Below are positions 1 through 64,000 of a stretch of 64,000 nt of DNA, one piece after another. Within the stretch, counting starts at the first letter, position 1. Every line of letters begins with the position of its first letter. A program made the translations under genes and the position numbers. The notes under the pieces were generated by a model. That model was not told where the DNA came from. It saw only the letters and a list, made by a program, of their open reading frames with translations, and did not search any database. The DNA is taken from contig OZ018337.1 of assembly GCA_963969495.1 (NCBI GenBank), positions 86,526,777-86,590,776 of the forward strand. Direction: 5' to 3'. Origin of the DNA: Ceratothoa steindachneri (taxonomy: Eukaryota > Arthropoda > Malacostraca > Isopoda > Cymothoidae).

Positions 1-560
1 GGGTTTCTCTGGCGAGAATAAGTTACTTGAAGTATGGTGTGGCCACTGAGTAAAGAGCTCGAGGAGGACGTTTTCGCCTTCGTTACTTATTTCCTCATGG
101 AAGAGGACAGAACTCGGGAAGGGTCTTTCCTAAGGGCGAGTATAACGGAGGGGGATTTCTCTGACGAGAATAAGTTGAACTTGGTTCCTTATAAAGTTAA
201 CTTAGGAGTTCGGTGTGGCCACCGAGTAACGGGCTCGAGGGGGGAGCCTTTTCCTTCTTCTTCTTAATTCCTCAAGGACGAGGAATACCCCTCGTGTTTA
301 AGGTGCACCAGGATATGAGCAGTCTCTCTGGCGAGAGTAAGTTGAACTTACCAAAGTTAACTTATCGTTTGGTTTGATAACCAGGGACTTAGCTCGAGGA
401 TGAGCTTCTTCTTAGCCCCTTAAGGTAGGTAGCCCTGCCTCTCTTGCAGGGTACTTCTTGGTCTGGCGAGCCAAGTACTCTACCTCTCCAGTCTCGGTAG
501 TTCGGTTTGATCCGAAGACTTCGTCACCTAGAGACTGACGTATACTACCTCGATTTTCCT
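1..560. repeat. Imperfect ~150-bp tandem repeats, GC-richer block
   Basis: A core of the form CTCTGGCGAGAATAAGTT recurs at about 7, 159 (GACGAG variant) and 326, with a partial copy near 462. Spacings are therefore about 152, 167 and 136 bases. Each of the first three units also holds a GTGGCCACYGAG or related segment followed by GCTCGAGG, near 39, 214 and 374. The block is clearly GC-richer than the AT-rich DNA after 950. A 77-codon open frame (34-267) lies across two units and has no recognisable domain, so I do not call it a gene. It could be a satellite fragment or the leader of an unidentified element that begins before the window. Confidence 0.6.
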
Positions 561-931
561 CAGAGTTCCTCATTTATACCTCGTCACCCCACTGGGGGAG
601 TGGTAAGAAGGGAAGGGACTTAAGGACGGCACCAGGAGATTTCTTTTTCCAAACGGTTTTTCACACGAAGTCAAACATTTGCTCCTCGTTAGCCTTCGAG
701 ATTGGGAGAAACACGTCTCCAATTTCTTATTTGACGTGAAACTGGATCTCACTCTCCTGGGGGAGATCTTACATTTTGACCTTTAGGGTCTTTCATGGCA
801 CTAAGTTGTGCCACACTGCGGTTAAGCACTTACCCCGCCGATGCTTTCGACGGATGTCTTTGCGGTAACCACCTTGTGACTGCACCAAGAGTGAACGAGG
901 AGTGGGGGGTTAAGGGACGATTCCCCTACAG
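561..931. other. GC-richer unannotated stretch
   Basis: This continues the composition of the preceding repeat block. It holds a small perfect stem TGGCAC/GTGCCA at about 796-813 with a six-base loop. No gene is recognised. Confidence 0.4.
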
Positions 932-1034
932 GAATTATTACAGCAAATTTAGAGTCAGAAAATAAAGAATCATGAAGATTATTTTTTCTCGTTTAAAAAA
1001 ATAGGGATAAAAATAGGCCAATAGTAAATTACAT
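932..1034 (+). repeat. Dispersed ~100-bp repeat, copy 1
   Basis: The segment beginning GCAAATTTAGAGTCAG recurs at about 11,669-11,776 in the same orientation. Both copies share AAAGAATCATGARGATTATT and ATAAAAATAGGCCAA with scattered substitutions. The flanking sequences do not match. The repeat type is unknown; it could be the end of a larger element. Confidence 0.65.
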
Positions 1035-2671
1035 AACCATTTTAAAATAATTCCATTCGCTTATTTACAGACCAACCTTTTTACTGCACTGGAGCCTCAG
1101 TAAGGACATATAATGAGGCAAAAGCTCTCTAGTACCTTCTCAGCCATTACGGTTTTATCCATTGTACCTCAAAATAGCTCTAAGGAAATCCAAAGTTTTG
1201 ATAAAACTCAGATTCGTCTTTCATTCTCAAAAGAAAACCAATGGGTTTCGCTCATCCATTTTACTCCAAACACACGCGAGACTATTGCAAAACTTTCTGG
1301 GACGACAGACTGTTGAAATGAGGCGAAAGGTAATTAGTATTATTTTCGGTAAATACATGATTGCCTTAACAATTTTTACAGCGAAACCATATTCTCTATT
1401 AGTCAGTGCTTCATTCACAATGAAATACACAGTTAAGAATTCTTTATTGCATATTTAGATTAGATATTTATTTCCTCCACGAATAGAAAAGAGCACTAAG
1501 TAAAACACTTCAGAATACTTTCTATTCTTCTGCAGAATTCTGCCTATTAATTATACCGGAACAAAGTACCAGTGTTCCCTTTCTTCTGATAGTTACAACC
1601 AGCAATAATAGCTTACATGGACAATTTTCTTGACATGACTAAGGGCCACTTACGATGTAAACTCTATCTGAGTTAAATTAGCACGCTAAATCTACGACTA
1701 AGGCAGTGTAACTGTAGATGAAATTTTCTTCTGCGCCGGAAAGCCTCTTAATTGGGGACACTGACACGAAACCTAATCATAATCTTGGATAGTTCCAACC
1801 TATGGGGAATGATTGTACGAAACAAAAAAGGAGGAAAACAAATCTATGTGATCTCTCTTCAGATGTCTTGGGAGTGGCCCACTAGAAACCTGTGCTTCGT
1901 TTGCAATTTCTGCGAATGAAATGGACCTAGCTATGTAATCAGTTGTACTTTGAGAATGTTTGGTTTCATCGCTAGCAGGTAAATGCATTTGTGTTGTTAC
2001 TGCGGCGGTGTTTTCTATGCCGTTTTACAAACGAATTCAGTTGAAATAACAAAATAGGCCAAACCACAAGATATTTAAATTCCCATAAGGATCAATAAAA
2101 TAAGAGCTGTACTTTAAAACATATGGCAATTTGCAATAGAATTGGATTTAATCTCGCTGAAAAAGGCTAAGTAGATAGTAATATTGCAGTCAATGTAACC
2201 AAGCAACTCATCCACTTGTCAGGTAAAAAGACACCCTACACTCTTGGCCCTAATACATCACAAGGACCACAAGCCCATTAGCTTTTACACCTTTCGAAAA
2301 TAATGTGAGATTTACCAGATGACACCTTCTGCAGTAAAAAGTGAAAAATCTCTTAGCAACGGTAAATTAACAATTATCATCATAACAACTGCAGCATATC
2401 GGATTGACGACCTTTTCCATCTCTTAGAGGTTTATGTGCAATATCTACTCTGGACAATAGAAAAAGGTCATTAGTGGGTAAGTTTTCATTCTGTAAGGCC
2501 AATAAAGTAAGAAAAACCAAAATAAAAGTTTATTTCTTATTTATTTATCGTTAATTAGGTGTTATTAAAAATTCTTGTACTACGGAAAATCTAACTTTTT
2601 CAACCCCTTGTAGACTGAAATAGAACGTTTGCTCGAACAATGGGCTACAGAAACAAGACCAAGAGGCCTAG
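1035..2671. other. No recognisable gene
   Basis: AT-rich sequence with only short open frames, such as 1,113-1,316 on plus and 1,800-1,988 on minus. None has a recognisable domain or motif. Confidence 0.5.
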
Positions 2672-2908
2672 GTGATTCCAAGTAGCTGGTTTCATATGTT
2701 GTATGTTGGCGAAACTGTACGAACTGTAACACGGTGTATGCATGAATACAAATTAGATATGAACTCTCTTGAGAAATACTATTACATTGTCTCTCGTATG
2801 TTAAATCCAAACCACCACCATTTCTTAGAAACAACTTTCTGTACCTTTGGGGAAAATCTCGATAATTGTACTCATGAAAAAAACTCTAAATCACAATTTT
2901 TAACATAA
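2672..2908 (+). pseudogene. Possible GIY-YIG-type fragment (Penelope-like element?)
   Basis: The first residues of this 78-codon open frame include YVGETVRTVTR, followed about 25 residues later by a His-rich MLNPNHHHF. Penelope-like and related retroelements often end in a GIY-YIG domain with a YxGET-R-T motif and a downstream NH/HH. The match covers only this short region and has no catalytic tail, so the call is tentative. It lies just upstream of a LINE relic and may simply be another retroelement scrap. Confidence 0.3.
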
Positions 2909-2984
2909 TCATTTCCGTTTTGTATAAGGCTCCTTCGCATACAGAAAATTGGGATATACAAATGTTTTCTTCACTTCTTGATTT

Positions 2985-4250
2985 AACGCTCACCACATTA
3001 ACGGTGATTGTCGCTGACCTAAATTTCCTCCAAGAAAATTTTGCGGATCGTTGATTAACTTAGTCGGGCAAGTAATCTACTGGATAAGGTCATCAACAGC
3101 AATGAAGAAACTGTTATTAGCGTTAAAATTAATGAATTCCTCGGAGAGAGTGACCACAGTTCTGAATGAGTTACGAGAGGTTGGGTTGCATTTTCCGACT
3201 CAAACTGAATGATGCTTCAGAAATTTAATAGGTAAATTTTGAATAATTTGGCCGGATATTATCAAATGTCTTCCTTACATACATTACATCAAAATGTTTT
3301 GTGCCAAAGAGTCAAAAGCGTGAAGCTGACAACAGCAGATCTCTCAAGGTAATGAAAACAAACAGCTAATCAGAAGAAGTAATCTTGGGTTTGGGTATAT
3401 AAAGGGAAATTAGAGCATAAAGACCCTAAAGTGAGTACTTTGACCTGAGGCGTGGTATTAAAAAAATCATTCGAAATGTGAATAAAAACTATGAAATTAA
3501 ACTATCCTTAAACATTATAGAAAATATAAAGATGTTCTACCAGTACATTAAAAATCGAAATCCACCTAAAGTTTAAGTGGATTTTCTGAATAACTATTTT
3601 GCATCAGTATTTTCTAAAGAAGATCTTGAATCTATCCTAGATGTTACACCATTGGCCATCACAGGCGGAGAAAAATCTATTTAGAATATTGGGAAGGAAA
3701 ATAGATGTAAGTGGATGCATTTATAAGCTAAATATAAGTAAAGGAACATGACTTTAAATGGTATATTATCGTCATTTAGAGGAGCAAACGCAAATGATAG
3801 TAGAATCATCTGACACTCTATTCAATGTCTCTCAAAGAAGGTTTCGTAATACTCTCGATCGTCAAAAAGAGTTTGATAATCTTCTACGCTTATTTTAATG
3901 AAAAGGAAGGTGCGCAAGGTTTCGATGGTCATATATTACACTAGGCAGCGAACATTCTTTAACGGATCGCATTCAGAATAGCTAGACATTCCTACTGGTG
4001 TGTCTCAGGGTTCTGTAGTTTGCTTGCTGTTTTTCCTTGTATATTTCAAAGATAACGACACTGCTCTTGAAAGCTCTATTTCTACGTTTGCGAAAGACAA
4101 CATGTTGGAGGGAAAAACACAACCCCGTCAAATAGTCGCAAAATTCTAAGGCATAAACGCAGTAGTCGAGTGGCCGAAAAGTGGCAGACACAATTAAATG
4201 CTGATAAATGCAAAGTATTACATATCGATACGGAGTGTGTTAGTCTCATC
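2985..4250 (+). pseudogene. LINE ORF2 relic: endonuclease and reverse transcriptase, CR1/Jockey-like
   Basis: Reading plus-strand frames in order gives the layout of a non-LTR retrotransposon ORF2. Endonuclease-like VADLNFLQ lies near 3,010 and GESDHS near 3,144. A linker with IENIKMFYQYIKN lies near 3,520 and a YFASVFSKEDLES segment near 3,595. The RT motif PTGVSQGSVVC is at about 3,990, with FLVYFKD following. A decayed YxDD region reads FAKD, not FADD, near 4,087. WQTQLNADKCKVLHI lies near 4,181. Many stops and frameshifts break the frame. The element is interrupted at 4,251 by a mariner and resumes after it. CR1 versus Jockey clade cannot be settled by eye. Confidence 0.8.
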
Positions 4251-4252
4251 TA

Positions 4253-5161
4253 CGAGGGGCGGTCAATAAAATTTGCAAATTGGTAGCGCAAAACAGAGGA
4301 AGGGGAATTGCTGTTTGTAGGGGTGTTAGAACAAGTTATGACCTGCAGCCGCACGCTCTTGCCTCGTCTATTTAAGAAGCAGTAGCTGATCACAGATCGT
4401 CAGTAACAAATTTTTCAACAATGGAGAAGGTTGAGCACAAGAGATGATCAAATATTTGACCAAGGATGGCAACAGTGCAAAAGAAATCCATGAACGCATG
4501 GTTGCAGTGTACACCAAAACCACCGCTTGCTATGCAACCATTGCTCGGTGGAATAGGGAGTTCCGCCATGGTCATGAGTCCTTTTAAGATGATGCCTGTC
4601 CAGAACGCCCGTCAGACGTGAGCAACGAGGACAATGTAGCCCGTGTTGAGGGAATGATCCTCAAAAATCGACTAGTGAAGGTCGAAGAAATCGAGCGAGC
4701 ACTTGGAATATCACATGATGTGTTATCAACATCATCCAAAACAATTTGGTCTCTACTTGTTAGGTCTTTAGAAACCTTACGCCCCATGACCGACTTCAAC
4801 GTCGTAAAAGTCCACAAGGCCAGAGTTGCACAAGCTGCCCTGCGCGAGGGAGGATTCGAGAAGCTCCACCATCCCCCCATACACTCCAGATCTGACTCCT
4901 AGCTTCTACTTTTTATTCCGCCAGCTCAAGATTGCACTGCGTGAACACCGGATTGGGGACGATGAAGATGTCCAGCTCGCCGTCCAGGAGTGGATTGAAC
5001 AGCAGTCGGGAGATTTCTGGTTGTCGGGAATTCAAAGTCTCCGGGACAAGTGGCGCAAGTGCATTGAAGTCGAGGGTAGTTATATTGAAAAATAATAAAA
5101 CACTTTTCCTCATATCTCGTTTCCTTATATCCAAATTACAAAACTTATTGACCGACCCTCG
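4253..5161 (+). mobile_element. Mariner copy A, internally deleted, 909 bp
   Basis: The ends are inverted repeats: CGAGGGGCGGTCAATAA at the left and its near-complement TTATTGACCGACCCTCG at the right. Each is flanked by a TA (4,251-4,252 and 5,162-5,163), as expected for mariner target duplication. Inside, the transposase start codon is at 4,421. The helix-turn-helix half is recognisable (EEIERALGISHD, 4,685-4,720) but frameshifted soon after the start. About 350 bp encoding the first two catalytic aspartates is missing. The sequence jumps from the LQRR region to VHKARVAQAAL near 4,805. At the third catalytic position the expected GAC reads TTC. It sits inside the LINE RT relic. Confidence 0.93.
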
Positions 5162-5163
5162 TA

Positions 5164-5240
5164 TATAATTTCCGGACAAACGCGAAATACAGTAACTCAT
5201 ATAAAGGATCTTGACGTGATCGTCTGCGTTAAATCTTGCA
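5164..5240 (+). pseudogene. Continuation of the interrupted LINE reverse transcriptase
   Basis: Directly after the mariner and its TA, the plus-strand reading gives ISGQTRNTVTHIKDLDVIV. The CR1/Jockey RT pattern SG-x-V-x-H-x-KDLGV follows the KCKVLHI motif seen before the insertion. This shows the mariner landed within an existing LINE. Coding similarity fades after about 5,240. Confidence 0.7.
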
Positions 5241-5466
5241 AATTAGATAAAAGTTTTCCTTAGATTTATATTTTAAAACTTGCCATATAAATCGGAATAT
5301 AATGTAGTCCAACATACAATTATATCTTCAACCTCATCTACAATATGCAGTTCAGTTCTAGTGCCCTTATTTGCGGAAAAGAGATGGAAATGTTTAAAAG
5401 GGTGCAGAGTCAACATCTATACATATATTTAAAAATCCGTAAAAAATACATAGGATTATTCGGTAG

Positions 5467-5472
<6 letters not shown>

Positions 5473-5529
<57 letters not shown>
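5473..5529. repeat. (TA)n microsatellite, ~28 units
   Basis: An uninterrupted AT alternation of about 57 bases. Open frames through it that encode Ile-Tyr repeats are artefacts. Confidence 0.97.
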
Positions 5530-5531
<2 letters not shown>

Positions 5532-5644
5532 TTCCTATTTTAGTTTCTACTTGGTGTGCGAGCGAAATTTTACGGTGTAGAGAAAAAAAAAATACTGACA
5601 AAGAGGTAATTCAAGAGAGTTAAAAGCTAAGAAATAAAATTTAC

Positions 5645-6300
5645 TCAAAACTACCCTCTTCAACCTTTTCTACGGTCTCAAGGCAGCTCTGGAACCTGGC
5701 CTATGCATTCCTCACTGTGTCCTTGGGAAGATATTCGCATGCCTCATTTATCTTGGCCACTAGCTCCTTCTTGCTAGTGCAAGCTGAGCGGATAGTGTCT
5801 TTATCATTTGCACCAACACATAGTAATGCATGGATTAATAATCCAGGGACTTAGGAAACCAGAAATATGTGGTTGCCAAAATCATAGAGATTATCTGCCC
5901 ACCACTTCTGACTCTTTCCGGAATTATGGCTAGTCTTCACCAGATCCATTAGGCGTGGTAATTAATCCTACGACCCTGCTGTTCGAAGATATAGGGGGAA
6001 ATGACATCGCAATAACGTGAGACTAATGTAAAGTACATTCTGGTTTGGGAAACATACTATTCACGACAGGTGATACGTTGCAGTTCTCTGCGTGTTGTGG
6101 AACTGGTTGTGGGAAAAGGTTTTTCTGAGACGAACCAGATTTGACACTATTCAACAAAATGCTTAAGGTTGTTCAAGGTTTGCCCCTTGCGTTTCTTGTA
6201 CTAGCGGTAGCAGAGGATCTCTTTTAAAGCCAAATTCATGTTGGTGAATTCAACGCTCATCTTTCGAGCCAAAGCCAGTTGTTGCTTTCCTGGTTCTTCC
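5645..6300 (-). pseudogene. Relic of an IS630/Tc1/mariner (DD37-like) transposase
   Basis: Read on the minus strand, 5,651-5,775 gives KKELVAKINEACEYLPKDTV followed, after a stop, by ARFQSCLETVEKVEEG. This is the C-terminal helix pattern of ITm transposases. Upstream, 5,812-5,860 decodes to a worn form of the W-P-x-S-P-D-L-N-P-M-D-Y-Y-V-W motif. It reads WFPKSLDY, a stop, then SMHYYV, so the final catalytic Asp position is His. Farther upstream (about 6,060-6,290) are KMSVEF, YKKRKGQTLN and a VSEK segment, consistent with the linker and the FSDEK region. Several stops and frameshifts make it dead. Inverted termini were not found. Confidence 0.6.
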
Positions 6301-6812
6301 ATTACTGTCTAGTTGAGTTGTGGATAAATTCTAGGTTGCGCGTGGAGTCAGAACATGTGTTTTTTCCCTTTCTGCTCGCCAGAGCTTTTTATTCTTCGTT
6401 GCTGCTAATCTTATTATGTCTTCAAGGATTTACAGTGTTAACAGAGCATTGAACATGTGCTTATGGTAGCATTGGTCCGAGGTGACGGCCCTTTGTTACC
6501 ATGTTGGTTGCCAGGCCAATAAAAAGCCTTGGGTCGAGTTCCTTGGTATGGCAGGATATCCATTGAACGCTACTCCGAGATCCTGGCCGTTGTGAAGGGA
6601 ACTAGTAGGAGTTTACTATGGGGCGTGCTTCGTTGTTGTTCACCTGGTGAAAAATCGATGGCCCCTTCGGGGACCATCAGTTCGGCTTGGTTGTGAGCCA
6701 CGGCACGCCGATCGATAGGCGGGATCGACTCACGCGGGGAGAACTCACCAACTCCCCTTTTTTATCATTGATCGGTCACGAGTTTTCAGAGAGAGAGAAA
6801 GCGCTCAAAATG
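6301..6812 (+). other. GC-richer leader before a LINE ORF1 relic
   Basis: This 500-base stretch is GC-richer than its surroundings and has no open frame. It holds a hairpin-prone GGCCCCTTCGGGGACC near 6,659 and immediately precedes the ATG at 6,810-6,812. Position and composition suggest the 5' untranslated region of the LINE whose ORF1 follows; this is an inference. Confidence 0.4.
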
Positions 6813-7960
6813 ACAGGCAAAAAAGGACCCGTTCGTCTAAAACACAACTGTCAGCATGCCAGTTAGAAAAGTGGTGCGTTGACTTTCCGGAGGGCTGCTA
6901 CTCAAAATGCAGCCCTGAAAGTATCTGCACTACTTGCATATTGACGCGAGGGGTGGAGAAATTAAAAGACCTCTACAGAGCCTCAGAGTAGAGAGATAAA
7001 ATCCTTGAAAGAAAGTTGGAGAAACTCGAAGCCCTTAACGCAGCTCAGATTCGATGCCTAGAAGAGGCGCCGCCCACTGACGTGTCGGAATCCCTTGGTA
7101 CCCAAGCGTAGATTCCGGCATCATCTGAGGCTAAGGTAGCTGAGGCGAGAGAAAAAAAGAAAAAGAAAAAAGCAAAAACGAAGGAACAAAAGAAAAAAAT
7201 AAAGTTAAACAAAAGTAGAACCAAAAATAGAAGAAAAACAGATAAACAAGAAGAAAAAGAAAGATAAGAATGTGGAGAGTAAGGATGAAAAGGGGAGGCC
7301 TCTTCCACAAGGGAAGACTCCGTCTTCAGAGACCAAGTGTCCAAAGGTCACCCTCATTGGTGACTCGCAAACAGGGGATCTGCAGACGCTGCTAGCGGCC
7401 CGCCTTCGCACTAGCGTGAAAGTAAGCTGCCTGTCAGGACGGGGTAACTGCAACATCAGAGTAGAGGCAGAGAAAGCTCAGATTTCTGAGAATTCAGTTG
7501 TTGCTCTGATGGTGAGCGGCATCAACCTCTACCTCAGAGGGGTTAAGGTTGGCCTCAGTGGTAAGACCATCCAACGGTGATGGGAGCCGTGGATGACATA
7601 GGGCTTAAAACCCGCAAACGTGTGGTGGTTGGGATGCTTCCGAGAAGAGATGTATCCCGAACCGCTCAGGAAAGAAACGTCGCAGTGAACAGAAGGTTGG
7701 CGGATCTCTACACGGCAGAAGGAGTCCTCTTTGTGGACCCCTATCGTACCTTTATCGGTAGAGTCGACCTCTAGTACTGTGACTGGGTACATCTCTCCTT
7801 TGAAGGGAAGGCCTTTCTCGCCAACCTAATTCAAGATGTCGTGGAACGAACCCAAAGGAGCGTTCGAAACAGAGCGAAAGCGGAGTGCGCCATCACGCCC
7901 GTGTCACTCCTGGAATAACCTTCTCGGAGGTCGTCAAAAAGGGTGTGACTATCAACAGAG
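6813..7960 (+). pseudogene. CR1-type LINE ORF1 relic: Cys-rich, coiled-coil, Lys-rich and SGNH-esterase parts
   Basis: Starting near the ATG at 6,810 and switching frames, the reading gives four parts. A Cys-rich stretch (6,850-6,945) contains WCVDFPEGC and CTTC. A charged helix (6,960-7,075) reads RDKILERKLEKLEALNAAQ. A Lys-rich tract spans about 7,145-7,265. An esterase-like module spans 7,270-7,830. In the last, VTLIGDSQ carries the GDS block (about 7,350), ALMVSGINLY sits where SGNH enzymes have GxND, and DWVHLSFEGKAFL supplies the D-x-x-H block (about 7,783). Established knowledge: CR1-like elements encode ORF1 proteins with PHD-like and esterase domains. At least two frameshifts or stops break it, and ORF2 does not follow. 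A host GDSL hydrolase pseudogene is less likely given the upstream parts. Confidence 0.6.
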
Positions 7961-7992
7961 AACCCGGGAAACGGAAGAGCGTAGGGAGTCCT

Positions 7993-8023
7993 ACACTAGG
8001 AACTCCGTCAAAGTTCCTAGTGT
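7993..8023. other. Perfect 12-bp hairpin followed by a T-rich run
   Basis: ACACTAGGAACT at 7,993-8,004 and its exact reverse complement at 8,012-8,023 enclose a 7-base loop (CCGTCAA) and are followed by TTTTTATTT. It lies just past the end of the ORF1 relic. It may be part of the LINE transcript, but its role is unknown. Confidence 0.85.
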
Positions 8024-8040
8024 TTTTATTTAGAATCTTA

Positions 8041-8666
8041 ACTCCGATCAAAACAAGTTTAATTTTTTTTTCCACGATATAAACCCAATATTAGTTTTAA
8101 TTAAATATTTAATAGTAAATAATTCCCTTTATAGCTTTTAGAAAATTTCAAAATTGCCTACTAATGAGTCTCGGTTGAGAAATACTAGTCACTTATAAGT
8201 AGTCTGCTGTTGTATAGGTGATTAGTCCTGTGCTACATTTTTTTAATAGTTGCTAGTCACATAATCCTTAAAGATTCCATTCCAATGGTAAATGAGGTGG
8301 AAAATCTGAAAGCAAATTCCTTACGATTGCTTTAGAAAAATTAAAAACCAATTTTGCCAGTTTGGGAATTATTTATCTCGTTTAGTAGCTAATTTTTACA
8401 TTTTTAAAATTTCTATCTTTAATGTAAATTTTATTTCTAAGCTATTTGTATATTGGCTAACTTACGGTGAAATGATCCATCTAAATTCATATTGGCATTT
8501 AAAGATTGACAAAAGAAGATTCCCGATTCAACCTGATTTAAATAAATATTCCCGATCAAACCCTAAGAGAGAATCGCCTCTTTAATTGGGCACGTTATTT
8601 ATTTTAGAGGTAAAATATAGCACCAAGAAATAATCGATAAATTAATTTGATTTAAACACTTAATAA
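8041..8666. other. No recognisable gene
   Basis: Very AT-rich spacer between the ORF1 relic and the unclassified element. Nothing recognisable was seen. Confidence 0.5.
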
Positions 8667-9099
8667 GTGTAGAGAAATGGCTACATTAAGCATCCTGGAA
8701 GAGTATAGGTACATGAAAGCCTCCCCCTTCCTCATGAGGAGAAGCGTGGGTAAGGTAGCCGGTGAAACTGCTTACCATGTGTGATCTCCCCACCGCTGTG
8801 GGTAGTTGGAGCTAACATCTGTTTTAAGGCGACCCCCTAAGGTCCTTAAACGACGCTCTACCGATCCAATTACCTACAAAACTTATAAACCCGTGGTTAT
8901 GGAAAATAAAGCGGTGCGAGTGAGAAGGCACGCCAAGTAGCGGTGCGGTTGCGAGCCTCTAATTTGCCAGCTGACTTGGGCACCCCAGTGCTACCTCAGG
9001 AATTCTCGCTCTCCCCAGATGCTAACTAACCATTCGCCCCCCCCCCCTTTGCCTATGTGGCCTGGTCACTTCACCCTTTAGATGGGGCAGCAATCCGCC

Positions 9100-9105
9100 T
9101 ATAAA
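9100..9105 (+). promoter_or_regulatory. TATA-like box in the leader of element copy 1
   Basis: CGCCTATAAACAGCCCC sits 40 bases before the tandem repeats and about 250 bases before the 89-codon frame. Copy 2 has CCTATTAATAAGCCCC in the same place, so the AT box is kept but not identical. A promoter role is an inference. Confidence 0.35.
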
Positions 9106-9141
9106 CAGCCCCGCAAAGAAAGAGAAGAGTGATTATCAGAT

Positions 9142-9270
9142 GTCGATACGCCAGAAGAAAGATTAGTTCGTGAAGATCGATCTTTCAGCCAGACAAGAAG
9201 ATTAGAAGTCGATACGCCAGAAGAAGGGTTAGTTCGTGAAGATTGATCCTTTAGCCATATAAGACTATTT
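9142..9270 (+). repeat. 66-bp tandem repeat, two units
   Basis: GTCGATACGCCAGAAGAA occurs at 9,142 and 9,208, giving a period of 66. Each unit also contains TTAGTTCGTGAAGAT. Copy 2 of the element has four units in the same position, so unit number varies between copies. Confidence 0.85.
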
Positions 9271-9354
9271 CCGTGAGAAACGATAGGATAAGATTGAGAA
9301 AATAGATCCCCCCTTTCAAGGCCGTATTAACCTAAATAGTCAAGCTTTATATCG

Positions 9355-9624
9355 GTGCCATACCTAAGAAGCCTTTTCAGTCTGCAAAGAAGTCCGACTG
9401 AAGAAAAGCAAAGCCGCTCACCCTCGAGCGACTCCCACATCTCAAGCTCCGTAAGAGTGAGAGGAGAAGAACCTAGCCCCAACGAGCTCCGGTTCTTTAA
9501 TTACGTTGAAGAATCAGCCCTCGTCACAGGCGACAAGCAATCCCTCCTCGACGAAAATTCAACCAGCGGCCACAACACTTTAAAGCGAGAGATAAGTCCT
9601 CCAGCGACATCCGGCAATCCCTAA
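9355..9624 (+). CDS. 89-residue Ser-rich protein of the unclassified element (copy 1)
   Basis: The open frame is intact from ATG to TAA. It is hydrophilic, with runs such as SSDSHISSSVRVRGEE (about residues 24-39) and FFNYVEES (about 47-54). There is no signal peptide, membrane segment or known domain. The copy at 46,736-47,005 has the same length and differs at 11 of 89 residues. Of about 14 nucleotide differences I count only one silent change. That fits neutral drift or an older inactive frame better than purifying selection. A splice-donor-like GTAAGT follows the stop by 10 bases. It could be a leader exon of a longer element protein or a chance-open leader; function is unknown. Confidence 0.45.
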   Translation: MPYLRSLFSLQRSPTEEKQSRSPSSDSHISSSVRVRGEEPSPNELRFFNYVEESALVTGDKQSLLDENSTSGHNTLKREISPPATSGNP

Positions 9625-9633
9625 TACCTACCT

Positions 9634-9952
9634 GTAAGTTAACAATAACATTTATATCTCTATTGCGATAGTAGAAGTTTAGTACGTCCCACGTTTTAAA
9701 GGAGAGTAGAAACCATTGTTCTTGAACCTAGGTCATATTTGTTTGTAGACGAGAGTCCGTTAATTTAATGTTTAACGCTAATCAAATAGAGTCGCGATAA
9801 AAAAATACTAATCTGCAATTGGTATGTTTACGGGAAGCCTATAATTTTATTTTTTGTCATTGAAAGATCTTTGATGTCAAAGATAGAAATGTTTTAACTG
9901 TTGGTTTGTAATATTTAAGTGTTTCATTTAAAATACATGTTTTTTTTGGTAG
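9634..9952 (+). other. Candidate intron in element copy 1
   Basis: A GTAAGT donor at 9,634 and an acceptor (T-run then GGTAG) ending at 9,952 bound 319 bases. The matching positions in copy 2 (46,409-46,725) keep both signals and nearly the same length. Sequence after the acceptor stays similar for about 190 bases. No cDNA evidence is available here. Confidence 0.45.
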
Positions 9953-10170
9953 ATTCTGGTGTTTCCACTTCTCCTTGTGTGTTTAAAAATAGCTCTTCCT
10001 TAAGAAAAAAACAACTGAGTTAGCACTCTTAGAACTAAGCCTACTTCATCATAGAAGTAACTCACTCCCCTTAAAGAATAACACTACTAAAAGGGTGTCA
10101 AAGAATATAGTGATCAAAACCAAGGGTCATTCTACGACAATAAGTTTAAACGATCGACTATTTAGATTAA

Positions 10171-10368
10171 TGCACGGTAGAACATATTCCCTCCCAGAAC
10201 GCTTTGGGACTCGGATTGTTCCGACTTAGACCTGCTGGAGTCAAACCCCTCAGCTCTTCAGTGGACTCAGAGGATCCGTTGACAACATATGATGAAGATC
10301 AGTGCACAGCGGCGCTCTTTGATTCACTGATTGCAGACGAAAGAGAATGTTTGTTGAGATATTTCTAG
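10171..10368 (+). pseudogene. Open frame in the copy-1-specific tail
   Basis: After similarity to copy 2 ends, a 65-codon frame without an ATG runs to TAG at 10,366. It includes DEDQCTAALFDSLIADE and has a protein-like composition. A neighbouring frame has LMHGRTYSLPERFGTRIV. I do not recognise the family. It may be the coding tail of the element, broken by a frameshift, or part of an adjacent sequence. Confidence 0.3.
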
Positions 10369-10704
10369 ACATTTCCCTTAAAGGTGCTCTTTAATTGTAC
10401 AAGTGATGTATATCTTCTACTTGAAATTTCTTAAATAACACCATAAAAAGTCAAGTTGGTTTAAATGCAATTAACGTGCGAGATACTTTACAGTACGTCT
10501 CCGTCTGACTCTGCGCAATACAGCGATTATGAAAGGTTTCAACAAGCCGAATTAAATGAAGAATTGATTACTCTTGTTGAAATTAAATGACCTCATCTCT
10601 CCATAAACGTTGAATTGCAGGAAAATCCTTTACTAAAAGCATCAAAAAAGAATGGAATTACCATTCCTTTGTAGAACAAGGTCTGATGGCCAAAAGGTCT
10701 CGTG

Positions 10705-10870
10705 TTATCACTTATTCTGTTTTATGACCTTACAACCATCAAAACTTTCCAAGTTTGCGGAATAAGCTTAAGATGACCTTGTTAATTATATGATTCGAAA
10801 GGAAATGTAAAACAACATAAAGGGTTCAAATTTTGTTAGAATCGGCTAACTATTAGTAAAATGCTATCTA
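10705..10870 (+). repeat. Dispersed ~200-bp repeat family, member a
   Basis: It contains CACTTATTCTG, TATGACCTTACAACC, TTCGAAAGGAAATG, TAAAACAACATAAAGGGTT and AGAATCGGC in the family order. Other members lie at 19,365, 23,525 (minus), 31,233 and 60,440 (minus). The members are too diverged for a clear end, and no coding capacity is seen. Confidence 0.7.
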
Positions 10871-10879
10871 TATTATCAA

Positions 10880-11668
10880 GTTTAACTTCCTTTTTCATTA
10901 ATTAACCACTTTAATGAGAAATATTGACTGCTGAACAGAATCTAATATCAAGGAGTTACACTGCTTACAACTAACTGCCTTATCTGGAGCTATTAACTAT
11001 GTATGGCACATAGGAGATGATCTTTGTCCAAAGAAACCTTCGACATCTCATTATAAGGTATTTAAGAATACGAAGAAATAGAAGGTAAGTATTATGAAAC
11101 ATCAACATCATTATATAGTTTTTATTAAGGTATACTAATATGTAGCATTTTATAAATAAATGTTAGCCAGTGAGCCTCAAAGGGTTGAACTCATTGGCGA
11201 AACTTAACCTCATATTTTTTGGCCAATTACATTCAAGTATTCATTTTTTTAATTTCTTCTTATCATAGACCCTTGACCACAGATGCAAAGAGAACTTTAA
11301 GTTTATGACGAACCAGTTCATTCATATCAATATATTTACGAGCAGGATTTGTTGTATGTTGCGAATGAAAATAGATATTTTTTGTTATCTTATTTCGGTT
11401 ATGATTTAGGTAAATTTTAATTTTCAATCATTGTTATTTCTAAGAATTGCTTTTGAGTTCCTAAAAAACAAAATGATGAAGCTCAGAAAAAATCATGAAT
11501 TACAAATGCTGAAGTTCAGAATATTGGTTAAAATATAGTCAAAGCTGGTTTTATATTTTATTTTTAGGTATATTCTTTAGTTTTATCAAAGTTATTTTTA
11601 AAAAGATTTTCAATTTTAGACTTTATCAGGATAAAAGAGCTACTTGCCCCTAAAATCTAATTGATCAA
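10880..11668. other. No recognisable gene
   Basis: AT-rich spacer with no motif I can support. Confidence 0.5.
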
Positions 11669-11776
11669 AGGGAAATTATTGGGGCAAATTTAGAATCAAA
11701 AAGTAAAGAATCATGAGGATTATTTATTTCCGTTTAAAAAAAAGTGCGATAAAAATAGGCCAAGAGTAAATTATTA
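11669..11776 (+). repeat. Dispersed ~100-bp repeat, copy 2
   Basis: Direct match to 932-1,034, sharing GCAAATTTAGA and AAAGAATCATG and the AGGCCAA segment. Both copies have the same orientation and lie 10.7 kb apart. Confidence 0.65.
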
Positions 11777-14056
11777 AGAGATTCGTACTGGAAAATTTAT
11801 AAATATTTTATACTAAAAGATTGTTGCTAAATTCAAATAGCCCGTATGGAGTGAAGTCTTTTTGGTATTTTAAATGTTTTTCAAAGGTTTTTTGTAAGAG
11901 TATATTTATACATCGAAAAATAAGAGTGGACGGGTAGTTTTTCGTAGATTCAAAGCTTTAATAAAAGATTTAATAATAGTTGCTCAAGAGTCTAAAAAAA
12001 CGGACAGTTAGTATGGTTTTTCCCATACTTGAAGCTTTTATACAAATTATATATAAGTGTTAGAATTTTTAATTATCTTATACATCTTAGGTGCTGAATA
12101 TAAAAATAAAGACACGGAAGGTTGGAAAAAAATAAATTTGAAATATGTTGTATAAAAATAGTATTTAAAGCTTAGTTTCTTGAAAGAAAGAAATATTATT
12201 CATAAAAATTTGACACTATAGAAAAGGTAACCTCTCAATTGGATCCTGTAATGGAATCCTATACTCTTACCTTGGCTTAGGCGACAGAGCAAACCTCTGC
12301 CTGGGTAGAGCAAGATCCTTTATTCTGTAGGAATTAATAAAGCTTACAGGGTTACAGTCTTACTTCTCCAACTCGAGAATGAAGCGAATTTGATTGTTCC
12401 AGGTCTTCCTCGGTTCAGTCTTTCAATAGAGTTCGCCACTGGGCACAATGTCATAACTTACAGGCTTCTTATCTTTCTCAATTTCTATTTCTCATTTCTT
12501 CTTGCGAAATGTGTTATCTTTTTTTCTGCCTTTTTCAAGCAAAAAATGATTGGTAATATAATGTTGGTTTGGTGAATTATACTTTATTTTTGCTATAAAA
12601 TCTGATTCTGAAGCTTCGCTCAATAAAAGAAATCTATGTTATTCGAATGTTTTTAAAAGAATTATATTTAGTATTCTGTGTTTTCAGCAACCACTTTTGG
12701 AAAAGCTTAAAATCGCAGCAAATGCACAACTCGTTGAAATCTCGTCTACAAATTTTCCGTCATTAGTTTTTCGCATATAAAATGTATGAAATTAAAAATG
12801 TGGTAAAATTAAATAACAAAGATTTCAGGTATCATTGTATTCAATACAATATTAAACATTTTAAACGAGGTCAGATAGAATAGCCAAGAAGCATTTGTTA
12901 AGATAATCGCTTGAAATAAATTATATGAAACAAAGGAAGCCATTTAATATAATTAGCACGGATTTTCTAGATAAAATTTCCTTAGAATGATTCTTTTGAA
13001 CGATCCTTTATTTTATAGACTTCACACACAAATTACAGATATATCCTGCGGCATTCAAAATTCCATTAGTGAAAATCAACCTATCCGTAATTATTATTAG
13101 CTTCAACCCGGAGACTCTACTAAACTATATGGAGAAAAATAGATAAATTAATCCGTTGTTTTTCATACTCTGGCGTAAGAATCTAACCTTGTACAATTAG
13201 CGTTTTATAGGCGTGGAAATATTTTAAATGGTATGATTGTAAAATTTTATATTATAGGATAATGAACTCTTAATAATTACACTATGAAAAAATTTAAAGG
13301 AAAATTATGGTCGAAACCATATAATGTAATTGATTAAAATTAATAAAGACTCATAAATGAAAACATGGCGGACGGATGCCGATAAGAGTTAGAAGAATAG
13401 GAAGCTTTGGGATACGCAAAATTGTTCTGTGGCAGGGATTCAAAAATTAACAAGGATCATTTAAGGGATTTCATTTTGATTCTACCTTTTTTTAATTAAT
13501 CTTCCACAATTTTGTAGAAAAACTTGCTAAAAAATAAAAGTTTAGAAAACTTAGTATTTAGATTCTTTTTCTCCTTTTTAAGTAAATGAATATTATTCAG
13601 CTATTTAAGTTATAATTAACGTAAACAGCAGTTATATCATAACTTCTACGAAAGTTATATCATTCATAACAGTAAAATGGCGAATGATATCTGAAGGATC
13701 TTTGCATGAATAGTCAGATTGTAAAGGTGTTTATTCAGGATAAATTTGTGATTATAGAAGAGTCGTCGAATATCTCATAAACATCCTTTTGATTTTAAAA
13801 ATCTAATTACAGTATAATTTTTAATTTCTAGTCATAAACCTTTTCAATATTCCAGCAACAAATTAATCTTTATTATTTAAGAAAGGTTAATTCCCTCTTT
13901 CCCGCTCGGTTTGGTCTATTCAGTCGAAGAAATTATAGTGAAAGATTAAAAAAATGAGGTAAAATGTTTCTCTTTTACATAATCTAATGTTTAACGGCAC
14001 TAAAAAACCTAAAAAAAAAATAAAAGTAAAATGTTTCCTTTTCTTTTCCTTACACA
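11777..14056. other. No recognisable gene
   Basis: AT-rich spacer. TTAACGGCAC near 13,989 could be the left end of the following piggyBac element, since TTAA is its target, but an inverted match to the other end was not found. Confidence 0.4.
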
Positions 14057-14571
14057 CTACATGGAGGCCATATTTCTTATGAGTTCACATAGAGTCCAGG
14101 CACAATGGGAAGAATGTACCCCACAGACTGGCCTTTTGCACTTATAGCAAACCACTCTCGTCTTTCTATGTACCTGTCTTGTGGAATGTACGCAGCGTTT
14201 ATTGACATCTAACAAGAGAGTCATTGTCTTAGAAGGGAGATTCATATTGAGCACATTGGCAATGGTTTTCTTGAAGTCTCTTGAGAGTGATGGTTGTGTC
14301 AGTCCTTTCTCACTCAAAGGCCGACAAAGTTGCAGAGCTAACTCTTGCATGAATTGCCAACGCATTCTAACGTTTTCATTTCTACTTTCTTGTTACCATG
14401 ATTAGATAATGAATGCATTATGGTTGCTGCATTGATTCGTCTGTAAAGCATGCAGAAAGGCCATATTTGGGTTCTACGGCTGCAACTGTACGCTGCACAC
14501 ATTTGAACGAAAGTGTCTACGCCATCTTTCGTCTTAATAGTGGGTTCATTGTGTATGGAGGAAAGCATCAT
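14057..14571 (-). pseudogene. piggyBac transposase C-terminal part
   Basis: The reading gives TKDGVDTFVQMCAAYSCSRR at about 14,536-14,477. It continues through WPFCMLYRRINAATI, a FMQELALQLCRPL segment and a Cys-rich tail with KRC, RKTRVVCYKCKRPVCGVHS. This is the end of the catalytic domain plus the C-terminal zinc-binding tail. Of the last two catalytic aspartates (the VDTLDQ motif), the first is kept and the second reads Val. One frameshift lies near 14,365. Confidence 0.8.
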
Positions 14572-14754
14572 CTAAATCTTTCTCCCCTTCAGAAGATTGT
14601 GAAGTAACGTGGGAATGTACGTATCTTCCTCATCGCTATCATAGACCTCCTCAAATATTGGGTTGTCTTCATTTTCAGAATCTATATTGAGATCCATAAG
14701 TTGCCTCTGAATATCCTCATTCATTCTTATCTTCCTCCGTGAAGTGCTCGCCAT
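14572..14754 (-). pseudogene. piggyBac transposase N-terminal part
   Basis: Sixty codons from ATG, basic at first, then acidic (ENEDNPIFEEVYDSDEED). This is typical of the unstructured N-terminus of piggyBac transposases. It ends at TAG, directly followed by ATG of the C-terminal part in the same frame. The link to piggyBac rests mainly on that context. Confidence 0.6.
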
Positions 14755-15457
14755 GATTTAAAAATGTGTTGCATTATTATAGTGTTTTAGATTATATTTT
14801 TTGATTATAATATATATATTTGTTATATATATAGCACGTTTTAGGGATGTCTATCAAAAATCATTACTGTTGCGTAAATGTTATCGTGGGGTCCATTAGA
14901 CCCAAACTCACCTGCTTTGGTGCGGTACCCAGACAACGTATGTTTTTTTCCAGAATTCACAATGAAAGTTGACATAAACTATTTGCAGTTAAAATTTTGG
15001 AGTTTCTATGAAACATTTAGGAAACAAATTTGAGAAAATGTTCTCAACATTAAAGTTGATTTTCCAAAATTCACACTATCGGATTTCTATAAATTAACTT
15101 TTATGTACCTGTAAGGTCTCATTAGTGAGGGAAGTTAAGAAAATTGCAAAACAAAAATAAGCAAGATTAAATTTCCTGTTAAAGGTAGAAAATATAATTG
15201 AAAAAGAAAACAAATTTTGGTGTAAAAACTATGAAGTAAGTTAAAACATGGAATATATCCTAGCAATATTTGTAAGAATTTTAAAATTCGAAAAGCGTAA
15301 AAATATGCCAAACATTTAAAAATTTCTTTGTTTATCTAGACGAGCAAATTAGTTAAATAAATGATAATATTAATGCTTCTTTATATTTGTCTTTTCCAAT
15401 GTCAATCTATCTCATCCAAAAGTTCAGATGCCTATCTAACGTGCTCTTTCATTAGCA

Positions 15458-15483
15458 AATATATATATATATATATATATATA
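15458..15483. repeat. (AT)n microsatellite, ~13 units
   Basis: Uninterrupted AT alternation just before a polypyrimidine tract. Confidence 0.95.
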
Positions 15484-15486
15484 CAG

Positions 15487-16030
15487 ACACGCTCTCTTAC
15501 ACTAAATATCTCTTTCAGTTCCTTATTCTATTTCTCTCATTCTCTTTAACTTTGTTTTTCTCATTTTATCTCTCTTACTGTAGCTTTATGGTGTGCTTAC
15601 TCTAATTCCTTCTACATATCTAACATTTTCTCTCTTTCTCCTTCTCTATCTTATTGGCCCCTACTCTCATTATCTATCTTGTCTATCATTAACTCAATAT
15701 TATTCTCTCTCTAATTCTTTCTCTCCTTTCATTTTACCTCTCCCTTATCCATTCTCTCTCTCATTTTCTATTTCATTATATGTCTCTTTCACTCTGTCTC
15801 TTTTATTCTCTTTTACCACGATATCTTTCTGCATCTCACTCTCAATCTAACTCTTACTATACATTCTCATTCTATTTATCTAGCTTTATTTCTTTTTTCT
15901 CTTTCGTATTATTTACTCTCATTCTCTTGTTCTCGTTCTCTTTTAACATTCTTTTTCTCATTCCCTCTCTTTTTTCATTCTATCCATTTGCTTCTTTTCT
16001 CACTCTCTATTTGTTTATGTCTAATCTCTC
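15487..16030 (+). repeat. Degenerate polypyrimidine tract, ~540 bp
   Basis: The plus strand is strongly C+T-rich, with many TCTCT and TTCTC blocks and purines mainly as isolated A. Open frames through it (15,593-15,850 and 15,780-16,157) encode only Ser/Leu/Phe/Tyr-rich low-complexity peptides and are not genes. Confidence 0.85.
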
Positions 16031-19000
16031 TTGGAGTTCATATTATCGCTACATTGGTCAAATCAATATTAAATATAAGATATTTTTTCCATTATTTAGT
16101 CCAAGACTTATATTAGTAACTTTGATAATATTGGATTTCATACAATTTTTCTTATAATTAAAATTATTAAAGAATCTCCAACATAATAAACGCCTATTCG
16201 TAGAGCATCCATATATGCATTATTTCCTTTGCCAATAACACGGCCATATCCACCGCATTAAAAAAATCAACCATTCGTGCAAAAATAGCCAATGATTGAC
16301 GGAATTGATTATAACTACATTATAAGCTTTCACATTCGCCGTAATAATTAGGGCGAGGGTATTGATTTAAGTAATCGTGTTGCAGTAAATTTTAAAAAAA
16401 TAACCAAAAGCCTTGTTTAAATCCTGATTTATATAAATAATTAACAAAGGGTATAAAATAATAAGGCTTTTAAAAAATAGAACGCTTTTTATTGTTTTCC
16501 TTATTTTATGTTATATGATGACCTTCAGATCGCAACTTCTGTGAAACGACTCAACTTTGCTAATGTTTCTGACATTAAGAAAGGAACGAGAAGCAGCCTC
16601 GAGTGAGCGCTATTTAATCTGTGATTAACTTTTCAAGCTTTTTAACATTTCAAAGCGGATGGTTTAGAAATCCATGACAAGTGAATAAGCCTACATAGGT
16701 GATATAGTTATCAACATGCATAGATGGCAATTTTTCCATTATTAACTTGATATCTCTCAAGGTTTTTCGGAGGAAATGTTATTTAGCCTAATTTACCGAG
16801 TAACCAGATTTTAAGAATACTTGAGCAATGCTAGGAATGTACTTTTCTTGCAAACGGATAAAAACTTGCACGTACTCGATTGAATGGTTGTGCAATTAGA
16901 TGAACATCTTACTGAAATATTTGGACAAGTTAATCCTGAGTGCAATCATCTCTTTTGGTAGCATATCAGAAAAACGACTTGGAGTTTAGTGAAATTATCT
17001 ATTTTGTTTCTAATAGACACACGCTACGTTGTTCTTAAATTTTATAACATATGTGCTCTTGGACAATGTGTTTTGATTTTAAGTTGGCGTGATTAAAGAT
17101 TTCACTGATACACATTGATGATAAATCACTTTTGGCTCCCAAAATACGATTATCTTAAATAATTTTACCTCGATTATAGATGCCCAGTTAACCACCACTA
17201 ACTATTTTAGGGATTACGTTTTATATTGAGAGAAGAGTCTTTAATAACATCTAAAATATAATTGTTCAGAAGGGAAAGTCATTTAGGTAATAAATTGATT
17301 TATTCAGATTTTTTAGATGAAAAAGAGCATTTACTTATGAACACTTAAAGATTCACTTGATAAAATATAATTAATAACAAAAGTGAAGTGTTTTAAACTA
17401 CTAATAGCACTGAATATTTGAAATTTTAATATCTGTCCAGAATATAAGAACAAAGACAGCAATCGTATCATGCAGATGTAAATGATACGTAAACACTTAC
17501 ATCACCATCAATCTGACGATATCTTTAACTAATTCAAGTGAACATTTTCAGTTTCATTTATTGATGCATGGGATTTTGCAAATCAATCTAATTAGCTTTA
17601 TAACAGTGATTTCAAATTTAAAATCGTTTTTTATGTATAGTTTAGTTTTAATTTATTTGAAATCCACTTTTTTTCGGAAAATACACTGAGTAATATTTAT
17701 TTCCGATCTAATCAGGGCATTTGCAAGTAGAAATAAAAGCATAAATGATCCTAGAGCATTCTTTTAAATATGTTCCCTTATTCAAAGGCCTATTTTGAAG
17801 TTATCTTTGGTGAACAAGACGAGAAGTGGGCTCCATAGACTGTGGCATAATCGCGAGAATATATTTTGTGATTGGAGAAAAGTAAAAATGAAAACGTCTA
17901 TTTTTTAGAGTCTCTATGACCTACTCCAATTTCTCAGAAAGTCTCAGTTTCTTTTCTCAATACTTATTCCTCCTTTGAAAAGGAAAGCAGTAAATCTAAT
18001 TAGAAGATTCATCACATGGTCTGATATTCCAAAGACTCTTCATCTAATGCAAAACATTCATCAGTTTCTTAACGTTTTCCTCAGGTGGAATCTAATGAAT
18101 TAGCACGTAATTTAGCAACATTCAAGGAAGCAGTCAAAAACTGTTGGATATAACAAGGCATTGAGAAAAATTATAGAAAAATTACGCAAATAAATGTGGA
18201 ACCTAAATTACCAAAAATATGTAGCTTAAAGTGAAAATTTGAATTCAGCACACCCAGAGGAATTGCCAGTATAAATGGAACAAAAGTTTTATTTTCCAGT
18301 TTAATCTTTAATATAGAAAAATCGAACAGAATATAAAGACATGCTGCATTATAGAGAAGACAAAAGTATAGTTTACATAGTGAAACCGATGCCTGCATTT
18401 CGGGATAGAAAGATTCAGAGGTGGACAGAAAAGAGAGAAAACCTCGACGTGAGTAAAAGTATGCCAGAACATGCTTAGATTTAAATAAATAAAATCATTT
18501 ATTTATTCAAATAACCACAATATGTGACAAAGAGAAAGGATGACAATAGTGACAAATGGCTTGATATCTCCGAATACTTATTTTGCTAACTTAACAAAAG
18601 GACTTTGCCTTTTGTGAGAGGTCAGTGCTTTTGCAAGATCAATTAAAAACGATTCTTTTTGTTAATCTTCGACGAGTAAACACTTTTCGTCAACTTATGT
18701 CTTATAAATATGAAAATAAAATATTTACATTTAATTACAAATCCTTTTTATAACAAGAATGATTGTTCTCAAGTAATTTCAATGATTTATGCCAATATTA
18801 ATAAACACAAAAAGTTGAGTTATTTTAGGCTAACATCTTAAATTCATTGTTTCTTGTACGAGTTGGATTAATAAGCATAATGCATGAATGAAATATAATT
18901 GTAAAAGGCAATTAAAATATTAAAAACATATATTGTTATCCCCTCAATCTACAAGTCTACAGTGAGTGCCGCAATACTAACATATCTTAGATGCGCTGCG

Positions 19001-19364
19001 CTCCCTACGTCCGTTCAATTGTTTCTAGATCCCCTTGCGCAAATAAGGAAACGAGCGTTGAATCGCATATTGCAGGTGCATTGTTGCAATCTACGTTTAC
19101 AGTATACAAAAAATATTAATAAGGTGGGGAAAATGTATTTATGAAATCCTTGACTTTTAAAATTTGTACACACTTCTACAAAATATTTATAAAAAAGTAA
19201 GTCTATTGCGAAAATCATGATTTAGCAAAATAAGATGGAGGTAAAGATATAAAAGTTCAATTGGAAACAAAATATCCGTGTATATCTAAGTTTTAAACAC
19301 AAAAATTGGGCGAGAAATAAGGAAACAAGGTCAGCTGATCAAAACTAACCATAGGAGTCAATTG
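16031..19364. other. No recognisable gene
   Basis: AT-rich with many stops in all frames. The 75-codon minus frame at 18,171-18,398 and the frames near 19,000 lack any recognisable domain. Confidence 0.5.
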
Positions 19365-19660
19365 GCAATTATATCAATCGAAAGGGATTTTAGAGCAAAA
19401 ATAAGGCTTTAATTTCGTTGGAAACGGCAGAATAATTATGAAGTCCTTACCAAATAATTTCCCGGTTAACCTAGAGAAGACTTTGGTAGTTATATCATCC
19501 GAAAGAAAATATAAATGAATTAGTAATTCCTGTGGCTATACTTTGCAAGACCTTGGCCATTATATCATTCGAAAGAGAATGTAAAACAACATAAGGGTTT
19601 TAAATTTCGTTGAATCGGCGGAATAGTTTTGATATTACCCAATCGCAAATATATACCCTT
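19365..19660 (+). repeat. Dispersed ~200-bp repeat family, member b (partly repeated in tandem)
   Basis: The family core occurs here more than once. GGCAATTATATCAATCGAAAG lies near 19,373, a diverged GTAGTTATATCATCCGAAAG near 19,487 and GCCATTATATCATTCGAAAG near 19,557. The last is followed by TGTAAAACAACATAAGGGTT and TGAATCGGCGGAATAG. The roughly 100-bp spacing suggests nested or tandem copies. Confidence 0.7.
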
Positions 19661-22600
19661 TTAATATAAAACATTTATACATCAATATTTAAAACAATAA
19701 ATTCACTCTCATACCTTTATATGATTTTTAAAATAACTCAGTAAAATATTGGCAGTCGTGAAAGAATGAAATTAAGATCTTTCTAGGATTCAGGGCCAAA
19801 GTTAGTTAATTCATTCCAGGAGTATAAAGGTGTATATGAAAAGCATCTTCTCAATATATGCTTTAAACCAATTTGGCTTTACAGGACTCAATCCTATGAC
19901 GTCTTGAATGATGGTCGTTTACCACCGACTCACAAAGTTTTAAGAGAAAGACATACGAGTAGTAACCCTTGTAGAGATCATTCTTGTTTATCATTTGGTC
20001 CTCTTAATCCAATACATAACTGCAGCGTTTTCCAGGAGAAGAAACAAAAAATCAGATTTCTGTAACAGCTCATATTTCTACGTGATCAAAGCATGCAGGT
20101 AGGTGACCTGTATTTCGTAGTATTGAAATACGTGTAAATTTACATTTTATTAATCGAATCTTTCTCTCTTTTTCAAGAAAAGTAAATCTGTTCTCGGTTC
20201 ACTCTTAGAATGTTTTTACAAATTAACGTATCATCTCTAGACTTTTGTATGCGTTAGAACCGTAAATCAATCTATTGACAGATGTCTTTGTCTGCTTTCT
20301 TTAATAAATTTTCCGATTTTTCCCACAGATTTGGCCATGATTTAATTAAAGGCTTCATAAGTGCATCGATTCTTCAATAATCAAAACATTTCTCTCAAAT
20401 TTGGGAGAATGCCTGCCCGTGATTTTGTGGGCGCTTTGTTATAAATATCTCAATTTTTAAAAGACACGCGAATGTTATATTAGGTATATCGAAGATTTTA
20501 TGTACTATATAACTCTTTTACCTTTTAAGGAGGGAAAATTTCTAATTATGATTTTATGACAGAAAATTTGCCACCATCTTGGGAGCAACAATGTTAGTTA
20601 GAATCACCTTATATTCTATGATATATCATTTTGAAGGGATTCTTTTTCTGAATGAAAACAAGATATGAACATTTCCTAATAATCAATTGTAAAGAAAATA
20701 TAATTGATTTTAATAGAATTTGAGAGAAAGACTTTTATATATGAAGTCAAGCAACACCGTATACAAACTAGAGGCCTAACGACATCTAGCAATCGCTTTA
20801 GAATTCGAATCTAATGGGAGGAATGGGGCGAATTCATATTGAATTCTCTTAATGTCGTAACATTTTCTTAAGTAAACTCTGTATATTAAATCTGTTAAAA
20901 AGGAGTAGCAGTCATTGGTCTTTAGCTCTATATTTATTTTAATTCCATTCTAAATATTTAATTACAGGTTCGAAATAGAATTCCTAACTCCCGTTGGTTT
21001 CATTGTGTTAGCGAAAGCTAGAATTTTAGCATCTTTTAATAAAGTATATCAAGAATTAGACAAAACTCGATGTAATTTTGCTCTCCCAAACGATCTATGC
21101 CATTATTTTTCTAAAAAATGTTCCATTTAAATTCAAGTTAGTATCTTCTAATAAATCCTAGGTTAAAAAAGTAGTCTGTTTCTAGTAACATTCGAAATAA
21201 TTCCAAGTCATTTTAACCAATTTATCAATTTAAATAGAATTTTTTCAACAAAATATTTCATTTAATGCTAATTTCATTTCCTCTTCCAAATTATCCATTC
21301 AATTTGAATTCAACTTCATATACTCGCTTGAATAGGTGAGGAGTGCTAGTCGTAAAAACATGATAGTTTTAATAGAGAAATAAGAGGAAAATTTCCCGAA
21401 CCTGCCTAAAATCTTATAATTGGGATATTTTTAGAGGAAAAGTTATTAATACCCAATAATAATCTAGTCGCGATAATAAAAATTATCAATATCGTGATTT
21501 TAGCTGACGAATTCGTGATGAATTGTAATGAAATAACTTGGGGAGGATCAAGGAATCAAGGCAGGCAAATGATTTAACAGGATATTATTCTTATTAAACA
21601 CACAAAACCTTTTTAGAACGATATTAAGAGTTACGCGTATGCAGCGAATTCAATTTATTATAAATAAATTATTTTAAATAAAACACGGGGCAATGTAGGC
21701 ATGAATATATAATTTCAAGAACTTATAAATGATAACTTCTCGCATCAAAATGGAGACGAAGTGACAACTGAACATAATAATATCTATAGGCTTAAGTTTG
21801 AATAATTTTTAGATAAACCCAAGGCAGAAAGTCGATTCAATATGAATATTTCTCAAACTGTTCAAGAGAGGTCTCAATTCTCATTTCGGGGGAAGGCTTA
21901 AAATTTTCCATACAGAATTAAATTTAAAACATTGAAGACGCCTTGGAAATGTATATTAATGATAAGTTTTCGCTTTTCAATATAAATAACTAAGTGAAGC
22001 ATCATAAGCATTGATTTTATTATAGGTCTAATCAGGTGCCGAGAATAAATTAGCAGATTAAAATGTGGATGAGGAAACGTAATTAGAAATAAAAAATTTT
22101 CACCTCCAGCAAATGTTGTCAATAATTATAACCGATAACTTTGGTATTGTTAAATGCGAAATAAGAACAGCTAAAATGAATAAGACAAATCACTAGCGTT
22201 GTTTTCATGACATAAGCTAAAATGCTTTTATAAATATATAATCGTAATCCAAAAAGAGAGGACTTTGGGAGTTTTGAGAATGCTGTTGACATCCTCGTAA
22301 GGATACGAGCCATCTAAGTAAACTTCAAATGAAGACTTCGCGAACATTTTTGAAATAGAAAATATAAAACTTACATATACAATCTAATAGATTATATTGA
22401 AGAGGATACACTAGTAAATATGGACATTAGCCAAAATGAATCTAGTTTTTATATTTTAAATACATAAAGGCTGTTAGAGTTTATTAATCGAAATAGTGGA
22501 GGATCTTGCGGTAAATAGCTTAATAAATCTAATTCACTCTCAGCCTAGCTTTCAAAGCGGACCCTCATAGCTAAGAAATTTTCTCGAATAATGTTATGAA

Positions 22601-23524
22601 ATGATCTTCTTATTTAAGGAAATAAGAAGAGTTAGACTAATTCTAACTGTCTATTTTCTATTCCTCACCCTCTCCTTTACCTCTTACTTCCACTCTTTGC
22701 TTTAATTATCGATCAAGCCTCGAATAGATCTTTTGGATTTTGCTTCTTTGAAATGCTGTAAGGGCTTCTTTTAGAACGAAGTACATTTATTCTACGAAAA
22801 AATCCCTTGAAATACAAGTTAGTTCCTATACAAATAAACAAACGCTCAAATGAAATCATATTAACTTACATAACCATACTTTTGATTTAAATCAATGAAA
22901 AATTCATCTACCGAATGATGCATTCAAAACAAACTCCGTTTGTTCTATCGGAAAATGGAGCCAGAAAAAGAGTATTAATAATTAGCCTAAACGAAACATG
23001 CGAGTTTGAATTTGATAAATAATAATTACGCGAAGATTAAATGGTTAAAAAGGCTAAAGAAATCTATTCCAAATGATATACACCGAAAGAATTCGCTAAA
23101 ACAAGAGGCTTTCTCCTGAAAAATATTAAATAGAATAAAATCGATTCTTCTGACCACCAATGAAATTAAAGAAAGATAAAATCAAGTTAGTTACTCCATG
23201 GCTCATTGTTCCATGTTTTTCTCATTTTAATATTTGCTGTTTTTAAACATTTACATATTTCATGAAATTAAAGTTTCTTTGAGGAGAAATTTGCTGAAGT
23301 GTTTATTTTTTTAATTTAAATTAGATCTAAACAGTAATTTCACTTATATAGGATAATTTCCTCCTGGAGATCATTTAGTATTCAAAAGGTTTTTTTATCA
23401 ATTGTTATATCAGCTTTCGATACTATCATGAAAAAAATTGATAAGTGAACAAGCAATTTGTTAAATTAACATAAGGATAATGGATTAAATGTGTTTATAT
23501 TTTTAACTACTTTGAACTAAAGTC
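19661..23524. other. No recognisable gene
   Basis: AT-rich spacer; only short chance frames, such as 21,898-22,313 on minus. Confidence 0.5.
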
Positions 23525-23740
23525 TTTCTGTCCGTCAATCCACGTTTTGCTTTTTTTGTAATAAGATTGTAACTATTCGTCGTATTCTTACGAAATTTAA
23601 AACCCTTATGTTGTTTTACGTTTTCTTTTAAATGATATAATTGCCAATGTCTTCCCAAGGTTAGTCCGGAAATTATTGAAAGTTTTGAAGGGTGTAAGGT
23701 TATAAATCAGAATAAGTGAAAGCACTTTGTTCATTAGACC
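23525..23740 (-). repeat. Dispersed ~200-bp repeat family, member c
   Basis: Read on the minus strand it starts with CACTTATTCTGATTTATAAC. It has CCTTGGGAAGACATTGGCAA and GTAAAACAACATAAGGGTTT, and ends with AAGCAAAACGTGGATTGACG and a GGACAG segment. It is the most complete copy. Confidence 0.75.
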
Positions 23741-26700
23741 TTGTATAACCTATATGAAAGGGTATAAATTTTAACTCCTTGTAATCTATGATCATGTAAA
23801 TTATTGCCTGTTTATAATACAATAGAAATTTGGTGATTAAAATTTATATCAAGGAATCTTTATATATTGACGCTAATTAATGATAGCCTTAGTTTTAAAA
23901 GATTATGTTTGTAGTTCTTATAGAATTAATTAATAAAACGATGTTATTATATAAAAGTTTTCTTCCGGATACGTGTCGAGTGAACATCGAAAAAGTATCT
24001 CCTTTCTCGCTCTTTCCCCATTATTTCTTCATTCATACCCTTCTTTGTTATTGGTTACATTTCAATGAATCTTTCCTCATATGAGGAAAATGTAATATTA
24101 GGGAGTGTTAATTCATCCTTATATTGTTTTACAGTATTTATTCGTTCCCCATAAAATGTGATCTAGCATCTCCTCTATCCATCTACAAACGCGCTAAAAG
24201 AGATAGTTTATTAACCCTTGACGCATTACATATCCTGGAGTACAGAGTTAAGTGTTTACATGCGTGTGGAGCTTAAGGAAAGGCTTTAAAGGGATTCAAA
24301 ATCATTTTAATCTTAATGCTACTTCTTCTTTTCCCCAGAGTCAGTTTACAATCAGTCAGTTTGAGTGGATAATTCTGCACCAGGGAGGTTATTTGCTTAA
24401 AACCGTTAATTGACTCCTCTGCCCTCCGTTTTAATTCTTTCGTCATTACCTAAATTTAATTCCCTCTTAGACTATATTTGTATTATTGCCGAACTTCGTT
24501 TAATGTCTGATGTAAAAAAGAAAACTCTATGAATGGAAATAAATTGCTTCTGTAGCTAATATAGATTAAACTATTGAAATGTATTAGAGTCAAATCGAAA
24601 GAAAGGACAGATAAGCTAAATTCTCATTACTAGTTCCTCTTTGGAGTCATTTTAAAATTACGATAGTTTTTCGATTATTAATGAGTAAAGGAAAAATAAG
24701 CAGAAATTTTTTTTGCTAAATTTGAACATCTTAATAATTCTGATCTCTTACAAGTGATATTTAGTACACATTAACTCACATGTATGATGTATAATCACGG
24801 CAAATTTCAATGATCTTTTCAGTACAAAATTTAACGCACAAATCAAAAAATATCGTGTCTAATTTGCTTGCTAGTGAGAGAATATTTTACTCTATCACAA
24901 GTTCAAAAGCGAAAAGTAGTGAATTATTGAACACAACGTAAAATATCGTCGTGGAAAAAACCTAAATTAAAATAGCTCTTTGAAATCAAATGATCGATGT
25001 GACGACCTTCCTGTTGGCGGACTGTTCTCGACCTCTTTTTTTATGAACAGTTTTCATTTTTCGAAATATTTCAATGTTGTAGGTTTTCCCTCACTCTTTA
25101 TTTTCTTTTGATTTTAATTTTCACTAAATTTATCTTATTAAATATAATTCAAATTCCTGAGAGTCCCAAATCTAGTAATTGAGGCGGGCCATTAGTTCTC
25201 GTCTCATTCATGTTTTTTTTCTATATTAATGAACAAACGAACAATAAAAAATTCTCATTTGAAATCATATTTTATAGAATTTCCCCCGTTCAAATAAATT
25301 TTAGACAATAAATTTAAGAAAGTGCGAAAACTATCACCAAGAAGACAACTCTATTTTTAAGACCCGTCATTAACCTTAGCTGATTTAATGCAGACGCAAT
25401 ATGGCAGCTTGAATGCCTCCACATCGCTCTACTCTACCTTCAGTCTATTTTTATTCAGCAGGAACTGTATCAATATCATTATTTCATATTTCCTATATTA
25501 TTAAATAAGAGAATATCGTCATTTTTGGCTATTTTGAACTAATCTCTCACCATCAAAACCGATAATATTAGATTGGTCCGTTCTGATTTAAAGCATATTG
25601 AGCAGCAGAAATTCTTGACATCAATACTTGAAAAGTCAATTTTAGGGAAAGCAAAAAGTTTCCTATTATTAAACGATCGTAATTACATATATTGTAGCAA
25701 GATTGAGTCTAAATTTTATTGCTTGAAAGGTTTATGTGCAAAGCTAATCTGAATTTAGGGAGGATGGAAGATTACTGAATCACATTCAAGCGTGGCTTTG
25801 CTAATTGAAATTATATTGGACCACTTTACATCATCATTTATGTATAAATAATAAACATGGTGGGCTAATAAGTCTTGAAATATCTTTATTATCTCTATAT
25901 TTCAGATCCAGAAACTATTTTATCATCTTCTGAAATTCATTTTAAACTACAGAGTTTCAAATTAAATAAATGAAATAGAAGCACAATCCATATGCTTCGC
26001 CCTACTTATAAACACGGAGACTAATGGTGGCAGCGTTATTGACCGAGGCATTGTTGGATGTTGTCTGGACAGATACCTTTATATTTCAGCCCTGGAACAT
26101 CATTAATATTAACCCAATGTAGACGATTGTGTCATTGCTAATCACTTTTAAGAGAGATACTTCACTTTTAGATGTGATGCCCAAACAAATAGGATTCCAT
26201 ATTTCCTTGAACAGGAGAAAAGGTAATATCGTGATCTGTCCTATCATTGACTTATTAGCTCTCCTACTTTGAACTCATAAGGCTTATAATACTCTTGGTG
26301 TTGCTTAAAGGAAAACCAACTAGGTGTCGCGAAATGTCAAGAACCTGCTAAAGGCTGTTGTCGTGGCTCTTATGTCTAACGACATCCTGAGTCATCTGAA
26401 CTCCCATGCTCTGAACTGAGCGTTCATACATTTCTTTCGATGAATTTGGAAAGACCGTTGTCGCCTGCGCTGCCCACCCCAAACTAATTTGTGTAGGGTT
26501 GCACGCGCAATAATCTTCATCTGTTAGGTAGGCTTATAATTATATTGTTGCCTCAGTCGGGTGTTATTATTGCTCCTCTCATTATTAGTATTTGTCTTCA
26601 TTATCACATATGATTCTCTTTGTCCGCCATGATCCTCATTAACAAGCATTTAATGGCGTTTTCCCTTCTTTGTGGCTGTCTGAAACCGCAGCCACGTCAT

Positions 26701-29700
26701 TTATTAAGGGACTAATATCGCGGGAACTTGATCATTTTCATCCGAGGCTAACTTATGTTTCTATCTTTAAAGATAAATTTTGTTCAAATAAACTGAGATT
26801 GACGAGAAATTTCCACTTTCTGCAAGGTTTCTAAAAGTATCGTGAAATAGTGGTCAAGTTAGTATAATTTTCAAAGTCTAAAAGCTGTATAGCCCGAAAC
26901 AAAACGGTGCTTAGTGGCCTTTGGTATGCATCGGAGATTTCATACCCCAAGGGCATTGAACTATAATGAGAGGATTCGAATAATTGATCTTTTTCTAGAA
27001 ATGACCTCAAGGGTTGAGGGTGGGACGACAAAAGCAATAAGTTAATATACTTTAGAGCCCAGGGGCGTAGTTCATCTCAAATATCCAATTACTGGCAGCT
27101 TTAAACGCTTTCTTGTAATGAATATGAAATCAAATTAAAATTCTCTACAAAAGAAGTATATTTCCTATTAGTAGTACATAAGAAAATAAAATTACTCTCA
27201 CCAAATATAATAAAAGGCAAAGAGAATGTTTCCTTCTTTAGCTTCATCTAAATGATTTTTGTTTCATTAATTAAAACAAGATAAACGATAGAGCTATAGC
27301 CTTCCCATAAATTATATTTATTACTTGATTTCTTAAATAAATTAACGAAGCCAAACTTTAAGATATTAATAAAAAAACAAATATGCGGCTCATATTTAGG
27401 AAAAGATCATCGATCAAACCTAATTGAAATTTTCTTAAGCTTTAGAAATAAAATTATCGCATCACTGACTGAGGTTTGCTAAAGCAAGATATATTTAATA
27501 TAATCTTAATTAAGTTATTAAATTCAGCCATACCAATGACACAAAATCAGTGTCGTTAAATACCTAGCATCAGAATGGCGAGGGATCATCAATTTCCGAC
27601 CCGTTAAAACTATTGCGATAGCTTTTAGCTGATAACATCCAATATATTTTTATTGTCCCTAAATATTTCAATAAAAATAAGGTCCATTTCGCATCAATCA
27701 CTACCTCTTCTAGTGACCTGTGTCACTCCTAACATAACTTCTATAGTGATAGGAACCCAACATAACTTTTATCGCACTAACCCTCTTCAAACCCGATTAC
27801 TTGCTTTGCTACTGGCTCTATTTCAATTCTCCGCCCTCTGCATGTGCATAATCATTGGCCCGAGGCGGATTGTACGAAAAGAGTCCATCCAGTAATAGTG
27901 GGAGCAGAGAGGAAGGGTTTCATTATATGCATTCGAAAGTTTTATCATTTCTCATTACACTTCGATCTTGGATGTCCATTAATGCTTAGGAATTATAAGC
28001 GTATATAGATATAATATCAAATCAATGTGTGAAGTTAATTCAGCATATAAACAATGATGGAATTACTAAAAGAGAAATAGAAAACTTCGTGGTGACGTTT
28101 AGAATGGCAATCTTTTTCTCGACTTTAACAGCTTTTTTAGAGACCAATAAGAAGCATTTCTAATGCCTTTAAACAATATTTCGCAATCCCCAAGACAAAT
28201 AAAGTAGCCCCAGCTATAATACTTCAGTTAATAATATCTATTCAATCAAACACTTTCAATGCCCTTCGGCTAACTATATACACCATCAATTTGAATAGTT
28301 CTCGCTCTCTTATAAGGGTAAACTGATAGCTATAAGCTAGGCTTATCAAAAATGCAGTTAATTTTCAAACTATCTAATGAAACATCCCTGTCAGGTAAGT
28401 TCTTTTAACCAGACAGTCAATCCTTTAATTTACTTATCCCCTATCTCCGTCAATTTCTATTATTCATCCAATCAATTGTACTGTTTCGCTCTCTTGGTCT
28501 AGTAGTATTTTATTTTTCTCAGTTTATTTCCTACCGTGCGAATTTGTTTAGTTCCTGTCTCCAGTAAGGTATTAACCACTTGGCTAAACGTACTAATCTA
28601 TTTTTTAAAAAACACAGTCCCTTGCTGAACTTCTCTAACTCCAATACTGAAACGTTGCAGTGTAATAACATATTGGACTATGTATATTTTATGCGAGACT
28701 GGTAAATGAGGAAGAGGCTGTGAAAGGTACTAGGGAAACTGAGAAAATAAGTGCAGCAATGGTCACCGGAATAGAATAAATATCTTAGATGAGAAAATGC
28801 AGTTATTCACACTTATAATAAGATCCAAGCTTCTTCAAAGCCCTTATGAGGATTTCACAGAGAAAATATGGGCCAGGAAAGTCCATCTCTTTAGATGTAG
28901 AGGAAGTGTTTGAAAATTTGATGTTAAAATGAGGAACTGAGATTTATGCAAAGAGAGGGAACATGTATGAAAACTATGAGAAAAAGAGGGAAACCTTTTA
29001 GGATAATAACTAATACGATTCTTTTGGCAAAATGATTATGTCAATCACACTTATGAGTACAGAAAGTAAAATACATCTTCAGGTATTCAAATAATTTCTT
29101 AAAAACAATTTCAAAGAAGAAACATTTTTTAGTAGATATTTCAGTCTCCGCTATCGATTACAGAAGTACTAGAGAAAAGGCCTTTAGGCGTAAAGGTGAG
29201 GCAGCAAAGCAAATTTTTATGAAGAGCATACATACATGAGGTTAAGCTTAGATTATATTTGTTTTAATAAAGGTTTATGAGCACATCTGTCGCTAAACAT
29301 TTTTAAGAACAGATCATTAAAGAAAGAGAAGAAGAGAGAGGAGGTCAAAGTGAGTCTAATATACATATTTTGGCGCAGAACTTTTGGGTGGCATACTGAC
29401 CCATGCCGTCCTTGTAAATTATTGCAGGGCACGCAAGGGTATAGGAATAAATATATATACATACGAGAGATTATTACATATGAGGGGACATAGAAAATGG
29501 AATCAACATAATAACAAAATTGGGCAAAAGAGCGTATTAAGGTTAACAACCATTTTAGAAATAACATGACATTTGTTTAAATAGAGTTTTCATGTATCAC
29601 AAGCAATTTTATTTCAAACTTTTGCAAATAAATTTGGACAATGAAAACAGGCACGATACATTTATCAAGTGCAGCTGATAATTTCATGCACGCCATTCTT

Positions 29701-31232
29701 CTGCCTATCAGAAGAGCTTTTTTGTTCTTATTTGTTCGTATGAGTTATTTTATTAATTGCAATATTTAGGTTTTTTAATTAATCATGCGATTCATCTTGA
29801 CTTCTTTTTCCTTGCATTATATTTTTCATTTTTTCTTTGCAGTTCTAAGCATATTGGGTTAAATCTGATTGCGTCCTTGTCTTTTTTGTCAAATCTGTTT
29901 GTTGTCTCTTATTCTTCGTGTCTTTTCATCTGATGGTGTATTATATTTACATATTGCACGTTCTTGCATTATTTCATTAACACATGTCAGGTTTGACAGT
30001 GCAATTCAATTGGCCGTATTCTCTAGTTTTTTTGCTTAGTTGGTTATGAAACTTGTTGCCTACTTTTTGATTGTCTGGATTCTAACTATGTGAGCATTGC
30101 TTCATAATTTTACCGGGATTGTGACGTATAATAATATTGGGCAATGACAACGAGTTCCTTGCGGCGCTTATGGCAATCTCACCCTGTCATTCATGAGCTT
30201 CTCGAATAGTTGGCCCAGAAACTTCAGCAGCTAGATTTATTTATTTATTTCACATCGTTTATCTTCCTCGTTAACTTCTTATTAGGCCTAGATTGGCGTG
30301 GAAATTATAATCGGAATTTTAAAACGGGTGAAAAAAATGACAAGAACTATATGACTACTTTATTCTTAGGCACTGGTGTTGGGATCGTGTAGATCCTCCA
30401 AGTTGCAGCTATACCATCCAATCCCTTGTGGGTGAGCTTCAAAATGGGAGAGTAAATCTCTCTCAGTTGTTTGGGTTACCTTGAGTTTTTAAAAATGACC
30501 ATCTTCGCCTTTATTATCACTGACTTGAGATATCCTCTTTTCATGCCCTCTTGGATGTTGCTTGGGGCGTTTCTATGATGAAGTTTGGTATCCCGCTTCT
30601 TCCCAAAACATTTTGCGTGAAAATTTCAGTACCACCGAGGATTCTTCCTTTGTGATTGGTTTGCAATCCTTTAATGTATCTCCTCCTTCTTCATATACCC
30701 TTTCCTGGGGCATAAGGTCAACCTCTTGTATACACGTAGTATTCGGGTTTGCATGGTCATAGGAAGTATTTTTCTGGTGGGTAGTCGACAAAAATGTCAT
30801 TAATTTTCTTTCTAATTCTTCCTCTTTGTTAGTTTCTTGTTTAACGATATTTATCTTTTCTTAGGTTCGGATAATTTAATGGGAACTATATAGCACCTTT
30901 TTTGCCCCCCTCCCCTATCTAAACAGGCCCCTCTACTTATTCAATCCGAAATCGACCATAGCCAGTGACAAATTAAATTATGCTTTATCCATATGGGGTT
31001 AAGGATTCTTTCGCTCTTATTAATTGTCTCAGGTAAAATAAGACTTTACAAAGCTAATTTAATCTAAACTAACATACCTAAACTAACCTAACTCGAACAA
31101 TCATAAATCTCACCTGAAATGATGTGAGAAATATATTGGAAGTTGCATTGTATGAAAGGTATTTTTATGGAGATGCATAATTGGGAGAAAGAGAACATCC
31201 AATCTTATAGATTTAAACAAGCTCTGATGACC
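23741..31232. other. Long AT-rich region without recognisable genes
   Basis: About 7.5 kb. GC-richer patches near 26,330-26,520 and 27,690-27,880 were read in all frames and gave nothing recognisable. The frames at 27,653-27,895 (plus), 29,253-29,567 (minus) and 30,573-30,800 (minus) have no domain or repeat I can name. A diverged exon could be missed by eye. Confidence 0.45.
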
Positions 31233-31500
31233 ATATTCAGATGATCGCCCTTATTCTGATTTATGATCGTATTACGTCCTTCAATAATTTTAATAATTCC
31301 TAGAACTCCTTAGAAAGAGCTTGGTAGTTAAATCATTCCAATTAAGATGTAAAACCACATAAGGGTTTTAAATATCGTTAAATTCGTCCAAATAGTTATA
31401 ATCTTATTAGTAAAAATAGAAAAACAAATGGGAACCAACGCACGGACCGTCCGACCGACATAGTGAGATATAGAGAGGCACACGACTATAAATATTACAT
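31233..31500 (+). repeat. Dispersed ~200-bp repeat family, member d
   Basis: CTTATTCTGATTTATGATCG, then CTTGGTAGTTAAATCATTCC, GTAAAACCACATAAGGGTTT and ATAGTTATAATCTTATTAG follow in family order. The tail has GGACCGTCCGACCGACATAG and GAGATATAGAGAGGCACACG, which is shared with member e. Confidence 0.75.
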
Positions 31501-31654
31501 TCAATTATTCTTCTCTCTCTAATATAATTGGCTACTCATTAGACATTAGGCATATGCCATAAAAGTATTTAAACCATTAACTAAAACACTATATTAATTG
31601 TTAAAATAAAAGGAAAAAAAGACTCTATTTGATTATGGAGGTAAGTTACGAAGG

Positions 31655-32065
31655 TGAGAAGGCAAACGACACCTCAATTTATTCAATTGCAACGCAGGTT
31701 ATAAGCATTTAATATTCTCAAATGGGAGCAAAATTACTCTTCTTTATTTTGATGTACTTAGATTAATGTCCCTCGCCTGGGGAATATTTTTGGCATTATT
31801 ATCATCTTTTAAAATTAGCTTTCTTAAGCAGTAATAGTTCAGATAAATATTACCTTTAGAAAAAAATAGCACAAAGGATAAAAAAAACAATAATAGAAAC
31901 CTACCAAACATTCGAGAGAAATCGACTGACTAGGCTACAGGCAAATAGAAACTTTCAATCTATTCAATAGCAACGCAGGTTAGAAGCCTTTAAAGTTCTC
32001 AAATGAGAGGAAAGTTTAGAATATAAAATTATTCTCCTTTATTATGAAGTACATAGATGGGAAAT
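31655..32065 (+). repeat. Pair of ~115-bp direct repeats, 281 bp apart
   Basis: AACGCAGGTTATAAGC at 31,691 and AACGCAGGTTAGAAGC at 31,972 share ATTCAAT upstream and TTCTCAAATG and CTTTATT blocks downstream. Divergence is moderate. The copies lie between dispersed repeat member d and the minisatellite. Confidence 0.6.
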
Positions 32066-32230
32066 AGATATTAATGTGCGATTATAATCTTGATCTCTAC
32101 GAGACAAAGGATGGAGGAAAAACACCTTACAATAAAATAGCTCTCATAAATCGTGCAAAATATGTAGCTACCCAAAGTCTCCTTTAATGGATCACTGAGC
32201 CTTTGAAATCTCATTTATTCTTTGTAAGGT

Positions 32231-32659
32231 CTAGTTTCTTATTACGGGTTTAGAATAGGCCCTAGGATTCCAGTAAGAGAAACTATTTTGAAAGTATTTG
32301 TATTCTTTTATTACCACTTGATATTTATTGATCGTTTTTCTCGTTTTTTTCTGTTCTTTATTTAATTTCGCTGTCGAAGAAACAATGAGATGAAGAATTG
32401 GAAAAAAATTGTGCTGAAGGATAGAGAAAGATTGCAGGGAGTCCAGCATAGATTCAGAGTGATGAATACAACACTCCACCATAAACAACACTAAGCTAGA
32501 TAAAATAATGATGTTTTCCCTCTTTAAAAACGAGAAGATTGCTGGGGAACGGATCCAGGATTGGAAAATTGTATACGGTTTTGATAAAACGACCCCGACT
32601 ATTTTTTTACCTCTAATAACGACGTTGTTAAGGTAAATAAGAAATTTAAGCTCTTTCAC
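32231..32659 (-). CDS. Unrecognised 142-residue open frame (longest intact frame in the window)
   Basis: ATG to stop without interruption. The N-terminal third is hydrophobic/basic and contains a possible membrane-like stretch (IIILSSLVLFMVECC, about residues 50-64). The C-terminal third is basic (KLNKEQKKTRKTINK). No family is recognised. A rough estimate, assuming independent bases at the window's composition, gives about 0.1 frames this long by chance, but local composition is milder. It lacks an obvious promoter, intron signals or similar neighbours. A chance frame is more likely than a gene. Confidence 0.2.
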   Translation of the reverse strand: MKELKFLIYLNNVVIRGKKIVGVVLSKPYTIFQSWIRSPAIFSFLKRENIIILSSLVLFMVECCIHHSESMLDSLQSFSILQHNFFPILHLIVSSTAKLNKEQKKTRKTINKYQVVIKEYKYFQNSFSYWNPRAYSKPVIRN

Positions 32660-32699
32660 CGTAGGGTCAATAAGGAAATCGCTCGGGATCGCTTGCCTG

Positions 32700-32935
32700 C
32701 TGCAGTAGTTTCTATTACTCCAGCAATAGCCTGGTACAGTAGTTTCTAGTAAGTGAGCAATAGCCTACTATAGTATAATCTATTCTTCAGCATTAGTCTG
32801 ATACAGTAGTATCTACTACTTCAGTAATAGCCTGGTACAGTAGTATCTTGTACTTCAGCATAGCTTGCTACAGTAGCATCAAGTACTTCAGTAATTGCCT
32901 GGCACAGTAGTATCTAGTACTTAGGTAAACCTAAT
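32700..32935 (+). repeat. Minisatellite, about 7 units of 33-34 bp
   Basis: Consensus parts are CAGTAGTATCTAGTACTTCA followed by GCAATAGCCTGGTA. Units start near 32,703 and repeat to about 32,935. Units 2 and 3 are the most diverged and the last is truncated. Confidence 0.9.
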
Positions 32936-32939
32936 AAAA

Positions 32940-34069
32940 AGAAGTTGGACACTTAATTTGCAAATAATAAAGTTGCAGAAAATAATATTGGGGATATTCT
33001 TGACGGGAGGGGGGGGGCGGTATAAGTGTAGTGTTCGATGGAAACGTCACCTTCCAACTTCTGGAGAAGAGATTTGCTTTAAATAAATAAGGGTGTGAAT
33101 GAGGGCGTTGCTGAAAGTATTCTGTGGTGTTCTTGATGTGTAAGAGAATGAATGGCAATACACTTATGAGTAGAATATACGGGAGTAAGTGTTGCGGTGT
33201 GAGAATTTGGGAAAGACAGCGTAAAGAGGCATTAAATGAATGACTGTGTAAGAATGGGCTAAGTGAGGAAGAAGTGTATTATTTATTTTCTGGAGAAGCT
33301 ACAAAAACTGAATGCCCATTTATTAGGGTGAACCAGGAATGAAGAGTAAATCTGCATTTCTAACTTGCTATGCATCAGAGCGATAAAAATATATTGATGT
33401 CAATACCAATTAATTAGCTGCTTTGAGTCTTAAAGTCCAAACTAAACACTCTGTTAGGTCAAATGTAAAAAAGTACCTGATTGAATACCAAATGTGGTGT
33501 AAAGAATTTCAGGCAGAATTGGGTTTCAATTAGTTAAAAATATTTCAAATCATTTATTTTATAGCTTTAAATTTATCCATAATTTTGTTTTGCTACTTAC
33601 GTAGAATTCACAATTTCGATTATTTTTTATTGATTTACGGATATTACTTCGAAAACATTTTTGGGGAATTTTAAAGAAACTGTTAATATTACCAACTTTG
33701 AGAAATATAGATTAATTATAGATACAATACACTAGTTTAAACAGTATTCAGCACATAATTTTAGCAATGGTCTTCATAAAAATCATCAACCAAACAAATT
33801 AAATTTAAATGTCATTCCAACTATGTACCTACAGCTGCAACATGAACAAGTACATTCCAGGATATGGTTGACCAAAACATGATAGTTTCGACTACATGGT
33901 TGAGTGGTGTGGTCAGGCAACCGTGCTTAAATAATTCGAGCTGCCTCACTCCGGTAAGCAAGATGGGAAATGCATAAAAGGATTCTTCAGACCAAAAACT
34001 TTGGCATTATTTAGACGCGAATATTTACCGATCCCAATACAGTCTGGAAGAATCCCGAAAGATTTTTAT
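32940..34069. other. No recognisable gene
   Basis: AT-rich, with a G run at 33,009-33,016. A faint tRNA-like promoter pair near 33,897-33,943 is listed among the findings. Confidence 0.4.
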
Positions 34070-34307
34070 CCCCTTCCAAAGCAGTTCAAGCTCTTTCTTA
34101 TTAGTTTTAAAAGTTTTAACTTTTAATTAAAAATCACTCGTTCGCTGTTCCAAAGATTTTAAATTTATTCCAATTACATATTCCAATTACATATCCCCTT
34201 CCAAAGCAGTTCAAGCTCTTTCTTATTAGTTTTAAAAGTTTTAACTTTTAATTAAAAATCACTCGTTCGCTGTTCCAAAGATTTTAAATTTATTCCAATT
34301 ACATATT
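34070..34307 (+). repeat. Recent tandem duplication, 125-bp period
   Basis: The segment starting CCCCTTCCAAAGCAGTTC at 34,070 repeats at 34,195 with no mismatch I can find over about 113 bases. The first unit also carries an extra 13-base ATTCCAATTACAT repeat at its end. Confidence 0.95.
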
Positions 34308-34319
34308 CAAAGTCCTTTT

Positions 34320-37300
34320 TTTTTTAATATAAAAATACTTTTTAAAGCAAAGCCCTTTCCAATATTATTGGCGAGGCTCCCTCATCATTTAATTAAGAAG
34401 TGATCTTATAATTGAAAAATTCCCCCAGTTATATTCAAATATGTGATATAATATGATCGAGGTGGCTCTATCCTATTAAACCACATTTTCCATTTGGTGA
34501 TGCTGTAATGAATTAATAAATGGTAATACGAGGTGGAAAAGTTCAGTGAATATAAAGAATAAGGAAGGTGTTGTTATCATGTATTTTCAAGAGGGAAAAA
34601 GACGCATTTCGCTTCACCATTGATGACTATTTTGTAATTTGCGAGAAAATTTGAAAAAGTGATTCATTAGAAAAGGAATCATGGAATATAGTGGAACAAT
34701 CAACATGACACATAATAGGAAATATATATATAAGATAATTAATGTGTATTCAAACATAATAAAGTGTATGAAACGCTTTTTCAATAAAAAAACAATCACA
34801 TTCATCGTTTCAGAATCTCGTAAGGAGCCAAATTTATTCAAAAGATTAAACTGAAGAGTTTTTCATAAATATTTTATTTGAAGCTTCCGAATATGCCTCC
34901 ATCAACCGACACACTAAGAATTTCTTTCCTCCCTTTTACAAATAATTAATAAATATTTTTATATCATTTAATATTTTAAAAGGTATATGAAGTTCATTAT
35001 TATTTATCGTGTACCACTGGTATTCCCCAAAAAATGAAGATGAAAAAAATGTAAGCAAATTATTTGTGCCTCAGAAATTTTAGAAAAGTAGGGTTGTTTT
35101 TTTTGAGAATCTCAGAAAGACTGAATTTAAGTCACAAAGTGATCAAATTCTGCTCACTTTTATTCATTTTAAGCCTAAGATTCAAAGTTGTTCGACCGTG
35201 CAAAATTGTGTAAATAACTAGTTTTTTAAGTTTTTCGGAATGCGAATATTAAATTTTTTCGCTTGAATACTTTGGATATCAATATATGTTACATAAACTG
35301 AATGAGAAAGTTATCTGAGAAGTGATGCCATTCAGATAAGTTCTTGAATTGCCAGGAATTTCTCATTTATACTTGATATCTGTTTTGTAATTGTCATCTC
35401 GAGGGGAAAAACGAAGCGTAATTACAGTTGTATTGCGAATCCAATCCCACAAAGCGTCATTATTTATTTATTATAAACAAGGCGCAGAGAAATGGCTTCA
35501 TCAAATATTTGTAAACAAATTAGGACAAATATACATAGATATTAAGAGAAGAAAGATGACTTAAAAGAAAATGGAACATGACAATTATGTTTTCCAGCAT
35601 AAGTATTAAGTAATTTTCTGTTAACTTTTTATTCATTTCTCTCTGACAATTATGATTTGAAAGGATTGAGTGATAGCTTGGGCTGGGTTTTAAATGCATT
35701 TTGCAAACCTGGTAAAATGATTCACACCGACCTCAATCGTCTCATAGAAAGTTGTAGGTATTATTCTCGTTTTACCAACAATATATACTCAATAATCCTT
35801 TTCACTCTGACATCACAACGTCCGCTAAGAGAGATGAATGTACCGATGCAATAAATACACATTCCTCAAGAATCTGATTAAAATCATTTTGTGATAAATA
35901 TTAATTTAATCACGACACAGAAGTATACTTTTAGGACCTTATTTATTCGGGCTAGGTAATAAATATACCGAAAGGTGAATACAGTTAGTAAATAATAAGC
36001 CAAATGAAAAGATAAATGATATAAATTTTAGGGTTTGCGGGCTTTACGAGTTCAAAGAGTTTAGTCATTATCTTTATAAGGGATTAAACACTCCCCTGCC
36101 CCTCTCTAAGGGTCATAAATTTTCGGCTATAGTTTACTGAGTTCCATGAAATAAAATTCAACCTCAAAGATTTTCCTTTTGAAAAGCCTAAAGTCGAATA
36201 TTATTGAAGCTCTCCGACCTATATGTTTATATCTATCAGAAGAATAAACTTAGACACGCACTTTGTAGGTACTCGTGGTTGTTTATTCTACGACGATCAC
36301 GTGTCATTATAAAAGAATAGTCGACTTTTTCGATTTCTTACTTTGTAAAGTTAACCTTTTCATTTTTTATCTACCTTTCGCTTCTATCCTCCTCGTTTCT
36401 TTATTTTTGCTCAACTTAGCGAAAATACTCATTTCTTCATTTCTTTAGATAAGTACTGTATTTGTTTACAAAATGAACTTCACAAATGTTTCTGAAGAAT
36501 CGAATGATCGGGTTCCAAATGATTTCGACAAGATTCAGTAAACCGGAACGCTGAACACTAAAATTTTAAAATAACTAAATGGGTGAAACTGGTATTCTAG
36601 CATACTCCAGGATTGAATCCTTCTAACGTCATTTTCATGCATTCGCCAGATTGCTTATTTTCATTATTTTGCCATTTAGAGTAGGATTCATCAATTCTAC
36701 CATAAGCCTTTCCACTTCAGAAGAATGTGAGAAAAATGTTCGGTTTATCATCAAATTTTCATCTGGCAGGGAGCATTTGGGATCAGGCTCTCCAAGGACT
36801 ATTTGGTTATGCGACTATTTCTATCGCTTTGTCCAGTTCTGCTTCCGAACAAGGGAGCTGAGACGCCTTGCTGCTACCCTGTGTTTATAAGATGGTTAAA
36901 AAGCTAAACCTTCACTGGTAATGATATAAAGAGAAGGAAATTCTAACCCATCAAGCGAGTCGTAGGAGCTGGGGTCTCTGGAATAGATTCGCCGACGAAA
37001 CCTTACCGGTGAGAGAGAGAGTTGCTTGTAGAGGGTTGGGTCACCGAGAGAAATGCTTGCTTAGGGAAAACCCTGTGGCCTTCAAAGGTTTAGGTTTAGA
37101 TTTTATTTTACATGTTATAATTATCTGGCATGGTACTCACATCCTCTTTTCGACGGTTGCAAGAGACACAACCCCATATTGGAGAACAAGTGCGAGACAA
37201 AGCATCCACTTAGGATGGCAGTTTGAGCTGCTGGAAAGCAATTGGGACTATTTTCCGGCACTATCGACAAAGGTCTGGTACAATGGCTGAAAAAGTTACT

Positions 37301-39839
37301 TCGCCATAAAGGCAAGACAAAAATTAATATTGTGGGTAATAAAATTGTGGAGATGAAACTACTGATGTTACACATTTACCCTCATAGGAGCCTATAGTAT
37401 GGGGGTGAACCTCCCCCTCTCTTGCTACTATGACCTTAAATAAATGAAAGTAACTTGGTTAGGAGGTTTCCAACGAAGTCGGATCACGACCAAAATTTGT
37501 AAGAGGAGATCTGTAGAGAAGTTTCTAACCCAAGAGATAGTAAAAATGAGTGAAAGACAAATGTAGATTCCTATCCTCTTGCTAGGTATTTGTGCAAGAG
37601 GGCAAGTGGGAGGCATAGTGTCCTGAAGGACACGCAATCTTGCATATAGTAGCTTCAGTATGGTTGCTCATGATTTCTTCTAAAAATAGACAAACAAAGA
37701 GACAATATATAACACATAAAGTACAAGTTATGAAAGCACACTTCTAATATACGTCATTTCCTTCCATACTTGTCAATAAAATTTCAAGGGTTTGGCCTTT
37801 CGTCATTTATTTTGGCAAACCAATTATTTTTTTATGTAACTTTTAGAGTTTTTATTTATTTTAGTTTAAGTTTCTTCTCTATTTGATATATTAATTTGAT
37901 CAAAATGTGTCTTGTAACTGTGACATTTAAAGTTATCCTCACTCCTTTCGTTGGCTCAAAAGACGCTTTTTTATACTGGCATCATAGGTAAGAAAATGGC
38001 CTAATGACGGCTGATGTGATAAATCGTGTTTAAGGGTAGAGTAGGTGTTCAATAAGATCTTACCATGCAAATATTTGCAAGACGCTTTAAAGAAGTCCAT
38101 ACAGTTTTTACTAACTCTTTGAGGTTTTCTTAATTATCACTACTCTATAAGCTTACATTGCAATCGATTTCACCATAGGATGCATATTATTTATTGATTT
38201 AAAATACGAACGGGATAGAAGAGGCAAAATTTGGTTTCCCTTTTTGAGACCATACGTGTTTCTCCACCAGATTTTGAAATTAAAGTTGCGTATCTTTAAT
38301 ACAGTTATTTTGTATAACAATGCACAAAGAATTGCTGCTTCATACACATAACCTATTTGGCCTATCTAATTATTAATTATGAAAAGTTTTCTAATGCTAA
38401 TAAAATGTTGGTTTGGTATTTGATAACTTTGGCTATTAAAAGCTGCTAACAATTGGACTTCTCGAAGTTAAGACCGATCGTTCTAATTAGCGAGGGTACG
38501 AATCCAGAATTGTCTTTGACCCACTGAAATATATTTTGGGACAATAATAACAATAATCTTCACATATCTTAACTATTATTTTAAAAAAATGTTTCAGTGT
38601 TTTTAAAATTTATTGACTTATTTTAATGCTGAAAAATATTTCGTATCATCCAATGAATAATAAAAATTTGGTTTCAGGGATTCAGTAGGACATGAAATAG
38701 AGGAAAAAGGGGCTGCTCTTCCTTCCTGCTGTAAGCAAAATGGCTGAAAATTTGGGGTGCTTTTATGATATTTTGTCGGAAGTTGGACGATCTCAGCACC
38801 CTTTCAGTTGATAAAATTCATTGAAGCCAAGGATTTGATTTCGTAGTTTGTAGGGATTTTGTGGGAATTAAAGTTTTAAAATAGGCAATTATACACTGAA
38901 TAGGAGATTCAAGAATGGCAAACAAAAATAAAAGGTTTTGCCAAAAAACTCTCTTTTTCCAAGCTTATAATTTAAGAAAATACCTTTACTCTTACTTTTC
39001 AGTAAATCTGAGCAATCACAAAATTTTGGACAAATAATACCAGATCCGCTCAACAACCTATATGATAAATTGATGAATTACCTTCAGGGATTGCTTAAAC
39101 ATGGATGATAAACTGAGAAAATAATGACCTTGTGAGAAATCTGGTACCTGATTAGAGCTAAAAAATAATAAAGACTCAAACCGATGACAAAGTACAACCA
39201 ATTCACGTTTACAAACACTACCCTCACATATCTCAAAACCAAAGCTACTGATAATGATACCAAATTAGATATAAGTAGTTAACATCGCTTTCCTTTTCTT
39301 TAAACACATGTGGTTTAATTATTCTCTTTTGTGAATGTTAACTCAAAAGGTGGACTTTCCTATATGTGTGAGTGTAGCGACCGTGCAAACAGAGCGACCT
39401 GGATTTATCTCTCAGTTTATCGGCAGAGATGAGCGTCGCATCGATTGGAATTGTATGGTCCAATCAAATGAAGATTTTCTTCCATTCCACCTTGAAAAAA
39501 ATAGAGCAATGGAGTTTAATTAATTTTCTCCATTAATTATTGAAGCAAGATAATAATAGTCAGAAAATAATAGATGACAAACAAAATTAGGAAAGAATTG
39601 AGGAATGTAGGAATTGCAAAAATGGAGGACTCTGAGGAAAGGATTTAAGAGCCACAAGTGAAGAGGTAAAGGAAATTCCTCTTCTCTTAATTCATCTCAT
39701 TTTTATGCTTATCATTTGTGTTTTCTTTTCTCCCTTTTCTATGTTGTTCTTCATACATTTGTGTCTTCGGAGGAAGTAGTGAGTGGATTTGAGGCAACGT
39801 GGTCACGTCAATCATCAATCAACACATAGCAACACTTTT
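34320..39839. other. No recognisable gene
   Basis: AT-rich region of 5.5 kb. A GC-milder patch at 36,950-37,400 has overlapping frames on both strands (37,009-37,290 plus; 37,121-37,375 minus). Neither gives a recognisable protein. Confidence 0.45.
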
Positions 39840-40470
39840 ACTTATGTATAAATTTATATCTTTATTTTTCTTCTTATTTTTCTTTCATTCTTCTACACTT
39901 TATTTTAATAAGTTTTATTATTGTAGTTTTCCATCCGTTGCTCTTTTCATTTCTTCTCGTTTCGTCTTATTCCATTCTCTCTTCAAAACATTCCTATTAT
40001 TCATTATGTGACATGCTTCTTTTACTCTCCCACTCCTTTACTTTATTCCTTTTCCTTTTACTTCATCATATCTTTTCATTTTAGTGCTTCTCAGTTACTT
40101 ACCTAATGCCTTATTTCTTTCACTACACGACTTGTGATCCATTTTGTAAGATTTGATGAATCTTACAAAATATACCATTCATCATATCACTCTTCTACAC
40201 TTTATATTATTCACTTTTATTCGTTTATTTTTCACTTTTTTGGTCATTATATCTTTCATTTAAGGTCTTGCTCATTTTAGTCATCCGGACGAACTCTTTG
40301 ATTATTAATCTTTACAATTTTCATTCATGCACTCCAATATTTTTGTTCTTTTCCTCCATTCTTCCACTTCATACATCTCACTCATTTACTAACATCTATT
40401 TCCCAGTAGGAGAAATACTCTACTCCTTAGTTATGCTTCTAATTTTCCTTCATTTCTTCAATCTATTCAA
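39840..40470 (+). repeat. Second pyrimidine-rich tract
   Basis: The plus strand is rich in TTTC, TTCT and CATT blocks for about 600 bases, less pure than the tract at 15,487-16,030. The frames at 39,799-40,011 and 40,268-40,633 run through it and are low-complexity. Confidence 0.6.
40141..40171. other. Perfect 13-bp hairpin
   Basis: ATTTTGTAAGATT (40,141-40,153) and its exact reverse complement (40,159-40,171) enclose TGATG. It lies inside the pyrimidine-rich tract; its role is unknown. Confidence 0.85.
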
Positions 40471-40633
40471 GAATGAGCTTCACTTAATCTCTCTCGGTTT
40501 ATCGGTTTACAGATGTTGTGAAAGCAAAGTGGTAATCAAAATCACGCGAATAGTGAGGGCAACAACAGAAATGGAGAATGAAAGAAATTCAGAGAGCAAG
40601 AAAATAGGTGAAATAAGGAAAATATCTAGCTAG

Positions 40634-43367
40634 ATGGCATATAAAAATAGAGGCCTAACCATGCGTGAAGGGCCCTATGTGCTTACTGACAGTAGAAAAT
40701 TGTCGATCAAAAAAGTGCCAATAATAAAAGAGGATCTCCTTCAAATAAAAAAATGATATATTTTCATATTTCTCCTCTATTCTTTTTCATTTTATTTCAT
40801 GTTTGGTTGTTTATGTAGATAGTGATGGCTATTGGATTAAGTTGCTGGATTCTTTTAGTGTGGAAATGCAAAAACTATCTACCTATTAAATTTATATAAG
40901 CAACAAAGTAATTTTTTAGCAAAAAAATATAATTGCTATTACCATGACAATAGTTCATTACTGAACTGAAAGTTCAACATTACCATGTTAAGTATTTATA
41001 ATTTTGTGTTCAATTAAGCGACAATTGGCTGCATTATTACTAAAATATCAAAATATTTTGGTTTGCAAACTGTGTGGTGTAGAAGACTATGGATCAGGCG
41101 AGTGATAAGCTTTTATCGCTGAGAAGATACAAGAGACTTAATCTGGAACCGGATCTTGGACGAAGTTTGATTGATGTTAAACTATCCGACTCTAATTTTT
41201 CGAGCGTGGAGGAGTAGTTCGGTGTGGCATTTTCTTAATCTAACTCTTTAATCTCCTGAAGTTCCCTTAATATCCTTAGTAATTCGGCTGATTTCCACTG
41301 GAATTTCTAGATATTCCTTAAATATATCTTAATTTGGTGCTTGATATAGTAGGGTGGCCAAGAAAAAGTTTCACTAAATTCAGCTCTAATCTGAAATAAA
41401 TAAAAATTTGTAAACGACAAATTATATGTAGTCTTTATCAGCTCTGGAACTTGAAACAATATTTCCTCAATCATTTAGGTTCGCAAGAAATAGAGTTGAG
41501 TGTATGAGCATTAGCTTCACGTCGAAGCATCGATGCTCTTTGAACGTTCACCAAGGAAGTGGGAGTGCGTAGTCAATCCAACATTTCCAGATTAGTGATT
41601 AAATGATAAAGGCAAAAGCGAGAGAAGCAATGAAAACTCAGTAGAAAACTTACCATAAATTATAATTAAGAGTCAAAGAATATCAATCAGTTCAAAGAAA
41701 TAAGAGGAAAGCTCCATTCTTTGTCTTCTACATTGGAGAGAAGAAAATGAGGTTGTCAATACGCCTTGAGAGAGATCAAATTAATTAAAACAAGAAAACG
41801 CAGTTTCTCATAGAATGAGATCGCTCCGCTTACAAAGTTACTTTGCCTGTTTTCATTCCTTTTATCTGTCCTTTTTCAAATCTGCTTTGTAAAAATTATT
41901 AAGTTAAGAGCGGATACTACTCACGCTAGAGATGTTACGCTAGGACTAATAGAGTAAAAGGATATTATCTTACTCTTCCTGTATATGTTTCTGACATGCG
42001 TAGTAACCTTTGTCTAGTGCCATTTTTAATTGACACAAACACGAAAACTGACAGACTTAGATTGTGTCTGTCTTTCTATCCGCCCAATAGTGATGGACTG
42101 ATTTACTTTACATCAACCGACAGCGTGATTTATATTGCTAATTACCTAAAGAAAGCTAGATTAATTTTATGACAAACAATCTGATTTCAAAGATAAAACT
42201 GCAGTTTCGGAGTGATTAACATATAACCATAATGGAAATCTCAAATTCATTTCCTCGTAGCTCCTAGGCAGTCCTATTTCTCATTTCACCTTCAACCTAA
42301 CATTAACTTACCTTTGGATGTCACAAAAAGGTTAACAAAAGGAAAGGTGGCACTATCTGAACTCTGACAATCAATTTTGGACCAGATACGCTTAGATTAC
42401 GGATAAAGCAGATAGACGATTTCTAGACTATAGCAAGATGAGTGTTGAGAGATAAGTGACTACCAAATGTGAAACAGTTTTTAACAGAATTAAGTAGGGA
42501 AAGTGAGGAACCATCAATAGTAACTAATAGAGCACTAGTTTCACAGCGAGCAAAGTGCATAAGAATAAAGACCAATAAAGCCTCAGGGTTGATTTGGGTC
42601 AATTTCAGAAATATTGAATACTGATAGTGGAGGCAGCTAAAGAATACGATTAGCTGTAATCGAGAAATGTCATCGTCATAGAAATTGAATGGCTGGTTGA
42701 AGAAGATATAAGGGCAGATATAAAGGAAAAGGAGCTTAGCAGTAAACCCAAAAGCAACTACGTGGATTATTCTTGAACATATTTTTTGCCTCTTTAATTG
42801 ATCTATTTCAACAAATAATAAAAATTTCGTGGTAGGCTTTATTGAACTCTCTAGTTTAAATTATTACTTAATTAATCTAATAGTACCATAGATAAAGTGG
42901 AGCGCCTGTATAGATCAAGCAAAGGGTGAAATATGGTGATAAACATTGTTAAAAAACCTTACTTAAGGTTCATAATAGATCTATCAACTCATAATCGTCT
43001 ATTTAAACAAAGAATCCTAAACACATTGACCTAGTAATCGTAGCGCTAAAAATAACTGAGGAGCATCAAAGAAAACAAAACCAAACAAATAAAATAGTTT
43101 AAAATCATGAAATAAAAAATAACAATTGAAGTAAATCTTCTCTATGCAATAATTATCAAATAATACTGAAAAAATCAACTCCCCTTAAAAATGTCATCTA
43201 ATCTAGCAAACCTAAAATTTCCTGGGAATCATTTTGGTTGGTTGACACCACCGCACTTACATACAGCTGATCACCGTTAGCTACCATACATGCTTAATTA
43301 AAAGACAGTAAGCCGAAGTGGTTAAAATGTTATAGACGGGAAAAGAATAAACGAGAGTTGTGATATA
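40634..43367. other. No recognisable gene
   Basis: AT-rich. A 43-codon ATG frame at about 41,090-41,219 (MDQASDKLLSLRRYKRLN...) is protein-like in composition but matches nothing I know. Confidence 0.45.
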
Positions 43368-44288
43368 CGAGGGGCGGTCAATAAGTTTTACGAATCAGTA
43401 GGGCAAAACAGAGGAAGGGGGTTGGCTGTTTGTGGTGGTGTTAGGACCAGTTCTGTCAAGGTAAGGCTTGCAGCCGCACACTCCTGCTTCGTCTATTTAA
43501 CAAGCAGGAGCTTATTGCAAATCGTCAATCACAAATTTATAAATAATAGAAAAGGTTGAGCACCAGGCAGGGATTAAATTTTTGACCAAGGAAGGCAAGA
43601 ATGCAAAAGAGATCCATGAAGGCATGGTTGCAGTGTATACCGACACCGCCCCTTCCTATGCAACCATTGCTCGCTGGAATATGGAGTTCCGCCATGGTCG
43701 TGAGTCCTTTGAAGATGGCCCCCGTCCAAGACGCCCGTTAGATGTAACCAACGAGGACAATGAGGCCCGTGTGGAGAGGATGATCCTCGAAAATCGACGG
43801 GTGAAGGTCGAAGAAATCGAGCGAGATCTTGGAATATCAGATGGAATTGTTATCAACATCATCCACAACAATTTTTCCATGACCAAGGTTGGGTCCCTAG
43901 AAACCTGACGCGCCCTGATCGACTTCAACGTCGTCAAAGTCCACAAGGCCAGAGTTGCACAAGCTGCCCTGCGCGAGTGCGGTTCGAGGAGCTCAACCTT
44001 TCCCCCTACAGTCCAGAACTAGCCCCTAGCGACTACTTTTTATTCCCCCAGCTCAAGGCTGCACTGCATAGACGCTGGTTTGGGGACGATAAAGATGTCC
44101 AGCTCGCCGTCCAGGAGTGGATTGAACAGCAGTCGGGAGATTTCTGATTGTCGGGAATTTGAAGCCTCAAAGACAAGTGGCGCAAGTGCAGAGAAGTCAA
44201 GGGTAGTTATATTGAAAAATAATAAAATACTTTTCCTCACATCTCGTTTCTTTATACCCGAATTGCCAAGCTTATTGACCGCCCCCCG
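43368..44288 (+). mobile_element. Mariner copy B, internally deleted, 921 bp
   Basis: The ends CGAGGGGCGGTCAATAAGTT and AAGCTTATTGACCGCCCCCCG are inverted repeats, flanked by TA at 43,366-43,367 and 44,289-44,290. The internal deletion joins the LQRR region to VHKARVAQAAL at about 43,935, the same junction as copies A and C. The third catalytic Asp codon (AGC-GAC-TAC) survives near 44,030. It cannot encode an active transposase. Confidence 0.95.
43546..43908 (+). pseudogene. Mariner transposase N-terminal DNA-binding half
   Basis: The start codon seen in copies A and C is ATA here (43,546). From it the frame is open for 120 codons to TGA at 43,906. It covers the paired-like helix-turn-helix region, with IHEGMVAVYTDTAPSYATI, RWNMEFRHGRESFEDGP and EEIERDLGISDG in order. 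An intact DNA-binding half with no catalytic half could bind element ends if expressed; that is speculation. Confidence 0.85.
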
Positions 44289-44290
44289 TA

Positions 44291-45561
44291 TTTACCACTC
44301 AAATGACTCTTCTCTCTTATTCTAACCCGAAAGCTCACCCTTGATATATGATATAACTTCATTTGGCGTTAAATGATTAAAATCAAGAAGACAACAAAAA
44401 ACACTCACTCAAAGGCAAAATGATAACACAAATAAACAGAATCAAGTTGTGTTAAGTGAAGGTAGAAGGCAATTGAAGATAGTAAGGGAAAAAAAGGTTT
44501 GCATTGTTTGCCCGAGGGCCCTAAGTTTGCTCAACAGGGAAAGTGAATTCAATGTCAAAAGAAGAATTATATAAATAATGATGGAAGAACAGAGGTTAAA
44601 TTGTGTAAACATACTATAAAGAATAAAGAACAAACTTCCTCTTCTTTTGCAGGGACATCAAAATCCTGTGATGAAATGTCACGAATGATGAGAAAATTTT
44701 ATGAAAAATATTTATTGAACCTTTGACTGAGTTTATCAAAGAAAGTAATAGTTGATATTTTTCCATGACTTAACCTAATTACATTTTACATTAAAAAGTA
44801 ATACAAAATAAGTAGTCAAAAGGACAGACATTATTTAGAGGTAAATAATAAAAATCTTACGCCTTAAAATTAAAATTCGTTAAAATTATTGATGTTTATA
44901 TAGCTTGTTTTTCCTAAACCACATGCGAAATTATTAATTGAGCGTGACACAGACCCTAATTTAAATGAACGGTCATAGACCTGTCTAGCTTTTTCCAATA
45001 TTCAATAATAGAATTTATTTCTTTCTAATTAGTATTAGTTACGGTGTTTTGGATGTCACTTATATAAGATACATTTCATTCGTACTAATAGCCGTGCATT
45101 CAGTTATATCGTAGAAATATTTTTAAAAATAAAACATCAACAGAGCTAATATTAATGTTGGGGGCAGCATATTCTATGTATTTACATGAGGTTTACAAAA
45201 CAGTCAATTTCTCAAGATAACTATTTTCCATCTCGTTGAGATATCTGGAAAAAGCCTCGGCCAAATATCACCACAGTCGAAAAATCTTGGTCCTGAAACA
45301 ATTTATCTGTATTCATTTCAAAGAATTCTTGCGCTTCTTAGAAATCCTGTTCGGACAATCGGCGAAATTCCTTTCTCCTGAGTCGTAAACAACGATGTAA
45401 TATAATGGTTATCTAAGGAACCCCATTACTTTAAGTCAACAGACTATTTGTCCTTGTTTATATATTATATAATGAGATCGTAGTCTTCCCTATTAACCCT
45501 TATCCACTGACGTGAAACAAGGAGGGCCATGAATCATATATAACATTTTGAACTGCCTTGT
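44291..45561. other. No recognisable gene
   Basis: AT-rich spacer; only short frames such as 44,442-44,633 on minus. Confidence 0.5.
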
Positions 45562-45633
45562 TTCCATACAAAGTATACATTATATATTTAATTATTGTTT
45601 CCATAAAAATATACATTATATATTTAATTATAT
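45562..45633 (+). repeat. Short tandem duplication, ~36 bp x 2
   Basis: TTTCCATAMAAA is followed in both units by TATACATTATATATTTAATT, so the segment occurs twice in a row with one or two differences. Confidence 0.8.
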
Positions 45634-45876
45634 CGGGCTTTCCAAGTGACCGACTCGACGAGCGATTTTTTTAGCAGTTGGACATTTCGTACTATTTCTC
45701 AATTTCATATGTGCTGGGCAAATATTCTTATTCCATTCGGAAAAAGAGGCACTGCACAGCTTTTTGAATACGGTACACTTTCCCACCTTTGTAGAACTTG
45801 TTTTTCGAGCATTAGCTGCTTGTAACTGGATTGGACGAAAGCCTAAAGCTCTCAGATTTTGAGTTATATATCTCAC
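45628..45876 (-). pseudogene. Unrecognised Cys/Lys-rich coding-like frame downstream of element copy 2
   Basis: An 83-codon open stretch preceded by a stop and lacking an ATG start. The composition is protein-like: RALGFRPIQLQAANARKTSS, then CTVFKKLCSASFSEWNKNIC and a basic end with CPTAKKIARRVGHL. An acceptor-like AAACAG lies just upstream. It could be a terminal exon of the unclassified element or of an unknown gene. No family is recognised. Confidence 0.3.
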
Positions 45877-45962
45877 TTCTCTGTTTGTTTACCTCTGAAT
45901 TTGTAAAAACGTGTCATTTCTTATGAAAAGACTGAATTCTCTCTTTTCGCTTTCGGAGAAAA

Positions 45963-46214
45963 CTAAAGTTCTAGGTTTATGTGCGCACACATTTCTGCTT
46001 CATCTACGCGATCAAAATCGATTAGAGGAAAATAGGCCCAAACCAGCCTCCATTTGCGTTCCATCTTGTGTACATTCTTGAGCGTCTTCCTCCTCGAATG
46101 AAACTTCTTCACTAGATGTTTCTTAAAAGATCGTAAGCTGATGTATCTGTGTTTCTTCATCTGCCTTTCATCTTTTTCAAGAGTCATTCTATCCCAACTG
46201 GTATCGTCTTCCAT
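45963..46214 (-). pseudogene. Basic 83-codon frame in the copy-2-specific tail
   Basis: It starts at ATG 8 bases beyond the point where similarity to copy 1 ends. It is rich in Lys and Arg (KKHRYISLRSFKKHLVKKF). Another frame of the same DNA gives an acidic peptide with stops (EEVSFEEEDAQECTQDG), so the true frame is uncertain. It does not match the tail of copy 1. Confidence 0.25.
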
Positions 46215-46408
46215 TGATTCGTGTCGCAGAATGACCCTTGGTTTTGATCACTATACTCTCTGACACCCTTTTAGTAGCGGTATGCTTTAAGGGGCGTAAG
46301 TTACTTCTATGATGAAGTAGGCTTTGTTCTAAGAGTGCTAATTCAGTAGTTTTGTTCTTAAGGAAGAGCTATTTTTAAACACATAAGGATAAGAGGAAAC
46401 ACCAGAAT

Positions 46409-46725
46409 CTACCAAAATAAACTTGTATTTTAAATGAAAAACTTAACTATTACAAACCAACAGTTAACACATTTCTATCTTTGGCATCAAAGATCTTTCA
46501 ATGACAAAAAATAAACAAATAGGCTTACCGTAAACATACCAATTACTGATTAGTATTTTTTTATCGCGACTATTTGATTAGCGTTAAACATTAAATTAAC
46601 GTACTCTTGTCTACAAACACATATGACCTAGGTTCAAGAACAATGGTTTCTACTCTCCTTTAAAACGTGGGACGTACTAAACTTCTACTATCGCAATAGA
46701 CATATAAATGTTATTTTTAACTTAC
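46409..46725 (-). other. Candidate intron in element copy 2
   Basis: The GTAAGT donor (46,725-46,720) and TTTTGGTAG acceptor match copy 1. Length is 317 against 319 bases. Conservation of both signals in diverged copies supports a real intron, but it is not proven. Confidence 0.45.
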
Positions 46726-46735
46726 CCTGTAGGTA

Positions 46736-47005
46736 TTAGGGATTGCCGGATGTCACTGGATGACTTATCTCTCGCTTTGCAGTGTTGTGGCCGCTGGTTG
46801 AATTTTCGTCGATGAGGGATTGCTTGTCGCCTGTGACGGGGGCTGATTCTTCAACGTAATTAAAGAACGGGAGCTCGTTGGGGCTGAGTTCTTCTCCTCT
46901 CACTCTTACGGAGCTTGAGATGTGAGAGTCGCTCGAGTGTGAGTGGCTTTGCTTTTCTTCAGTCGGACTTCTTTGCAGACTGCAAAGGCTTCTTCGGTAT
47001 GGCAC
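46736..47005 (-). CDS. 89-residue Ser-rich protein of the unclassified element (copy 2)
   Basis: Intact ATG-to-TAA frame with the same length as the copy at 9,355-9,624. It differs at 11 residues, for example Leu4 to Arg, Leu56 to Pro and Leu76 to Ala. There are no indels and no stops in either copy. Function is unknown. Confidence 0.45.
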   Translation of the reverse strand: MPYRRSLCSLQRSPTEEKQSHSHSSDSHISSSVRVRGEELSPNELPFFNYVEESAPVTGDKQSLIDENSTSGHNTAKREISHPVTSGNP

Positions 47006-47099
47006 CGATATAAAGCTTGACTATTTAGGTTAATACGGCCCTGAAAGGGGGGATCGATTTTCTCAATCTCATCCTATCGTTTCTCACGGAAATAGTCTT

Positions 47100-47360
47100 G
47101 TATGGCTAAAGGATCGATCTTCACGAACTGACCCTTCTTCTGGCGTATCGACTTCTAATCTTCTTGTCTGGCTGAAAGATCGATCTTCACGAACTAATCT
47201 TTCTTCTGGCGAATTGACTTCTAATAATCTTCTTGTCTGGCCGATGGATCGATCTTCACGAACTAATCCTACTCTGGCGTATCGACTTCTAATAATCCTC
47301 TTGTCTGGCCGATGGATCGATCTTCACGAACTAATCCTACTCTGGCGTATCGACTTCTGA
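47100..47360 (-). repeat. 66-69-bp tandem repeat, four units
   Basis: The GGCGTATCGAC block (GGCGAATTGAC in one unit) occurs at about 47,142, 47,208, 47,277 and 47,343. GATCTTCACGAACT occurs once in each unit. Copy 1 has two units. The last two units here are nearly identical, suggesting recent expansion. Confidence 0.85.
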
Positions 47361-48196
47361 TAATCCTTCTCTCTTTCTTTGCGGGGCTTATTAATAGGCG
47401 GATTGCCGCCCCATTTAAAGGGATGAGTGACCAGGCCACAGAGGTAAAGGGGGGGGGAATGATGAGTTAGCATCTGGGGGGAGCGAGAATTCCTGAGGTG
47501 GCACTGGGGTGCCCAAGTCAGCTCGCACATTTGAGGCTCACAACCGCACCGCTACTTGTCGTGCCTTCTGACTCGCACCGCTTTTTTTCCATAACCACGG
47601 GTTTATGGGTCTCGTAGGTAATTGGATCGTTAGAGCGTCGTTTAAGGACCTTAGGTGGTCGCTTTAAAACAGATGTTAGCTCCAACTGCCCACAGCAGCG
47701 GGGAGATTACACATGGTAAGCCGTTTGGCCGGCTACCTTTCCCACGCTTCTCCTCATGAAGGGGGGGGGGCTTTAATATACCTATACTCCTCAAGGATGC
47801 TGAATGTAGCCATTTCTACACAATTCGTATCCCATATTAGAGGAACCCACTTGCAATTCAACTTCACTATGACTTCCATCACATGTAGGTTGCTGAAGTA
47901 AATTTCGTTCAGAAGAAACTATACACATTACACGCTTTTAATTCTTTTAACTAAGTGTAAGAAAATGAAAGACCTGACAGAAGAGGAGTGGAAAGCTTGT
48001 AGGGATATTCTGATTTTCTTCAACATTTTAGCGTTTGTCAGTTGACAGCTCCTTTAACAGACTAAGTGATTTTCTTCTCTTATATGAAGTGGGTTTTTTT
48101 AAGTCTAGCTTGATATAATGATTTATTTTACTTTTAAACTCAAATATACCGATTTCAAATAATTTCATTGAGTGTACAGGATCAATTAATTTACCT

Positions 48197-48619
48197 TTAC
48201 TTTCTGTTAAAAGTATTCTTTACAACTATTTCTTTGTTGCTTTGATAATTATATAAATCGAATTGCTCAATAAAAGATGGATATGATTTACCGTTTGTCA
48301 TCTGCTGAATGAAATAGACACAAAACAAGCCACATGAGTTTGAAAGATAACTTTGAACCCTGAATGGATTGACAATACTAATTTTATTTATTTTTACTAA
48401 GTTTTTACGAATATAAACATGATTCTAAAACCCTAGACAAAGGCTGTCGAAATAATACAAACGTTTTTTGTTAACAAACAAAGCGATCCAATGCCTCCCA
48501 GGTCTATGGCTGTTGTCCAGATTAATTATATTAGCTGTTGACGGTTTTAAAGGTAAACATAGATCACTGTCTCTCGCAAAATATCCACGAAAAACTCGTT
48601 TTATTTTATCTCGATACAA
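48197..48619 (-). pseudogene. PRO: Polinton adenain-like cysteine protease, one in-frame stop
   Basis: This protease family cleaves capsid precursors during maturation. The frame opens at ATG (48,619) and runs to TAA at 48,197, 140 codons, with a single TAG (48,425) after 64 codons. The catalytic His lies in PGRHWIALFV, with YYFDSL following. The catalytic Cys lies in YLSNSCGLFCVYF near 48,315, in the same frame beyond the stop. Length and spacing match the small adenain-like proteases of these elements. Apart from the stop it looks undamaged, in contrast to its neighbours. Confidence 0.85.
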
Positions 48620-48666
48620 TAGTTCTCATATTTCTAATGAATTCATTTTATTAAGAATAAACTAAT

Positions 48667-49420
48667 ACGTTCCTAGATTTATCTATCTCAATAACAGACT
48701 GAAACTGTGCATATATAACAAGGAAGACTGGTTCTATTAATGGAGATTTAAATTGTACTGATAATGTTGTCTGTTGCATTCTCCAACTCAAGTAGTACAC
48801 TTGTCCTGATTTAGGCTAATACGATAAATATTTTTACTTTTTATAAATTGTTTATACGTATATTCAATACTCTGCCCAACTCCAATACACCCTAGACCAT
48901 TATATAACGAGTAAAAAGCCAATAATGCAACTGGATCTGTATCGTCCGAATATTCTAATTCAAATAGTCTTTCGACTTATGTTGTGAGAATAAATCAGCA
49001 TATAGTCTCCCATACTCCCTTTTTCTAGAGTAATATCCTGCAGTGGAAAGAAAAGTAGATTTTTCTTCTTCAGTATTTTTTAACAGGGGTCTCAAAATAT
49101 GCAGGATAGGGGTAATTATTTCCAATCGAATTTACAGATGTTTCCTTTAAATAAATATCAACATTGGTGAACAAAGTTTAAATAATATTATATTCTGGAA
49201 AAACATTCTCCCCACCCAGAAGTTGGCTTCCATTTGACTTCACAATTTTTTTTTAATATAAAGATAAACCTCACTAAGCTCTAAATAATACTCTCTGTTA
49301 TCAAATACATAATATTCAACCCGTGTGAGGTCGCAAGAGATATTGCTGAAGGGAGAAAAATCTAATAATTGCTTTCAACAAAGGAAGTTTGGGTTGGTGG
49401 AGTTCTGTCTTCGAACAGAT
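48667..49420 (-). pseudogene. MCP: Polinton major capsid protein remnant
   Basis: Three segments match this double-jelly-roll capsid family (F54H12.2-like proteins of invertebrates). The N-terminal PPTQTSFVESNY lies at 49,400-49,365. A middle segment with DPVALLAFYSLYNGLG lies near 48,960-48,900. The C-terminal part reads FKSPLIEPVFLVIYAQF and then EIDKSRNV at about 48,690-48,667. The family's usual coding length is about 1.3 kb and only about 750 bp is present, so there are large internal losses as well as frame changes. The assignment rests on the two terminal motifs. Confidence 0.6.
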
Positions 49421-49678
49421 ATCAATTGTTGGATCAAGGGCATTCATATTACACGTGTCAGATTTACAGCCGTTAATATATTTAAGAGCAAATCTATGTA
49501 ATGTCTGATGGTTTATATTATGAGAAAAAAACATCCCCAGCATCATCATCATCTATTTTTAACTTTCTTCTATTCCTCAACTTCTTATTCATCCATTATC
49601 GCTTATTTATTACACCTATTTTTTTTATTTATTCTAATTATCTCTCTCAGATATTAGCTATCTTCTAATATACTGTCT

Positions 49679-49870
49679 AATATCTTTAGTGATATTATTT
49701 TTTACCCTTCCCAGTGGGTCTCTCCAAGTTTGCTTCGCACTCTTTCCATGCACAATATCCTCATCAGTATCGAAACCGGCTTAAATAGCCTTCCTTCCTA
49801 GATTACGAACACCACGCTTTAGATATGGTGCTGCATTTCTGAATGAGAAAGAGAAGAGGGATCCAAGATC
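49679..49870 (-). pseudogene. Small basic core-like virion protein remnant of the Polinton
   Basis: The minus-strand reading has LGSLFSFSFRNAAPYLKRGV, then RNLGRKAI, a stop, and DEDIVHGKSAKQ. Short basic proteins of this pattern (G-S-x-F then APxLKRG and LG) lie next to capsid genes in Maverick/adintovirus-like elements. They are compared with adenoviral core or pVI-like proteins. The role is inferred from pattern and place. Confidence 0.5.
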
Positions 49871-50026
49871 ATGTTCCCTTCACTATCTCAATCCTTTATA
49901 CACGCGTGGTCATTCAACATTTTTAATTATCGTTTAATATTTACTCCTATTGTGTAGTTTTATCATCACAGGACCAAGAAAGAATTGAAATCTTTCCCCT
50001 TCAACCGTTCTTATATAAATAGAAAT

Positions 50027-50705
50027 TTATCTCAAGTTCCCAGAGCTTAGAGTCAGATAGTGTGGATTATCAAAGGTTATACTGAATGAAACATTATTGA
50101 AAGGAAAATGAGTAATTCTCATCAGCCTCGACTCTGTCCAGCCTATTAACTGATAGTCTACAAGGTTAGAGTAAATGTAACATGATTTCAGATGAGATAT
50201 AAGAAGAATAAAATCTATATTGAACGCTATACAATGATTTAATTTTGGCCTATCATCTCTAAAAGATCTTTTCATTATAGTGTAAAATTCTTTTGACAAA
50301 TGAATTAATAGATTTTCTTTCCTTTTCACAATGCTCAATGAACCTGAAGTGAGCATTACCATATAATCCGAAAGCATTTTCCGTTGCTTTGTGTCAGATT
50401 AAAACATTAAATCTTGAGATGATAAGTTCTGTTTAATTTTCAGATTCAATTTCTCTATGAGTGCTTTTTGATTTTTGTAATATCCAGCGTCTATCTATAT
50501 CTCATCGTAAGCTTAGTCCTCTTGCCAATATAGTATTTGATGAATAGTTGTTTACTTCCGCGATTTTTCGATAGACTGTGAATGCGTGTGTAGACTTAGT
50601 AACATTATAGATATTCTCTGTAAATTGAAACTCACAAAGACTTACTTCATACTGCCTGTGATTTGTTATTATGGATTTGTGCAACTCGATTCTATAGTCG
50701 GACAT
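50027..50705 (-). pseudogene. Polinton virion-module protein remnant (possible minor capsid)
   Basis: Two frames appear to belong to one protein. The N-terminal part (50,705-50,502) has HRQYEVSLCEFQF in the position of the YEVALxEI motif. The C-terminal part (50,377-50,027) has SCYIYSNLVDYQLIGW and FDNPHYLTLSSG. This combination recurs in an invertebrate protein family encoded beside Maverick capsid genes. Whether it is the penton or another virion protein is not settled here. Confidence 0.5.
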
Positions 50706-51099
50706 GGTATTTTGAGGGTAAACATCCGTAAAGGGACGAGGAAGGAAGGGTTACATAAATACTCTCTGGCTCAATATTCACAACTGATATAAAACCTTCC
50801 ACATCTCCCACCTTTATATAATTTTATGAATGTATTTGCTCAAGAATTTAAGATGATATCACATCCCTTGATATATGAGTTAAACGATTCTGGGTATCTT
50901 TGCTACTTTACTAAATATAGCTTATTTTTCCATGCCCTTTCGCTTTAACTATCTTCTCCATTACATATTCCTTACGGGAGTAAAATTTTACTTTTTTAGT
51001 TCTTCGTAATAAACTCCACCTTCAATATGTTCCTCATTTAAATCTTCGATATAATACAGATCTAATACATTCAAAAAAATTTATATCTTGTAGAGTTAC

Positions 51100-51883
51100 T
51101 CACTCTACCCTATTTCGTACCCTTTTTAAATTTAATGAAAACGCTTGAGATTCGAACATAATCACCGATCTTATATAGAAGCCTCTCTTTTTACCTTCAG
51201 CTCTCTGCTTTGGTAGAGCAACATCGTGTATAACTTTGAACGGTGTGCTACCAATCATACTATGTTTAGAATTATTATAAGCCTTTGCAAAATCATCTAA
51301 TACATCGATGTATTTCCAGGTATTATTAAAAGTAAAGTATATGAAAAGTCTTTCCTCTATTGTTCTTTGTAGCCGGTCTACAAGATTAGCTTTGTTTAGA
51401 GAGTGAACATGATAAATGCCGATATTACATTCGCTTAATAAACGTTGCATCTTATTTCCTTTAAACTCTCCTCCATCATCAAAACATTTAAAAACATGGA
51501 TCCATCCGGATTTTTCTGAGATTTCTTACAGCCTTTGACTCTACCTGGTCCGTCTTCTGCTTTATTGGAATTAATCAGAGATATTTAAAATATACGTCAA
51601 TTACGAAGAGTATCTTTCGTAGACCATAATCAAAACTTTCATATTTGGACATCACAGTTAACTCTAGTTGCAAAATTTCGTTAGAGCCTTGCGCTTTTAC
51701 GTGTTTAGTCTTGAATCTTTTTCTAATGGGTTTATGTAATGTATAGCTATCCAAGTCTGAGAGAAAGCTTTCCACATCAGATCCTTTGGTGATCCTTTTT
51801 ACAGATTGGTGAAGTCGACTTACCCCACCAAAAGATGGTGGTAGACTCGGGGATGCATATAAGAGTAACAATCGACGATTCAT
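51100..51883 (-). pseudogene. INT: Polinton retroviral-type integrase remnant
   Basis: The reading starts at ATG 51,883 with SFGGVSRLHQSVKR and YTLHKPIRKRFKTKH, the N-terminal part. The core follows with SKYESFDYGLRKILFVIDVY. The frame is broken between 51,575 and 51,450, where DDGGEFKGNKMQ (about 51,480-51,447) supplies the second catalytic Asp. The C-terminal frame (51,450-51,100) has NNTWKYIDVLDDFAKAYNNS and SMIGSTPFKV. At the first catalytic position the family has W-Q-x-D and here it is LQLE (Glu codon 51,664-51,662). At the third it has VERF and here it is VDRL (near 51,380). It is certainly inactive. Confidence 0.85.
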
Positions 51884-52069
51884 TTCTAACTAAATATCTG
51901 ACTAGCTTACACTCTTATATAACTATTCAATGAAAAGAGATCTTATTTTAAAATCCAATTTCATTTTACATCTAGATTAAAATACATAATTATAAGTAGA
52001 ATTTCATAGATGTTCGCAACCTTATTACTTTATACACATTTACTGATTTTCTGAATCAATAGAGCTGGA

Positions 52070-52692
52070 TTAACCTAAAAACAGAAGGTTTTTTATATGA
52101 TCCAGTATTTGAATAAAAATATTGGTTAAACAATTGTGCTCTGATGAAATATTATTTCTATCTTGTCTAAACTTAAACTTTTTTCTTGCAAGTCTTGATA
52201 ACGCAATGGTGACGTAGTCGTAATGATCCCTGAGGACAAACTCTTTCACAAGGTTCATACTCTTTCCCCTATTGTCGAGAAAACAATGGAACTCATCAAA
52301 CGAGATATTTTTTTTATATACTCAACTTCTGTGATGGTTGTTTTAAGTTTTCGCCATTCATCAAGTCCATCGTTGAATGTAAGATAACAGACATCAACCG
52401 CATTCTGTAAGCATTTTATTTGACGAAAACTTTGATGAAACTTGTCTTCAAGTTTTAGAAAAGTGTTGAGTTCATACTGATTGTGCAGTGCAATTTTAAA
52501 TCGTGTAGGAATGAACTCTTCATCCCTTTTCCAGGAAATACTGAAATGGATGCTTGGAAATAGATTGTTAGGGTTGGCCTCCACTACACACTTTAACTGC
52601 TTTACACCGTAATTCTTTACCAAACGATCAACATAGGGAAAATTTTCCTGTTTTAACCTGTGTATGGCAGCAAACAAAAAGCCAAAATTCAC
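52070..52692 (-). pseudogene. Unrecognised frames within the Polinton
   Basis: A 145-codon frame (52,692-52,255) and a 62-codon frame (52,258-52,070) overlap by ATGA. A third reading across the overlap (DEFHCFLDNRGKS, then MNLVKEFVLRDHYDY) suggests one original protein split by a frameshift. It is soluble-looking and has no known motif. It lies between the integrase and ATPase-side genes, so it is presumably an element gene, but I do not recognise it. Confidence 0.4.
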
Positions 52693-53439
52693 CCTAACTA
52701 AGGAAAAGTTTATTGTTATAGCAGGTTATTTCATAGGTATTTTCAAAGATCACTCTAACATTATCAAAAGGCTGACAATATTAATTTTATATTCTTGCTG
52801 TGTAATTTACCTCACCTGGAATCGAGACATAGCTTCTTACGCGTGAATATTCGTGTGAATTTGCACAGACAGTAAGAAAAAAAGTCATTAGGATATGATT
52901 TCTCTGACGCGGTTTGAATTTCCAGGTTTTTTCATGTATTAACATAAGAATGGATTTGCCAAGTCGCCTTTTGCAATTATTTGATTGGACCGTCTAATTG
53001 TCATTTATATCAGTGAAATTGATTAATAATTCAACCAGTTCCCTATTTTGGTGTTGTTGGCGATAGTGAGAAATACGACGTGTGTTTGCGCAAACCCTTG
53101 AGGTTGAAGTGGAAGAAGTTAATGCATGAGTAATATCTTCTAATTCTTTCCAGCGTTGCGAATGTTTTATAATAGATTTAGAGAATTTGTAAGATATTAA
53201 CTTCGCTCTTACTTCTTTCCAGAAGAGGGGTGGTGGTCTTTTCCAGGTTCAAGTTAAATCATTTAGGAGGTCGATAATGTTAGATTGTGGAGCCTTTTAA
53301 CGTCGATTGTAATTACCCCATTATTATCCCAACTGCATCTTTCTGTATTTTTTAATGTCTAATAAATTACTCTACTCCTTTAACGAACATTTGTCTCCTG
53401 TGTTCCGAGTACTTCATCTGCATATTCGTTTATTTGATC

Positions 53440-53760
53440 CCTATCATTCTGGTTAAAATTAGCGGTAGGTGAGTTTACCACCTTATCATACTGTTCTTAA
53501 TAATGTTCCAACGTGTTCTGATGAAGTATAATACGTATATATGGTGGTATGTGTGGATTATTGAGTAGAGTAGTCAATTCTATCTCCAAAGATAAAAGTC
53601 TTTCTTGAGTTGGTATTAAGTTTGAGGGTAGCTCAATGTGAGAGAAGATGTGTTAGAACAGGGAATAAGATTGGTAGAAACGATCCTCCACTCTGATTTA
53701 TTATATTTTTCTTTAGACTTATATGGCTAATCTTCCAAGCTAACATATGTATCAACTGTC
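53440..53760 (-). pseudogene. Small Polinton protein remnant, possibly PW-type
   Basis: The minus-strand reading contains TQERLLSLEIELTTLLNN and then ILHQNTLEHY, a stop, and EQYDKV. This resembles the helical L-x-x-IL-N ... Y-x-x-x-L-x-x-Y pattern of a short Maverick protein found near the ATPase. The similarity is weak and rests partly on context. Confidence 0.35.
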
Positions 53761-53929
53761 TGGGCGGCTATATCTTTCGTTTCTATGATGCTGTCATTGG
53801 AACATTACCTTTTATTAGATTAAGACACATTTGAAAAAATCACCCTCCATGATTCCTATGATTGATTTTTTCTTCTTTTTAGAAAGTGTAGGGAAGGCAT
53901 GGAAGAGATACGCGTATCTTTTCATTTTA

Positions 53930-54400
53930 TGGTTCATTCTAAAAGATATACAGTTTCAACTTCGTTTGAAAATATAGAGGTCCGTAAGGAAAATCGTACA
54001 GGGTTCTCGGAGTGGAGTTGCAGGGCAAGTAGCCATAAGGTTTTAAGACTGCTTCTTTCTATATCTTCATAAAGATCTGACGTTCACCCAGCATTATTTG
54101 TCCAGTAAGTATATTTATCTGGGAGATGTCTCTTCTCTGGTTAAATAAAACTAGATTGTGACAACATACGGCTATATCACGCATATGTATAAGACTTTTT
54201 ATAAAATAGATTTTGATCCACTAGGAATATGGTGATATGCTTATGGTGGGAGGTAACTCTAAATATCTCTGTTATATTTGCATCTATCTTCTACATTAAG
54301 TCATCTAAAATAAGAAATGTATGATTTTTTCCATCTAGAGATGACACATTGTCTCTCTCTGACATTCATATTGTTTAAAAAAGTCACACTCTCTTTCACG
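53930..54400 (-). pseudogene. ATP: Polinton packaging ATPase (FtsK/HerA-type), C-terminal half
   Basis: The Walker B region reads HTFLILDDLM (54,325-54,294). It is followed by SHHKHITIFLVDQNLFYKKS, the family's SHH-N-x-S-x-x-x-x-Q-N-L-F segment (to 54,192), and PYGYLPCNSTPRTL near 54,040-54,000. The N-terminal half with the P-loop is missing: the sequence meets a transposase relic at about 54,402. The enzyme would pump element DNA into capsids. Confidence 0.75.
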
Positions 54401-54401
54401 C

Positions 54402-54880
54402 TTCCACCGACGTACACCTAAGCAACAACCAGCACGTCTTCGAGGTCCACTACGGGTAAACGACCAAGCGCCCACCATCCATGAAGAAGCTAGGACACGT
54501 GCCTAAGAATGGCGAGAAGATGCCTTAGGTGTGGTTCGCTGTTGTTCCTACGAAAGTCCTCCCCGTGGAGAAACTGATCACAAAGAATGAGACTATATCT
54601 TTCAACAGGACGGTCCATTGGCTTACACAGTCAAGCACGCGCAATAGTTGTTGAGGTGGAACATAAACTTATTATGTTCGAAGGAATTTTGGCCGCTGCA
54701 TTCGACAGACCTCAATTCCCTCGAATATAGCTGGTAGGCGTAAGTCGAAGGAAAGTTCTGCAAAATCCACTATAGCAAGGTGAACAAGCTTCGACAAGCA
54801 CGAGTGGGCCCGCTTGATTAATGCTTTTGTTTACAACATGGGTTTGACTTTCGGGTCTAGCATTTAGTTTCTGCTTGCCG
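54402..54880 (+). pseudogene. DD37-type (maT-like) mariner-superfamily transposase relic
   Basis: Plus-strand frames give KNGEKMP near 54,505, then TKVLPVEKL. FQQDGPLAYTVKHAQ starts at 54,600 (second catalytic Asp codon 54,609-54,611), and FWPLHSTDLNSLEYSW ends at 54,734. The last motif corresponds to W-P-x-S-P-D-L-N-P-L-D-Y-S-x-W, so the third catalytic position is the Glu codon at 54,723. That is 37 residues after the second Asp, which fits the ITmD37 group. Stops at 54,645 and 54,729-54,740 region and missing N-terminal parts make it inactive. It appears to have interrupted the Polinton ATPase gene. Confidence 0.75.
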
Positions 54881-54954
54881 ACCGGGTGGCTCTATTGATT
54901 ACTACAACAATGTATACACATACATGTATGTTAAAACAATAAAATTCTTTCTAA

Positions 54955-55134
54955 CTAAATCAAAACTATCGTTGTGTCCTTTGTGGAGTAGGTCGTAACG
55001 AGTGTAAGAGGATATTTGAAATAGCCGGTACAGCCTTAGCCAAAGTTTTTGGAAACCATGACTTTTCTGATCAATTGGGCATGTCAATGAATAAGTTGCT
55101 TGAGAATTTAATGGATGTGTTCAATATATATTGA
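54955..55134 (+). pseudogene. Exon-like open frame with CxxC, ZAD-like?
   Basis: A 59-codon open stretch without an early ATG reads YRCVLCGVGRNECKRIFEIA, then LAKVFGNHDFSDQLGMSMN, and stops at 55,132. The composition is protein-like. A C-x2-C followed by IF-x-G-x-x-LA resembles the first half of a ZAD zinc-finger domain of arthropods, but the second Cys pair is absent. It may be a host exon, a pseudogene exon or chance. Confidence 0.25.
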
Positions 55135-57473
55135 AAGCTATTGAAATATATGAAATCCTGAAATCCATATGCGCTATATTACAGTGAAAATTTCTTCATA
55201 TAACAAATCATAGCGGGTATTTTAAAATAAATAATAATAGAGCTAGCGGATAATTTAATTCAATAAAGGTAATCAAATTAAGTTTATCGTGATGGAGTCG
55301 CGTAATCATGAGGGGATATGCGCTAATGATTTGGAGAAAACTACCTGTTTCTTAATAGATTTATCAGAGCTTCAATAAAAATATACATATATATGTATTA
55401 ATAAGGATTTGAATTTGGGGCTTTATGGTATATGGCGTCAACTAATGCACAAGTAATCCCATAAGCCTGTTGATTAAGCAAATTTTGTAATATTCGGAAA
55501 GGCTGAAGAAGAAAACGATAGCTAATGAATCCTTATAGGTTTAAATCTCCCTTCAAAGGGTTTCAAGTCTAGAAGATTTATGGGATTGAGATATTTTAAC
55601 AAACTGTTAATTATGAAACTTTTAAAATCTACAAATTAATAATCTGCTTCATCCTAAAACCACCTTTTGCGATTAAGCGGACTAATTCTTTTAATGGAGG
55701 TAAAGGGAAAGACTTTGGCTTTGATGATATCAATCAAAAACATGCCAGAATTTGAATACATGAAAATGAGGGGGGTAGATTTATGGATGTAAATACTCCC
55801 TCTAGTTCGTAACCACAATGATTCGTGACTCTATTTAGTTTATGTATATATTGTTCTCATAAGAATTGTTGCTAAAATTACGGATATATCTATAAATTTG
55901 AATTTAGTTTAAGGGCAAAATATGAGGTCCGAGTTAATTCAAAAGACCAAATAATCCAATGGACTCCAAATATCCAACACTTTGAGATGATTAGTAAAGG
56001 GAAAGTTTAAGATCTCACGGCTTTTTCTCATCTGCGGATAAATTGAAACACAGGACAGTGATTTTCTGAGATGGATTATCAGATTCTTTCGCTTTCCAAT
56101 GCATCAGAGCCTCATAAACTACTCTGAGTGAAGAAGAGAAAGAGAAAGAGAGGGAATAAAAGAGAGAAGAACTATTATATTTTGGGGGTGAATTTCTATA
56201 TAGTAACAGCAAAAGGGGTAAAATAGGACAAGAGGGAGATTGGCAGGTAAAGTTTCAAGGAAGGACAAGATTATTAGCATAACCATTATAAAATTTAGCT
56301 ATTTTAACCTTTAGAGAAAATAAAAATTGGATAATTTATATACAGTGAAAATGTCTCCCTCTTAAAAATACGTGTGGTAGGTATGACCTTAATGGTTGCT
56401 ACACATCGTGAAGTGAGATTTACCATAACTTTGTTGGTTTTATCAGGGTATAAATCAAATCCACAATCTCACTCTGCCAAGAGGAACATTCCTAGTCTCT
56501 CAATGAGGTTTAAAATGAAGCCAAATCTGAACTAACCTGACCCATTACACCAATTTTAATTATAATATTTATAACTTTTGAAATCTTTTTATATTCTTAA
56601 TTACTGACTTTTTATATTTCACTCGTTTTTCATGTCACTCCTTTCAGCGGTAGTTGGGGAGCCCCTTTGTTCTTTCACTTCAAGGAATAAGAAATTAGAG
56701 GAATATTTAGAAAAAATAAACTTAAAATAGCTTAAAAATTTTAGAGGAGTTGACCCCAAATTATTCTTATTCACAATAGGACTTACCATGTATGAGCTTT
56801 TATGGCTCCATGAAGGTACAAATAAATGACATATTTGTTTTATTTGTTTGTTTGAAACGGAAGCCCGGACTCATGTTTCAAATTTACCCTGAAAATGCCC
56901 AACTATTTTGTTAAAGGTAAAGATTCATAAAAATGATAAGAAAGACCGACGCAAGAAAGTACAAAGAAAGGGAAAAATATTATCCCAAGGCTTCATTGAG
57001 TGTTACAACTAAAGAGGCGAACCACACGGGAACTCTACTTGATTAAAGTGGTATCAGAAATTGAAAGTTTGGTAATTAAGCTTTATAGAATTTTCAATGC
57101 CTTATGATAGGTACCGAGAATGTTCTTGAATCATATACATTTGTTTATAAAAAGACATCTATAAAGGTCTCCTTCAATCACTAACTGCTTTCAACTAGTG
57201 TGGTAAAAGAGTGAGGTGATATCCATCGACTGGATTTTTTAAACATTTATATAAGCAAAACATTCTTAAAATCATAAATATTCACACAGAATAGAGACTT
57301 CATATAAAAATAAATTGAGTTAAAATTGTCATACAAAAGATGTATGAAAATGCAGGATTATAATTAGACATAAATAAACTGAACTCTGAAATCTTTGAAA
57401 TTTAAGTATAACTTCATATTAATCCAGAAAAGAATTTCAACTATTCCATCTTGAGATTATATATATAATCTGC

Positions 57474-57478
<5 letters not shown>
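55135..57478. other. No recognisable gene
   Basis: AT-rich. No DNA polymerase B or other Polinton part was recognised here on either strand. Confidence 0.45.

Positions 57479-57512
<34 letters not shown>
57479..57512. repeat. (TA)n microsatellite with an adjoining CCCGTCGTTGCCCGGGT motif
   Basis: About 17 TA units followed at once by ACCCGTCGTTGCCCGGGTAA (57,512-57,531), a short GC-rich inverted repeat. A perfect 16-base palindrome, GATTATATATATAATC, lies just upstream (57,455-57,470). The arrangement looks like the end of a repeat element. Confidence 0.8.
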
Positions 57513-57514
<2 letters not shown>

Positions 57515-57531
57515 CGTCGTTGCCCGGGTAA

Positions 57532-58295
57532 TATCTGCGTTCTCAATTAAAGTAAACGGATTTGATCTTTTTCCCTTATTTTTCTGTTATTATAGTTTTT
57601 CCTTGTGGATCAGAGACAACCAGATTAATTTTCCTTCTAAATCAAGAGCAATTAACCTCTGGTTGACTATAAGTCAAACAAGGTTCCTCTAATTACAACT
57701 ATGCCATTAAAAGAGTGTCACTTTACGATTTTTTAAAAATTCATATTGAAAACTCTACACGGATTGGGAAATGTATTGTTCTAAATAGAAATGGCAATTC
57801 TGATCGTGTTTGATTACTGGGTATTCTGTGAATGAAGACTCCTCTCTTTTTAACATTATTTCGATTTCGATTTACCTAAATTCAATTAATGTTTGTGAGG
57901 AGATATTTTTAGAGGTTTTAGAGAGTTTAGAAACTCTGTTGAATACTCGACTATTTGGGTATGATCCCAAATTGTATCAACTAACTTGAAAATTTGTTGA
58001 CGTTTTGAGATGGGAAAAGTAGATTTTTATTGATTCTGCTGACAGTGTTTTTCTTTGGAGCTAATATAGCTCTTACACTCAGCCTGTTTTGGTTTTTGTA
58101 GATTTGTTTAAGATTGTGTAATGTTTTTACTTTGATATTATCGATATTATTAATTTTAGGCAAATTGTGCTGACAGTCAATCACCATTGAGCTCTGCTCT
58201 TATTGTGGTGTTTAGAGACAGTGTTTGAATATTCCAACACAAAGAAGATGATCTTAGGCAAGCTCGGACCTCATCTGCCCTGGTTCCGTTAGGGA
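57532..58295. other. No recognisable gene
   Basis: AT-rich; the 68-codon minus frame at 57,981-58,187 has no known domain. Confidence 0.45.
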
Positions 58296-58478
58296 TCACG
58301 CGAAGTCTCTGCCTGCAATCACCTTACATCTAATCAAAAGAATGACACTTTCCATAGCAGCCTCACAATCTCCGAGGTTTAGCATTTTTATTCCAAGTGC
58401 TTCTAAGGCTCCCTTATGAGCAGCTGGTAACAAAACAATCATAAGTAAGATACAGGTTGAAATCCTTAAATTTATCAC
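58296..58478 (-). CDS. Possible small secreted-protein exon
   Basis: A 60-codon frame from ATG starts with a signal-peptide-like segment (ISTCILLMIVLLPAAHKG). A GC-milder body with MLNLGDCEAAMESV and LLIRCKVIAGRDF follows. It stands out from the AT-rich flanks. No family is recognised, and no clear splice donor or promoter was found. Chance or an old gene fragment are equally possible. Confidence 0.25.
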   Translation of the reverse strand: MINLRISTCILLMIVLLPAAHKGALEALGIKMLNLGDCEAAMESVILLIRCKVIAGRDFA

Positions 58479-58807
58479 AAATTATTTTTTAACCAATACT
58501 TTATCACAACACATTTTGTTAAACAATATTCTTCATCTTTCCTTGTAGGGCATTGAAAAACATGTTGTTTTTGCATACTATGCTTGAACAACGATGGAGG
58601 GTAAAGACCAGCCTTACGTTCCCTTCTGCGAATATATAGGGAAAGTTTGGATAAAGAGCACCTAGCTCCATTACGAAGGCACTTAGAGACTCGAAACTAC
58701 TTGCATTATCTTTCAAGGGATATTTTACAAATAAATACGATTTTAGTTTTATTTATTTTGTCGAACCTTTCATACTATAAATGGACAGACACATACACAG
58801 ACTTCAC

Positions 58808-58815
<8 letters not shown>

Positions 58816-58871
<56 letters not shown>
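58816..58871. repeat. (TA)n microsatellite, ~28 units
   Basis: Uninterrupted AT alternation. The frame 58,647-58,916 running through it is an artefact. Confidence 0.97.
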
Positions 58872-58872
<1 letters not shown>

Positions 58873-58874
58873 CA

Positions 58875-60439
58875 TCAATTAAGGCATTTGCCTCCCACTC
58901 TTCAGAGACTCACTAGCAGTTCTTTTCATTTTTAGCATATTATTATCGATCGTACTTTAACATGAGATCTCAAATTAGTAATGTTTATGGTTCATCAATC
59001 GTTTTGGAGCCTATTAACATTGCCTTCCAAGCTCTAATTCAAGTTCCCTTTAACATTATCCAGAACTTTGCTTTGCTCAGGTCATTAAATAGCTGATTTG
59101 CTTTTAATTCAAGTTTTCTTCATCATAAAGTGTTCATGGGGCTCTTTGTGTTCTTCTAAATCTATATCTAACCTCTTTGATCATCTTTCAAGTTTAGTCT
59201 TTTTATGTTTTCTCCACAGAGAAAAAGCTCCATAATTTAGCAGAATTTTCCATTCATTTCTAACTTTTACTAGAATAGATGTATTTTTAAATTATTCTGT
59301 AACTTGTTTTCCATCATCATTTTATCTCCGATCTCTCTTTCTATCCTCCTACATTTAATTTACCGCTAAGATTTTCCTTCTAATAATCCTTGAAGTAAAA
59401 TTCCCGAACATTAATTCGCGTATTGTGGTCTCGTTGCACATGGCGTATGTACTCGTATGTACGATTTAAATCTCGTCCACACTCTTTGTTTTTGAAAATA
59501 GTAATTCGAAATCCCCCTTCTTTGGATATCCTAGGCATCCTTTTCCCTTTTTCTACATAGTTCTGTTGTTTTTTTGTTACAATTGTTTATCTCCTGTTAA
59601 AGTAACTTTTAAGAAAAAGGATATATCGCTTTTATCCCTTTTCCCTTAATATAAATAGTTCCTCATCTTGAATGATAATATAATTGATCATATAATTAAT
59701 GATATATTTATATTATGATTAAAATCTTTCGATCTGTTATTCATTAATCACAGATTATATAGCATTCTCTGAAGCTTCAAATTGTCTTGTACTGAAGATG
59801 TGTTCACAAAGTAAAACAACTCTGAATGTATTTTGGGAAGTGTTTACTATAAACTATACAGGGAATAAACACTAATTATCTAACCATTTCCCTTATATCA
59901 TTTATTATACATACCTTACATAGATTATGGTTCATTATCCAATGATAGTAAGTAAAGTTACTTATTTAAATAAAGTGACCTAAAGCAGCAATTGTATGTT
60001 ATTACAAAACATTATCTAATGGGTTTTTAAAGGAATAAGGCAAAGTATACAGAAGGAACTTAGAGGGATTGTGTATTAATGATAAGACCAGAGTAGGTAG
60101 TAATTCTAGCGAGGGAAGGTCAAGAAATATAGTTATTTGGTTTCCTCTGAGAAAAACATGTTTCCAAGCGGCAGAGGAGCTATTTTCTTTATAAAGCCTC
60201 AAATCTATTTATTTTCTGACCTACATCATTTTTTGAATCAATTTTTGAAGTACTCTCATGCAACTATAGTTTCTTTTTGCCTCTTTTGTAATAGATAGTG
60301 TTTATATTCTTAAAAATAAAGTAACGTAAGATTTGAATACATTGCTTCTTTTCTTTTACAATAAAAATCTGATATTCATTTTAGAACTGAAACAGAAGAC
60401 AATAAAGGAATTGATTCGATATAGAATATTTCGAGCGGA
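58875..60439. other. No recognisable gene
   Basis: AT-rich spacer with short frames only. Confidence 0.5.
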
Positions 60440-60700
60440 GACCAATTTTTCCGTTTTTAGTCGTGAGCGTCTCTCTATCTCAATTTGTGAGGCTGTCTGT
60501 CATTCGGCACCCATTTTGCTTTTTTATTGATTTGGTAATAGCATCATTACTATTTGGCCAATTTTAGAGAAATTTGAAACACTTATGATGTTTTACATTT
60601 TTATTTGAGTAATATAATTGACAAGGTCCTCCAAGGTAAGGGCTGGAAATATTGAAAGTTTGAAGGTCGTATTCACTTCATCAAAATACTCACTCAATTT
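60440..60700 (-). repeat. Dispersed ~200-bp repeat family, member e
   Basis: Read on the minus strand: TTCAAACTTTCAATATTTCC, CCTTGTCAATTATATTACTC, GTAAAACATCATAAGTGTTT and then GGCCAAATAGTAATGATG. The tail has GACAGACAGCCTCACAAATT and GAGATAGAGAGACGCTCACG, shared with member d. Confidence 0.7.
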
Positions 60701-63094
60701 TGGGACCCCATTAAATTGATATTCGCAATCAATCAAATTTTCAGCATAGATATAAACAATATGCATCTACCACTACTTGTTTAAACTGATAATGCCAATT
60801 TTTATATCAACTTGTGTTAATTGACATACTTTTCTTTATTTGTTTAAATCAAACAATAGAGTACAGAAACTAATCCTTGCAACGAATAAGGAACTCAGAG
60901 AGAGGATCGAAATAATTTTGTAGAAATAACACTATGTTATTTAACTTTAAAAGGAAAGACTGAATCATAAATTAAAAACATACTTAGAAGTATAACGGGA
61001 AATTACCATAAAATATTTATAATAAAGTAATTTAGTAACAACTTTTAAATTTAGAAGTTTTCTACAAATTGGTGAACAAATAGTGAAGTTATAAGTATTT
61101 AAAAAGTGTCCCTCATAGATGAGGCAACACCTATATACAACACGTCTTAGAAAAATAATGACTTTGATGAGAAAGAGGAAGACCCCTTGACTAATCGAGC
61201 CATTACTGTGGGAAGAGGATATTTTTGGATATCTGAACCTGTAAGTCACCAGTAGTCCAGGATCAACCTGTTTGTAAAATATGTGAAATTTTTGATCTGA
61301 AACAGAAAGCAGACAGGGGATCGACTCTTACTCGCAGTTATGAGACAATAACATATTTTTGACAATGGCAAATGCAATTGCAACCTCATTTAATTACTTC
61401 GACACTGGTGATTGCAAAAAAAATAATCAAGATTGCTATTCTAGTTGCTATTGGAAATAATTAGTCAGGATGCCTTAAGGATTGCGTTACAAATTAATCG
61501 AATTAAACGAATTGTTTCTCCATATTTTCGTAACATACTGTTTTATTTTCGTAACATACTGTCTTATTATTTAAAGGACCTCAGAGAGTTCAGTATTTAA
61601 TACACAGATTTTGATGTTGAGTAGATAAGAAAAAAATGAGAAAATATTTAAACACATTAGAGGAATAACGGTGTAAATTCAAAATCAAAATCCGAAACCT
61701 TTTTATTTATAAAGGAAATTAGGACTATTAACGATCGATTACCGAAAGGATCCTCATTTGGTATGAGTTACCTTTTGTCCTTTCGATGGTAGAAGTTTCA
61801 TAAAAATGACCAAGCGATTTCTGCATAACACAACAGAAACAATAAAATTGTAAAGAAATGTCACGAATAACGAATTTTAGCCGATAGTGTAAAGTATACT
61901 TAATTTATTAAGGCCACATTACAGTGCAAATAAAACTTTATCTACCATTGTTTGGTTGGAAACTTTGGTAGTTATTTCATTAAATTTATCTTAACTTGAT
62001 TAGAATTGGTAGCACAAAATCTTGAATCGAAACAATAAAGTTATTGTTTTTTATAATAAATGATTAAAACATTTTTAAATAGCAGATCTTTTCAGAGAAT
62101 ATGAGCTAAAAAATTATGATATTTTATTTAGGAATTAATATGTAAACCATGTTGCATACACCTTAAAACTAATTTTTAAATCTCGATTAGAATTAAAAAT
62201 CCTAGCATGAAGCTTATCAGAGAGGTGATATTGCCTTCGCCTTATTCGAATAAGAAACATTGTCGTGAGAACCGACTATTTTAAACGTTCGATTAAGTTT
62301 CTTAAGCTTTAGCGAGTTCAACCTATAAAATAATGCCGATAACAAGATACTTCATATAGCAGAAAACCTATGTTCAACGTTTACTTTTCATTCGGAATTA
62401 GAATTCTTGAAAATTTTCGCCCTAAAATGGTAGCCCTATATCGCTTCTTTAAAATATTTAGCTTATAAGTAAATAAGAAATACATAACTCTTGCTCCCTT
62501 ACATACCCCCGTTAAATTACAAGGGTTTTTTCTGTTCACTCTTTTGGCTGCCAATAAACACGTATGAATAAATTGTCAATAATATTGATATAACTCTAAC
62601 TTCAAATACTGGCCTAAATTATTATCATCAACCACTTAAACTACGATCCCTTTTTATGTTCAAAGATCAACCAACATCCGGTATGTGATCCAGAATCCTA
62701 TACGGTTTCCATTGGACGTGCAGTATCTTATGTGAGGGAAGCACGGCCTTGGCTTTTTCCGGCTTCATACTGCATGTGGGTAAATGGAGGAGAACTGGTT
62801 TTCCATTAGTTAAACCTGATCTATCCCATAATGTGAAACACCCTATGGCAATGAGGCTCATGGGGTTACTTTTAAGAACTTCACGATACTCAATGTGGTG
62901 AGAAATATTTCAAAACATCACCTACTACAGTCACTTCCAATTTAGAAATTGACCCCTTCATATTCCTCTCCGTATCCCCATTGTTTTTTATTCATTTCAA
63001 ATTTATGCTTCACGGATTTTTGCTTGTTAATTTTCACTTTTGTTCAAATGTTTTATGTACATACATATTTTAATCTATATTTTTCAAAAATTCT
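60701..63094. other. No recognisable gene
   Basis: AT-rich. A GC-milder patch at 62,660-62,870 has open frames on both strands but no recognisable protein. A weak partial match to the dispersed repeat family lies near 61,960-62,000. Confidence 0.4.
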
Positions 63095-63194
63095 AACGAA
63101 CTGATGATGGGATTTATTATAGTTCTGAGACGTTTTCAATAAATGTTAGTAAGAGTTTGGGTTAATCCTAGTTATCCTGTTTTTAATTTGCCAG

Positions 63195-63197
<3 letters not shown>
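63095..63197 (+). other. Possible 3' tail of a Penelope-like or related retroelement
   Basis: CTGATGATGGG (63,101) followed by GAGACGTTTTCAATAAA (63,126) resembles the terminal GATGATGGG ... CCGAAACGTTT hairpin region of Penelope-like elements. It includes a polyadenylation-like AATAAA and runs into a (TA)n tract. The coding part is not recognised upstream. Confidence 0.35.

Positions 63198-63245
<48 letters not shown>
63198..63245. repeat. (TA)n microsatellite, ~24 units, containing the mariner C insertion point
   Basis: Pure AT alternation ending directly at the mariner terminus. The last TA (63,244-63,245) serves as the insertion dinucleotide. Confidence 0.95.
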
Positions 63246-63246
<1 letters not shown>

Positions 63247-64000
63247 GATAGACGGTCAATAAGTATTTCTAATCGGTAGGGCAAAAAAGAGGAAGGGGGA
63301 TGGCTATTTGTAGGGGTGTTAAGACAAGTTATGACCATTCGGGACCTGCAACCGCACGCTTCTGCCTCGTCTATTTAAGAAGCACTAACTGATCGCAGAT
63401 CGTAAGTCACATATTTTTCCACAATGGAGAAAGGTTGAGCACCACGCAGTGATCAAATTTTGGCCAAGGTAAACAAGAATGCAAAAGATATCCATGAACG
63501 CATGGTTGTAGTGTACATCGGCACCGCCCCTTCCTATGCTACCATTGCTCTTCGGAAAGGGGAGTTCCGCCATGGTCGTGAGTCCCTTGAAGATGACCTC
63601 CGTCCAGGACGCTTGTCAGACGTGACCAGCGAGGACAATGTGGCCCGTGTGGAGAGGATGATCCTCGAAAATCGACGTGTGAAGGTAAAAGAAATCGAGC
63701 GAGAACTTGGAATATCACATGGAAGTGTTATCAACATAATCCACGACAATTTGGCCATGACCAAGGTTTCTGTCCGTGGGTCCCTAGAATCCTTACGCCC
63801 CATTATCGACTTCAACGTCGTCAAAGTCCACAAGGCCAGAGTTGAACAAGCTGCCCTGCGCAAGTGCGGATTTGAGGAGCTCAACCATCCCCCTACTTTC
63901 CAGATCTGGCCCCTAGCGACTACTTTTTATTTCGCCAGCTCAAGGCTGCACTGCGCGGGCACCGGTTTAGGAACGATAAGGATGTCCAGCTCGCCGTCCA
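63246..64000 (+). mobile_element. Mariner copy C, internally deleted, cut by the window end
   Basis: The left end CGATAGACGGTCAATAAG is a slightly worn version of the termini of copies A and B. The start codon is at 63,424 and an extra A shifts the frame four codons later. The helix-turn-helix half is recognisable (EIERELGISHGSVINII). The sequence then runs from the LQRR region into VHKARVEQAAL near 63,830, the same deletion junction as A and B. The third catalytic Asp codon survives near 63,917. The right end lies outside the window. Confidence 0.93.

What the first reader, a model, noticed from the sequence alone, without database searches (positions are those of the whole stretch)
48197..54400. 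Collinear Maverick/Polinton relic with six or more recognisable genes
Seen in sequence: ATPase, integrase, capsid, small core-like and protease motifs on one strand in a single 6.2-kb block. Established knowledge: this gene set defines Mavericks/Polintons and adintovirus-like elements. Inference: a once complete virus-like element inserted here and decayed; polymerase B and both termini are missing from the window.
Basis: partly seen in the sequence, partly recalled or inferred. Interest (0 to 1): 0.75.

Follow-up and report, generated by a model that had tools for sequence, protein, structure and literature searches.

The report
Decayed Maverick/Polinton virus-like transposon copy
This is a broken fragment, with both ends lost, of a Maverick/Polinton (a giant virus-like transposon) from a large family of such elements in a multi-gigabase genome; it is real, but of a known kind.

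Summary
Confirmed, and ordinary in kind. Window 47,936-54,352 (minus strand) is one old, truncated copy of a Maverick/Polinton family in a 3.93-Gb genome. Six of six other copies stop matching at 54,349-54,352. At the other end seven of ten stop at 47,936-47,942, three earlier. In order: ATPase C-terminal part, two unnamed frames, integrase with chromodomain, frames at minor capsid, small core-like and major capsid positions (about 450-490 bp lost in the last), adenain-like protease. The integrase is certain (119 of 120 listed outside relatives match, best E 2e-43). The protease rests on repeated sub-threshold Pfam hits plus position; the capsid names on position only. Other copies show what is missing here: divergent DNA polymerase B, terminal inverted repeats (three of four copies) ending AGTAGT, 6-bp target duplications (two of three), spans of 13.8 and 16.1 kb. 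The copy is about twice as diverged as six relatives (K2P branch 0.078 against 0.028-0.046). The family is large: 150 of 150 scored hits, 1,532 candidates.

The parts
47936..54352 (-). Whole Maverick/Polinton relic as bounded by homology to other genome copies
   Evidence: 5' limit 54,349-54,352 in 6 of 6 copies; 3' limit 47,936-47,942 in 7 of 10, 48,008, 48,169 and 48,221 in the other three
53943..54350 (-). C-terminal part of the packaging-type ATPase gene; about 70-96 N-terminal residues, with the P-loop region, cut off at 54,352
   Evidence: tblastn from L013 and L014 frames, E 1e-24 and 3e-24; hhhhDD motif in window piece 54,294-54,365; Pfam TerL_ATPase only E 0.17 in the window and 0.013 in L014, both below cut-off, none in L013
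53792..54006 (-). Small frame overlapping the end of the ATPase segment in another frame; unnamed
   Evidence: tblastn from L014:2605-2883, E 2e-18
53017..53490 (-). Unnamed frame A (position of PM/PZ in published vertebrate Mavericks)
   Evidence: tblastn from L013 frame E 6e-59; no meaningful Pfam hit
52202..52830 (-). Unnamed frame B (position of PM/PZ)
   Evidence: tblastn from L014 frame E 2e-61; no meaningful Pfam hit
50855..51922 (-). rve-type integrase, broken into several frames, with C-terminal chromodomain part
   Evidence: 119 of 120 listed relatives match; rve and Chromo above cut-off in L013 and L014
50012..50726 (-). Two frames at the position of the minor capsid (penton) gene; name by position only
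   Evidence: tblastn from L014 frames E 6e-35 and 8e-60
49521..49909 (-). Small core-like frame at the position of PW; name by position only
   Evidence: tblastn from L013 frame E 4e-39 and L014 frame E 2e-15
48899..49540 (-). Frame at the position of the major capsid gene, with about 450-490 bp lost between about 49,021 and 48,978; name by position only
   Evidence: tblastn E 3e-35 from L013; 10 of 10 copies carry 485-507 bp where the window has about 33-62
48218..48613 (-). Adenain-like cysteine protease, with an in-frame stop
   Evidence: Pfam Peptidase_C5 E 0.079 and 0.0083 on the two adjacent pieces in profile order; 0.0035 and 0.009 in two other copies, all below the curated cut-off; tblastn E 5e-53 from L014
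47936..48147 (-). Non-coding stretch of the element beyond the protease, cut off before the terminal repeat
   Evidence: shared wholly or in part with 8 of 10 copies, 78-87%; not with L013 and L014

Best explanation
A Maverick/Polinton of about 14-16 kb inserted here long ago. By inference from other copies it was flanked by terminal inverted repeats and a 6-bp target duplication, and replicated with its own polymerase B and integrase. The copy then decayed: frames broke, about 450-490 bp of the capsid-position gene were lost, and both ends were removed, at 54,352 inside the ATPase (with polymerase and left TIR) and at about 47,936 before the right TIR. The result is an inert 6.4-kb fossil. 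Shown: homology block, its limits, gene order, integrase and chromodomain, family polymerase, TIRs and TSDs. Inferred: capsid genes, mode of amplification, and that it makes nothing today.
For: Integrase: window against 120 outside relatives, and rve over cut-off in four other copies, Chromo in two. Protease: Peptidase_C5 in four pieces from three copies. Polymerase beside L013: DNA_pol_B_2 E 2e-10 and 3e-22; the same frames found divergent upstream in 3 of 4 further copies, while the fourth (C4:156.82 Mb) keeps only the frames next to them. TIRs in 3 of 4 copies, ends AGTAGT, TSD in 2 of 3. Genome-wide integrase-protease order. Gene order equals the published modules ATP-PM-PZ and INT-mCP-PW-MCP-PRO (PMC8097293, abstract and Results part 1 read).
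Against: No Pfam rve hit and only sub-threshold protease hits on the window pieces themselves. PDB sequence searches did not settle the protease: African swine fever protease E 0.92, Salmonella SseL E 0.042, and no cysteine protease for the L014 frame. No family name for the capsid-position frames; a single-sequence fold of one was useless (pLDDT 47.6). No relatives found in eight IMG/VR scans. A canonical P-loop is lacking or altered in the six copies read.
Confidence: 0.96

Rival explanations
1. A simpler integrase-type DNA transposon (Ginger-like or other rve transposon) or an LTR retrotransposon relic, with the other motifs read in by chance.
For: rve-type integrases, some with chromodomains, also occur outside Mavericks (PMC2836005 abstract start, PMC5803895 section); window pieces alone gave no rve hit.
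Against: Polymerase B, protease and ATPase-like frames share one block across copies, with TIR and 6-bp TSD.
Confidence: 0.02
2. A domesticated (exapted) Polinton fragment kept by the host for one of its genes.
For: Frame B keeps a 156-aa open piece and integrase a 141-aa one. An inverted near-identical second copy exists.
Against: Each of the eight gene segments shows a frame change or in-frame stop, and the copy is the most diverged of the seven compared. The duplicate spans tens of kb, so it is not specific to the relic. No expression data.
Confidence: 0.02

Closest known systems
Vertebrate Mavericks (Nino Barreat and Katzourakis 2021, PMC8097293; abstract and Results part 1 read)
   Same: Gene order within modules as far as named here; (AGT)2 end motif; 6-bp TSD; most copies degraded; intact elements 12.7-24.6 kb.
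   Different: Here ATPase and the two unnamed frames share the strand of the integrase module and polymerase B alone is divergent; integrase has a chromodomain; copy number may exceed the maximum of 287 reported there (150 verified here, 1,532 candidates).
Sf Mavericks of Spodoptera (PMC5803895; INT section and passages read)
   Same: Maverick integrase with C-terminal chromodomain; adenain-like protease.
   Different: Different host and sequence; that paper called the chromodomain new for Mavericks in 2018.
Polintons/Polintoviruses (Krupovic 2014, PMC4028283; abstract and Findings part 1 read) and Adintoviridae
   Same: Polymerase B, RVE integrase, cysteine protease, an ATPase candidate, and frames at the places of the capsid genes.
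   Different: Capsid folds could not be tested here.

Membership tests
Maverick/Polinton | rve-type integrase | tested here: met
   in the window; in copies
Maverick/Polinton | type B DNA polymerase | tested here: met
   Family: DNA_pol_B_2 in L017 and the same frames upstream in 3 of 4 more copies. Window copy: not met, 0 of 6 frames beyond the ATPase of two relatives match
Maverick/Polinton | adenovirus-like cysteine protease | tested here: met
   Peptidase_C5 repeatedly, each below the curated cut-off of 21.3 bits; not among the 25 families shown of 32 for 100 of 118 other window pieces; PDB searches did not confirm it
Maverick/Polinton | FtsK-like packaging ATPase | tested here: inconclusive
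   TerL_ATPase E 0.013 and 0.17, below cut-off, none in L013; hhhhDD motif in L014, the window piece and two of three further copies, not L013; GPTSSGK without a following S/T in three of six copies, altered in the other three
Maverick/Polinton | double jelly-roll major capsid and single jelly-roll penton | tested here: inconclusive
   Frames at the right positions; no meaningful Pfam or PDB match; fold unusable
Maverick/Polinton | terminal inverted repeats | tested here: met
   3 of 4 other copies with both flanks fetched, 81-84%; not found in the window (0 of 6)
Maverick/Polinton | 6-bp target site duplication | tested here: met
   2 of 3 copies, read by eye at the ends printed; not testable in the truncated window copy
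Adintoviridae | adintovirus-type MCP and integrase clade | not tested
   no reference sequences on hand; a passage in PMC10120064 calls Polintons and Adintoviruses largely synonymous

The most novel reading that the evidence does not exclude
The family may be a Maverick lineage that multiplied to well over a thousand genomic copies as a transposon while still carrying capsid-position genes, and whose ATPase already had a non-canonical P-loop in the copies that spread (no S/T after GK in the six copies read; Pro at that place in two clear cases). That would make it a natural test of when a virus-like element stops packaging.
Probability: 0.12. Interest if true: 0.45.

Novelty: new member of a known kind. 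Interest (0 to 1): 0.22.

Why it matters
It shows that a reader can recognise a heavily decayed Polinton from sequence alone. It also places a large Maverick family, with some copies keeping long open frames, in a multi-gigabase genome, useful for dating virus-like invasions. The window copy itself is a fossil of a well-described kind.

Tried and rejected
Direct Pfam scans of 27 selected window pieces of the relic and a PHROG scan of ten: only weak protease hits and one weak ATPase hit. Window integrase pieces against the protein database, phage records and PDB: nothing meaningful. The intact L014 integrase against PDB: only weak chromodomain and foamy-virus integrase matches, E 0.05-0.8. Eight IMG/VR scans and one of prokaryote genomes: no relatives. 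Own-genome search with the Pfam protease model: 0 matches at E<=0.001 (its 14 control genomes also gave none); a copy's own protease frame gave 150. TIR in the window: none (25 of 29 inverted pairs shown, those all A+T-rich). A single-sequence fold of window 50,030-50,398 and its PDB comparison were discarded as meaningless. That 54,353-54,860 is a mariner-type transposase was my reading by eye; Pfam did not confirm it. A P-loop search with [AG]x4GK[ST] found one match, of doubtful place, in six copies; a looser look found GPTSSGK-like stretches in some.

Host identity (hemocyanin family search) and the repeat status of the 54,360-54,900 flank could not be answered, because the genome search machine was busy.
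Full report
Setting. ARAGORN found no tRNA gene. The window carries mariner-type relics (HTH_48 E 1e-6 at 43,543-43,905) and lies at C37:86,526,777-86,590,776 of a 3.93-Gb genome in 529 contigs.

Direct look at the window. Stop-to-stop pieces on the minus strand from 54,365 to 48,200 are short and shift frame. Pfam on ten chosen pieces gave no rve hit. The two adjacent pieces 48,428-48,625 and 48,200-48,424 hit Peptidase_C5 at E 0.079 and 0.0083, at profile positions 17-53 and 92-118, in the right order; the second also has weaker hits to two other families. Further pieces gave only TerL_ATPase at E 0.17 or nothing. In a control of 100 of 118 other window pieces of 66-160 aa, Peptidase_C5 is not among the 25 families shown of 32 (seven not shown). 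PDB searches with the two protease pieces gave African swine fever protease at E 0.92 and the deubiquitinase SseL at E 0.042. Thus the window alone gave suggestive evidence. Its integrase pieces found nothing meaningful in the protein database, IMG/VR, phages or PDB.

Other copies in the same genome. The integrase piece 51,578-51,889 gave 1,532 first-look candidates; 150 were scored and 150 match, weakest E 6e-38 at 69% identity (the 150 include the window itself and its duplicate). Ten of the ten other non-duplicate loci fetched with that call align to the window around the integrase at 80-94% in pieces. A protease frame of another copy gave 2,465 candidates, 150 scored, 150 match. DNA_pol_B_2 gave 1,630 candidates, 91 scored, 150 matches, several per locus and possibly from more than one family. 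These lists are capped, so true copy numbers are unknown; 150 integrase and 150 protease places are verified. Among the two lists of 150, 29 integrase-protease pairs lie within 12 kb with the protease downstream on the same strand, 1 upstream and 0 on opposite strands; about 0.14 are expected. Of the 29 spacings, 15 are 3.7-3.9 kb; the window's is 3.36 kb and its duplicate's 3.30 kb.

Identity of the genes. Natural open frames of copies L007, L003, L013 and L014 hit rve at E 2e-11, 4e-9, 3e-8 and 1e-9, all over the cut-off; L013 and L014 also hit Chromo over the cut-off. The L014 integrase has 151 relatives at E<=0.001, 120 listed, the best 44% identical and labelled Armadillidium vulgare, unverified contaminant. 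Of these 120, 119 match the window region by tblastn, best E 2e-43, in several frames across 51,883-50,849. Peptidase_C5 recurs at E 0.009 (L013) and 0.0035 (L014), still below the curated cut-off; the L014 frame finds no cysteine protease in PDB. The ATPase frame has a TerL_ATPase hit at E 0.013 in L014, none in L013, and nothing relevant in PDB. A hhhhDD motif is present in L014, in the window piece and in two of three further copies, absent in L013; shuffles of the L013 and L014 frames show it in 15 and 36 of 2,000. A GPTSSGK stretch occurs in L034, L036 and L037 with I or P instead of S/T after GK; it is altered in L013 and L035 and shortened in L014. The capsid-position frames have no database name; I name them by position from PMC8097293 and PMC4028283.

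Mapping and limits. tblastn of L013 and L014 frames onto the window gives eight gene segments in one order and strand, plus a small frame overlapping the end of the ATPase segment. Family homology stops at 54,349-54,352 in six of six copies whose own sequence continues. At the other end ten copies were compared: seven stop at 47,936-47,942, L032 at 48,008, L014 at 48,169, L013 at 48,221. All ten carry 485-507 bp at the capsid-position gene where the window has about 33-62. Near 48,156/48,147 six of the eight copies that match further carry another 162-4,044 bp, two none. Beyond 47,936 lies a different repeat, 46,222-47,825, whose other window copy is 8,665-10,139 (84%).

Family architecture. 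Beside L013 two natural frames hit DNA_pol_B_2 at E 2e-10 and 3e-22 on the opposite strand. The same frames occur divergently upstream of the ATPase in three of four other copies; the fourth keeps only the adjoining frames, which have no polymerase hit in Pfam. Inverted repeats of 173-321 bp at 81-84% flank three of four copies; the fourth (C8) shows only 46-57-bp matches. The ends of the three read AGTAGT. A 6-bp duplication is read by eye at the printed ends in the C38 copy (CACAAT) and the C6 copy (GACATG), not in the third. Spans, insertions included, are 16.1 and 13.8 kb. Published vertebrate Mavericks share the (AGT)2 motif, 6-bp TSD and size range. The layout differs: here polymerase B faces away, and ATPase plus two unnamed frames share the strand of the integrase module.

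Age. On a block of about 0.8 kb, K2P terminal branches are 0.078 for the window and 0.028-0.046 for six of the ten copies compared (L013, L014, L026 and L030 were not put in). The window copy is thus the oldest or fastest-decayed of these seven, which are not a random sample. No calendar age is claimed.

Judgement. The finding is confirmed. It is a new member of a known kind: decayed copies are the rule (96% of 3,511 loci in vertebrates). Maverick integrases with chromodomains are in print (PMC5803895, INT section), and large expansions are known (Trichomonas, hundreds of elements, passage in PMC10120064; Maverick-rich parasitoid wasps, passages in PMC6035795; Mavericks across molluscs, passages in PMC10294476). 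I did not find a report of this family; my literature searches (listings seen) could not be aimed at the host, which is unnamed.

Noticed in passing
window 35,724-64,000 and beyond: Repeated in inverted orientation about 5.6 Mb away at about C37:80.957-80.995 Mb, 97-99.8% identical in the stretches compared (8.4 of the next 10 kb after the window included): recent inverted segmental duplication or assembly duplicate.
   Followed up: partly
window 46,222-47,825 and 8,665-10,139: A 1.6-kb repeat in two inverted copies (84%) with 66-68-bp tandem units; the first lies close to the relic's 3' break.
   Followed up: no
window 4,248-5,167; 43,363-44,294; 63,241-64,000: Three 81-84% similar copies of a mariner-type element (HTH_48 in the second).
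   Followed up: no
window 10,676-10,859; 19,520-19,637; 23,544-23,757; 31,203-31,425; 60,454-60,684: Short dispersed repeats 66-79% alike, SINE- or MITE-like in size.
   Followed up: no
window 54,353-54,860: G+C-richer stretch (up to 0.52) at the 5' break of the relic; plus-strand frames look mariner-like by eye, not confirmed by Pfam.
   Followed up: partly
L034, L036, L037, L013, L014, L035: P-loop of the family's ATPase lacks the usual S/T after GK or is altered in the six copies read.
   Followed up: partly
G000 C17:117.87 and 118.02 Mb: Polymerase B matches inside open frames of 1,170 and 1,257 aa, the longest in the list; not examined.
   Followed up: no
L017:3531-4058: Helitron_like_N domain (E 4e-47) near the L013 element's polymerase end.
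   Followed up: no
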